Positions 1-41,290 of a stretch of DNA of 41,290 nt are shown piece after piece; position 1 is the first letter of the stretch, and every line of letters starts with the position of its first letter. Origin of the DNA: Euryarchaeota archaeon ADurb.BinA087 (lineage in GTDB: Archaea > Halobacteriota > Methanomicrobia > Methanomicrobiales > Methanospirillaceae); assembly GCA_002068435.1 (NCBI GenBank), contig MVZQ01000003.1, forward strand, positions 1 to 41,290. Reading direction: 5' to 3'. The notes beneath the pieces were generated by a model. The model was not told the origin of the DNA, ran no database searches, and worked only from the letters and a program-made list of their open reading frames with translations. The position numbers were made by a program, and so were the translations under genes.

Positions 1-318
1 AGGAAGGAATATTGCCCGATCACGGACCGGGACTGCCTCAAATGCTCTCTTGTTCATTGAGTTATGAAGCTCGATAAAAAAAGAATTCACCTGCTGGTCT
101 TCCAGTCCGAATAACCGGAAGAGCGCTTTCATCAGCCCTTCAACAAGGACCACTCCGGACTTGATAAGCGAGGGAAAATATATTTTTCCTCTCCTGATCG
201 AGATCAGGGCTAGGGTGACCATCAGTATTGCAAAAACGATGCTCCCAAGAATGAACAAGAGAGTAATCTCGCCGATCAGGAATATGAATTGATTGAGGAT
301 CGAGTTCTCAATGGCCAT
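1..318 (-). CDS. DUF116 family membrane protein, N-terminal part (cut by window edge)
   Basis: Open frame of 106 codons from ATG at 318 running off the left edge without a stop. The visible protein starts MAIENSILNQFIFLIGE, has one strong hydrophobic segment at about residues 8-42, then a basic stretch (SIRRGKIYF) and, at the cut, RDRAIFLP. That arrangement, a membrane anchor followed by a 'LLPQCLR'-like entry into a Cys-rich domain, matches my recollection of DUF116 proteins of methanogens; the Cys-rich part lies outside the window. The gene begins 24 bases after the mtnA stop on the same strand, so it is probably the last or a late gene of that run. No strong ribosome site is visible before the ATG. 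Function unknown. The call rests on the N-terminal third only. Confidence 0.6.
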   Translation of the reverse strand, partial: MAIENSILNQFIFLIGEITLLFILGSIVFAILMVTLALISIRRGKIYFPSLIKSGVVLVEGLMKALFRLFGLEDQQVNSFFIELHNSMNKRAFEAVPVRDRAIFLP

Positions 319-342
319 CTGGATTCAAGGTATCCCGGGATT

Positions 343-1389
343 TTATATAATCCTGTGTATCTTTCCAGTCTGCATCCAATCTGACGCCGGCCTGATAATC
401 CCTTTTTCAGTGACAAGAGCAGATACGAGAGAGAGCGGTGTCGCATCGAAAGCAGGATTTATGACAGAAACGCCATCCGGAACTGTTATCTTGCCCGAAA
501 AGCGAGCCACTTCATCGCGTTCACGCTCTTCGATTTCAATCTCGCTCCCGGCATGAATGCTGTCAAAGGTTGATGAAGGGACTGCAACATAAAACGGGAG
601 GTCATGGGACTTTGCACAGAGAGCATGCATGTACGTTCCAACCTTGTTGAAGACGGTATCACGGGTTATCCGATCGGCTCCGACAATGATACAGTCAATC
701 TTGTCTTTCCTCATCAGATGGGCTGCTGCAGAGTCTGGGATAACGGTGACAGGTATCCCGTCCCTCTTCAACTCCCACGCGGTGAGACGGGCTCCCTGGA
801 GGAGAGGCCGGGTCTCACAGGCGATAACACTGATATCCTTTCCTGAAGCCACTGCCGACCGAACAATACCCAGCGCGGTTCCCCATTCCCGGCATGCCAA
901 AGCACCAGCATTGCAATGTGTCAGTATAGTCCCTGAATCAGGGAGGAGGGCTGCCCCATAATCCCCAAGAGCGTGGCATGCTGCCGAGTCCTCTTCAGCA
1001 ACGTTTTGTGCCTCTTCTAATGCAATCTCGCGATACTCCTCGATCGAGGCCGCCTGCTCTTCTGCTTTTGCAAGAACCCTGTGTACACCCCACGACAGGT
1101 TCACCGCAGTAGGACGAGCATTCCCGATAGCATAGCCCACCTCTTTTACCCGGCGAGAATATCCGGAAAAGCTGGTCAGCTTGATTGAAAAGGCCGCAAG
1201 TGCGACACCATACGCCCCCGCAATCCCCAGGGCTGGTGCTCCTCTCACCTCGAGCCTCCGGATCGCGGTAATAAGACGATTAACCGTCCGGCATCGTATC
1301 ATCCGGCAGGAGGTGGGCAGGCTGGTCTGGTCAATAAGGAGGATTGAATTTGTCTCTTCATCCCAAGAGATCGTCATGAATGATTTCAT
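343..1389 (-). CDS. mtnA: S-methyl-5-thioribose-1-phosphate isomerase (MtnA / eIF2B-related family)
   Basis: Converts 5-methylthioribose 1-phosphate to the ribulose 1-phosphate. In methanogens the enzyme is also known to isomerise 5-deoxyribose 1-phosphate, so it may serve both methylthioadenosine and 5'-deoxyadenosine salvage. At 348 residues it has family length. Visible signatures are LLIDQTSLP near residue 18, VRGAPALGIAGAYG at 48-61, the catalytic cysteine in THCNAGALAC (C159) and the catalytic aspartate in VGADRI (D239) followed by NKVGTY. The alternative ribose-1,5-bisphosphate isomerase call is less likely because the RGAPALG motif is MtnA-like. The start at 1389 lies 1 base after the HdrA-like stop; an internal ATG at 1377 (MTISWDEE) fits the usual N-terminus equally well. 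Cytoplasmic. Confidence 0.85.
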   Translation of the reverse strand: MKSFMTISWDEETNSILLIDQTSLPTSCRMIRCRTVNRLITAIRRLEVRGAPALGIAGAYGVALAAFSIKLTSFSGYSRRVKEVGYAIGNARPTAVNLSWGVHRVLAKAEEQAASIEEYREIALEEAQNVAEEDSAACHALGDYGAALLPDSGTILTHCNAGALACREWGTALGIVRSAVASGKDISVIACETRPLLQGARLTAWELKRDGIPVTVIPDSAAAHLMRKDKIDCIIVGADRITRDTVFNKVGTYMHALCAKSHDLPFYVAVPSSTFDSIHAGSEIEIEERERDEVARFSGKITVPDGVSVINPAFDATPLSLVSALVTEKGIIRPASDWMQTGKIHRII

Positions 1390-1390
1390 T

Positions 1391-2665
1391 TCAGCAGTCT
1401 TTCACACAATCGAGAAATGCACGCATCGCGGCCGCCTGGCCCTGGGTTACACTGTCAGGGATATCCTTTGGGGAGACAGATGCCCCGGCAATGTAAATTC
1501 CGGGTTTGATGGTGGCGATACAATCAACCTTCTCATCCACGGAGGTGAAAAATCCAGTTTTATCAATTGGGATTCCGCAACGGGCAGCAATGGTTACAGA
1601 ATCACTTGAAGGACTGATCCCGACTGAAAGGACGACCAGTTCAGGGTGGAGTTCCTCCATGTTCCCGGTTTCAGTATTCTCCACCCTTATGATCATCTCA
1701 CCCCCCCTTCCAATGATCTCTCCAGGCATGCCCCTGAGAAACCGCACTCCCAGCCGTTGTGCTCTCTCAAAATATTCTTCGTATCCTTTGCCATATGCCC
1801 GGATGTCCATGTAGAGGACTGTCACTTCAGTATCAGGGTATTTTTCACGGATGAGCATGGCATTCTTCATGGCATACATGCAGCAAACGCCTGAACAATA
1901 AGGGCGTCCTGCCTTGATGTCCCGTGATCCGACACACTGGATAAAAACGACATGCCGTGGGGTTTTCCCATCAGACAAGCGCCGTACAGAACCACCCGTA
2001 GGCCCGCTGGCATTCATCATCCGCTCAAATTCAAGGCTTGTGATAACGTCAGGGTAGCGAAGATAACCAAACTGTTCTTTTTCAGCGGCATTAAAAACAT
2101 CATATCCTGATGCGATGATGATGCTCGCAGCTTCAATAACCGATTCTGATCCATGGTCCTCTTTACGGATTGCCTCTCTTCCACAGATGTCATAACAGAG
2201 GCCACACTCGATGCAATGTTCAGCGTCCTTGATGACGATATCGGGGACCGCCTGGGGGTGGGGTTTGTAGATAGCTTTTCGTATCCCTATTCCTGCATCA
2301 AACCGGTTGTACACTTCCACGGGACAGATGCCGATACAGTCCCCGCAGCCGTTGCACAATTCTTCATCAATATACCGTGGATTTTTTCGTACAGTGACAA
2401 GAAACCGTCCCTTCTCCCCATCAATCCTTGTGACTTCGCTGCAGGTATGAATCACAATTCCAGGGTGGCGGGAAACATCGAGCATCTTTGGGGAGAGAAT
2501 ACACATGGAGCAGTCATTTGTCGGAAAGGTCTTGTCAAGCTGGGCCATATGACCGCCCAGTGAAGGTTCACGCTCGATGATATGCACTCGGACCCCATGG
2601 TTGGCGAGATCGAGAGCAGCCTGAATCCCGGTTACCCCTCCCCCGATAATGACCACATCACCCAT
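1391..2665 (-). CDS. HdrA-like FAD/iron-sulfur protein, minimal form
   Basis: 424-residue flavoprotein related to the HdrA subunit of heterodisulfide reductase. It has a Rossmann FAD motif at the very N-terminus (VVIIGGGVTGIQAALDLA, from residue 4), the conserved PTNDCSMCILSPKM segment (C52, C55), two ferredoxin-type clusters (C104/C107/C110/C114 and C151/C154/C157/C161), and the QCVGSRD...YCSGVCC block (C244, C257, C261, C262). Full-length HdrA of methanogens is about 650 residues; here the extra N-terminal domain and the C-terminal ferredoxin domain are absent. It is therefore unlikely to be the housekeeping HdrA, and no hdrB/hdrC or mvh gene is adjacent. The start shares one base with the carbonic-anhydrase stop (TGATG), indicating translational coupling. 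Likely an electron-transfer protein with an unknown partner. Confidence 0.75.
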   Translation of the reverse strand: MGDVVIIGGGVTGIQAALDLANHGVRVHIIEREPSLGGHMAQLDKTFPTNDCSMCILSPKMLDVSRHPGIVIHTCSEVTRIDGEKGRFLVTVRKNPRYIDEELCNGCGDCIGICPVEVYNRFDAGIGIRKAIYKPHPQAVPDIVIKDAEHCIECGLCYDICGREAIRKEDHGSESVIEAASIIIASGYDVFNAAEKEQFGYLRYPDVITSLEFERMMNASGPTGGSVRRLSDGKTPRHVVFIQCVGSRDIKAGRPYCSGVCCMYAMKNAMLIREKYPDTEVTVLYMDIRAYGKGYEEYFERAQRLGVRFLRGMPGEIIGRGGEMIIRVENTETGNMEELHPELVVLSVGISPSSDSVTIAARCGIPIDKTGFFTSVDEKVDCIATIKPGIYIAGASVSPKDIPDSVTQGQAAAMRAFLDCVKDC

Positions 2666-3150
2666 CAGAGGTATCTCCCTGCAAGATCCCAGTAATTACG
2701 GGCATTCCTGACGATATGTTCTCTCTGCTCATCTGACACCTTCTTGATAACCTTGCCGGGGACACCGACCACAACAGAGCCCGGCGGGATTTTTGTCCCC
2801 TCGGTAATCACGGTCCCGGCACCAAGCAGTGAATCCTGTCCAATCTCAGCACCGTTCAAAACGATTGCTCCCATTCCCACCAGAACCCGGTCAGCTATCC
2901 TGCATCCATGGAGGATTGCCCCGTGTCCGACCGAGACATCGTTTCCAATCACTACCGGATACCCGACACTGGTATGAAGAACGGCGTTATCCTGGATATT
3001 GGACCTATTGCCGATTACGATAGTATCCTTGTCAGCCCTGATCACGGCACCATGCCAGATTCCTGTCTCGTCACCAAGGGAAACATCCCCGAGAACGGTG
3101 GCATTTGGTGCGATAAAGATCCTGCCCCCTCGCACGCTCTCCATAGCCAT
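2665..3150 (-). CDS. Gamma-class carbonic anhydrase-like hexapeptide-repeat protein
   Basis: 161 residues forming a left-handed beta-helix (repeated I/V-G-x-x hexapeptides from about residue 12 to 125). The three zinc-ligand histidines of the Cam/CamH/YrdA group are visible at H59 (NAVLH), H76 (SVGHG) and H81 (ILHG), together with R38/D40 (RAD) and Q53 (NIQD). It lacks the acidic loop that carries the proton-shuttle residues of Cam, so carbonic anhydrase activity is plausible but unproven. It is the first gene of the minus-strand run and overlaps the HdrA-like gene by one base. A second ATG lies six bases inside (3144). Only 30 bases separate it from the divergent coaD, and no ribosome site is visible, so a leaderless or very short leader transcript is likely. 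Confidence 0.8.
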   Translation of the reverse strand: MAMESVRGGRIFIAPNATVLGDVSLGDETGIWHGAVIRADKDTIVIGNRSNIQDNAVLHTSVGYPVVIGNDVSVGHGAILHGCRIADRVLVGMGAIVLNGAEIGQDSLLGAGTVITEGTKIPPGSVVVGVPGKVIKKVSDEQREHIVRNARNYWDLAGRYL

Positions 3151-3180
3151 AATAACACAAGAAGTTTATAATCTATCACA

Positions 3181-3645
3181 ATGAAGGTTATGGTCGGGGG
3201 AACATTCGATCCACTTCATGACGGTCATAAACGGCTGATTAGCCGGTCGTTTGAGCTTGCCGGAAAAGAGGGTAAGGTGACTATCGGACTCACCACCGAT
3301 CAGTTCGCGAGCAGGAAATCACACCCGGTAAAAGAATATGTTGTTCGTAAAACCGCACTTGAACAATACATCGAATCATCCGGATTTTCTACCCAGTACG
3401 CGATTGAGCCCTTGAATGACCGGTATGGATCCGCTGTCTCAGAGGACTTTGATGCCCTTGTTGTGAGCGAAGAGACCCTGCCGATTGCCCATGAGATCAA
3501 TACATTCCGCCACACCATCGGGAAACGGAAGGTGGATATTCACCAGATCACCTGTGTTCTTGCCGAGGACAACCGCTGGATATCAAGCACCCGTATTTAC
3601 CGGGGGGAGATTGATGAACATGGAAATCTCCTTTCCCGCAATTAA
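3181..3645 (+). CDS. coaD: Phosphopantetheine adenylyltransferase, archaeal type
   Basis: Transfers AMP from ATP to 4'-phosphopantetheine to give dephospho-CoA. The 154-residue protein belongs to the nucleotidyltransferase superfamily: GGTFDPLHDGHKRL at residues 6-19 holds the HxGH motif (H13-H16), and WISSTRIYRGEID near the C-terminus is the ISSTR nucleotide-binding motif. The sequence is of the archaeal/eukaryotic PPAT type rather than bacterial CoaD, so the symbol is by function. It lies alone on the plus strand, divergent from the carbonic-anhydrase run. There is no Shine-Dalgarno sequence in the 30-base gap; leaderless translation is possible. A T5 run near 3768-3772 is the only terminator-like element downstream. 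Confidence 0.85.
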   Translation: MKVMVGGTFDPLHDGHKRLISRSFELAGKEGKVTIGLTTDQFASRKSHPVKEYVVRKTALEQYIESSGFSTQYAIEPLNDRYGSAVSEDFDALVVSEETLPIAHEINTFRHTIGKRKVDIHQITCVLAEDNRWISSTRIYRGEIDEHGNLLSRN

Positions 3646-3780
3646 GCCAGCGGGAATAAAGTCCGATCCCGCAGGATATCCTTGAGGTTGAAGGATTGAA
3701 CCACTCCAATCTGATCAATATTTATACCTGCTGTTAAGGAACAGATATCTGATACTCCAAGCATCTCCTTTTTAGGAATA

Positions 3781-3817
3781 AATGGTGACCGGATTATAAA
3801 ATGGTGACCGGATTATA
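3781..3817. repeat. Tandem direct repeat, 18-base unit at 19-base period
   Basis: The unit AATGGTGACCGGATTATA occurs at 3781-3798 and again at 3800-3817. The second copy supplies the stop codon (3813-3815) and last bases of the TPR gene on the minus strand, so the duplication probably arose at the end of that gene; deleting one copy would not change the protein. It lies in the 167-base convergent gap between coaD and the TPR gene. Confidence 0.85.
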
Positions 3818-4463
3818 TTCTGGCCTTAGTTGTCAATGCCCAGAGTCCTGCTCCGAACAGACATGCCACCGGAAGAAAGAAGACGGGTAGTGATGCCGAG
3901 GTGGGGGGCGGGGTATTGAGAGCTGCCTCTGCAATCAGTTTGTTCTCTTTTGCCTCTGAAGATGATGGGTCAATTTCTGCAGCTTTCTTTGTTGCATCAA
4001 CCGCTTCTTCATACCTGCCAAGGGCAATCAGTGCGGTTCCTTTATTTATCCATGCCTCGGTAAGGGCAGGATCGAGTGAGATGGCTCGGTCAGATGCATC
4101 GAGGCTCTCCTCGTATCTCCCGAGATGTATCAGGGCATATGCTCTGTTGTTCCATGCCCCCGACTGGTTGGGGTTCAGCCCGATCGCTTGATCCGAAGCA
4201 GCAAGGGATTCATTATACCTGCCCAGTGAATTGAGAATCCCGGCCCGGGTGATGTGTGCAAGACTGAATTCAGGATTATCTGCGAGGGCTCGATCAGTCT
4301 CGTTCAATGCCAGCAGGTACTCTCCTTCGTATGCATAGCCGACCGCCCTGTTGTAATGATCGATTGCCGCAAAGGTATCGGCTGATGTCGTTCCACATGC
4401 GTGAATCACCAATAAAAAAAGGCAGATACTGCTGAATATTCGTTCCATTGTACTCGCACTCAT
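3813..4463 (-). CDS. Secreted, C-terminally anchored TPR protein
   Basis: 216 residues. A signal-peptide-like stretch at about 7-28 (IFSSICLFLLVIHACG) is followed by four to five tetratricopeptide repeats (residues 35-180; typical A-W-N-N-R-A-Y-A-L-I-H-L-G-R-Y-E-E-S-L units), a short Pro/Thr linker and a hydrophobic segment at 191-210 ending in TKARI. The expected topology is an extracytoplasmic TPR domain tethered by a C-terminal membrane helix. TPRs mediate protein binding; no enzymatic motif is present. The start overlaps the pyrI stop by four bases (ATGA), so it is translated with pyrB-pyrI, although a role in pyrimidine synthesis is not suggested by its sequence. An in-frame ATG at 4448 would still keep the signal peptide. 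Such proteins are abundant in Methanomicrobiales. Confidence 0.8.
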   Translation of the reverse strand: MSASTMERIFSSICLFLLVIHACGTTSADTFAAIDHYNRAVGYAYEGEYLLALNETDRALADNPEFSLAHITRAGILNSLGRYNESLAASDQAIGLNPNQSGAWNNRAYALIHLGRYEESLDASDRAISLDPALTEAWINKGTALIALGRYEEAVDATKKAAEIDPSSSEAKENKLIAEAALNTPPPTSASLPVFFLPVACLFGAGLWALTTKARI

Positions 4464-4927
4464 AAAATGTAGTTCTTGATGTCGTTTGTGATCATCCAGT
4501 CACAGTAGAGGCAATGGAGCCCTTTGTGAGATACCTCAAACTGGGAAGGGACTGGCTCGTTGGTATTGGAGATACACCCGGGATTCGGGCAGCGGACAAC
4601 CCCGATCAGATAATGGGGTATTTCTACTCCTTTCTTCTCGTACACCTCAAAATTCCGGATGATGCTTATCGTGGCATGCGGGGCTATCAGTGCGATTCGG
4701 TCAACTTCTTCCTTGCGAAGTTCCCGGTTCTCAATCTTCACGATATCCTTCCTGCCCATTTTACTGCTCTTTACATTGGTTGCAACAGATATTGACTCGG
4801 TGGTGAATCCGGTTATCCCGATGATCTTGAGGACATTGAGTGCTTCCCCTCCCGTGATATGATCAATCACAGTCCCATCCCGGATGGGGCTGATGAGGAG
4901 ACCATCCCGGGCATCTCTCCGTGTCAG
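4460..4927 (-). CDS. pyrI: Aspartate carbamoyltransferase regulatory chain, probable CTG start
   Basis: Regulatory subunit of aspartate transcarbamoylase; binds CTP/ATP and links catalytic trimers. Zinc-site cysteines are in CPNPGC and CLYC near the C-terminus. The first ATG/GTG/TTG in frame is GTG at 4870, inside the conserved block SPIRDGTVIDHI, so starting there would remove the first beta strand. Reading upstream, the frame continues TRRDARDGLLISPIRDGT and has no ATG, GTG or TTG before an in-frame TGA. The only plausible near-cognate start is CTG at 4927-4925, preceded by AGAAGGTGAT, which matches the anti-Shine-Dalgarno complement AGGAGGTGAT in nine of ten bases. That CTG overlaps the pyrB stop as CTGA, the same geometry as the ATGA overlaps elsewhere here. 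The product would be 155 residues, family length. The frame is seen directly; the start codon is inferred. Confidence 0.85.
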   Translation of the reverse strand: MTRRDARDGLLISPIRDGTVIDHITGGEALNVLKIIGITGFTTESISVATNVKSSKMGRKDIVKIENRELRKEEVDRIALIAPHATISIIRNFEVYEKKGVEIPHYLIGVVRCPNPGCISNTNEPVPSQFEVSHKGLHCLYCDWMITNDIKNYIL

Positions 4928-5820
4928 GATATCACCTTCTGTAACATTGCCATCCTGACCGGTATTCCGTTTCTCGATTGTTCAAAGTACCGGGCATGAG
5001 GGAGAAGGTCAACCCGGGGATCGATCTCATCGAGACGCGGCAGAGGGTGTAATACAATTAGTCGTTCTTTCACCCCGGAAAGCAGCTCAGGGGTTATACG
5101 GTAGCTTGAAGCGACCCTGAAATAGGAAGCAGAGTCTGGAAATCGTTCGCGCTGGATCCTCGTGACATAGAGGACATCGAGGTCACGGATGATAGTGCTG
5201 ACATCATCATGTTCGAAGATCTCGGTTCCTCCTTCAGTCAGTTCTTCTGTTATCGCACAGGGCAGCTCAAGTCCTTTTGGAGAGAGGGTATACAGTGTTG
5301 CATGATACAATGAAAGTGCGTATGCCAGGGAGTGGGCGGTCCTGCCATACCGGAGGTCGCCGAGAAGTCCGACCTTTATTCCTTCAAGCGGCATGGATTG
5401 CCTGATGGTGTAGAGGTCAAGAAGCGTCTGAGAAGGATGCTGCCCTGCGCCATCCCCGGCATTGATGATAGGAACTGATGAGAATTCACTGGCAAGACGG
5501 GCAGCGCCTTCCTTCGGATGCCGGAGCACGATAGCGTCTGCATAACCACTCACCACCCGGATGGTATCGGCAAGTGTCTCACCTTTAGCAACAGAGCTTG
5601 CCTCAACACTATCCACCCCGATCGAAGTTCCTCCCAGCCGTGCCATTGCAGCATCAAATGACATCCTTGTGCGGGTACTGGGTTCAAAGAAGAGCAGGGC
5701 AAGGATCTTGCCCTTGAGCGAATTTTCATCATAACAGTTCGCCTGGATGAGCGCAGCCTTATCAAGAAGACAATCGATATCCGTCCGCTCGAGATCTCGT
5801 ATTGAGATGATATGGTTCAT
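4924..5820 (-). CDS. pyrB: Aspartate carbamoyltransferase catalytic chain
   Basis: Catalyses carbamoyl phosphate plus aspartate to N-carbamoyl-aspartate, the first committed step of pyrimidine synthesis. The 298-residue protein has the carbamoyl-phosphate motif FEPSTRTRMSF (S48-T49-R50-T51-R52), the mobile-loop SVAKGETLADT (S76, K79), HPSQTLLDLYTI (H128-Q131) and LHPLPRLDEIDPRVD near residue 255. Length and motifs are complete. The ATG at 5820 is preceded by GGGG eight bases upstream. It is the first gene of pyrB-pyrI-TPR; pyrI follows with a four-base overlap, so the catalytic and regulatory chains are made together and the enzyme should be allosteric. Confidence 0.95.
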   Translation of the reverse strand: MNHIISIRDLERTDIDCLLDKAALIQANCYDENSLKGKILALLFFEPSTRTRMSFDAAMARLGGTSIGVDSVEASSVAKGETLADTIRVVSGYADAIVLRHPKEGAARLASEFSSVPIINAGDGAGQHPSQTLLDLYTIRQSMPLEGIKVGLLGDLRYGRTAHSLAYALSLYHATLYTLSPKGLELPCAITEELTEGGTEIFEHDDVSTIIRDLDVLYVTRIQRERFPDSASYFRVASSYRITPELLSGVKERLIVLHPLPRLDEIDPRVDLLPHARYFEQSRNGIPVRMAMLQKVIS

Positions 5821-5946
5821 AATATTCCCCGGGTTATCACAAGATGTCCGGTTGGGATCTTCCCTCCCCCTCCTGACCAGATCCTGATAGTAGATGGTTT
5901 GTGCTGTACCTTTTTGAGGCTATTGGCACATCTGCATCACCTGGAT

Positions 5947-7533
5947 TCAGTCGGATGCTCTGCACACCGGAGTGACACACGAATTCCGGGTTAAAAAAAT
6001 GTTCCAGGAACTGTATTTCTTATTGAATCTGACATGTGCATCGGTGATCTCGAGAATGCTTGAATATGGCAGCGTGAGTAGTTCCTGATTCATCGGTGAA
6101 ACATGAAAATGCGGGAGGATGGCATAGACCGATTGGCGCGAAGTACCATCACAGAAGAGGAAGACATGGTTTCTCCTGTCTCCAAGGTCCCCAGACATCA
6201 AGGCTCCGATAACACGTACTTTTCTCCCGAGCATGCGCGAAAGAGAAGACAACCGGGTGAATGATGAAACGCTCTCTGGTGAAAAACAATGTCGTGTTCT
6301 GTCATCTTTTACAAGAACCGCATAGCTGAACTTTATATCGGTATTCAGGAACCGGAACGCATCATGGTCACCAGCCAGAGCCTGCATGAGGCGGGTCGGG
6401 GGGATTGAAGGTTTTTGGACAAAACTCCAGCACTGTTCTGCAGCACAACGGCGTTTCCCGATGGATGTACAGGGGCTGTGTACATGGAGATCAGGGCCGG
6501 TTGCCGCTTGTACCATCTTCCTGAGTTCGGTGGAGTTTCTCAGTTCGGCTGGCTCGATAATAATCATGCATCCCTTTGGTGCGAGGATCCTGGAAGCTTG
6601 TTTCAAATATTCCGACCGCTGTTCGGGAGTCTCCTGCACCAGCTCATTAGTCACGTTCTGAAGCACAATCAGATCAACAGAAGAGGGGAGCAGGAGTGTC
6701 TTGATATCTCGAAGATCCCCGTTTATCACCGGATATGCCGTGATCCCGGATTCATTGTCTGGGAACTGAGAAATAAAGTATCGGTAGCATTCCTGGAACT
6801 CTTCAGATCGTTCAAGAGCAAAGAGTTCAGCTGAAAATGCTGGAATGGCACGGGAGATGGCAGAAATCGCAAGTGAAACCACCCCCGGTCCTGAACCTAT
6901 ATCAAGCACCCTCGCACTATTCGGGATAAGCCCGTCTTTTATAAGCATCAGGAATGCATGCTGGAATTGTGTGAAATACACTGGCGCATGGTAAGCCAGG
7001 TATGCAAGGACCGCATACCCTTTCCGGTACCCAATCCTCCGTGAATCCTTCTCGCTCCAGTACTGACCTTTCTGTTGCATGATCCCGGTCCTGATTCTCT
7101 GTAGGACCAGGGGGTCATCCCAGGATTTTCCCGTTTTATACTCAATGTAGTGCTGCGTAAGCTCCTGCAGTTTTTCAGATTCAAGTCCCTGCCTGATTTG
7201 TCCACTCAAGGACAAGGCAAAGGAGGGAGAGAGGATGAGTGGCTTTCGGTGAGAAATTCCAAATATCCAATAATCACGACCGGTTCCACGCCATCCAAGA
7301 GAAAGACGGGAGAGCGTGGGGAGCAGTGCTACCAAAAGAGGACCAAGCTCTTCTCCCGGACAATAGCTGTCCCTGAATTCACGGAGGGAGAACTCGTGAT
7401 GGAACCTTGCATAGGATTCAAATTTTTCTAAAACACCCTCCCGGATCATGCAAAAAGATAGGATTGACCGGGGATTATCTTTTGGGAAGAGTACCGGCAT
7501 AAATAAGGAACCATTATGGGCTGACTTGCCCAC
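5947..7533 (-). CDS. Rsm22/METTL17-like SAM-dependent methyltransferase with a Cys cluster
   Basis: 528 residues from a GTG at 7533. A class I methyltransferase fold is clear: motif I VLDIGSGPGVVSLA at 209-222, an acidic post-I position (ALERSEEF, 239-246), motif IV-like VDLIVLQNVTNEL (286-298) and CMIIIEPAE (322-330). After it comes HSPCTSIGKRRCAAEQCWSF (C355, C363, C368), reminiscent of the PCPH...CP...C signature of Rsm22/METTL17, which in mitochondria binds an Fe-S cluster and acts on the small ribosomal subunit. The last 130 residues contain an OB-like beta-rich domain. Ribosome-assembly function here is an inference. The GTG has AGGAGGA almost abutting it and leaves only 25 bases to the divergent gene; ATG at 7449 (MIREGVLEKFESY) is an attractive alternative start. 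Confidence 0.6.
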   Translation of the reverse strand: MGKSAHNGSLFMPVLFPKDNPRSILSFCMIREGVLEKFESYARFHHEFSLREFRDSYCPGEELGPLLVALLPTLSRLSLGWRGTGRDYWIFGISHRKPLILSPSFALSLSGQIRQGLESEKLQELTQHYIEYKTGKSWDDPLVLQRIRTGIMQQKGQYWSEKDSRRIGYRKGYAVLAYLAYHAPVYFTQFQHAFLMLIKDGLIPNSARVLDIGSGPGVVSLAISAISRAIPAFSAELFALERSEEFQECYRYFISQFPDNESGITAYPVINGDLRDIKTLLLPSSVDLIVLQNVTNELVQETPEQRSEYLKQASRILAPKGCMIIIEPAELRNSTELRKMVQAATGPDLHVHSPCTSIGKRRCAAEQCWSFVQKPSIPPTRLMQALAGDHDAFRFLNTDIKFSYAVLVKDDRTRHCFSPESVSSFTRLSSLSRMLGRKVRVIGALMSGDLGDRRNHVFLFCDGTSRQSVYAILPHFHVSPMNQELLTLPYSSILEITDAHVRFNKKYSSWNIFLTRNSCVTPVCRASD

Positions 7534-7558
7534 TCCTCCTTCTGGATCTGGTGGATGA
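7480..7558 (+). promoter_or_regulatory. Probable promoter and ribosome site of the ADP-forming CoA synthetase
   Basis: An AT-rich box CATAAATAAGG around 7498-7508 lies about 55 bases before the ATG at 7559, which would place transcription start near 7527 and give a leader of about 30 bases. GGTGG at 7549-7553 is the likely ribosome site. Read on the other strand the same box is TTATTTATG and could serve the divergent methyltransferase if that gene begins at 7449. Pattern match only. Confidence 0.4.
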
Positions 7559-9619
7559 ATGGCACAGAAATATATGCTTTCAGAGGATGAAGGATATCGA
7601 TTCCTTCAGGAATTCGGCATTCCCGTACCTGATCACGCCGTAACACAAAACATCCAGGAAGCACGGGCGGCAGCTGCTTGGATAGGATATCCTGTTGTGC
7701 TCAAGGTTGTCTCCCCGTCTATTGTCCATAAAAGCGATGCCGGAGGAGTGGTCGCCGGAATCAAGACGGAGGAAGGACTTGAGGAGGCATTCAATGGCAT
7801 CTTCAGGAATGTGAGCGCTCAACGGCCGGATGCGTCCATTTCTGGTATCATTGTTGAGAAGGAATTGTCAAAAGGCCTTGAACTTTTTATCGGAGGTAAG
7901 ACCGATCCTGCCTTTGGCCGCGTGCTTTCCTGTGGACTTGGGGGAACGACTATTGAACTGTTCAGGGATTTTTCACTCCGGGTGCTCCCGGCGAGTAGAG
8001 CGCATATCACTGATATGATCCGGCAGCTCCGGAGTTATCCCCTCATCAGGGGATACCGGGGAAAACCCCCTCTTGATGAAGAAGAACTGATCCGCTGTCT
8101 TGAAAATGCCGCGAGGATGTTTGAGAGCGGGCAGATCAGTGAATTCGATATCAATCCGCTGATCCTCTATGAACATGGTGCCTGTGCAGTCGATGCCCGA
8201 ATATACCGGGAAAGCGGCAGGGATTCTTCCATTATGGAGAAGACAATCCTCGATCCAGACCTGTTCCATCCCCGATCGATTGCTGTCATTGGTGCCTCAG
8301 CGGATCCAAAGAAGATCGGGTATGCCGTATTCAGAAATCTCCTTCCGTTTCCCGGGAAGCTCTTCCCAGTGAATCCGAACCTTGGGGAGCTACTCGGGCG
8401 TCCTGCATATCAAAGCGTTTCCGCTATCCCTGACGAAGTTGATGCTGCCGTCATTGCCGTTCCTTCAATCGCTGTACCTGGTGTTATTGAGGAGCTGGCT
8501 GTACATGGTACGAAGCTTGCCATCATCATCTCATCAGGTTTCCGGGAACTGGGGGAGGAAGGAAGACGGATGGAAGAGAAGATCAGGGATACCGCCCGGA
8601 AAGCGGGTATGCGTATCGTGGGACCAAACTGCCTCGGTATCGTGCTCCCTCACCTCAAGATCAATACAACGTTTGACCCGACCACCCCCCGGAAAGGAAA
8701 TATTGGATTTATTTCACAAAGCGGAGCGGTCATTACCACCATTGTTGACTGGAGTGTCCCGGAAGAGATTGGCTTTTCTGTGATATTCAGTGTTGGAAAC
8801 CAGGTCGATCTCGGCTTTATTGATTTCATCAGGTTTGCAGCAGCCGAGCCTGAAACAAGGGCGATCATCCTGTATATTGAGGAGATAAAAGATGGTGTGT
8901 CGTTTCTCCATGAACTGAAGGAAACAACAAAGTCAATCCCGGTGATCACGCTCAAGTCAGGTTCTTCGAAGCATGGGAAAAAAGCCGCCGCTTCCCATAC
9001 CGGCTCTCTTGCCGGAGATTATGAAGTGTATCAGGCAGCGTTGACACAAGCCGGGGCAATACCTGTTTTTTCGTTGCGGGAGGCATTTGATGTAGCGGAA
9101 CTGCTGGTGTCTGAAGGTTATCCGAAAGGGAACCGTGCTGTTGTGATCACGACTGCAGGTGGATTTGGCGTTCTGGCATCCGATTATGCAGAATGGTTTG
9201 GCGTCATGCTCCCTTCGCCATCTCCAGGTCTTCTCCAGGAACTGGACCGGTTTCTCCCCAAATTATGGAACCGGGATAATCCTCTTGATATCATTGGAGA
9301 TGGAGGAGCGGACCGCTTCGCCCGGGTCTTTGATATTCTGATCAGGTTTCAGAATGAATGGGATATCGCCATGATCATCGCCGTCCCTTCCGCAGTGCTC
9401 GATCCTACCCAGCTCGCCCTTGAGATTACACGATTCTCCGCTCATACAGAGAATGTGGTGATTGGATGCATGATAGGGGGTGAATCGATGAAAGGCGGCC
9501 TGGGAGTCCTCCGCAACAATCATATCCCCAATTATGATGACATCGAGAATGCCTTCAAAGCAATCGGGAGGAGCCTCGTTGCAGTGAGAAACAGGGCTAA
9601 TCAGGACGAACAATTGTGA
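7559..9619 (+). CDS. ADP-forming acyl-CoA synthetase, fused beta-alpha chain
   Basis: Interconverts acetyl-CoA (or another acyl-CoA) + ADP + Pi with the free acid + CoA + ATP. The N-terminal beta part (1-225) is an ATP-grasp domain with SIVHKSDAGGVV (H57, the second phospho-histidine position) and EFDINPL (195-201). The C-terminal alpha part begins HPRSIAVIGASADPKKIG (237-254, CoA-binding Rossmann domain), followed by VGPNCLGI (354-361) and the phospho-histidine motif ASHTGSLAG (H480). The chain is complete at 686 residues. Domain order is beta then alpha. Substrate cannot be told from sequence; acetate, or aryl acids from amino-acid breakdown, are the usual ones. A single-gene unit on the plus strand with ribosome site GGTGG before the ATG. 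Confidence 0.9.
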   Translation: MAQKYMLSEDEGYRFLQEFGIPVPDHAVTQNIQEARAAAAWIGYPVVLKVVSPSIVHKSDAGGVVAGIKTEEGLEEAFNGIFRNVSAQRPDASISGIIVEKELSKGLELFIGGKTDPAFGRVLSCGLGGTTIELFRDFSLRVLPASRAHITDMIRQLRSYPLIRGYRGKPPLDEEELIRCLENAARMFESGQISEFDINPLILYEHGACAVDARIYRESGRDSSIMEKTILDPDLFHPRSIAVIGASADPKKIGYAVFRNLLPFPGKLFPVNPNLGELLGRPAYQSVSAIPDEVDAAVIAVPSIAVPGVIEELAVHGTKLAIIISSGFRELGEEGRRMEEKIRDTARKAGMRIVGPNCLGIVLPHLKINTTFDPTTPRKGNIGFISQSGAVITTIVDWSVPEEIGFSVIFSVGNQVDLGFIDFIRFAAAEPETRAIILYIEEIKDGVSFLHELKETTKSIPVITLKSGSSKHGKKAAASHTGSLAGDYEVYQAALTQAGAIPVFSLREAFDVAELLVSEGYPKGNRAVVITTAGGFGVLASDYAEWFGVMLPSPSPGLLQELDRFLPKLWNRDNPLDIIGDGGADRFARVFDILIRFQNEWDIAMIIAVPSAVLDPTQLALEITRFSAHTENVVIGCMIGGESMKGGLGVLRNNHIPNYDDIENAFKAIGRSLVAVRNRANQDEQL

Positions 9620-9969
9620 TACTCTCGTGCCACTCCCATCATTTGCAGATCGACCTCACTGATGGTAACGGAATGGAGACGGGGTGCATATTCGGTGGTT
9701 ACCCCTATTATTTGAAAATTGCTTCCCCTCTCCTGTTTTATGTCTCAATCAGTCATTTATTATTGTTTTCAGGAGCCGCGCGTCCTTGCGGGTGAATTTT
9801 GTGTGAAAATACATTACGTACCGGTGAGGACTGAAGCAGGTTCCTTCCCCGGGACTCGAGAGCCCTTCGGGGGGGGAGAATGAAAAAGGGCCTTTTCTGG
9901 CAGTGTAACCTCTCTTTTCTGAATATGACTGACGCTTACCAACCTTTTCCTGCAAGCACAGCGGGGGCA
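9620..9969. other. 350-base convergent gap with a possible structured RNA
   Basis: No convincing coding frame. A TATA-like ATTTATTATTG lies near 9755-9765, followed by a GC-rich segment (about 9776-9880) that includes CCC-TTCG-GGG, a UUCG tetraloop hairpin near 9862-9871. A small GAAAA/TTTTC hairpin follows near 9884-9898. On the plus strand this could be a short stable RNA or the tail of the upstream transcript; on the minus strand it is the 3' region of the kinase gene. No known RNA family was recognised. Confidence 0.3.
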
Positions 9970-12516
9970 CTACTCAAAAATCTCGTACCGTTCGATATCG
10001 ATCTGGGTAACCAGAATCTGTTCGATATCATCCATCAGTCCTTTGATGGACTGGTATCGATCGGCCGGATCTTTTTCGAGGCATTTTGCGACGATACCAT
10101 CAAATAACCTCGCAGCCGGATTGAGATCCGAGGGAGGGGGAGGTGTGTCATTGAGGATTCGAACGCTCACCCGTGAGATGTCATCCCCTTCGAAGGGTAA
10201 TTCCGCAGTGAGCAGCTCGTAAAAAACCACGCCCAACTGGTAAATATCTGTTCTCTGGTCAGTATCGCCAAACTTGCCCGGGGTTATCTGTTCGGGCGCT
10301 GCATACGAAAGCGAGAATCCGGTGATGGTAGGCAGCATGCCCGTCCCCATCACCTTGCTCATGCCCCAATCGGTGATCCGGGGGATACCAGCTTCGGTCA
10401 TGAGAATATTCTGGGGCTTGATATCCCGGTGGATAATCCCCTGGGAGTGAGCGTATGAAAGGCCATTTGCAATATCGCGGATTATCCTCGCGGCATCACC
10501 TGGCGCGAGAGGCTTCTGGAGGTCTGCAAGGGAAGAACCGAGATACTCCATCTCGACATAAGGGACGGGGAGAATATTGACTTCGTGAATTTTAACAATG
10601 TTTTCATGGGAGAGATCTTCCCATGCCTTGATCTCTTTCATGAAACTCTTTCCTGAAGTCTCATTGAACTGGACGGGTATTTTAAGGGCAACCTCGTCCC
10701 CGGTCTGATTATTTATTGCCTTAAAGACGCGTGCAACTCCCCCCATCCCGATAAGCTGGGGATCACTGTATTTTTCAAGAAGTTCTTTGGGAAAGGACGT
10801 TGGAATTGTCGGAGACCGTGGAGCAATGATTGTTTCTGTTGGTAATACGGGATTTTCAGCAACAGGCATGGCACGAAGGTCCCTGGATTCCCGGCGTGAC
10901 ACCACAGCTCCTGCCAGTGCACAGGAAAATATGATAAGTAACGGCAGCCGGTACTCCACTTTCGTGGCGATCAGGGCAAGTGCTGCAATAAATACCCCCA
11001 TAAGTGAGAGGAGGAGATGGCCAGAGATCGTGTATTTCAATGACCTTGACAGGAGGGTTCCGACAGTAAGAACAAGCCCAGATATCACCAGATATGCTGA
11101 AACAGGAAGCAGAATCGAGATGAAAGGAGGAATAGTGTTACTCAGTAAGCCGGAATGATAAGTATAGAAGCCTGCTCCGATAATTCCCGCAACAATCCCC
11201 AAGTAGAATAATCCTGTAGTCATTTTCCTCTGTGTTCGGAACTGAACGGGTGGCCTGGGTTGGATGACGGTATCAGTTATCAGGGGAACAAGACAAAGCC
11301 CCCCGCTAAGAAGAATGACGATAAAAGGGTTCAGCTTCCCGGGAATCGTGGGGAAGTAAGAGAGTGCGGTGTTGTTTCCTCTGCCGGTCCCATTTATTTC
11401 AATGGTGACAGGATCCGTTGTCTGATCGGAGTTTGGCATGAGGATATTCGTTTCATTCAGAGAGGGAACAGTCGTTACTTCTCCTGAGGTTCCTGGCGTG
11501 TTTGTAGTAAGTGTGGTCATGGGAGAGGGAGAAGCTGACGGGGTAGTGGTTGCAACAGAAGTAGAAGAAGTGCCGGGAACGGTAGTCGGTATGGTGGTAG
11601 GCACGGTCGTTGTTGTCTTTGTGGGGGAGGCACTTGTTGTCGTTTGAATTGTAGTCGTGGTCGTCGGAACGGTCGTGGTCGGTATCGTCGTGGTTGGAAC
11701 GGTCGTGGTTGGTACGGTCGTGGTCGGTATCGTCGTGGTTGGAACAGTGGTAGTCGGTATCGTCGTGGTTGGAACAGTAGTGGTCGGTATCGTCGTGGTT
11801 GGAACAGTGGTAGTCGGTATCGTCGTGGTTGGAACAGTGGTGGTCGGTATCGTCGTGGTTGGAACAGTGGTAGTCGGTATCGTCGTGGTTGGAATAGTAG
11901 TGGTCGGTATCGTCGTGGTTGGTACGGTCGTGGTCGGTATTGTCGTGGTTGGAACAGTGGTAGTCGGTATCGTGGTAGGAGGCGGGGTTATCGGAGTCAG
12001 AGCAACCATTGGTATAGCAGAAACCTCCCCCTTGTTCACCATAATCTGAGTACTCCATGGAGTATACCCTTTTAATATGAGCTCGACCGTCCTCGTGCCG
12101 ACCGGTATATTGTCTATGATAAGAGCATCCCGCGCCTTGGTCCTTCCCACATACTGGCTGTCGATATAGACACTCGCACCTGCCGGATCTGAACTGATCG
12201 AGAGAGCCCCAGTAAGGGGGGAGAATCGTGCACTGATGACGTGATTAGAATTCACATTGTAAAATGTATACACAGACCTTGCACCGATAGAGACTCCGTT
12301 GACAACCACATCTGCTATTTCGTAACTGGTATCCGGGATGATGGTAAAAATCTGGGTGCCGCCTGCCGCGACAAGAACTTCATCAGCCGGAACAATCGAG
12401 CCACCGCTTCCGGCATTTGCAATGATCACGTAATAATCGGCAGCCGAAGCTGTTCCAATGAACAATCCGGTAAGAATAATAACAAGAACAAGAAGCAATG
12501 CCGGCGTAGACTTCAT
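9970..12516 (-). CDS. Membrane Ser/Thr protein kinase with PEGA domain and Thr/Pro stalk
   Basis: 848 residues. Signal peptide at 1-25; a beta-rich repeat module at 27-99; a PEGA domain at 103-173 (GALSISSDPAGASVYIDSQY); a (PTTTI/V)n stalk at about 180-290 with further Thr/Ser/Pro-rich sequence to 345; N-glycosylation-type NET, NGT and NNT sites; hydrophobic segments near 396-414, 433-451, 465-488, 498-517 and 523-540; then a Hanks-type kinase domain at 584-840. Kinase residues are intact: glycine loop LIGMGGVARV, K612, E628, HRDIKPQN (D698, N703), DWG instead of DFG (D716), APEQ. Predicted topology is sensor and stalk outside, kinase in the cytoplasm. It lies 20 bases downstream of a winged-helix/FHA gene on the same strand, which suggests a shared pathway. 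Ligand unknown. Confidence 0.85.
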   Translation of the reverse strand: MKSTPALLLVLVIILTGLFIGTASAADYYVIIANAGSGGSIVPADEVLVAAGGTQIFTIIPDTSYEIADVVVNGVSIGARSVYTFYNVNSNHVISARFSPLTGALSISSDPAGASVYIDSQYVGRTKARDALIIDNIPVGTRTVELILKGYTPWSTQIMVNKGEVSAIPMVALTPITPPPTTIPTTTVPTTTIPTTTVPTTTIPTTTIPTTTIPTTTVPTTTIPTTTVPTTTIPTTTVPTTTIPTTTVPTTTIPTTTVPTTTIPTTTVPTTTVPTTTIPTTTVPTTTTTIQTTTSASPTKTTTTVPTTIPTTVPGTSSTSVATTTPSASPSPMTTLTTNTPGTSGEVTTVPSLNETNILMPNSDQTTDPVTIEINGTGRGNNTALSYFPTIPGKLNPFIVILLSGGLCLVPLITDTVIQPRPPVQFRTQRKMTTGLFYLGIVAGIIGAGFYTYHSGLLSNTIPPFISILLPVSAYLVISGLVLTVGTLLSRSLKYTISGHLLLSLMGVFIAALALIATKVEYRLPLLIIFSCALAGAVVSRRESRDLRAMPVAENPVLPTETIIAPRSPTIPTSFPKELLEKYSDPQLIGMGGVARVFKAINNQTGDEVALKIPVQFNETSGKSFMKEIKAWEDLSHENIVKIHEVNILPVPYVEMEYLGSSLADLQKPLAPGDAARIIRDIANGLSYAHSQGIIHRDIKPQNILMTEAGIPRITDWGMSKVMGTGMLPTITGFSLSYAAPEQITPGKFGDTDQRTDIYQLGVVFYELLTAELPFEGDDISRVSVRILNDTPPPPSDLNPAARLFDGIVAKCLEKDPADRYQSIKGLMDDIEQILVTQIDIERYEIFE
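11656..11980. repeat. 30-base minisatellite encoding the kinase stalk
   Basis: About eleven imperfect copies of a 30-base unit (plus-strand reading GTCGTGGTTGGAACAGTGG then TAGTCGGTATC) encoding two pentapeptides PTTTI and PTTTV per unit. Divergence between copies is mostly at third positions and in the GGAACAGTGG/GGTACGGTCG block. Unit length is a multiple of three, so gain or loss of units would lengthen or shorten the stalk without breaking the frame. Confidence 0.9.
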
Positions 12517-12536
12517 AGCGGATTCTTTGAGAGATG

Positions 12537-13316
12537 TTAATCGCTGTCTGGCAGTATGATCAGGAGCCGGGCACCTTTTGCACCCTTTGCAAGCTCAACG
12601 AGATCGCCATCATGAAGGATTGCTGGTTGCTTTTTTTGCAACTCGGTACTGTTCAGAAACGATCCTCCTGCGCTTCCCCGGTCTTCAAAGATAAAATTCG
12701 TACCCTCCATTTTAATGATAGCATGTGGCTTTGAAATTCGACTCACCGAAGAATATTCGGATGAAAGTACGACATCACCCTCAACCGGCTGATACGAAGG
12801 ATCAACCCTTCCTACCCGGGATTCACGATCCTCGAGAATATAAAGTTTCCCATCGTCAGGTCCTCCGAGTAGGATAGCCATCGGTTTATGCCCGGCAATC
12901 TCATCCTCTACCGCGTCCCTTACTTCCTCCAGTTTTTTCTTCAGCCCGGCATCATCAATATTTATCCGGAGATTGGAGAAGATACCCAGGTTCCGGACAA
13001 TAGCTTCCATTGCCCCTGGAACAAGTGAATATTTCCATACAGGATGAACCCCCTTGGAAGTCTGCTGTCCGAGTCCCACCTCCTTCCGGATAAGCCCCAT
13101 GCTGATCAGCTTATCCAGATGTTTCTTTGTATTCTCATAGCTTGTATTGATCTCAGATGCAATCATCCGCACATCTTTTGGCCGGCGTTCGAGGATTTTC
13201 AATATCTTCAGGCGTTGACTATTTGAAAGAACTTCAAGATATTCAGACAGTTCGTTATAATAATCTGGCGCCTGCTCAAGCACAATAGTCTTAAACTCTT
13301 CGTGCTGGTCGACCAT
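12537..13316 (-). CDS. Winged-helix DNA-binding protein with C-terminal FHA domain
   Basis: 259 residues from ATG at 13316 (a TTG one codon earlier is in frame but less likely; GAGGCAGG precedes the ATG). Residues about 22-100 form an ArsR-like winged helix (LSNSQRLKILKILE, then a recognition-helix-like TSYENTKKHLDKLISMGLI). Residues 147-255 form a forkhead-associated domain with the phosphothreonine-binding pattern RVGR, SRISKPH and FLN (R168, S193-R194, H199, N223 in the TTG-start numbering). FHA domains bind phosphothreonine peptides, and the next gene downstream is a Ser/Thr kinase, so this is probably a transcription factor controlled by that kinase or docking to it. No phosphorylation site can be assigned. 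It is the first gene of the two-gene unit. Confidence 0.85.
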   Translation of the reverse strand: MVDQHEEFKTIVLEQAPDYYNELSEYLEVLSNSQRLKILKILERRPKDVRMIASEINTSYENTKKHLDKLISMGLIRKEVGLGQQTSKGVHPVWKYSLVPGAMEAIVRNLGIFSNLRINIDDAGLKKKLEEVRDAVEDEIAGHKPMAILLGGPDDGKLYILEDRESRVGRVDPSYQPVEGDVVLSSEYSSVSRISKPHAIIKMEGTNFIFEDRGSAGGSFLNSTELQKKQPAILHDGDLVELAKGAKGARLLIILPDSD

Positions 13317-13383
13317 CAAGCCTGCCTCTTCTATAGTAAGTCGTCCTGCTCAATCAAAAACATTCTCCGCATAGTTTATTCAA

Positions 13384-13392
13384 TCATATAAC
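13384..13392 (-). promoter_or_regulatory. Candidate TATA box for the FHA-kinase operon
   Basis: On the minus strand the sequence GGTTATATGATTG places a TATA-like element about 70 bases before the ATG at 13316, predicting a start near 13360 and a leader of about 45 bases. It sits in the 190-base divergent gap shared with endonuclease V. Pattern only. Confidence 0.35.
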
Positions 13393-13455
13393 CTGCTGGT
13401 TCATCCAATCGATTTTGTGAGAGCATCAGAATACCAGTATTTTTTTCCCCAGCCT

Positions 13456-13468
13456 CAAAATATCTTTA
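13456..13468 (+). promoter_or_regulatory. Candidate TATA box for endonuclease V
   Basis: CAAAATATCTTTA lies about 45 bases before the ATG at 13507, predicting transcription start near 13488. AGGA at 13498-13501 is the probable ribosome site. Pattern only. Confidence 0.35.
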
Positions 13469-13506
13469 GAACAAACCAGGAAAAGAACAGGTAAATCAGG
13501 ATTGAC

Positions 13507-14184
13507 ATGAAATCATACCTGAAAGATATCCCTGACATTGAGGAGTCAGCCCGGTCTGTACAGAAGCTGATGAAAGAACGTTATGATTGTGGAGGTTCTT
13601 CTCAAAATCCTCATCCGATCCGTACAATAGCAGGCGCGGATGCTGCGTATGGGGAAGGATATGGAATCGGAGTTGTTGTGCTATACGCCTATCCTTCCCT
13701 CACAATCATTGGACATGGATATGCGAAACGGGCTGTACAGTTTCCTTATATCCCGGGATTGTTTGCATTCAGGGAACTCCCTCTGATAATAGCAGCGTAC
13801 GAGAAAATTGGATTAGTCCCGGATCTCCTTATGGTAGACGGCCATGGATACGCCCATCCGCAACGGTATGGGTATGCCTGTCACGCAGGGGCGATTCTCG
13901 GGATACCCACCATCGGGATTGCAAAACGCCCCATGCACTGTGACAAGGTGAAGCATCCGGGAAATGAGCGAGCTATGCCCCAAGAAATTCTCATGGGAGG
14001 AGAGGTGACAGGGATGGCGTTGAGGACACGGAAGGGGTCACCTTCGGTATATGTTTCAGCGGGATATCAGACTACTCTTCATTTCGCCTGTCGGATGGTG
14101 CTCGAGACAACGCGAATACATCGCCTTCCGGAGCCGGTATGGGCTGCCGATCTCCTTTCAAGAAAGTATCTGAATCTCCTCTGA
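13507..14184 (+). CDS. nfi: Endonuclease V
   Basis: Cleaves DNA (and, in some lineages, RNA) near deaminated adenine (hypoxanthine) as the first step of alternative excision repair. The 225-residue protein shows the metal-binding residues D45 (AGADAAY), E90 (FAFRE) and D111 (MVDGHGYAHP), the wedge tyrosine in PYIPG (Y81), and the conserved HPQRYGYACHAG and GIAKRP segments. Length and motifs are complete. It is a single gene divergent from the FHA-kinase unit and convergent with echF. Repair is common after spontaneous deamination, so constitutive expression is expected; nothing in the sequence suggests special control. Confidence 0.92.
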   Translation: MKSYLKDIPDIEESARSVQKLMKERYDCGGSSQNPHPIRTIAGADAAYGEGYGIGVVVLYAYPSLTIIGHGYAKRAVQFPYIPGLFAFRELPLIIAAYEKIGLVPDLLMVDGHGYAHPQRYGYACHAGAILGIPTIGIAKRPMHCDKVKHPGNERAMPQEILMGGEVTGMALRTRKGSPSVYVSAGYQTTLHFACRMVLETTRIHRLPEPVWAADLLSRKYLNLL

Positions 14185-14215
14185 CAGATGAAGGATATAT
14201 ACCGCTACCTGAGTA

Positions 14216-14242
14216 TCATAAAAAAAATCGCTCAACCACTTC
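14216..14242 (-). terminator. Poly-T terminator of the ech operon
   Basis: Directly after the echF stop the minus strand reads GCGATTTTTTTTATG (T8 at 14227-14220). Archaeal transcription commonly ends at such T runs without a hairpin. Confidence 0.55.
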
Positions 14243-14638
14243 TCACGCTTCGGCAGGCTCTCCAGGTTCACTCTTCTTTGGGCGTTCCGGCTTGACATAC
14301 GTGATGGTGAACGTTTCCAATCCGCTATGGGTGAGGACGGCAGATGAATAATGCCCCTCCATGGTGAGGCAATGAACAGGGCAGACTTCAATACAGGAGT
14401 TGCAGACCACGCAACGGAGCCGATCAATCGTCCATGTCTTTGCTTCCTTATCAACGCAGAGTGCCTCCGCGGGACATTTCTTCATGCACATCCCGCAGGA
14501 GATACACCGGGAGACATCGATCACCACATGCCCCCGTGAGAGGATCGTCATTTTACCCGGCCGCGCAGGATACATCAGCGTTGCCGGCTTGCTCATCACG
14601 GTCTTTATCGCTGTTTTTGCCATCTCAAAATATCCCAT
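14243..14638 (-). CDS. echF: Ech hydrogenase subunit F, 2x[4Fe-4S] ferredoxin-like
   Basis: Electron-transfer subunit that links soluble ferredoxin to the [NiFe] catalytic pair of the energy-converting hydrogenase on the cytoplasmic face of the membrane. Two CxxCxxCxxxCP motifs lie at C45/C48/C51/C55 and C76/C79/C82/C86; a charged tail rich in Pro, Glu and Lys follows. The start was set at ATG 14638 (MGYFEMAK), because GGTGAG lies at the right distance before it; an ATG at 14659 would overlap echE by 16 bases and has no such site. 131 residues. Last gene of echABCDEF, five bases after the echE stop. Confidence 0.88.
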   Translation of the reverse strand: MGYFEMAKTAIKTVMSKPATLMYPARPGKMTILSRGHVVIDVSRCISCGMCMKKCPAEALCVDKEAKTWTIDRLRCVVCNSCIEVCPVHCLTMEGHYSSAVLTHSGLETFTITYVKPERPKKSEPGEPAEA

Positions 14639-14643
14639 CGTAC

Positions 14644-15723
14644 TCACCGCTCCATGCATCCGATACAGGGATCGATGCTGAGCACAATCACAGGAACATC
14701 AGCCAGTTCGCACCCCTGAAGCATTTTCACAAGAGGAGGTACATTGGTGAGGGTGGGGGTCCGTATCCGCGAGCGAACAAGATGTTTTGTGCCATTTCCT
14801 TTCAGATAATGAACCAGTTCGCCCCGCGGCTGTTCGGACCGAGAGAAGTACTCCCCGTCAGGGGTCCCTTTCACTTTCACCTCAATCTCCCCTTCTGGTA
14901 TCTTTTCCACAGCCTGCCGGATCAGATCGATAGAACTGAAGAGTTCACGGATCCTGACAGCGCAACGGGCATAACAATCCCCTGCTGACTCGGTTGCTGG
15001 TTCAAACCGAAGTTCCCGGTAAGCCGCATACCCTGTTTTCCTGAGATCGATCGCTACACCGCTTCCCCTCGCGGCAGGGCCTGCTGCACCAAGATCGTAT
15101 GCATCAGTCCGTGACAGAGTGCCAACACCGACCAACCGTGATTTGAGTGAATCATCATGCAGGAATACCTCCGACAGATCAACAAGTTCGGTCTCGAACC
15201 CCTTAAGGTCCGCGGCCATTGCTGAAAGCTTCTCGTTGCTTATGTCCCTGCGGACTCCGCCAACCTTACAACTGCCCTGAATCACCCTTCCTCCTGTGGT
15301 CTCTTCCAAAACATCCAGAACAAATTCCCTGAGGCGCCAGGAATTCATAAAGAGGTTTTCAAAACCCATCGCATCAGCGAAGAGTCCGAGCCAGAGAAGA
15401 TGTGAATGGAGCCTTGAGTATTCAGACCAGATAGTCCGAAGATAATGAGCCCTGGCCGGGACTTCAAGGTCCATGATCTGTTCAACTCCCTGGCAATAGG
15501 TCATGCCATGGATGAAACTGCATATTCCGCAGGTGCGCTCTGCAATGTATACGTACTCGGTAAATTCTCTTTTTGCGACAAGGGTCTCGAGGCCCCGGTG
15601 GATGTATCCGATAGAGGGTACGACATCCACGACTGTTTCGTCTTCAAGCACGAGATCCAGGTGTATTGGTTCCGGCAAAACAGGATGCTGGGGCCCGAAT
15701 GGGACCACTATTTTCTTTGACAT
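14644..15723 (-). CDS. echE: Ech hydrogenase large subunit (NiFe active site)
   Basis: Carries the [NiFe] site that reduces protons or oxidises H2; homologous to NuoD. The N-terminal metal ligands are in RTCGICSFIHG (C65, C68) and the C-terminal ligands in DPCIGC (C353, C356). The protein ends three residues after the last cysteine (MER), so it has no C-terminal peptide of the kind removed by hydrogenase-maturation proteases; this agrees with a maturation route without cleavage. 359 residues, family length. Overlaps the echD stop by 16 bases. Confidence 0.93.
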   Translation of the reverse strand: MSKKIVVPFGPQHPVLPEPIHLDLVLEDETVVDVVPSIGYIHRGLETLVAKREFTEYVYIAERTCGICSFIHGMTYCQGVEQIMDLEVPARAHYLRTIWSEYSRLHSHLLWLGLFADAMGFENLFMNSWRLREFVLDVLEETTGGRVIQGSCKVGGVRRDISNEKLSAMAADLKGFETELVDLSEVFLHDDSLKSRLVGVGTLSRTDAYDLGAAGPAARGSGVAIDLRKTGYAAYRELRFEPATESAGDCYARCAVRIRELFSSIDLIRQAVEKIPEGEIEVKVKGTPDGEYFSRSEQPRGELVHYLKGNGTKHLVRSRIRTPTLTNVPPLVKMLQGCELADVPVIVLSIDPCIGCMER

Positions 15724-16088
15724 GGACCCTCCCCCTGAAACGTTGGATTGCGGAACGGATAGCGGACTTTCGTCCTGATAAAATTCCCGTTGAAATCAAT
15801 GTTCATCCCTTTTACTGCAATTCCAAAGAGGTCATGCATCTCATTCTCATACACAAACGCTCCCCAGTACATCCCGCTGATGCTCGGTACTTCGGTGTCG
15901 ACAGATATGATGAGTCGGAGATTTTCAAACAGGTAATCCTTCTCAAAACTATAATTGATCTCAAACTCATCCCCTACTTTGGTCGCATTCATCTGGACCA
16001 GCCGGTAACCCCCCTTGCGGAATTGTTCTACCTTGCCGATCAGGTGTGCAACGGCAATGACCGTAGTGGGCTGCTCTTCGATTTTCAT
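15708..16088 (-). CDS. echD: Ech hydrogenase subunit D (NuoC-like)
   Basis: 126-residue homologue of the NuoC/30-kDa subunit of complex I, which docks the large subunit to the complex. Conserved features are the beta-strand-rich N-terminus and the acidic segment MYWGAFVYENEMHDLFGIAVKGM at about 78-100 (E..MHDLFG is the hallmark). No cofactor motif. The start overlaps the echC stop (ATGA) and the end overlaps echE. Confidence 0.85.
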   Translation of the reverse strand: MKIEEQPTTVIAVAHLIGKVEQFRKGGYRLVQMNATKVGDEFEINYSFEKDYLFENLRLIISVDTEVPSISGMYWGAFVYENEMHDLFGIAVKGMNIDFNGNFIRTKVRYPFRNPTFQGEGPCQRK

Positions 16089-16552
16089 TGGATCCCTCCG
16101 CCGAGGGCATCCTTTTTGGCAGCAGGAGTGTTCATTTTGGTTCGTTTCTCCTCAAGAATACTGAGCGATTTGACAATTCCATCAATGATAGATTCAGGCC
16201 GGGCGGCACAGCCGGGGACATAGACATCGACAGGAATTATTTTGTCGATGCCTCCCGTGACATTGTAACATTCACGGAATACCCCGCCCGATGCTGCACA
16301 GATTCCCACCGCGACGACGACTTTGGGATCCGGCATCTGCTCATAGATATTTTTTACGACTTCTCTGTTCTGCTCGTTGATGCTCCCGGTAACCACGAAA
16401 ATGTCGGCATGCTTGGGATTGCCGGTGTTCACGATACCGAACCGCTCGACGTCATACATCGGGGTGAGGCAGGCAAGGACTTCGATATCGCAGCCATTGC
16501 AGCTTGATGCGTCGTAGTGAATGATCCAGGGGGAACGTTTCAGATAGGTCAT
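16085..16552 (-). CDS. echC: Ech hydrogenase small subunit (NuoB-like)
   Basis: Small subunit with the proximal [4Fe-4S] cluster that passes electrons to the NiFe site. The ligands are C18 and C21 (SSCNGC), C85 (GICAASGG) and C115 (VPGCAARPE), as in NuoB. The start was placed at ATG 16552 (MTYLKRSPWIIHYDASSC), giving an ATGA overlap with echB and a 155-residue protein; the longer frame to 16648 would add 32 residues with no family resemblance that lie inside echB. All six ech genes are on one transcript by spacing. Confidence 0.9.
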   Translation of the reverse strand: MTYLKRSPWIIHYDASSCNGCDIEVLACLTPMYDVERFGIVNTGNPKHADIFVVTGSINEQNREVVKNIYEQMPDPKVVVAVGICAASGGVFRECYNVTGGIDKIIPVDVYVPGCAARPESIIDGIVKSLSILEEKRTKMNTPAAKKDALGGGIQ

Positions 16553-17415
16553 GCCTGGAGCCCTCCAGAAAGGTAGTAAAGGACTGCGAGATTGATGAGC
16601 CCCAGCATACCGGCAATGATCCACGCACTTCTCAGGGTAAACTGCCATTTCACCCGACTGAAGGTGTTGTCAATCAGGATCTCCAACAGGTATGCGACAG
16701 CTATGGCAAGCAGGGCGATCGGAATACTGAACGCGAAGAACAGGAAGATAAACCCGAGCAAAAATACATATTCATACCAGTGGGCTATCTCAATTTTTCC
16801 GAGATTTGGACCGGTGAACTCGGTCGTCACTCCTTTGACAATCTCCTGGTGAGCATGATGGGAGGTGGAGAGATCGAAGGGAGATTTTCGAAGTTTGATC
16901 GTCAGGACCATCAAAAATCCGATAAAGACACCAGGCAGGTAGAGGACAATCGGGATGGAAGAGACTACAATATCACTCACAAAAAAGCTTGCCGTCACCA
17001 TATACATCCCAACAGCCGAAAGGATGATCATTGGTTCATAGGCTATGATCTGGATCAGTTCACGCTCGGCTCCGATGAAACTGTAGGGGGAACTAGAAGC
17101 ATAGGCCCCCAGTACCAGGAAAATATGGGACAGGGTGAAGGCAAATATGACAAGGAGCAGATCCCCACCTGCAAAGAACAGCGCTCCCGCAACGAGCATA
17201 AAGACGAGGTAACAGAGCGCATACAGATCCTGGCTCCTCGTGACAACGAGGTTCTCCTTCTCAAAAAGTTTCCCAACATCATAAAACGGCTGAAGCAGCG
17301 GGGGTCCTACCCGCCCCTGCATGCGTGCGGTGATCTTCCTGTCAATACCTGCCACTAACCCCCCGGCAATGGGAGCGAGCAGGATATATATCAGGCCATA
17401 AACAGGAGACATCAT
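16549..17415 (-). CDS. echB: Ech hydrogenase membrane subunit B (NuoH-like)
   Basis: 288-residue membrane protein with about eight helices. NuoH-family segments are visible: GRVGPPLLQPFYDVGKLFEKE near 34-55, the charged ERELIQIIAYEP loop at about 117-128, and SPFDLSTSHHAHQEIVKG at about 177-194, the region that contacts the hydrophilic arm. These conserved acidic residues are thought to form part of the ion pathway. Starts in an ATGA overlap with the echA stop and overlaps echC at its end. Confidence 0.92.
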   Translation of the reverse strand: MMSPVYGLIYILLAPIAGGLVAGIDRKITARMQGRVGPPLLQPFYDVGKLFEKENLVVTRSQDLYALCYLVFMLVAGALFFAGGDLLLVIFAFTLSHIFLVLGAYASSSPYSFIGAERELIQIIAYEPMIILSAVGMYMVTASFFVSDIVVSSIPIVLYLPGVFIGFLMVLTIKLRKSPFDLSTSHHAHQEIVKGVTTEFTGPNLGKIEIAHWYEYVFLLGFIFLFFAFSIPIALLAIAVAYLLEILIDNTFSRVKWQFTLRSAWIIAGMLGLINLAVLYYLSGGLQA

Positions 17416-19316
17416 AGTATCATCCCCACCAGGACGATCATTGCCAGCAGGATAAGCCCGAACCCAAGTGCAGTTCCGGCCATCAGAAGGCGGTTCTCCC
17501 CGAAGAGATCGTTCAGGTAGTAGTTGGACAGGGTGACATCCCTCGTCACTCCCATGGATCCGAGAAACTTCATATCACTACTAGCGGGACGGCCCCCCAT
17601 GTAAGGGGGTACTTTTCTGGCTCCGTTCCGGGGAAGCAACATTGAAAATGGCATAATCATCAGGAGAAAGAGCATCATTGCCATGATGATGATATTGTCC
17701 TGCGAGAGTCGGGCGGTCTGACCATATACCGAGAGAACGAATGGTTCAATCAGGGATGATGATATCAGTGGGAAGATCAGGCAGATCAGAACAGTGAGTC
17801 CTGCCAGGATATAGAGCACTCCCTTCTTTTCACTTTTCAGGGAGTCCTCCTCTCTCGACACATGGGGGTCGACAGATATGATCTTTCCCATCCATTTAGA
17901 CCAGAAAAATACCGTTATTGATCCGCCGAAAGCAAGGATTGCCACGAAGATCAGGCCAAATTGTGCTTCGATGAATGCCTCGATCGCCACCCACTTTGAG
18001 ATCAGCATTCCGAACGGAGCAAGGAACATCCCCGCGATCCCGACCAGCATCATCACAGCAACTTTCGGCATCCGGACGATAAGCCCGGACATGTCCTCGA
18101 TATTCCTGCTCCCGATCTGATGTTCCACTGTTCCAACGCAGAGGAAGAGGAGTGACTTTGCTATGGCATGGAAGATGATGAGGAGAATTGCAGCCCAGAC
18201 CAGTTTATAGGTCCCGACTCCGGCACATGCAACAATCAAGCCGAGATTTGCTATGGTCGAGTAGGCAAGCACCTTCTTTGCATTACTCTGCGAGATGGCA
18301 ATCGCTGAACCAAGCAGGAAGGTAAAACCCCCTACAAGTCCGATGATCAGTCCTTCTGTGGTCCCCGAGAGGACGGGAGCAAACCGTACGATGATATAGA
18401 CTCCGGCTTTGACCATGGTGCTGGAATGAAGGAGGGCAGAGACCGGGGTAGGTGCAACCATTGCCCCGACAAGCCACGATGAGAAGGGCATGAGGGCAGC
18501 CTTGGTAATTCCTGCAAAACTGAGGAGGACGGCGGGAACTAGAGCGAACGCCTGGCCGGAGCTCAGCAGCTGTTCGATGCCGAGAAGGCTCCCGGTTGGA
18601 TCGGCAATGAGGAGATAGATGATAGCTCCGGCAAATGCGATTCCGCCAAGAAGGTTCATTTCCAGGGCAAGGAATGCATTGTTGGTAGATTCCGATGTCT
18701 TAGCGTACCCTATCAGGATGAAGGATGCCAGAGTGGTGATCTCCCAGAAGAAATAGACCCAGAGAAGGTTATTGGAGAAGATGAGACCGAACATTGCAGC
18801 AAGAAACACAAACACCATGAAGAAAAAGATATTCCGGCGATCCTGTATCTCGGGATGCTGTGTATGGTACGTCTCCATATAGGCAAGAGCATATACGCAG
18901 ATGAGCGTACCGATAATGCCTACAATCGCGGCCATAATAAGCGAGAACTGGTCAATGAAAAGATTGTAGACCTGTTGCACGTCCTTTGCAAGCCAGCCTT
19001 CTATCCCAATAAACATGAGGGTCTGGATTGTAATGAGGATAACGGCGAGGTATTTTCTCTGCTTTATGCCCAGATACAAAATGAATCCCGCAATGAGCAA
19101 GGAGATAACAGACATGATCTCTGCTGCCGCATCAAACGGCACAGTGAATAGCACCAGTCCTGAGCTGAAATAGGTGATAAGCAGGATGATGGTTGCGAGT
19201 CCAATAAGTCCGGCTGCAATTTTTACCACTGCATTCTGGACCTGCCCGTTTTTTAATGCAAGCAGGAGAAATGCGACAATGGCCGGGAACAGAATGAGGA
19301 AAGCCAGTTCTATCAT
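17412..19316 (-). CDS. echA: Ech hydrogenase antiporter-like membrane subunit A (NuoL/MrpA-like)
   Basis: 634-residue integral membrane protein with about 15-17 helices, homologous to NuoL and MrpA and expected to carry out ion translocation. The family core includes FFWEITTLASFILIGYAK near 190, the discontinuous-helix region SSWLVGAMVAPTPVSALLHSS then TMVKAGVYIIVR (about 280-312, with the key lysine and histidine), and a long C-terminal part. First gene of echABCDEF; TATA-like GGATTTATACTG precedes it by about 90 bases. Whether H+ or Na+ is moved cannot be read from the sequence. Confidence 0.92.
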   Translation of the reverse strand: MIELAFLILFPAIVAFLLLALKNGQVQNAVVKIAAGLIGLATIILLITYFSSGLVLFTVPFDAAAEIMSVISLLIAGFILYLGIKQRKYLAVILITIQTLMFIGIEGWLAKDVQQVYNLFIDQFSLIMAAIVGIIGTLICVYALAYMETYHTQHPEIQDRRNIFFFMVFVFLAAMFGLIFSNNLLWVYFFWEITTLASFILIGYAKTSESTNNAFLALEMNLLGGIAFAGAIIYLLIADPTGSLLGIEQLLSSGQAFALVPAVLLSFAGITKAALMPFSSWLVGAMVAPTPVSALLHSSTMVKAGVYIIVRFAPVLSGTTEGLIIGLVGGFTFLLGSAIAISQSNAKKVLAYSTIANLGLIVACAGVGTYKLVWAAILLIIFHAIAKSLLFLCVGTVEHQIGSRNIEDMSGLIVRMPKVAVMMLVGIAGMFLAPFGMLISKWVAIEAFIEAQFGLIFVAILAFGGSITVFFWSKWMGKIISVDPHVSREEDSLKSEKKGVLYILAGLTVLICLIFPLISSSLIEPFVLSVYGQTARLSQDNIIIMAMMLFLLMIMPFSMLLPRNGARKVPPYMGGRPASSDMKFLGSMGVTRDVTLSNYYLNDLFGENRLLMAGTALGFGLILLAMIVLVGMIL

Positions 19317-19404
19317 CGTAAAACCATCTATTCCATCAGATTTGAAATTCTTACATCATTAATCATTCTAAACTAACAAATGAGTTCCTTTTTCTGATTT
19401 GGCA

Positions 19405-19413
19405 GTATAAATC
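19405..19413 (-). promoter_or_regulatory. Candidate TATA box of the ech operon
   Basis: On the minus strand GGATTTATACTGCC gives a TATA box with a purine-rich upstream element (AAGG). The predicted transcription start is near 19380, 65 bases before the echA ATG. Confidence 0.45.
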
Positions 19414-19426
19414 CTTAAATGGTTCA

Positions 19427-19454
19427 GTCGGGAACTTCCGGGGCTCCTCCCGAC
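19427..19454. promoter_or_regulatory. Inverted repeat between divergent promoters (candidate operator)
   Basis: A perfect 7-base inverted repeat, GTCGGGA at 19427-19433 and TCCCGAC at 19448-19454, separated by 14 bases. It is centred between the minus-strand TATA of echA (19405-19413) and the plus-strand TATA of the 109-residue protein gene (19461-19468). A dimeric regulator bound here could control both directions. Alternatively it may only be a chance hairpin. Confidence 0.45.
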
Positions 19455-19460
19455 GCACTT

Positions 19461-19468
19461 TTTTATAC
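19461..19468 (+). promoter_or_regulatory. Candidate TATA box of the first 109-residue protein gene
   Basis: CTTTTTTATACTGG lies about 50 bases before the ATG at 19513, giving a predicted start near 19489; GGGAGGG at about 19498-19504 is a strong ribosome site. Confidence 0.5.
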
Positions 19469-19512
19469 TGGAACAGACAATTCAGCCTTATCCGAGAGGG
19501 AGGGACTGGACC

Positions 19513-19842
19513 ATGCCCGAAGTATCAAAAACCGAGATAGGACGACGTTTCTTCAAGATGCAGAAAGAGAAGGAGGTTGAAAAAGCCATCGAGAAGATCA
19601 GGCAGGCACAGGGATCCGAATGGGGTCTTTATACCCAAAGCGATATAGAAGCACTCAAGCAGGTTCTAGGAAATGTATGGACATTCATGGATCGGGATAC
19701 CTGGGAACAGATCTCCTTTACCCGGCTTTCCGGTATCGAATTGCGTGAACTTATCCGCTTTGGAAGGGATAGCCAGGATAATATCATCAGCGGCAAGTCT
19801 TCTGCGGAACAAAGTATGCCGATCCTGGTAAAAAAGGGATAA
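19513..19842 (+). CDS. Small charged protein, paralogue 1 (unknown function)
   Basis: 109 residues, not recognised as a named family. No signal peptide, membrane helix or cysteine motif. Predicted mainly helical: a charged N-terminal helix (IGRRFFKMQKEKEVEKAIEKIRQ), a central YTQSDIEALKQVLGNVW, then MDRDTWEQISFTRL. It is clearly related over almost its whole length to the gene at 20342 (shared GRR.F, K.E..VE.A..KIRQ, W.LY..SDI..LK..LG..W..MDR..W, F.RL). The gene faces away from echA and shares its promoter region with it, suggesting a role tied to Ech or redox state, which is inference only. Good ribosome site and TATA box support expression. Confidence 0.75.
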   Translation: MPEVSKTEIGRRFFKMQKEKEVEKAIEKIRQAQGSEWGLYTQSDIEALKQVLGNVWTFMDRDTWEQISFTRLSGIELRELIRFGRDSQDNIISGKSSAEQSMPILVKKG

Positions 19843-19859
19843 TAAATCTTTTTTATATT

Positions 19860-19926
19860 AAAATGCCTCCGGCATTTTCATCTCGTATGCATGTGTCCTT
19901 CGAAGGAATCATGTAGTTTTTTTTGA
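19860..19926 (+). terminator. Double hairpin and T8 run after paralogue 1
   Basis: AAAATGCC-TCC-GGCATTTT (19860-19878) is a perfect 8-base stem with a 3-base loop. It is followed by the 12-base palindrome TCCTTCGAAGGA (19896-19907) and then T8 at 19919-19926. The arrangement starts 18 bases after the stop at 19842 and most likely ends that transcript. Confidence 0.65.
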
Positions 19927-20044
19927 GTACACAGCTAGGTTTGCATTTCCGAATGCATGGCATATACATATATTCCAATTTGTTTTTATCATTTTAGTTA
20001 ATTGGAGTTGAGGAACAACATACATAAAAAAGGAGTATCCTGAC

Positions 20045-20179
20045 ATGAGGGCATACAGAGAGTTAACAATGATGATACAGACAATGAGATCAGGAAAGTC
20101 AAGCTTGGATAAAAGTACGGAACATCTTATGTGTATTTACGACCGGATTGCCAGAAAAGGCAACAGAGGGAATCTTTAA
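20045..20179 (+). CDS. Possible small basic protein of 44 residues (unknown)
   Basis: ATG at 20045 to TAA at 20177-20179 in the 500-base gap between the two 109-residue genes. The peptide begins MRAYRELTMMIQTMRSGKSS and ends IYDRIARKGNRGNL; it is basic and probably helical. AGGAG at 20031-20035 sits nine bases before the ATG, and AT-rich TATA-like sequence lies further upstream. The rest of the gap (19927-20044 and 20180-20341) is AT-rich with no other convincing frame. Shortness and lack of a recognised homologue keep confidence low. Confidence 0.4.
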   Translation: MRAYRELTMMIQTMRSGKSSLDKSTEHLMCIYDRIARKGNRGNL

Positions 20180-20341
20180 TCATTTCTAGTTTAAGGAACT
20201 TTGCACATTTTACGACCCTTGCGGTTATTCTCGATAGATTATTCCTTATAATTAAGATCAGTATCATGCATATGGAACCGAATACTGACTATCACAAAAA
20301 AATTTAAGTTCTTCCGACACCTGTAGGGTAAGTGGATTTCT

Positions 20342-20671
20342 ATGCCTGATGTGACTGATGATGAGAGGGGGCGAAGGGTTTTCCAGATTCACAAGGAGAT
20401 GGCCGTCGAGACAGCGATGGATAAAATAAGACAGTCGATCGGGCAAGATTGGAAACTCTATTCCGTTTCGGACATTGATATGCTGAAGTATATGCTTGGT
20501 GAAACATGGATCTCTATGGATCGCAGGAGCTGGGGGCGTTGCACTTTCTCCAGGCTCGGCCGGGAGGATATCGATGCCATCATCAAAATAGGAAAAGAGG
20601 TCAAAGGCAAGAAGCGGATGGAAGAGACTGCCGTGAACGAAACAAGAACGATATTAACAAGAATTTTATAA
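20342..20671 (+). CDS. Small charged protein, paralogue 2 (unknown function)
   Basis: 109 residues, same length as the gene at 19513 and aligned to it without gaps at roughly forty identical positions; the most conserved block is KIRQ...W.LY..SDI..LK..LG..W..MDR..W. The C-terminal 25 residues differ (basic KGKKRMEE here). No named domain recognised. An AT-rich element, AAAAAAATTTAAG near 20296-20308, could be its TATA box, about 35-45 bases before the ATG. The stop at 20669-20671 is only three bases from the converging atpD stop, so there is no room for separate terminators and transcripts must run into each other. Confidence 0.75.
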   Translation: MPDVTDDERGRRVFQIHKEMAVETAMDKIRQSIGQDWKLYSVSDIDMLKYMLGETWISMDRRSWGRCTFSRLGREDIDAIIKIGKEVKGKKRMEETAVNETRTILTRIL

Positions 20672-20674
20672 TTT

Positions 20675-21322
20675 TCAGGCCGCTTTCACGACTTTCTTTT
20701 TCCGTTCGATAATCTTCTTCACTTTTTTAAGCCTGTATAAATCCTCCCGATCCCGCTCATCAATGGTGATCTCAATATATTTTGCCTGTCGTTTCAGCTC
20801 CGGGATGAGGACTTGTTCAAGCGCATTCACCCTTCGCCGGGTCATCTGGATCTCACTCCCAAGTCTCCGGAGTGAGGTCTCAGTTTCAGCAAGGGTTATG
20901 ATGAGATCCAGCTCTGCCTCGAATTTCTCTGCAGCTTCGTCAATCCGACCACTCACTCCAAGAATACTGTAACCGCGATCCAGGAGACTTTTTACAAATC
21001 GTTTCTTCTCGATGATAGGGACAGGAACCCCCATCACATTTTTTCCCTTGATGTCAAGAGTGATCCCCCGCCTGGTAGCAAACGAGGCAGATTTAAGGGT
21101 TACGGGATCGTCGATTGCCTGAGCAATGAGCAGGGAGTGCTGGGCAGCATCTGAGATCTTTTCCAGCTCGACCCGTGACTCGGATACAGATTCCATGACA
21201 TTGAAAAATTCCTGTATGAGTGCATCCATCTTCTCTCGAAGAAGATCACGGCCCTGCTCTGCCAGTTTGATCTGGGCATTCTTCTTTATGAGCTCCATCC
21301 GGGTGGGATTAATCTGTTCCAT
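20675..21322 (-). CDS. atpD: A1Ao ATP synthase subunit D
   Basis: Central-stalk subunit that rotates inside the A3B3 head. 215 residues; N- and C-terminal long helices form the coiled-coil (MELIKKNAQIKLAEQGRDLLREKMDALIQEF at the start, RRRVNALEQVLIPELKRQAKYIEITIDERDREDLYRLKKVK near the end), a family hallmark. Last gene of the operon, two bases after atpB, with AAAGGGA as ribosome site. Family length is about 200-215. Confidence 0.92.
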   Translation of the reverse strand: MEQINPTRMELIKKNAQIKLAEQGRDLLREKMDALIQEFFNVMESVSESRVELEKISDAAQHSLLIAQAIDDPVTLKSASFATRRGITLDIKGKNVMGVPVPIIEKKRFVKSLLDRGYSILGVSGRIDEAAEKFEAELDLIITLAETETSLRRLGSEIQMTRRRVNALEQVLIPELKRQAKYIEITIDERDREDLYRLKKVKKIIERKKKVVKAA

Positions 21323-21324
21323 GT

Positions 21325-22722
21325 CTATCCCTTTTTAGAGGCTGGATGATATTTCTGGATGAATTCACGTTTGATGCGTTTCAATTCCTCTTCAGGGAGA
21401 AGAGTAAACAGCTGCCATCCGATCTCAAGGGTTCGTTCGATACTCCGGTTCTCATCGCCCTGGGTAATGAACTGGCGCTCGAATTCATCGGCAAATTTCA
21501 GGTATCTTTTGTCAAGGTCGGTAAGTGCCTCTTCTCCGACAATTGCGACCAGGCGCCTCAGATCCCTCCCATAAGCATAGGAGGCATAGAGCTGGTCAGC
21601 TACGTTCCGATGGTCCTCCCGGGTTTTTCCCGGTCCGATTCCGAGGTTCATAAGACGTGAAAGGCACGGTAGGGTGTCGACCGGGGGATCAGCGCCCCTG
21701 CGGAACAGGTCACGCGAGAGAACGATCTGTCCTTCGGTGATGTATCCGGTAAGATCTGGTACGGGATGCGTGATATCATCATCAGGCATGGTGAGAATCG
21801 GGATTTGAGTGATGGATCCTTTTTTGCCCTTCACCCTTCCGGCACGTTCGTAGATGGATGCAAGATCGGTATACATGTAACCAGGATATCCTCTCCGGCC
21901 TGGCACCTCCTCCCGCGCTGTCGAGATTTCGCGCAATGCTTCACAATAATTGATCATGTCGGTCAAAATAACAAGGACATGAAGATCATGCTCATAAGCC
22001 AGGAATTCTGCAGCGGTGAGTGCACACCGAGGAGTCGCAATCCTCTCGATGGTCGGGTCATCGGCAAGGTTCATGAAAAATACAACCCTTTCAAGTGCCC
22101 CGGTCTTCTCAAAATCCCTCATGAAGAATGAAGCTTCCTTGTAGGTAATTCCCATTGCAACGAATATCACTGCAAACTTCTCTTCCTCCCCAAGAACCTT
22201 TGCCTGTCTTGCGATCTGGGCAGCAAGCTTGTTTGCAGGGAGACCTGCGCCAGAGAAGATAGGCAGTTTCTGGCCTCGGACAAGGGTATTCAGACCATCA
22301 ATGGTTGACATCCCGGTCTGGATGAAATCAGCAGGCTTGTCGCGGGCTGACGGATTGATAGGCATTCCATTGATGTCGAGGTTTGCCTCTTCAATGATCT
22401 CGGGTCCTCCGTCACGCGGTTTTCCCACACCATTGAATATCCTCCCAAGCATCTCTATGGATACCTTGACTTTCGGAGGCTCCCCAGTAAAGCGGACTCG
22501 TGTATCTTTGTTATCGATCCCGCTCGTGCCTTCATATACTTGGGTTACTGCGATATCTTTCGAAATATCCAGCACCTGCCCGGTTCGTTCTTCTCCGGTG
22601 GGAAGGATGATCCGCACAATTTCACCATATGAGACACCTTTGACGTTCTGGATAAATATCAACGGGCCTGAAACATAGCTGATTGCTCTGGCCTCTTTGG
22701 TAAAGAGTGGGACTCTGTTCAT
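21325..22722 (-). CDS. atpB: A1Ao ATP synthase subunit B (non-catalytic)
   Basis: 465-residue regulatory nucleotide-binding subunit alternating with A in the head. Conserved parts: [20 protein letters not shown] (degenerate P-loop of B subunits, about 153-172), [14 protein letters not shown] before it, [32 protein letters not shown] (about 265-296) and [15 protein letters not shown]. Length matches the family. Starts in an ATGA overlap with atpA. Confidence 0.95.
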
Positions 22723-24458
22723 CGCTCTGCCTCCAGCTTACCAATAGCTCCGTCAAACTGGGTGATCAGATCCTTGATTTTGTCGATATCGGTGAGCTCC
22801 TTCATCCGTCCGATCTCGGTTTTCACGGGAAGTTTAAGGAGTTTGGCAAGGGGGACACCTTTCCCCATCGCGAGGTCCAGCCGGTCATAGAAGGAGAGAA
22901 TCACCCGGAGCATCCAGTATTGTTTTTCGAGAGAGCAGAAGGAATCGACTTCGTGATAAGCACTCTGCTGGAGGAAGTCTTCGCGAATCATACGGGTAAT
23001 CTCAAGAATTGCCTTTTCACTTTCGGGGAGGGCATCCGGACCGACAAGTTGCACAATCTCCTGCAGTTCAACCTCTTTCTGGAGAAGGTACATTGCACGT
23101 GCTCTGAGATCTTTCCAGTCAGAAAAACCGCTTGTCGCAAACCATTCCTTTATCTGGTCCAGATAGAGGGAATAGCTTTTAATCCAGTTCACAGAGGGGA
23201 AGTGCCTGCGGTATGCAAGGTTCGTATCGAGAGCCCAGAAGGTTCCTGCGATACGCAGGGTGTTCTGGGTGATCGGCTCCGAGAAATCTCCCCCCGGAGG
23301 TGAGACTGCACCAACCACTGTAACCGATCCCTTTCGCTCATCCGAACCGAGGCAGACCACGCGTCCTGCCCTCTCGTAGAATGCTGCAAGACGTGTTGCC
23401 AGGTATGCTGGATATCCTTCTTCACCCGGCATCTCTTCGAGCCGGCCCGAAACCTCACGCAATGCCTCGCCCCACCGTGAAGTAGAGTCGGCCATAAGTG
23501 CGACATCGTACCCCATGTCACGGTAGTATTCGGCAAGGGTAATCCCGGTATAGATGGAGGCTTCACGTGCAGCAACCGGCATATTGGAGGTGTTAGCGAT
23601 CAGAATTGTCCGCTGTATCAGGGGGCGTTTTGTTCTCGGATCGAGGAGCTCCGGGAATTCAGTGAGTACATCGGTCATCTCGTTGCCCCGCTCTCCGCAT
23701 CCGATATAAACAACAATCTGGGTATCGGACCATTTGGCAAGCGTTTGCTCTGCAACAGTTTTTCCAGTGCCGAATCCGCCAGGAATCATCGCTGTCCCAC
23801 CCTTTGTTACAGGGAAAAGTGTGTCAAATACCCTCTGACCGGTAACAAGTAGCGTATCAGGATCCATCTTCCTCTGGTAGGGTCTCCCCTTTCGCACCGG
23901 CCAGGTCTGGAGCATCGGTATCTGAACACTGTTATCGAGAGTACAGACTGGTTCATCAATTGTGAAATTGCCACTGAAAATATCTTCAACGGTAGCGGAC
24001 ACAAAGGGCGGTATCATGATCCGGTGTTCGAGATGGTATTCTGTAACTGTTCCAATAACGTCACCTCCGGATACATGGTCACCCTTCTTCACCTGTGGTT
24101 TAAACTCCCACTTCGTTTCGTGAGAGAGTCCTGGCAGGGTTACACCCCTCGAGATAAAACTTCCGCTCTTCTCTGCAAGAAGGGGGAGTGGTCGTTGAAT
24201 ACCGTCATAGATAGAGGAGAGAAGACCCGGTCCAAGCTCGACCGAGAGTGGCAGCCCGGTATTGGTGACCTTCTCGCCTACCTGCAAGCCGGATGTATCT
24301 TCGTAAACCTGGATGACAGCCTGATCACCATCAAGCCGTATGATCTCGCCATTCAGTTTTTGCTCCCCAACCTTCACTATATCATACATCCGGGATCCCC
24401 GCATCCCTTCAGAGAGGACAACAGGACCCGAAATTCTGGATATACCACCAATAATCAT
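22719..24458 (-). CDS. atpA: A1Ao ATP synthase subunit A (catalytic)
   Basis: 579-residue catalytic subunit with the archaeal non-homologous insert at about 115-190. The nucleotide site reads [11 protein letters not shown] at 225-235, so the usual GPFGSGKT loop is changed at two positions (P to G at 228, S to T at 231). The remaining catalytic features are normal: GCGERGNEM (253-261, catalytic Glu), [24 protein letters not shown] (321-329) and [12 protein letters not shown]. Ribosome site AGGAAGTGA precedes the ATG. The subunit should be active; the loop change may tune nucleotide binding. Confidence 0.95.
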
Positions 24459-24462
24459 ACAG

Positions 24463-24783
24463 TCACTTCCTCAGCACGATATTGTACCCGATTGCTCTTC
24501 TCAGCAGCCCCTCGATGTAACTGGTCCGGTCGAGTCTCCTTGCTCTGGAAGGGATTGGGATGATGATGGGCCGGTAGGATTTCTCGATCTTCTCCATCAT
24601 CTTCTCGTCCAGTGACATCATGTAATCCTCATTGATCGCTATAATCCCTGTATCGTCTTTCAGGAGGAGAGAAGGGAGCAACGCACGAACCTCCTCGGAA
24701 TTCTGGATCTCCATCACATCGATGCCGGCAAGCCGGAATCCGGGAGCAGTGTCAGGATCGGTTACCACAATGAACTTATACAC
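24463..24783 (-). CDS. atpF: A1Ao ATP synthase subunit F
   Basis: Small central-stalk subunit, 106 residues from GTG at 24783 ([23 protein letters not shown]). It shows the Rossmann-like F-subunit fold, with [13 protein letters not shown] in the middle and [16 protein letters not shown] at the end. The start was chosen because the longer frame to 24900 would add 39 residues that lie inside atpC and look unlike the family. GTG overlaps the atpC stop by eight bases. Confidence 0.9.
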
Positions 24784-25828
24784 TGATGAGCGCCTCCCTG
24801 AGCTCTTTTTCTGGTACCTCTGTGACCTTACAGCGGGCAATAACTCTGATATTCGTAACCTCGGTAAATTTTGCCCAGATATAGGCAATCGGTATGGCAA
24901 TGGAGAGAGGATCTCCCATGAATTGACCTACTGCCTTTTTTACAAGATATCGTTCCAGTTCTTTTTCAAAGGCAGATATCTTCTCTGCGGCAATGTATTC
25001 AGGAGGGATCTTTGCGATGAACTGGTAGGGGGTATGCTCGAGCTGTTTCAGCACACCTTCGATTGTCCCCGCTTTCATCATAGAAAGAAGTTTTTCGGTA
25101 TCAAAGTCGGGGCTCCCCTGCACGAAATACCTTTTCACCTCCTCAGTATCGATCCTATCACGTACCGAACGGAGCACAGTTTTTATGTTGTTGATATCAA
25201 TCTCGGTGACAAGGATATTCTTGAGAATCCTCGCGTCATCGGATTCAGCGGTTTTCAGCTTTGCCAGCGCGTCCTGATAGTAAAAGGTGTCGAGTGCGTA
25301 TTCCAGTACCTGCATGTCCCCTGAGTCAGTGAATTCCTTGAAATGTTGGGTAAGGGGGCGTGCATATACAATACCCCAGGTTGCGAGCAGATCGATTACT
25401 GCCTTGACATCGACTTGCTTCACCAGCTCGGTGAGGGCAGCCTCGTCAAGTTCTCCTGCAGGGATCAGGCATTCGAGGATCTCAGCGGGATTTTCTTGTA
25501 TTTTCTTTCCCCTGATGATGGTCTTGATATTTTGGACATCCCAGCGGTTGAGGATGATGGTGAGATAGGTCTCCGTCTCACCTCCCTTGATAAGCGTCAG
25601 GATAGTCCTGAACGTTTTAACAAGGTCTTTTCGTATCGCGACTTCAATGCGATTGATTCCGGAATACAACACCCCTGCCTTTTCCAGTTCCTCCCTGTAC
25701 GCAGTTTTTTCAAGCTCGGATATCAGAGAATCGACATCAGGTTTGTTAATCAGTTGTTCAAGGAGCGAAGGATCAAGCAGGCGGCTCTTCATGGCCTTAA
25801 TCCGTGCATTGACGTACGCATACTCCAT
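24776..25828 (-). CDS. atpC: A1Ao ATP synthase subunit C
   Basis: 350-residue socket subunit linking the central stalk to the proteolipid ring. Start placed at ATG 25828 (MEYAYVNARIKAMKSRLL), two bases after the atpE stop with GGTGAG as ribosome site; the frame to 25900 would add 24 residues not typical of the family. The protein is all-helical with the repeated vATP-synt_AC39 pattern (ETYLTIILNRWDVQNIKTIIRG and ARILKNILVTEIDINNIKTVLRS). Confidence 0.92.
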   Translation of the reverse strand: MEYAYVNARIKAMKSRLLDPSLLEQLINKPDVDSLISELEKTAYREELEKAGVLYSGINRIEVAIRKDLVKTFRTILTLIKGGETETYLTIILNRWDVQNIKTIIRGKKIQENPAEILECLIPAGELDEAALTELVKQVDVKAVIDLLATWGIVYARPLTQHFKEFTDSGDMQVLEYALDTFYYQDALAKLKTAESDDARILKNILVTEIDINNIKTVLRSVRDRIDTEEVKRYFVQGSPDFDTEKLLSMMKAGTIEGVLKQLEHTPYQFIAKIPPEYIAAEKISAFEKELERYLVKKAVGQFMGDPLSIAIPIAYIWAKFTEVTNIRVIARCKVTEVPEKELREALISV

Positions 25829-25829
25829 A

Positions 25830-26414
25830 TCACTCACCGAATAAGACGGAGAAAATCTCGGGTCGATAGATCTCCTTCGCTTTTTTAAGCCGGGATTCAA
25901 GAGTATTGAATATCACAAAGCGTCCATCACGGCTGTAAGCATTCAACCCTCCGGCAGAGGTCAGATCGGTAATAATATCGCCGGAGACTTTCATCTCGTT
26001 CAGGATATCCTTGAAGAGAGCCTCATCCCTTTTATCGATATGGAAAATAACGCCATCAGTCCCGAGATCATCGATGGCTTCATTGAGCAGAGATTTCAGG
26101 ATCTCTTTGTATCTCGGATGTTCGCGAGACGATTCCAGATTCCGGACGGCTTCATCAAAGACTCTCTCAAAAATCTCATTTTTGGCTTTTATAAACTCCA
26201 TGCGGCTCTTTTCCCGAACTTCTGAGAGGATCTTATTTCTCTGAATCGCTACCGATTGGGTTGCCTCTTCCAGGAGCCGTTTTTTGATTGGCTGGTCCTT
26301 TGCCTGTGCATCTTTGATAATTTCATCTGCCTCGGCCTTTGAGCGTTCCTGAATCTCCAGAATTCGTTCCTGACCACTCACTTCAACAGCCTTGATCAGA
26401 TCGTCAATTGCCAT
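25830..26414 (-). CDS. atpE: A1Ao ATP synthase subunit E (peripheral stalk)
   Basis: 194-residue peripheral-stalk subunit from ATG at 26414 (MAIDDLIKAVEVSGQERILEI), with AGGTG five bases before it. An ATG at 26459 would add 15 residues in the intergenic gap. The N-terminal half is a long Glu/Lys/Ala coiled-coil (ERSKAEADEIIKDAQAK...), and the C-terminal half is the globular domain that binds the head (GLNAYSRDGRFVIFNTLESRLKKAKE). Pairs with subunit H. Confidence 0.92.
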   Translation of the reverse strand: MAIDDLIKAVEVSGQERILEIQERSKAEADEIIKDAQAKDQPIKKRLLEEATQSVAIQRNKILSEVREKSRMEFIKAKNEIFERVFDEAVRNLESSREHPRYKEILKSLLNEAIDDLGTDGVIFHIDKRDEALFKDILNEMKVSGDIITDLTSAGGLNAYSRDGRFVIFNTLESRLKKAKEIYRPEIFSVLFGE

Positions 26415-26484
26415 ATTACACCTGTTCTTTCCGACGTTCCAGTGGAATTTCTTCGCCAAATTATTCCCGGATTATGTCGCAGGT

Positions 26485-26703
26485 TCACACCAGCATGATC
26501 ATGATCATGGATGCAACGACAAAACCAAGAATAACGAGAGTCTCGGGAATTGCCACCAGAATAATCATCAGTCCGAACATTTCCGGTTTTTCTGCAATCG
26601 TTCCCGCTCCCGCTGCGCCAATTCTTGACTGTGCAATCCCGGTACCGAGCGCTCCAAGCCCGAATGCGATGCCTGCCCCAATGGGGATTCCGAAATCAAC
26701 CAT
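26485..26703 (-). CDS. atpK: A1Ao ATP synthase proteolipid (subunit K/c), single hairpin
   Basis: 72-residue proteolipid forming a two-helix hairpin; several copies make the rotor ring. Helix 1 (about 5-32) is Gly/Ala-rich and contains Q25; the polar loop is AEKPEM; helix 2 (43-71) has the ion-binding glutamate E54 in AIPETLVI. Glutamine in helix 1 with E-T in helix 2 is seen in Na+-binding and mixed-specificity rings, so ion choice is open. Ribosome site GGAGG. Preceded by an unusually long 206-base gap with RNA structure. Confidence 0.93.
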   Translation of the reverse strand: MVDFGIPIGAGIAFGLGALGTGIAQSRIGAAGAGTIAEKPEMFGLMIILVAIPETLVILGFVVASMIMIMLV

Positions 26704-26909
26704 TCACATCAGCCTCCATCCAAAGCGCCGCCCCTGCACAGGCGGCACATCGTTTTTCCTCATAACCATACATTACCTTCAACCTCACTCAATGTTGAAG
26801 GGCGTTGAGAACACCTCTCAAAATACTTCAATTACATTGACAACTCCTCTCCTCTCCTCTCCTCTCTTCTCGATAAATGATACCGTTAGCTTGCGGACAT
26901 CTTTTTGCT
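26704..26909 (-). promoter_or_regulatory. Structured atpI-atpK intergenic region
   Basis: In the direction of transcription this stretch holds, in order: four tandem AGGAG units (26863-26844); TTGTCA; ATG-TAA (a start directly followed by a stop, 26838-26833); an 8-base perfect stem CCTTCAAC/GTTGAAGG (26776-26801, 10-base loop); a GC-rich stem GCCGCC/GGCGGC (26727-26746, 8-base loop); and the atpK ribosome site GGAGG. Other gene borders in the operon are 70 bases or less. A role in processing or stabilising the atpK message, so that many proteolipid copies are made, is inferred. No clear TATA box was found. Confidence 0.5.
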
Positions 26910-28862
26910 TCAAACAGATTTCCCCCCCTCCTCCTTTTTGAAGGGTTTATAGAGCTTGCCCCCGCCCTCGTAAAACTTCGAGTCAAACTCGACAAGGTGC
27001 AGACGGAGTGAGTGAAGGAACGGACTGAACATGGCAAGGACGAGATTGAGCGTATGAAGAAGTACCGCGATGATTACCCCGACGATGGCAACCTCCATCA
27101 TGCCTCCAAGTTTGTTAGCAACCACCGCGAGGATGACCGATGCCATACCGATTGCCATGATACGGGAGTAGGAGAGGATGTTTGTTACCGTACTCATGAT
27201 CTCAAACGTTCCAAAAGCACCACCACCGATAATTATGAGGGGGATGGCGATGATGATGAGGACCGCTCCCGTTGTAATTAAAGCTGTGGGCAGCGTCATT
27301 GCCACGCCGGCAATCACCAATATGAGACCGGTTATTACGATCATCATACCCGTTTTTTCACAGATATGTTTCTTTGCCTTGTCTACGTGTCTTTTACAAC
27401 TTAACTCGGTATAGGAGTTCACTATTCCCAGAATCAGCCCGAGGAATACATGGAAGACACCTATTGCAATTGAAAGGATCAGGAAGGGGACTATCGCTTC
27501 CATCCGGTTCCAAGTGACACCAAAGAATGTCTTTGGCTCGATCCATCCCATATGTTCGCCTAAATCGCCGAAAAATTCCCCATATAACCATCCAAAGAAG
27601 ATCGCCCATAGTGCACCCATTATCAGGACGTTCATTAAGTGCTGAAGCCACTCGCGATCGGCGAATTTCCACTTCATTATGATGGCAAAAGCAAGTATTA
27701 TCAGCCCGTATCCGATGTCCCCGACCATAATTCCAAAGAATAGCGGAAGAAAAATCGCCATGATGGGACTCGGGTCAAATTCAGTGGATTTGGCAGGACT
27801 GACAACCCGCATGAGGAATTCGAACGGTTTGACAAAACTGGGGTTATCATAAAATGTCGGGGCCTCTGCCATCTCATTTGGGGTAAGAACAAGTTCATGA
27901 ACAATTACCCTCCCCTCAAATGTGTCCTTGAGGGCATCCTTCGTCTCTTTGAGGGATTTCTTTGGTATCCATCCTGCTAGTACAAAGGTATATTCGGTTT
28001 GGCCGATCTTCGAAAAGATACTCAGTTCTTCGGTTCTCTCACCAAGGATCCGATGTAATGCGCTGAGCTCTGTGTACGAAGTTGACGAAATTTTTTCCAG
28101 TTCAGCATTCAGCCGGGAAATTTCCTGAGTGGAAGATATTTTTCTCTCTTCGATGAGGTTAAAAATCTCATTGAAAGGTTTTCCCAGATACTCCGGGGGT
28201 AGCCGGACCTCATTCACATTCTGATTGAAGAAATAAGAGTGGACCTGTTCCGAATACCTTTTATTGAATATAGTGACCGCGGCGATGGTGGTTTCATCCA
28301 GTTCAGCGGACATCAATTCAAACTGCCGTTTTGTAATCTCGGCAAGGGCATTCCGGATGATATCGATGACGTCCTTGAACTCCTTCTGGATAAGAAGAAC
28401 TGTGACTTCAAAACCCTCCAGTTTGGGCATGCTGGTCTCAAGGGGCCGGATTTTGTCGATAATTTTCTCGTAACGACCGAGGTTGATGAGGGCAAGCTCG
28501 AGATCGCTCTTCTCTTTTGCGAGAGTTTTTGTGGCTGTTTCGAGCTCGCTGATGACGGTACTAGCACGAGCGAGAAGATTTTCATGGCTTATCGCTTTCA
28601 GACTTGAATAGAAAGACGCTACTGTCTTCTCATCCGTCTTGATCTTGGGAAGAGTAAGCAGAATGCCCCCGATCTTTGAATGCGCAACCGCGATATCTCC
28701 AACCTGTTCTGCTGTCATTTTTTTCAGAGTGATTTCCCCCGGGGTAACCGGTACAGACGCATCCTCGATATGCACAGTCCCCTTGGCGTACAGTACATCC
28801 AGCACATTAGGAAGGTCTTTTTTGGGACCCAGTACCTGTATCTTCACCATTTTCTGGAGCAT
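26910..28862 (-). CDS. atpI: A1Ao ATP synthase subunit I (a-subunit)
   Basis: 650-residue membrane stator subunit with a cytoplasmic N-terminal half (about 1-350, helical with coiled-coil) and a C-terminal membrane half of seven to eight helices. The conserved ion-channel arginine is in SLRLHLVEFDSKFYEGGG near the end, and GIMVGDIGYG lies at the start of the membrane part. Six bases after atpH. An internal ATG four codons in (MVKIQVLGPKK) could be the real start. The protein ends at a Gly/Lys-rich tail. Confidence 0.93.
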   Translation of the reverse strand: MLQKMVKIQVLGPKKDLPNVLDVLYAKGTVHIEDASVPVTPGEITLKKMTAEQVGDIAVAHSKIGGILLTLPKIKTDEKTVASFYSSLKAISHENLLARASTVISELETATKTLAKEKSDLELALINLGRYEKIIDKIRPLETSMPKLEGFEVTVLLIQKEFKDVIDIIRNALAEITKRQFELMSAELDETTIAAVTIFNKRYSEQVHSYFFNQNVNEVRLPPEYLGKPFNEIFNLIEERKISSTQEISRLNAELEKISSTSYTELSALHRILGERTEELSIFSKIGQTEYTFVLAGWIPKKSLKETKDALKDTFEGRVIVHELVLTPNEMAEAPTFYDNPSFVKPFEFLMRVVSPAKSTEFDPSPIMAIFLPLFFGIMVGDIGYGLIILAFAIIMKWKFADREWLQHLMNVLIMGALWAIFFGWLYGEFFGDLGEHMGWIEPKTFFGVTWNRMEAIVPFLILSIAIGVFHVFLGLILGIVNSYTELSCKRHVDKAKKHICEKTGMMIVITGLILVIAGVAMTLPTALITTGAVLIIIAIPLIIIGGGAFGTFEIMSTVTNILSYSRIMAIGMASVILAVVANKLGGMMEVAIVGVIIAVLLHTLNLVLAMFSPFLHSLRLHLVEFDSKFYEGGGKLYKPFKKEEGGKSV

Positions 28863-28868
28863 TGCATT

Positions 28869-29189
28869 CTACCCTGAAAGGATTATTGAAGCGATTCTCT
28901 CAACCGCTCTCGGTAAATTCTTCTTTCCTCGTTGCCGGACCGATTCAACCTCTTCCCTGGCCTTGGTCCTGATCTGATCTGCTTCTGCCTGAACCCGTAT
29001 CATCTCGTTCTCCAGGAATTCATCAGCTGCCTTCTTCCCCTCCTTTTCTGATGAGGTAACTATCTCGAGGGAATCTTTCCTGGCCTGGTCGATCATACGA
29101 TCAGCTCCCACCCGAGCATCGTCGATCTTAACGCTTACCTCCAGTTCCTTTTCCCGGATTTTCGCTAATAGGGACTTTTCAACAGGCAT
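28869..29189 (-). CDS. atpH: A1Ao ATP synthase subunit H (peripheral stalk)
   Basis: 106-residue helical coiled-coil subunit pairing with E in the peripheral stalk. Almost the whole chain is charged heptads (MIDQARKDSLEIVTSSEKEG, QIRTKAREEVESVRQRG). First of the nine recognised genes H-I-K-E-C-F-A-B-D. The ATG follows GAGGAATAAGT; that stretch also contains the TAA of an overlapping ten-codon frame starting GTG at 29224, a possible coupling peptide. Confidence 0.9.
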   Translation of the reverse strand: MPVEKSLLAKIREKELEVSVKIDDARVGADRMIDQARKDSLEIVTSSEKEGKKAADEFLENEMIRVQAEADQIRTKAREEVESVRQRGKKNLPRAVERIASIILSG

Positions 29190-29254
29190 ACTTATTCCTC
29201 GTTACGGACCTTGGATGTCACCACAAGCTCTCCTTCTTAACTAATGGTGATTAT

Positions 29255-29419
29255 TTACAGACCATGTCTGCTTTTCAGGAGTGATGAAACTCCGAACTGT
29301 GGGATCGGGCTATCACTCCTGAAGGCGGACCCTTTCCCTGCATTTGCTATTCGCTCTTCGCAGCGTCTCATCGCCGATATTTTCAGTCTCTCAATCATTT
29401 CATTTTGCGAAAGTGGCAT
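29255..29419 (-). CDS. Possible 54-residue gene at the head of the ATP synthase operon
   Basis: ATG at 29419 to TAA at 29255-29257, minus strand. The peptide begins MPLSQNEMIERLKISAMRRC, continues EERIANAGKGSAFRSD and ends SLLKSRHGL; it is basic with one cysteine and has no recognised domain. GGGGA lies six bases before the ATG, and TATA-like AAATATATC (about 29474-29482) predicts a start near 29450. It sits 65 bases ahead of atpH, so it would be on the same message. Its second half contains a 12-base inverted repeat. Could be a real small protein, a leader peptide or an unused frame in a structured leader. Confidence 0.4.
   Translation of the reverse strand: MPLSQNEMIERLKISAMRRCEERIANAGKGSAFRSDSPIPQFGVSSLLKSRHGL
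29274..29323. repeat. 12-base inverted repeat in the ATP synthase leader
   Basis: TTCAGGAGTGAT at 29274-29285 and ATCACTCCTGAA at 29312-29323 are perfectly complementary, with a 26-base loop. In the atp leader transcript this gives a stable hairpin whose arm carries AGGAGTGAT, close to a full Shine-Dalgarno sequence, and so could hide a ribosome site. Confidence 0.7.
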
Positions 29420-29473
29420 TCAAATTCCCCGCAATCCGTTAGCGGGATCGCTGAATCCTTAATTTAACAGATG

Positions 29474-29482
29474 ATATATTTT
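29474..29482 (-). promoter_or_regulatory. Candidate TATA box of the A1Ao ATP synthase operon
   Basis: Minus-strand AAAAATATATCATC within the 428-base divergent region, followed about 26 bases later by the predicted start near 29450. It is the best TATA match upstream of atpH. Confidence 0.4.
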
Positions 29483-29515
29483 TCCCTGGTAACTTATTTT
29501 AAAGAAGTATCAGAG

Positions 29516-29537
29516 GTAACGGTGTCGGTATCGTTAC
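29516..29537. promoter_or_regulatory. Inverted repeat between ATP synthase and stress-protein promoters
   Basis: GTAACG at 29516-29521 and CGTTAC at 29532-29537, ten bases apart, give half-sites about 1.5 helical turns apart centre to centre. They lie between the minus-strand TATA at 29474-29482 and the plus-strand TATA at 29562-29573, a position suited to a regulator of both. Candidate operator only. Confidence 0.4.
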
Positions 29538-29561
29538 GCAGTATCCATCCGGATTCTCACA

Positions 29562-29573
29562 TTATTTAAATAT
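29562..29573 (+). promoter_or_regulatory. TATA box of the universal stress protein gene
   Basis: TTATTTAAATAT, a near-consensus archaeal box, 45-56 bases before the ATG at 29618. Predicted start near 29596; GAGGGG at 29604-29609 is the ribosome site. Confidence 0.55.
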
Positions 29574-29617
29574 CATGCCATTCATTTCCGTATAGACGAG
29601 ATTGAGGGGTCCCCGGA

Positions 29618-30541
29618 ATGTTCCACAAACTATTATTTGCAACTGATTTTTCTGAATACGCGAAGAAGACCCTCGATTGTATCGCAGGATTTCCCGGTGT
29701 CGCTGAGGTCATAGTGCTCCATGTCCTTGAAGAAGCGAGGAATCCAAGGGGGGGAGGGGAAATTAATGAAACACTTACCCCGGATGAGAGAAATCTCCTC
29801 AAGGAAGAGAAGCACCGTCTCGAATCCCTGAATAAAAGGCTCAAGGTAACAACCCGGGTGAAAACATCATCTGATGTTCCCGGCGCAATCATCGAAACTG
29901 CCGAAGAGAACGGGGTAACCCTGATCGTTGTTGGTGCCCGGGGTAACAGTATCGTGGAAGGTATCCTTCTTGGCAGTGTATCGGTTGCGATCGTCCGGAG
30001 GAGTAAGATCACCGTCCTTGTCATGCGCCATAAGATAATGGATGGTCTGCAACAAACGGCATATGATATGTGGTGTCCGATGATCTTTTCACGGATTCTC
30101 TGCCCGATCGATTTCTCAGTCTGCTCCGATCGTGCAATAACTCTTCTTAAAACGACGAACGGGGTTGGACAGGTCATTCTCTTTCATGTAGTCTCCCATG
30201 GTGAGTCTGAAACTGAACTGGAGACCTCTGTTGAGGAAGCAAGCAGAAAGCTCGCAGAGATTGGGAAAGACCTCTCCAGGGCGGGTGTGAACGTCCGTAT
30301 ACTTGTGAAGAGAGGGAATCCTGGATCGGAAATAACAAGGATTGCGGATGAGGAGGGGGTCTCAGTCATCTGGATCAGTTCACTCGGAAAAGGGTGGTTC
30401 AGGGAACTTCTTCTGGGAAGTACCGCCTATGATGTGGCCATGAATGCCAGGCAGCCGGTTATCATCGTCCGTACAACGAAATCAAAAAGGGAGAATCAGG
30501 CACTCCCGGAGAACAACCAGTATCGGTATGATGTTGCCTGA
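29618..30541 (+). CDS. Tandem-domain universal stress protein
   Basis: 307 residues made of two UspA domains (about 1-138 and 160-292). Each begins with the beta1 motif (KLLFATDFSEYAKK and RILCPIDFSVCSDR). The ATP-binding loop is visible in domain 1 as VVGARGNSIVEGILLGSVS and in degenerate form in domain 2 as WISSLGKGWFRELLLGSTA. Such proteins bind ATP or other nucleotides and act under starvation or energy stress. It lies alone on the plus strand between the two rotary ATPase operons, divergent from the A1Ao operon and convergent with the V-type one, so co-regulation with energy supply is plausible. Soluble, cytoplasmic. Confidence 0.9.
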   Translation: MFHKLLFATDFSEYAKKTLDCIAGFPGVAEVIVLHVLEEARNPRGGGEINETLTPDERNLLKEEKHRLESLNKRLKVTTRVKTSSDVPGAIIETAEENGVTLIVVGARGNSIVEGILLGSVSVAIVRRSKITVLVMRHKIMDGLQQTAYDMWCPMIFSRILCPIDFSVCSDRAITLLKTTNGVGQVILFHVVSHGESETELETSVEEASRKLAEIGKDLSRAGVNVRILVKRGNPGSEITRIADEEGVSVIWISSLGKGWFRELLLGSTAYDVAMNARQPVIIVRTTKSKRENQALPENNQYRYDVA

Positions 30542-30627
30542 TTGGCAGGATTTGTCTCTTTGATCATTTCTTGGAAAAAAGATTCGTTGTGGTGAGAGGG
30601 AGCTTGTTCCTGGCCCGTTCACCTGAA

Positions 30628-31065
30628 TCAAATCGCTGCCAGTCGGCCAAAGATACCAAGGGTGAATGCCATCACAAGCAAGGCAACCGTCTCTGCCAGA
30701 CCAAGGATGATCATGAGGTTGCCGAATCCTTTCCCTGTCTCTCCCATTGCGTCACATGCGCATGCTCCGCACTTACCCTGGAAATAGGCTGACAGGCCTA
30801 TAGCAGCTCCGCAGAATGCTCCGATACCCCACAAGTCATTCCCCTGTATCGCAAGATCGACCATCGAATTCATAACGATAAATCCATAAATCGTCTGCGT
30901 GAGCGGTGCGGCAGCAAAAGCAACTAACATAAACGCAGCGGGCTTATTCTGGATGTAATTCTTTTTCCAGGCGCCAATCGCGGCCATTCCCGCAGTACCT
31001 GATCCAGCGGCAGATCCCAGCGCTGACAAGCCGAGCACCAGGCCCAAACCCAGATCCATCGTCAT
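30628..31065 (-). CDS. V-type ATPase proteolipid, double hairpin (second rotary ATPase)
   Basis: 145-residue proteolipid with four helices in two hairpins, as in Enterococcus hirae NtpK. Start set at ATG 31065 (MTMDLGLGLVLG), preceded by AGGGAAGAT; the longer frame to 31110 lies inside the I gene. The Na+-ligand positions of NtpK can be matched: T56 and Q57 (APLTQTIYGF), Y60, Q96 (YFQGK) and E125 (GLAETVALL); L61 of NtpK is replaced by Ala. Only one carboxylate is present per four helices (hairpin 1 has Gln where the second would be). A CGACACD loop lies between helices 3 and 4. The match argues for Na+ as coupling ion. Last gene of the V-type cluster. Confidence 0.92.
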   Translation of the reverse strand: MTMDLGLGLVLGLSALGSAAGSGTAGMAAIGAWKKNYIQNKPAAFMLVAFAAAPLTQTIYGFIVMNSMVDLAIQGNDLWGIGAFCGAAIGLSAYFQGKCGACACDAMGETGKGFGNLMIILGLAETVALLVMAFTLGIFGRLAAI

Positions 31066-31078
31066 GATATCTTCCCTG

Positions 31079-32845
31079 TCATTCTTTGAGCGGTTCGAAT
31101 GAAGTTCCACTCCATGTTATGTTCGCATGCCCCGAAAATTCAAGCACATTGAGCCTGACACCGTGCACGAGGACTGACATCAGTCCCAGGATGAGGTTTA
31201 AGCTATGACCGGATAAAAGAATTACGGCACCTGCCAGAACTGCAATGACGCCACTCCCGAATCCGGATGCAAGATAATTTGTTGTATTGGCAACTGCCAG
31301 TGTCGCCATTCCCACCGCAAAAAGACGTATATATGAGATCACATCAGTGATGTTGTTCATAAAGCTCAATGCGATCGTTCCCATCCCTTCCCCAATACCA
31401 CGGAGAATATTTGATCTTTTGGGGTTGGTGAAGAGAATTACAAGGATCACTCCCGCAACGGCCAGCCATATCCCGAAATCCGGGAATGGATCTCCCAGAA
31501 TCAACGTGTTGGCCAGGAAAAACGCAGTCCAGAGAATGCTGATATAGCCAACGTCAGCGAGTGCTTTCAGCGATGGGAATTTCAGGAGTGCCCGCCAGCA
31601 ATGGGCAATTGACAGGTGCAATGCCCCAAGGAAGAAACAGAATTTTGTCACAAATGCAGCATCATTGAGTTGGGGAACGAGAGCGGGAAGTCCCCACTGC
31701 CCGAAAAAAGTACCGGTTAGGAGGCCCCAGGTAACGGCGCTTAAACCCAGGAGGTAGAAGAGCAGGACAGCCGTTCTCATCTCTTTATTCATCATCATCT
31801 TTCTCTTCAGCCAGAACGACAGGAGAACTGTCAAAACGATGTACGCTAGTCCATAACCAGCATCACCAATCAGGATCCCGAAGAATATGCTGAAGAAAAT
31901 GAGGAATACCATGCTGACATCCAGTTCATGATAGCCCGGGGTAAGTCCTAGTAGTCCCAGGATTGGATTTATCATTTCAACCCACCTTGGATTGCGAAGG
32001 AGTGTGGGCACATTGTCACCCTCGGACGGTTCGACGATGAGTATTCCCCATCCGTTTTTCCTTGCTTCTACTATCAGGGAATCTTCTAAGTCAGACGGGA
32101 CATATCCCGTGATATAGCTGAGTGCCCCATCCTTGCCCATTCCGGCCAGAACCTCTTGAAACTCTATCTCTTTCTCCAGTCTTTTTTTAATGTCCAGAAG
32201 GTCATCATAAAATCCGGCTGAATAAAGGATCCCGGATTTAATAATCTCCATACTCCTGGTATGTTCGGCAAGTCGCTCCTTAAGCCGGGACAAGCCCTGC
32301 TCCGGGGGGGTTACCTCCTTGAATCCGCATTCAAACTGCCGTCGCGAAATCGCCACCACATGGGCGATGTCCCCGGCAATATATATCGTCTTCACTACGA
32401 TATCGTCAGGGAAATTTCCCAGTTCTCTTACCGGTACCTGGTATAATTTCAGGTGAATGCCGTTCTGAGCCAATGAGCGGACCTCGGCGTGATTAATATC
32501 ACCCCATCGTTCCCATTCGTTCATCTTACCGATGATGTTCCTTATGGAGAGTTCCAGTTGTTCCTGCTTCCGGCCGGTTTCGATGATACTCCCGGCAACC
32601 TCCCTCCAGTCACCGGTTATTGGGCTTTGCGGCTGATTTTTTCTCTCGGATATGGGCAGCTGGTTCAGGACATCAACTGAGGAATTGATCAGGGCAACTT
32701 TTTCCAGGAGTGCCGAGATTTTACCCCCTTCAGGAATGTTCTGGTGTTCTACCTGCATAACCCCCAGTTTACGCACGGTAGCGACGGTCGCGTCCGCATC
32801 CCCTGTCTGGAAAATAATAGTGACTTTTTTCATCGGAACAATCAT
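31079..32845 (-). CDS. V-type ATPase subunit I (second rotary ATPase)
   Basis: 588-residue membrane stator subunit: cytoplasmic N-terminal half to about residue 300, then seven to eight helices beginning FFGILIGDAGYG. The conserved arginine is in HGVRLNVLEFSGHANITWSG near the C-terminus. This ending (LEFSGH..ITWSG..FEPL) differs from the archaeal copy (VEFDSKFYEGGG) and resembles what I recall of spirochaete-type I subunits. Starts in an ATGA overlap with the D gene; an internal ATG at 32833 (MKKVTIIF) is an alternative. Confidence 0.9.
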   Translation of the reverse strand: MIVPMKKVTIIFQTGDADATVATVRKLGVMQVEHQNIPEGGKISALLEKVALINSSVDVLNQLPISERKNQPQSPITGDWREVAGSIIETGRKQEQLELSIRNIIGKMNEWERWGDINHAEVRSLAQNGIHLKLYQVPVRELGNFPDDIVVKTIYIAGDIAHVVAISRRQFECGFKEVTPPEQGLSRLKERLAEHTRSMEIIKSGILYSAGFYDDLLDIKKRLEKEIEFQEVLAGMGKDGALSYITGYVPSDLEDSLIVEARKNGWGILIVEPSEGDNVPTLLRNPRWVEMINPILGLLGLTPGYHELDVSMVFLIFFSIFFGILIGDAGYGLAYIVLTVLLSFWLKRKMMMNKEMRTAVLLFYLLGLSAVTWGLLTGTFFGQWGLPALVPQLNDAAFVTKFCFFLGALHLSIAHCWRALLKFPSLKALADVGYISILWTAFFLANTLILGDPFPDFGIWLAVAGVILVILFTNPKRSNILRGIGEGMGTIALSFMNNITDVISYIRLFAVGMATLAVANTTNYLASGFGSGVIAVLAGAVILLSGHSLNLILGLMSVLVHGVRLNVLEFSGHANITWSGTSFEPLKE

Positions 32846-33453
32846 AGGGCTATCTCCTCAAAGCCCGATTGTTCGATCTTATTTTTAGCAATTTTACTCC
32901 GGCCAACCGCATTGGTCATCTGATCGCCGATGTATATCTTGATGAGGCGTATTGCTTCCTTTGCCTCGGGTATCTTTACCTTCTCGAACAGGTTGACACG
33001 TTGGGTTGTGATTCGCAGTTCATGGTTCAGGACAGATATTCCTCGCTTGATTACCTGTATCTCTTCCTGCAGAGAGGTGAGTTCTTTCAGGGCATCCAAT
33101 CCTGCATCCAGCCAGAGAGGCATCAGGAACAAGTCATACTCAGCCGGTTCAAAATAAACATTTTCAAAGATGGGTATATCGACCCCGGCAATATTCCTCT
33201 TGCCAGTGACTATTCTTTCGGGCTTCAACCACATTCTTATTCCAGGGGCCTCATGAAGGAGCGCTGACCATTCCTCTGCCGATCGTATCTTTTCAGACAG
33301 TGTTTTTTCCCTCCCCCGGAGAGTACTCTGCTGTTGAAGAATTTCGAGCTGGATCTGCTGCTTTTTGAGCTGCAGGGTGGGCAGGTACCTCTCATACTGC
33401 CGCAGTGCATCCCTCTGTTTTTTCAGTTCACCCTGGGTAAATTTTATTTTCAT
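32842..33453 (-). CDS. V-type ATPase subunit D (second rotary ATPase)
   Basis: 203-residue central-stalk subunit, mostly two long helices ([30 protein letters not shown] at the start and [33 protein letters not shown] at the end). The start at ATG 33453 ([13 protein letters not shown]) makes an ATGA overlap with the B gene; a TTG 15 bases earlier is less likely. It is only loosely similar to the atpD product in this window, which shows the two clusters are not a recent duplication. Confidence 0.9.
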
Positions 33454-34748
33454 AGTTTTTTCGGCCAATATTGATCGATTATGGATCTCTTAATCCCTGT
33501 CTCTTCTGGCAAGAAGCAATCATGCAGAATCTCCCAGCCGAGGTCGAGCGCTTTCTCGAGGGGGATATTCACCTTAAGGGACATCATTTTTTCCTCGAAG
33601 AGTTGTCCATATTTGAGAAGCTTCATATCCCAGGCACTCATCTGGAATCCCATTGACTGTTTTTCCTGTGTTTCACGGTAATCGGCAAAGAGTTGGATCA
33701 TGGTATCCATGATCGTCCGGTGGTCATCCCTTGTTTTGGCATTCACGAGCTGCTTCAACCGGCTCAATGATCCGAATGGCTCGATAGCACCATTCTTGAG
33801 ATAAAACTGTCCTTCCGTGATATACCCGGTGTTGTCCGGAATCGGATGGGTAACATCATCTCCCGGCATTGTGGTCACCGCGAGAATCGTGATCGAGCCC
33901 GCGGTCTCGAAATCCACCGCCTTCTCATACCGGGATGCAAGGAGACTGTACAGGTCCCCGGGATATCCGCGGTTTGAAGGAATCTGCTGCATTGTGATGG
34001 CAATCTCCTTTAATGCATCGCAGAAATTGCTCATGTCCGTCAGAAGTACAAGGACCCTTTTTCCTTCAAGAGCAAAATTTTCTGCAACGGCAAGGCTGAT
34101 ATCGGGGACCAGCAGACACTCAACAACGGGATCGGCTGCAGTATGCATAAACACGATTGAATGGGAGAGTGCACCATGCTCTTCAAGAGTGTCACGGAAG
34201 AAGAGATAATCGTCGTATTTCAATCCCATTCCCCCAAGAATAATGATGTCAACCTCCGCCTGGGTCCCGATTCGTGCGAGAAGCTCATTGTAAGGCTCCC
34301 CGGCGATGGAAAATATCGGGAGTTTCTGGGATTCCACGAGTGAATTGAACACATCGATCATGGGTATGCCGGTCCGAATCATCTTGTTTGGAATGATCCG
34401 TTTCACGGGATTGACCGGCGGCCCGCCGATATCGACAAGGTTCTCGGAAAGATCAGGACCATTATCGAGGGGGCGACCGCTTCCGTTAAACACCCGGCCA
34501 AGGAGCAAATCACCGGTAGCAATACGCATCGGATGCCCCAGAAACCTTACCCGGTCTCCTGTTGAAATTCCTCTGCTGCCTGCAAAGACCTGTAAGAATG
34601 CTTTGTTCCCGTCAAGGCGAATAACCTGGGCAAGGGACGTTCCCCGCCGGGTTGTCACCTCGGCAAGCTCCGTATTGCCAACATCTTCTGCATCCACGGC
34701 AATAACATCGCCGACAATCTGGTTTATGCTTGTATAGATCTTATGCAT
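33450..34748 (-). CDS. V-type ATPase subunit B (second rotary ATPase)
   Basis: 432 residues from ATG at 34748 ([18 protein letters not shown]), eight bases inside the end of the A gene and preceded by GGGAGGGGAAGC; the frame to 34817 would overlap A by far more. Non-catalytic head subunit: [18 protein letters not shown] replaces the P-loop, with [25 protein letters not shown] and [16 protein letters not shown] further on. Shorter than the archaeal copy (465) and lacking its C-terminal extension. Confidence 0.92.
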
Positions 34749-36486
34749 GCTTCCCCTCCCTTGTGCGAACGAGGAGAAATGCCCTGATCTCTTGCTCGGT
34801 CTTTTTAAATTCATCACTCTGCCAGGAGATTGAGTTCCATCCCCGGAAGAGCTGTCTCAACTGCTGGAAAAAATGGAGTGCTTCATCTTTACGTTCAAAA
34901 ACAAATTCTGATTCAATAATGCGGTGAATAAAGTCAAATATATAGATCTGCCGTTCTTTCACGGTGGCTTCATCAACCGGATCAAAGGCATTCTGCTGGA
35001 GATAGACAAAATCGAAGAATTCGGCTTTGAGAAAATCCATGTAATCCTGGAGTGATGTTCCTTCTTCACCGACAACTTTCATCATCTGGGCGATATCGTT
35101 GCCTTTGAGCAGGATCCCCTGCCCCCTCTCTCTCTGTCCCTCTTCGATGATACTTCTGTATTTGCTCCAGCTGATGAGTGGATCTATGGCCGGATACCGT
35201 CTGGCATCGGAACGACTGCGGGAGAGGCCAAGGAAAGCACCAACTACTTTTAATGTTGCCTGGGTCACCGGTTCTTCGAAGTTACCCCCCGCAGGGCTGA
35301 CAGCCCCCCCAATTGTCACCGAGCCTAAAGAGCCGTCGTGTAAACGAACCAGTCCTGCCCTCTCATAGAACGAGGCGATTCGCGACTCCAGATATGCAGG
35401 GAACGCCTCCTCTCCAGGGATCTCTTCCAGTCTCCCTGACATCTCACGCATGGCCTGGGCCCATCGGGAAGTTGAATCTGCAAGCAGAAGCACGTGGAGT
35501 CCCATCTGGCGATAGTATTCAGCGATGGTGACCGCCGTATAAACGCTCGATTCCCTCGCTGCAACCGGCATTGAGCTCGTATTACAGATAATGACCGTGC
35601 GATCGCTCAAAGGACGGCTGGTCCTTGGATCGATAATAGAAGGAAACGTCCGTAATGTCTCAACAATCTCACCCGCCCGTTCACCGCAGGCGGCGATAAT
35701 CACGATATCTACCTCGGCGTGACGGCTGATCAACTGCTGTAAGACAGTTTTTCCGGCGCCGAAAGGACCCGGGATACAGTACGTCCCTCCCCTGGAAACC
35801 GGGAAGAGGGAATCAATCAGGCGCATCTTGGTAACCAGGGGTTCCTCAGGCTTCAGTCGCTCAGTGTAAGCTTGGATCGGGATCTTCACAGGCCATGTCT
35901 GGCTCAAAAACACAGGGTATATTTTTCCGTTCTGGTCCATTATCTGGGCGACCGCCTGGCGTATCGTGAACCTGCCGGCATTCTCAATCGATATAATCTC
36001 ATAGTTTCCCGTCAATGTGAAAGGGACCATGCAGAAGTGGCGGAAAATTTTCTCCTCAACATATCCAATTTTATCTCCCGCTCTTACGCTGTCACCGGGT
36101 TTTTTTTCAGGAGTAAAATCCCAGGTCTTCGATTCGGAAAGTGCCTTTATATAAACCCCTCTCTGAAGAAAAAAACCGCATTGCTCCGCAATCTCCGGTA
36201 GAGGATTCTGGAGGCCATCGTAGATTTGGCCAAGCATTCCCGGGCCGAGCTCGATCGACAGGAGTTCCCCGGTAAACTCAACCTCCTCCCCGATCTTTAA
36301 ACCTGTGGTCGCCTCATAGACCTGCATCTCAGCCAGATTACCACGTATGCGGATCACTTCAGATTTGAGACGCTCCTGTCCGTGCCGGATATAGGCTACC
36401 TCGTTTTGCATGACGGGAGTATCAAACGTGACGGTAACCATGTTACCATTTATTCGCACGATTCGACCCGATGACAACGCTGTCAT
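34741..36486 (-). CDS. V-type ATPase subunit A, catalytic (second rotary ATPase)
   Basis: 581-residue catalytic subunit. The P-loop is canonical apart from A at 244 ([14 protein letters not shown], 238-251), in contrast to the altered loop in the other A subunit. Other motifs: [13 protein letters not shown] (catalytic Glu), [41 protein letters not shown]. The non-homologous insert (about 115-200) is present. GGAGGCGGTGTGA precedes the ATG. Confidence 0.94.
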
Positions 36487-37026
36487 TCACACCGCCTCCT
36501 GCTCCAGTGCTTCGCGTAACAGAAGGGATGCATCGGCACTTCGTATCCTCTCCCAACGATGGAGAATCAACAGTTTATAGGCATAGGTTATCAGAGCGTC
36601 CAGATCAAAATAGTGGGCAATTGCGAGTTCATCCAGCATTTTCCAGCGTGTCTCGTCCAATACCTTTTCACCATCAAGCAATGAAGGGCTCATGGTGGCT
36701 GCTGAGACGACTGGCGCGAGAGACGGTCCAGTATAGGTATCAGGACGGAGATAGGGTGCAGCCTCGATATGGCGCCTGCCCGCCCGCATCCTGGCCGTCT
36801 CGTTCCGGAGGGTAGTATCGAACTTGATCCATCGTTCAACGAACCTATGCTTCCTGCCTTCTTCTGAGTAATTTTCAGGCCGTGGCAGGTTACGTAAGAT
36901 CTGAAAGTCTTTTTCCGGGATGAGCCGGTGGCATGTTTCAAGGAACTGTTCAAATGAAAATGGTGGTTTCATTCCAAAATGCAGCGTTGGCAGGCTTGCG
37001 ATAAGGTACGGGTAAAACTCTCCCAT
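36487..37026 (-). CDS. DUF2764 protein of bacterial-type V-ATPase clusters
   Basis: 179 residues beginning MGEFYPYLIASLPTLHFGMKP, the signature start of DUF2764 (YYyLvaSLP.l.fg.kPp). No membrane helix, no catalytic motif; rich in aromatic and basic residues and predicted mostly helical. From memory, spirochaete and chlamydial V-ATPase operons carry such a gene in the same place, between E and A. Because those operons and this one lack a C-subunit gene, the protein is a candidate replacement for it. The gene is six bases after E and adjoins A directly. Confidence 0.75.
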   Translation of the reverse strand: MGEFYPYLIASLPTLHFGMKPPFSFEQFLETCHRLIPEKDFQILRNLPRPENYSEEGRKHRFVERWIKFDTTLRNETARMRAGRRHIEAAPYLRPDTYTGPSLAPVVSAATMSPSLLDGEKVLDETRWKMLDELAIAHYFDLDALITYAYKLLILHRWERIRSADASLLLREALEQEAV

Positions 37027-37032
37027 CTTATG

Positions 37033-37644
37033 TCATTCCTCTATTGATCCCTCGAGAATCCTTTTTAATTTGGGTTTGAGGTAGGATATGATGTATCCCG
37101 CGAGTGCTTTATCGGTGAAATCATAGCAGGATTTTCCACTGTCGAAGCTGATAGTAAACCCGCCCTGGATCTCTTCACCGGGCTGCAAGGTTATTCCCCT
37201 TGCTGCCTCAAGCTGTAGTTTCTGGAGATACTGTTGTTCCAGGAGATCCAAATCGTTCTTTTTGAGTGAAATGATAATGTTGCCTCGCTCCATTTTGGGA
37301 TAATTCCTGATTATCTCGGATAAAAGCCGGGAGAGTAACTCCGGAGTGAGAGCCTCGCGGATGTCAGAGACCACAATCCGCCCGAGCATGGCATTTATCT
37401 CCTGCCGGAGCGAGAGAAGAAGATCCCTCCCAGCCTGGGCAAGGAGGGCCCTCTCCCTCTTCTCTTCTAGCCTGATTCTTTGATCTGCTGCAGCGATTAT
37501 CCTGTCAGCTTCAGCCTGTGCCTGGGAGAGAATGGCATCTGCTCTCTGCCTTGCCTCAAACTCAATAATGTTAGCCTTCTCTTCGGCAGCCTTTATCCCC
37601 TCCTGATTAATCTTCTCGATCAGGTCCCTAATCTCTTCCGGCAT
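37033..37644 (-). CDS. V-type ATPase subunit E (second rotary ATPase)
   Basis: 203-residue peripheral-stalk subunit: N-terminal Glu/Ala/Arg coiled-coil (residues 5-90), C-terminal globular domain ending TDKALAGYIISYLKPKLKRILEG. No separate H or G partner gene is present in this cluster. First gene of the cluster. The ATG lacks a close ribosome site; a strong GGAGGT lies upstream at a 22-codon frame that overlaps the start. Confidence 0.88.
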   Translation of the reverse strand: MPEEIRDLIEKINQEGIKAAEEKANIIEFEARQRADAILSQAQAEADRIIAAADQRIRLEEKRERALLAQAGRDLLLSLRQEINAMLGRIVVSDIREALTPELLSRLLSEIIRNYPKMERGNIIISLKKNDLDLLEQQYLQKLQLEAARGITLQPGEEIQGGFTISFDSGKSCYDFTDKALAGYIISYLKPKLKRILEGSIEE

Positions 37645-37686
37645 GGAAACAGATCATTCTCCCTCAGGGTACTGGTGAATTCTCTC
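37618..37686 (-). CDS. Possible 22-residue leader peptide overlapping the V-type E gene
   Basis: ATG at 37686 follows GGAGGT with nine bases spacing. The frame reads MREFTSTLRENDLFPCRKRL then GT and stops inside the start of the E gene. Its Shine-Dalgarno sequence is far better than that of the E gene itself (GGGAG, about 14 bases away), so ribosomes may load here and re-start. Not known to be translated. Confidence 0.3.
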
Positions 37687-37870
37687 ATTGTTGATATACC
37701 TCCTTCATTTGAACTACAGATGATGATCCTGTTCATGGAGGCTCGCCGATAGTCCGGAAAAACCATTGATCTCTATCATCACCATCATGACATAACACAT
37801 CATATACATTCCCCTCTGATCCTTTTCAACCGGTCCATAACCCGCTCCTCTCTCCGTTAACGATGGATAC

Positions 37871-37898
37871 TTTTATTATTGTTACTTGCTAACAAGTA
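37871..37898 (+). promoter_or_regulatory. TATA box and adjacent inverted repeat before livG
   Basis: TTTTATTATT (37871-37880) is a TATA-like box 60 bases before the GTG start. Just downstream TACTTG-CTAA-CAAGTA (37883-37898) is a perfect 6-base inverted repeat, placed where a bound repressor would block polymerase. The other part of the 290-base divergent gap (37687-37870) is AT-rich with no recognised element. Confidence 0.4.
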
Positions 37899-37938
37899 GC
37901 ATAGTTTGCAGCTGGAATACCAGAGAGGTGAAATAAAA

Positions 37939-38664
37939 GTGCTCAAGCTGGAGGGGGTAACCAAAAAATTTGGAGGTCTTGTTGCAGTGAACGGCATTGA
38001 TCTCGATATCCATGAGGGCGAGATCCTCGGGCTTGTCGGACCAAACGGTGCGGGGAAAACAACCCTTCTCAATATAATTTCCGGCATATACCGGCCGGAT
38101 AAGGGATCTGTTCAATATCGCGGAGAGGAGATTTCAAGACTCTCAATGGACAAGATCTGCCGCAGGGGGATTGCGAAAACGTTCCAGCATACCCTCTCTT
38201 TTCCCGGTCTCACTGCCAGGGAGAGTGTGATGATCGGATCTCTGTTCGGAAACGGGCACAAGGCCAATATGAGTGGAGCTGCAAAAGAGGCAGAAGAATT
38301 ACTCGGCCGGATTGGTTTTCCCCTAGAAAGGATTGACATGCCCCTCTCAAGCCTGAACGTAATCGAACTTCGGAGAACCCAGCTTGCCCGGGCACTTGCT
38401 TCGCGGCCCAAGTTGATACTTCTTGATGAAATGATGACCGGACTCAATCCAAACGAAAGTACGGAAGCAGTTTCTCTCATAAAATCCATCCGTGACGACG
38501 GGATCACGATCGTAATGATTGAACACGTTATGCGGGTCATCCTGGGAGTTTCAGACAGGATGGTCGTCCTCGACCGGGGAGAGAAAATCGCAGAGGGGAG
38601 CCCGGATGAAGTGGTGAGGAACCAGCGAGTTATCGACTCGTATCTTGGCGAACGATATATATGA
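37939..38664 (+). CDS. livG: Branched-chain amino-acid ABC transporter ATPase (LivG type)
   Basis: 241 residues from GTG at 37939, preceded by GAGGTGA at seven bases; a TTG at 37906 gives eleven extra residues and is less likely. Walker A is GPNGAGKTT, Q-loop AKTFQH, signature reduced to LSSLNVIELRRTQLARALA, Walker B LILLDEMMTGLN, H-loop IEHVM. The Arg/Leu-rich signature and the ADRMVVLDRGEKIAEG-type end are LivG features. The real substrate may be amino acids, urea or amides. The stop overlaps livF (ATGA). Confidence 0.85.
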   Translation: MLKLEGVTKKFGGLVAVNGIDLDIHEGEILGLVGPNGAGKTTLLNIISGIYRPDKGSVQYRGEEISRLSMDKICRRGIAKTFQHTLSFPGLTARESVMIGSLFGNGHKANMSGAAKEAEELLGRIGFPLERIDMPLSSLNVIELRRTQLARALASRPKLILLDEMMTGLNPNESTEAVSLIKSIRDDGITIVMIEHVMRVILGVSDRMVVLDRGEKIAEGSPDEVVRNQRVIDSYLGERYI

Positions 38665-39377
38665 GCAGGGCAGAAACCCCGCTGCTCGAGATCAGGCAGC
38701 TCTCGGTCTTTTACTCTGGTCTTCAGGTATTGTGGGATGTCTCTCTTTTTATAAATCAGGGGGAGATAGTGACGCTCCTCGGAGCCAACGGTGCAGGGAA
38801 AACTACCCTGGTCCAGAGTGTCTTTGGATTGATAAAGGATCGGAAAGGGCAGATTTTTTTTGAGGGCACCGACATTACCGGACTTCCTGCATTTGAGATG
38901 GTAAAACGTGGGCTTGCTCTGGTACCTGAAAAACGTGAACTCTTCCCAAAGATGACTGTGGAAGAGAATCTCGAGCTTGGGGGATTTTCGAAGAGAGAGG
39001 GGATCGTCGCTCCGGAAGAAATTTTTAAGTTCTTTCCCATTCTCAACGAACGAAAGAAACAGCTGGCAGGAACCCTTTCAGGGGGTGAACAGCAGATGCT
39101 GGCAATTGCCCGCGCCCTTATTCCCAAACCGTCCATGCTTGTGCTTGACGAACCGTCTCTCGGCCTTTCTCCCCTTATTGTATCTTCGGTGCTCGATGCA
39201 ATCAAGAAGCTGAACCAGGAAGGTCTGTCTATTCTGCTTGTTGAGCAGAATGTTCAGCATGCGCTGGAAATGTCCCATCGTGGATATATTCTTGAGACAG
39301 GGAGAATTGTGAAGGAGGGGTCATCCTCTGACCTTCTGCACGATGACCAGGTTCAGGCAGCATACCTCGGAACTTAG
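38661..39377 (+). CDS. livF: Branched-chain amino-acid ABC transporter ATPase (LivF type)
   Basis: 238 residues. Walker A GANGAGKTT, LALVPEKRELFPKMTVEENL (typical LivF segment), signature LSGGEQQMLAIARAL, Walker B LVLDEPSLGLSP, H-loop LVEQNV. Complete. It pairs with LivG to power LivH/LivM; these permease genes are on the opposite strand 170 bases away. The 39378-39547 gap has no gene; it holds GGTTTTAAAAAAGAG, a weak bidirectional terminator candidate. Confidence 0.87.
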   Translation: MSRAETPLLEIRQLSVFYSGLQVLWDVSLFINQGEIVTLLGANGAGKTTLVQSVFGLIKDRKGQIFFEGTDITGLPAFEMVKRGLALVPEKRELFPKMTVEENLELGGFSKREGIVAPEEIFKFFPILNERKKQLAGTLSGGEQQMLAIARALIPKPSMLVLDEPSLGLSPLIVSSVLDAIKKLNQEGLSILLVEQNVQHALEMSHRGYILETGRIVKEGSSSDLLHDDQVQAAYLGT

Positions 39378-39547
39378 CAGGAGATGTCCCCTCTATCCAC
39401 TCCGCCCACTTTTGCCGAATTGATAGAAAAACGATCATATCCTCATCACATCGTCCTGTTTAACTGCACACGATGAGCCGGGATCAAAAATAAACGGAAG
39501 ACTTCCTTCCTGTGGCTCTTGTTGGTTTTAAAAAAGAGTAATTAAGA

Positions 39548-40540
39548 TTATTGGGCTTTTTTTTGCCTTTTTTCAAGGTATCCTTTGATCTTATCAGGCA
39601 GTGAGATGAGCCCTTTCGGCAGGAAAATGATGATCAGGACCAGAAGAAGCCCGATGATCACAAACCGAAGGTAGGTGAGCCCAAATGACTGGAGACCGTC
39701 CCAGATGATGGTGATAAATATGGTTCCGATAATAGGGCCGGCAAGGGTCCCCAGCCCGCCGGAAATCGAGTAGATGATCGGCCAGAATGAGATATCCACG
39801 CCAAAAATTTCCGGAGTGATATATCCCAGGTTATGGATCTCAAGTGCTCCGGCCACCCCCGAAAAGTATGCACTTACCAGAAAGGCAAATAAACGGTACT
39901 TGACCGGATCGATCCCGGCAGCCCGGGCTTCTATCTCGTTTTCCCTTATTGCGGCAAACGCAAGACCTATCTTTGACTTCAGAATGAAATAGAAGAGCAG
40001 GATAACAAAGACCGCGATAAGGACGATGGAGTAGTATTCGATAAGCTGATAATTGGGAATGCTCGATGGGACAAGTCTTGGGGCAGCAATTCCATCCCAG
40101 CCTCCACTGATTTCGGCGAATTGACTTACCATCAGGGTCTGGATAATAATAGCAAATCCAAACGTCACCATGGCGAGGAACCACTCTTTTAATCTAACAC
40201 AGATAATCCCGATGAAGAGTCCGACCAGCGCTGCCATGCCTCCTCCAATAAAAATAGTGATGAAGGGGGAGAGTCCGCTGGCAGTTGCCACTATCGCAGA
40301 GGCATACCCGCCAAGCCCGAAGAAGGCAGCATGACCAAGAGATCCCTGCCCGGTATAGGTGAGAAAATTCCAGGAAGATGCATAGATGATGAAGATGACC
40401 ATCAGGATGAGAACCGTAAGGAGATAGAGGTTCATTCCGAAAATGAGCGGCAGGGTGAATGCAAGTATCAGGAGCAGGATGACCCCGATCAGCCTTGCCT
40501 TCTTCGACCCGATGCCAAGGGTCTTGTTCATGTCGATCAT
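39548..40540 (-). CDS. livM: Branched-chain amino-acid ABC transporter permease (LivM type)
   Basis: 330 residues from ATG at 40540 (MIDMNKTLGIGSKKARLIGV), which overlaps the livH stop as ATGA; a frame to 40621 would add 27 residues lying within livH. About ten membrane helices. LivM marks: YTGQGSLGHAAFFGLGGYASA and the cytoplasmic coupling loop AIRENEIEARAAGIDPVKYRLFAFLVSA. The C-terminus is basic (KGYLEKRQKKAQ). Confidence 0.88.
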   Translation of the reverse strand: MIDMNKTLGIGSKKARLIGVILLLILAFTLPLIFGMNLYLLTVLILMVIFIIYASSWNFLTYTGQGSLGHAAFFGLGGYASAIVATASGLSPFITIFIGGGMAALVGLFIGIICVRLKEWFLAMVTFGFAIIIQTLMVSQFAEISGGWDGIAAPRLVPSSIPNYQLIEYYSIVLIAVFVILLFYFILKSKIGLAFAAIRENEIEARAAGIDPVKYRLFAFLVSAYFSGVAGALEIHNLGYITPEIFGVDISFWPIIYSISGGLGTLAGPIIGTIFITIIWDGLQSFGLTYLRFVIIGLLLVLIIIFLPKGLISLPDKIKGYLEKRQKKAQ

Positions 40541-41290
40541 TCTGCCGACTCCCCGAATATTCCGGTAGGCCTCACGATGAGAACAAGGATCAGAATTATG
40601 AATGAGATGGCATCTTTCCATGCTCCCCCAAGGGTAAGAATTGCGAAGTTTTCTGCGATCCCATAGATAAGGCCGCCAATGATGGCACCCGGGATACTTC
40701 CAAGACCGCCAATGATCACAATAGCGAACGCTTTGACTGCCGGGATAGATCCCATATACGGGTTGAAGACCTGGCCGCTCACCACCCAGAGGGTTCCTGC
40801 GGCGCCGGCAAGGCCGGCACCGATCCCAAAGGCGAGCATATCCATCCTCTCGACATTGATCCCCATCAGCATTGCACCCTTCCTGTTCTGGCTCGTAGCC
40901 CTCATCGCCTTCCCCAACCGGGTCCTTTGCATAAAGAGGAAGAGGACAATCAGGATTGATATGGTGGTGATCACAATGATGAGGTAATCGAGGGGCAGAT
41001 TCACCCCGAACATCCTCAGAGTTATGTGTTCAAAGGGGCTGTGGATGGTCCGCCATTCATCGGACCATATCATCGCCGCAGCATTCTGGATGATGTAAAT
41101 AAGACCAATTGAGATAAAGATCTCGTTCAGTTTTCCTGTACCGAGAATAGGGCGGAAACACGTGCGTTCGATGATGACTCCGATAAGGATCAGGATGGGG
41201 AGGGAGGCTGCAAGTAGCACGTAGGGGTTGAATCCGGAGACGGCATAAAAGGTAAACGTGATATATGCACCAAGCATGAGCAGTTCACCA
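40537..41290 (-). CDS. livH: Branched-chain amino-acid ABC transporter permease (LivH type), N-terminus outside window
   Basis: The frame is open to the right edge: before the ATG at 41277 it reads GELL, completing the family motif (HGELLMLGAYI), so that ATG is internal and the true start lies beyond the window. The visible 250 residues contain about seven helices and the coupling loop RTRLGKAMRATSQNRKGAMLMGINVERMDMLAFG. About 40 N-terminal residues are missing. Upstream genes, probably including the substrate-binding protein, are out of view. Confidence 0.88.
   Translation of the reverse strand, partial: GELLMLGAYITFTFYAVSGFNPYVLLAASLPILILIGVIIERTCFRPILGTGKLNEIFISIGLIYIIQNAAAMIWSDEWRTIHSPFEHITLRMFGVNLPLDYLIIVITTISILIVLFLFMQRTRLGKAMRATSQNRKGAMLMGINVERMDMLAFGIGAGLAGAAGTLWVVSGQVFNPYMGSIPAVKAFAIVIIGGLGSIPGAIIGGLIYGIAENFAILTLGGAWKDAISFIILILVLIVRPTGIFGESAE

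Follow-up and report, generated by a model that had tools for sequence, protein, structure and literature searches.

A bacterial-type V-ATPase with a predicted Na+-binding proteolipid alternates with a native A-type ATPase at one locus in Methanomicrobiales

The stretch of DNA analyzed here, referred to below as the window (41,290 nucleotides), carries on its reverse strand a seven-gene V-type ATPase operon in the order E-DUF2764-A-B-D-I-K, running from 37644 down to 30628 with E as the first and K as the last gene. The peripheral stalk subunit E (37033..37644; NF002424, 134 bits, below the cut-off of 241) is followed by a 179-residue DUF2764 protein (36487..37026), the conserved second gene of this operon type, and by the catalytic subunit A (34741..36486) with the P-loop GAGKT, which is intact in all complete relatives. 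Subunit B (33450..34748; NF002555, 736.7 bits versus a cut-off of 431) starts at ATG 34748 and not at GTG 34817, as judged by the start positions of relatives, and precedes the central stalk subunit D (32842..33453, likely start ATG 33453; PF01813, E 3e-35). The stator (a) subunit I (31079..32845, 588 residues) contains the arginine motifs SYIRL and VRLN, both kept in all aligned relatives bar I/V/L changes beside the Arg. The last gene encodes the proteolipid, subunit K (30628..31065, 145 residues), which matches PF00137 (E 7e-14) and NF005174 and has two hairpins and a single carboxylate, E125. Genes of the C, F, G or H type are absent from the operon (30628-37644), and the only C and F genes found in the 76%-complete genome are those of a neighbouring A1Ao operon. 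DUF2764 may stand in for the missing C/d or G/F subunits. Its AlphaFold model is all-helical (mean pLDDT 86) and found no match in a PDB fold search. The possibility that it is a shortened C/d subunit found no support, as hhalign of the family alignment against native subunit C gave a probability of 1% and PF01992 was matched by one of 43 members, at an E of only 0.14.

Downstream of K lies a universal stress protein gene (Usp; 29618..30541, forward strand; PF00582) that separates the V-ATPase from the nine-gene archaeal A1Ao operon H-I-K-E-C-F-A-B-D (20675..29189, reverse strand), followed by a six-gene Ech-like membrane hydrogenase (14243..19316, reverse strand) that is found near the ATPase pair in several genomes. 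Beyond it are a membrane protein (9970-12516) that combines a PEGA-like N-terminal region, long TTTIP/TTVP repeats and a Ser/Thr protein kinase domain at its C-terminus, and an adjoining FHA-like protein (12537-13319); these domain names were assigned by reading the sequence and not by search. At Rfam gathering scores, the window yielded neither a Na+ riboswitch nor any other Rfam element, and a scan of eight related loci returned tRNAs only, so a riboswitch upstream of the operon was discarded as independent support for Na+. In all six of the Omnitrophota loci scanned (L037, L043, L054, L056, L059, and L072), two tRNA genes directly follow V-ATPase K, at about 9430-9730.

The V-ATPase is of the seven-gene type found in spirochaetes and Bacteroides, as indicated by its scores, by an operon order without C, F or G, and by its placement in trees, where it groups with bacterial members and apart from archaeal A1Ao. 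K scores 169.4 bits with NF005174, the NCBIfam model 'V-type ATP synthase subunit K' (cut-off 127), and both this model and NF002555 are ones that we take, in part from the operon of Treponema sp. L085, to be spirochaete-type. The enzyme is not an archaeal A1Ao ATP synthase, given that its subunit A reaches only 549.6 bits with the archaeal A1Ao subunit A model TIGR01043 (cut-off 972; 925.7 bits for the neighbouring A1Ao A) and that C, F, and H genes are absent at 30628-37644. Nor is it an enterococcal Ntp enzyme, since K scores 25.1 bits with NF005124 (cut-off 127), presumably the Gram-positive-type subunit K model, and its seven genes stand in another order. Homologous operons were found in Methanoregulaceae MAGs and in many Omnitrophota, the latter at 64-76% K identity, with more distant copies in Auribacterota, Fibrobacter, Aminicenantes, and Treponema; the gene order is conserved in Omnitrophota and methanogens.

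In trees of subunit A and of concatenated A, B, D, I, and K, the archaeal copies are monophyletic (100/100) and branch beside or within Omnitrophota, their closest bacterial relatives; all outgroups of this clade are bacterial. Nesting of the archaeal clade inside Omnitrophota was favoured but not significant, as trees in which Omnitrophota were held together were not rejected (AU p 0.27 for A alone, 0.13 for the concatenation); strict nesting was thus set aside. DUF2764 occurred only in the window's family in a 393-genome sample of the archaeal phylum, by a search less sensitive than that with K, which adds two carriers in another family. With bacterial outgroups throughout and DUF2764 confined in this way, transfer from an Omnitrophota-like bacterium to methanogens is the simplest reading, and from the sequences a Methanomicrobiales lineage most likely acquired the V-ATPase once from such bacteria. 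Some Omnitrophota live as epibionts attached to methanogens (PMC10066038), and we infer that such contact may have offered a route for the transfer.

Most of the genomes compared are MAGs and that of the window is a fragmented one, which raises the question of whether a bacterial contig was misassigned to an archaeal bin, the more so because a near-identical contig (L031, JAKQLB010000387.1) is filed under Bacteroidota. We regard this as extremely improbable. Native A1Ao, Usp, and liv genes flank the operon in several independent MAGs, Usp and A1Ao also flank it in the single-contig genome G140, and the G+C content of the operon (0.499) equals that of its surroundings (0.489-0.509); on synteny and G+C, contamination was therefore rejected. 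Beyond the V operon, L031 runs on into archaeal A1Ao genes, which identifies it as the misfiled contig, and it was dismissed as a Bacteroidota carrier. Its sequence is 98% identical to the window over 5 kb of the V operon.

To read the ion site of the proteolipid, K was aligned with its reference, NtpK of E. hirae, whose sequence is letter-identical to that of PDB 2bl2. The original prediction had placed T56, Q57, Y60, Q96, and E125 of K (numbered from ATG 31065; T56 codon 30898-30900, E125 codon 30691-30693) where NtpK uses T64, Q65, Y68, Q110, and E139 to bind Na+. MAFFT confirmed each of these pairs and further paired A53 with L61, P54 with P62, and L55 with G63, while an hhalign profile alignment independent of MAFFT gave the same register (E 5e-5), and K has all four side-chain ligands (T64, Q65, Q110, and E139) together with Y68 at the aligned positions. 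The inner-helix Gln and the Glu are 29 residues apart in K and NtpK alike. Across an alignment of 90 rows, comprising NtpK and 89 loci, some of which represent the same gene from two collections, the equivalents of Y68 and Q110 are Y and Q in every row (90/90 each), that of E139 is E in 88/88, the other two rows being truncated, that of T64 is T or S in 90/90, and that of Q65 is Q in 89/90, with N in one Treponema. This conservation argues that the match of K to NtpK is not due to chance. The one change that had been singled out, L61 to Ala, is present as A53; however, it is the backbone carbonyl of L61 that coordinates Na+ in NtpK (PMC2359735, Fig. 2 legend), and the substitution is therefore neutral and removes no ligand. 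The claim of one carboxylate per double hairpin also held, as hairpin 1 has L55 at the corresponding position and E125 is the sole carboxylate. Conserved cysteines follow the inner Gln (QGKCGACACDAMGE, window 30733-30780) in methanogen and Omnitrophota K and are lacking from UBP3/Auribacterota copies.

Comparison of the genomic neighbourhood across relatives revealed that the position beside Usp and the A1Ao operon is held by one of two different ATPases. The V-type enzyme lies there in G000, G225, G227, G140, G183, G148, and G145, and in G221, G155, G149, G157, and G220 the same slot is taken by an alternative ATPase of archaeal type that has C and F genes of its own. In the window's genus the far side of the slot is marked by liv genes, and partial contigs agree with the alternative occupant in this place, G223 from the liv side and G231 from both liv and Usp. 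In G202 the A1Ao lies about 9 kb further off, and outside the family (G120, G106, and G089) the alternative ATPase has neither Usp nor A1Ao nearby. In G183, a lone extra single-hairpin c-subunit gene (QSRIG...PETMTILG; L127 8632-8775, forward) sits on the opposite strand between the A1Ao operon and Usp. Two or three genes for subunit C, indicating additional A1Ao copies, are present in several congeneric genomes, and a single methanogen of this group can carry three rotary ATPases (window 20675-29189; G225:C23, G227:C88, G221:C21, and G223:C32).

The alternative A-type ATPase with a multi-hairpin, Na+-motif K was identified in 57 of 232 Methanomicrobiales genomes and 22 of 40 genera (e.g. L119 4447-14143, L122, L126, and L160-L175). 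V-type K was found in 27 of the 232, and none of the 84 carriers has both, versus 6.6 co-occurrences expected (hypergeometric P 0.0003, relatedness ignored); within the family the corresponding counts are 25/108 for the V-type and 20/108 for the alternative (P 0.003, again ignoring relatedness). On a tree of subunit I of the neighbouring A1Ao, at least three changes of occupant are forced by the starred branches: G221 carries the alternative inside a V-type clade, and G222 and G224 carry the V-type inside an alternative clade. This conflict indicates that, at least in these three genomes, the occupant was exchanged while its neighbour stayed in place.

The alternative proteolipid is about 481 residues long and has six hairpins (three in G202). 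Among the copies in the window's family, hairpin 1 provides T, Q, and Y without a carboxylate (PQTQAIYG), hairpins 2-5 combine GQG with CETQAIYG, and hairpin 6 combines GQG with SETFAIFG; Q-E-T-Q-Y sites occur in every copy of this rotor that was read. On the pairing known from NtpK, with Q and E contributed by hairpin n+1 and T, Q, and Y by hairpin n, the alternative K would hold five complete NtpK-type sites per six hairpins, and the K of the window would represent a two-hairpin version of this layout.

H+ enzymes have Leu, Ile, or Val at the position equivalent to Q65, where predicted Na+ enzymes have polar residues (PMC2359735), a rule that is a sequence correlation. V-type K has Q57 here, and thus lacks the aliphatic residue of H+-type c subunits, and the alternative K has Q in all hairpins but the last. 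The single-hairpin K of the window's A1Ao reads Q, E, T, L, L, with an aliphatic Leu at the Q65 position; across relatives this residue is L in 26 and M in 2 of 28. A third A1Ao elsewhere has I in all four copies read, with Glu at the position of the inner Gln. The slot therefore carries a Na+ signature whichever occupant it holds, and the swapping at one locus of two unrelated ATPases that share this signature provides independent support for Na+. The reading of the K pocket as a Na+ site is accordingly supported by the alignment, by the invariance of the ligands, by the same Q-E-T-Q-Y set in the slot's native alternative, and by the absence of this set from the other two A1Ao proteolipids, and from sequence we predict that the V-ATPase is coupled to Na+. 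Methanogen A1Ao enzymes can be promiscuous for their ion, and that of M. acetivorans is reported to use both H+ and Na+; with the rule being correlative, H+ or mixed coupling is thus conceivable. The enzyme would then be an H+ or promiscuous H+/Na+ enzyme that keeps its ligands from a Na+ ancestor, with protons dominating in the low-salt freshwater where these methanogens live. Consistent with such a scenario, Na+ enzymes can move protons when Na+ is lacking, and part of the ligand set persists in some H+ enzymes (PMC2359735). Against it, the family as a whole retains every side-chain ligand, the discriminating Gln among them, and the ATPase that alternates with the V-type enzyme in the slot has independently the same set; we consider this scenario improbable.

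Taken together, our analysis makes it likely that, within a complete V-ATPase of the spirochaete/Bacteroides/Omnitrophota type encoded by seven genes, K is the rotor subunit that binds Na+, and that this enzyme was acquired from Omnitrophota-like bacteria; it occupies a locus that otherwise holds a native five-site A-type ATPase. The ligand set, the intact catalytic and stator motifs, the operon, the phylogeny, and the slot exchange can be read from the sequences, and from them we infer Na+ selectivity and rotary coupling. Each K would hold a single Na+ between its hairpins, hairpin 1 contributing T56, Q57, Y60, and the backbone carbonyl of A53 and hairpin 2 contributing Q96 and E125. Na+ would enter through a half-channel of the stator, bind in the pocket of K, be carried round with the rotor, and be discharged at the stator by the arginines of subunit I, with rotation coupled to ATP at A3B3.

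From the single carboxylate per double hairpin, the original prediction had derived a low ion-to-ATP ratio suited to pumping rather than to ATP synthesis. This part was not borne out, as the ratio depends on the size of the ring, which the sequence does not give. The NtpK ring has ten double hairpins, corresponding to a ratio of 10/3, with 3.2 ± 0.4 Na+ per ATP measured, and the E. hirae enzyme, EhVoV1, synthesizes ATP from a sodium motive force (PMC12018189). A dedicated pump whose low ratio prevents ATP synthesis would fit the single carboxylate of K, the lack of F-, G- or C-type subunits in the operon, the finding of no further F or C gene in the genome, which is incomplete, and the use of the enzyme as a pump by E. 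hirae. We nevertheless consider it unlikely, because EhVoV1 makes ATP with the same rotor design and because the alternative ATPase in the slot carries five carboxylates in a six-hairpin proteolipid, which shows that the slot does not track low carboxylate density. The pump role in E. hirae has been ascribed to thermodynamics and to a lack of hydrolysis inhibition (PMC12018189), and the V-ATPase is expected, by analogy with EhVoV1, to be reversible. Because the operon lacks F-type subunits and E. hirae uses its enzyme as a pump, we lean slightly towards ATP-driven Na+ export, with the direction set by thermodynamics and not by rotor stoichiometry; it is almost equally probable that the Na+ gradient of the methyltransferase Mtr drives ATP synthesis.

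Whether a rotary ATPase of a methanogen uses Na+ or H+ decides how the methyltransferase Na+ gradient becomes ATP. As the V-type enzyme sits where relatives keep a native ATPase with the same Na+-binding residues, our results suggest a spot in the genome reserved for a sodium-coupled ATPase. More tentatively, and with some doubt, we propose that the slot beside the A1Ao is dedicated to a Na+-coupled second ATPase, native A-type or V-type but never both, which has been swapped repeatedly and which, paired with the H+-signature A1Ao and often with Ech, interconverts Na+ and H+ gradients via ATP. The alternation of Na+-signature occupants at one locus, with H+-type residues in the other two ATPases, makes such a division of labour testable. 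The ligand observation is not new in kind, as an earlier study used the same alignment to predict Na+ specificity for the B. fragilis operon (PMC10197588). Our literature search found no report of a DUF2764-type V-ATPase in archaea or of its Omnitrophota kinship, nor of in-place alternation with a multi-hairpin, Na+-signature A-ATPase. These data extend to archaea a V-ATPase type whose DUF2764 protein has been called exclusively bacterial (PMC10197588) and document the apparent exchange of an entire energy-converting machine across domains.

Among known systems, the Na+-V-ATPase of E. hirae (NtpK, PDB 2bl2) shares with the window's enzyme a double-hairpin rotor subunit that has a single carboxylate and in which matching hairpins provide identical side-chain ligands for Na+. 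It differs in its host and gene content, as the archaeal operon has the seven genes E-DUF2764-A-B-D-I-K and no NtpG-, F-, C-, H- or J-type genes; K is predicted to work like NtpK but is not a member of the enterococcal family, belonging instead to the spirochaete/Bacteroides seven-gene type. The V-ATPase of Bacteroides fragilis is likewise encoded by a seven-gene operon with DUF2764 in second place and is accessory to another ATPase; its K was predicted to bind Na+ by alignment with NtpK, and the enzyme is a fitness factor in deoxycholate (PMC10197588). Unlike in B. fragilis, DUF2764 here occurs in methanogens, with Omnitrophota as the closest kin. The spirochaete-type enzymes resemble that of the window in K and B scores above the cut-offs and in the operon of Treponema sp. 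L085, although the Treponema copy read has S/N for T/Q and an Ala after the inner Gln, whereas the K of the window has the exact NtpK set. The alternative occupant shares its multi-hairpin design with the Na+-type Methanopyrus kandleri proteolipid, which has 13 hairpins (PMC2359735), and is itself built of Q-E-T-Q-Y per hairpin, with the first hairpin lacking the carboxylate and the last lacking Q and Y. Methanospirillum hungatei has three Aha clusters, two of them nearly adjacent to each other and near ech, which have been noted without assignment of an ion or role (PMC4704411); judged by cluster layout, its second and third clusters resemble the arrangement of the alternative slot, a nearly adjacent pair near ech. 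The alternative occupant comes from a different lineage of ATPases and has C, F, and H subunits of its own; in the window's lineage its place is taken by the bacterial-type enzyme.
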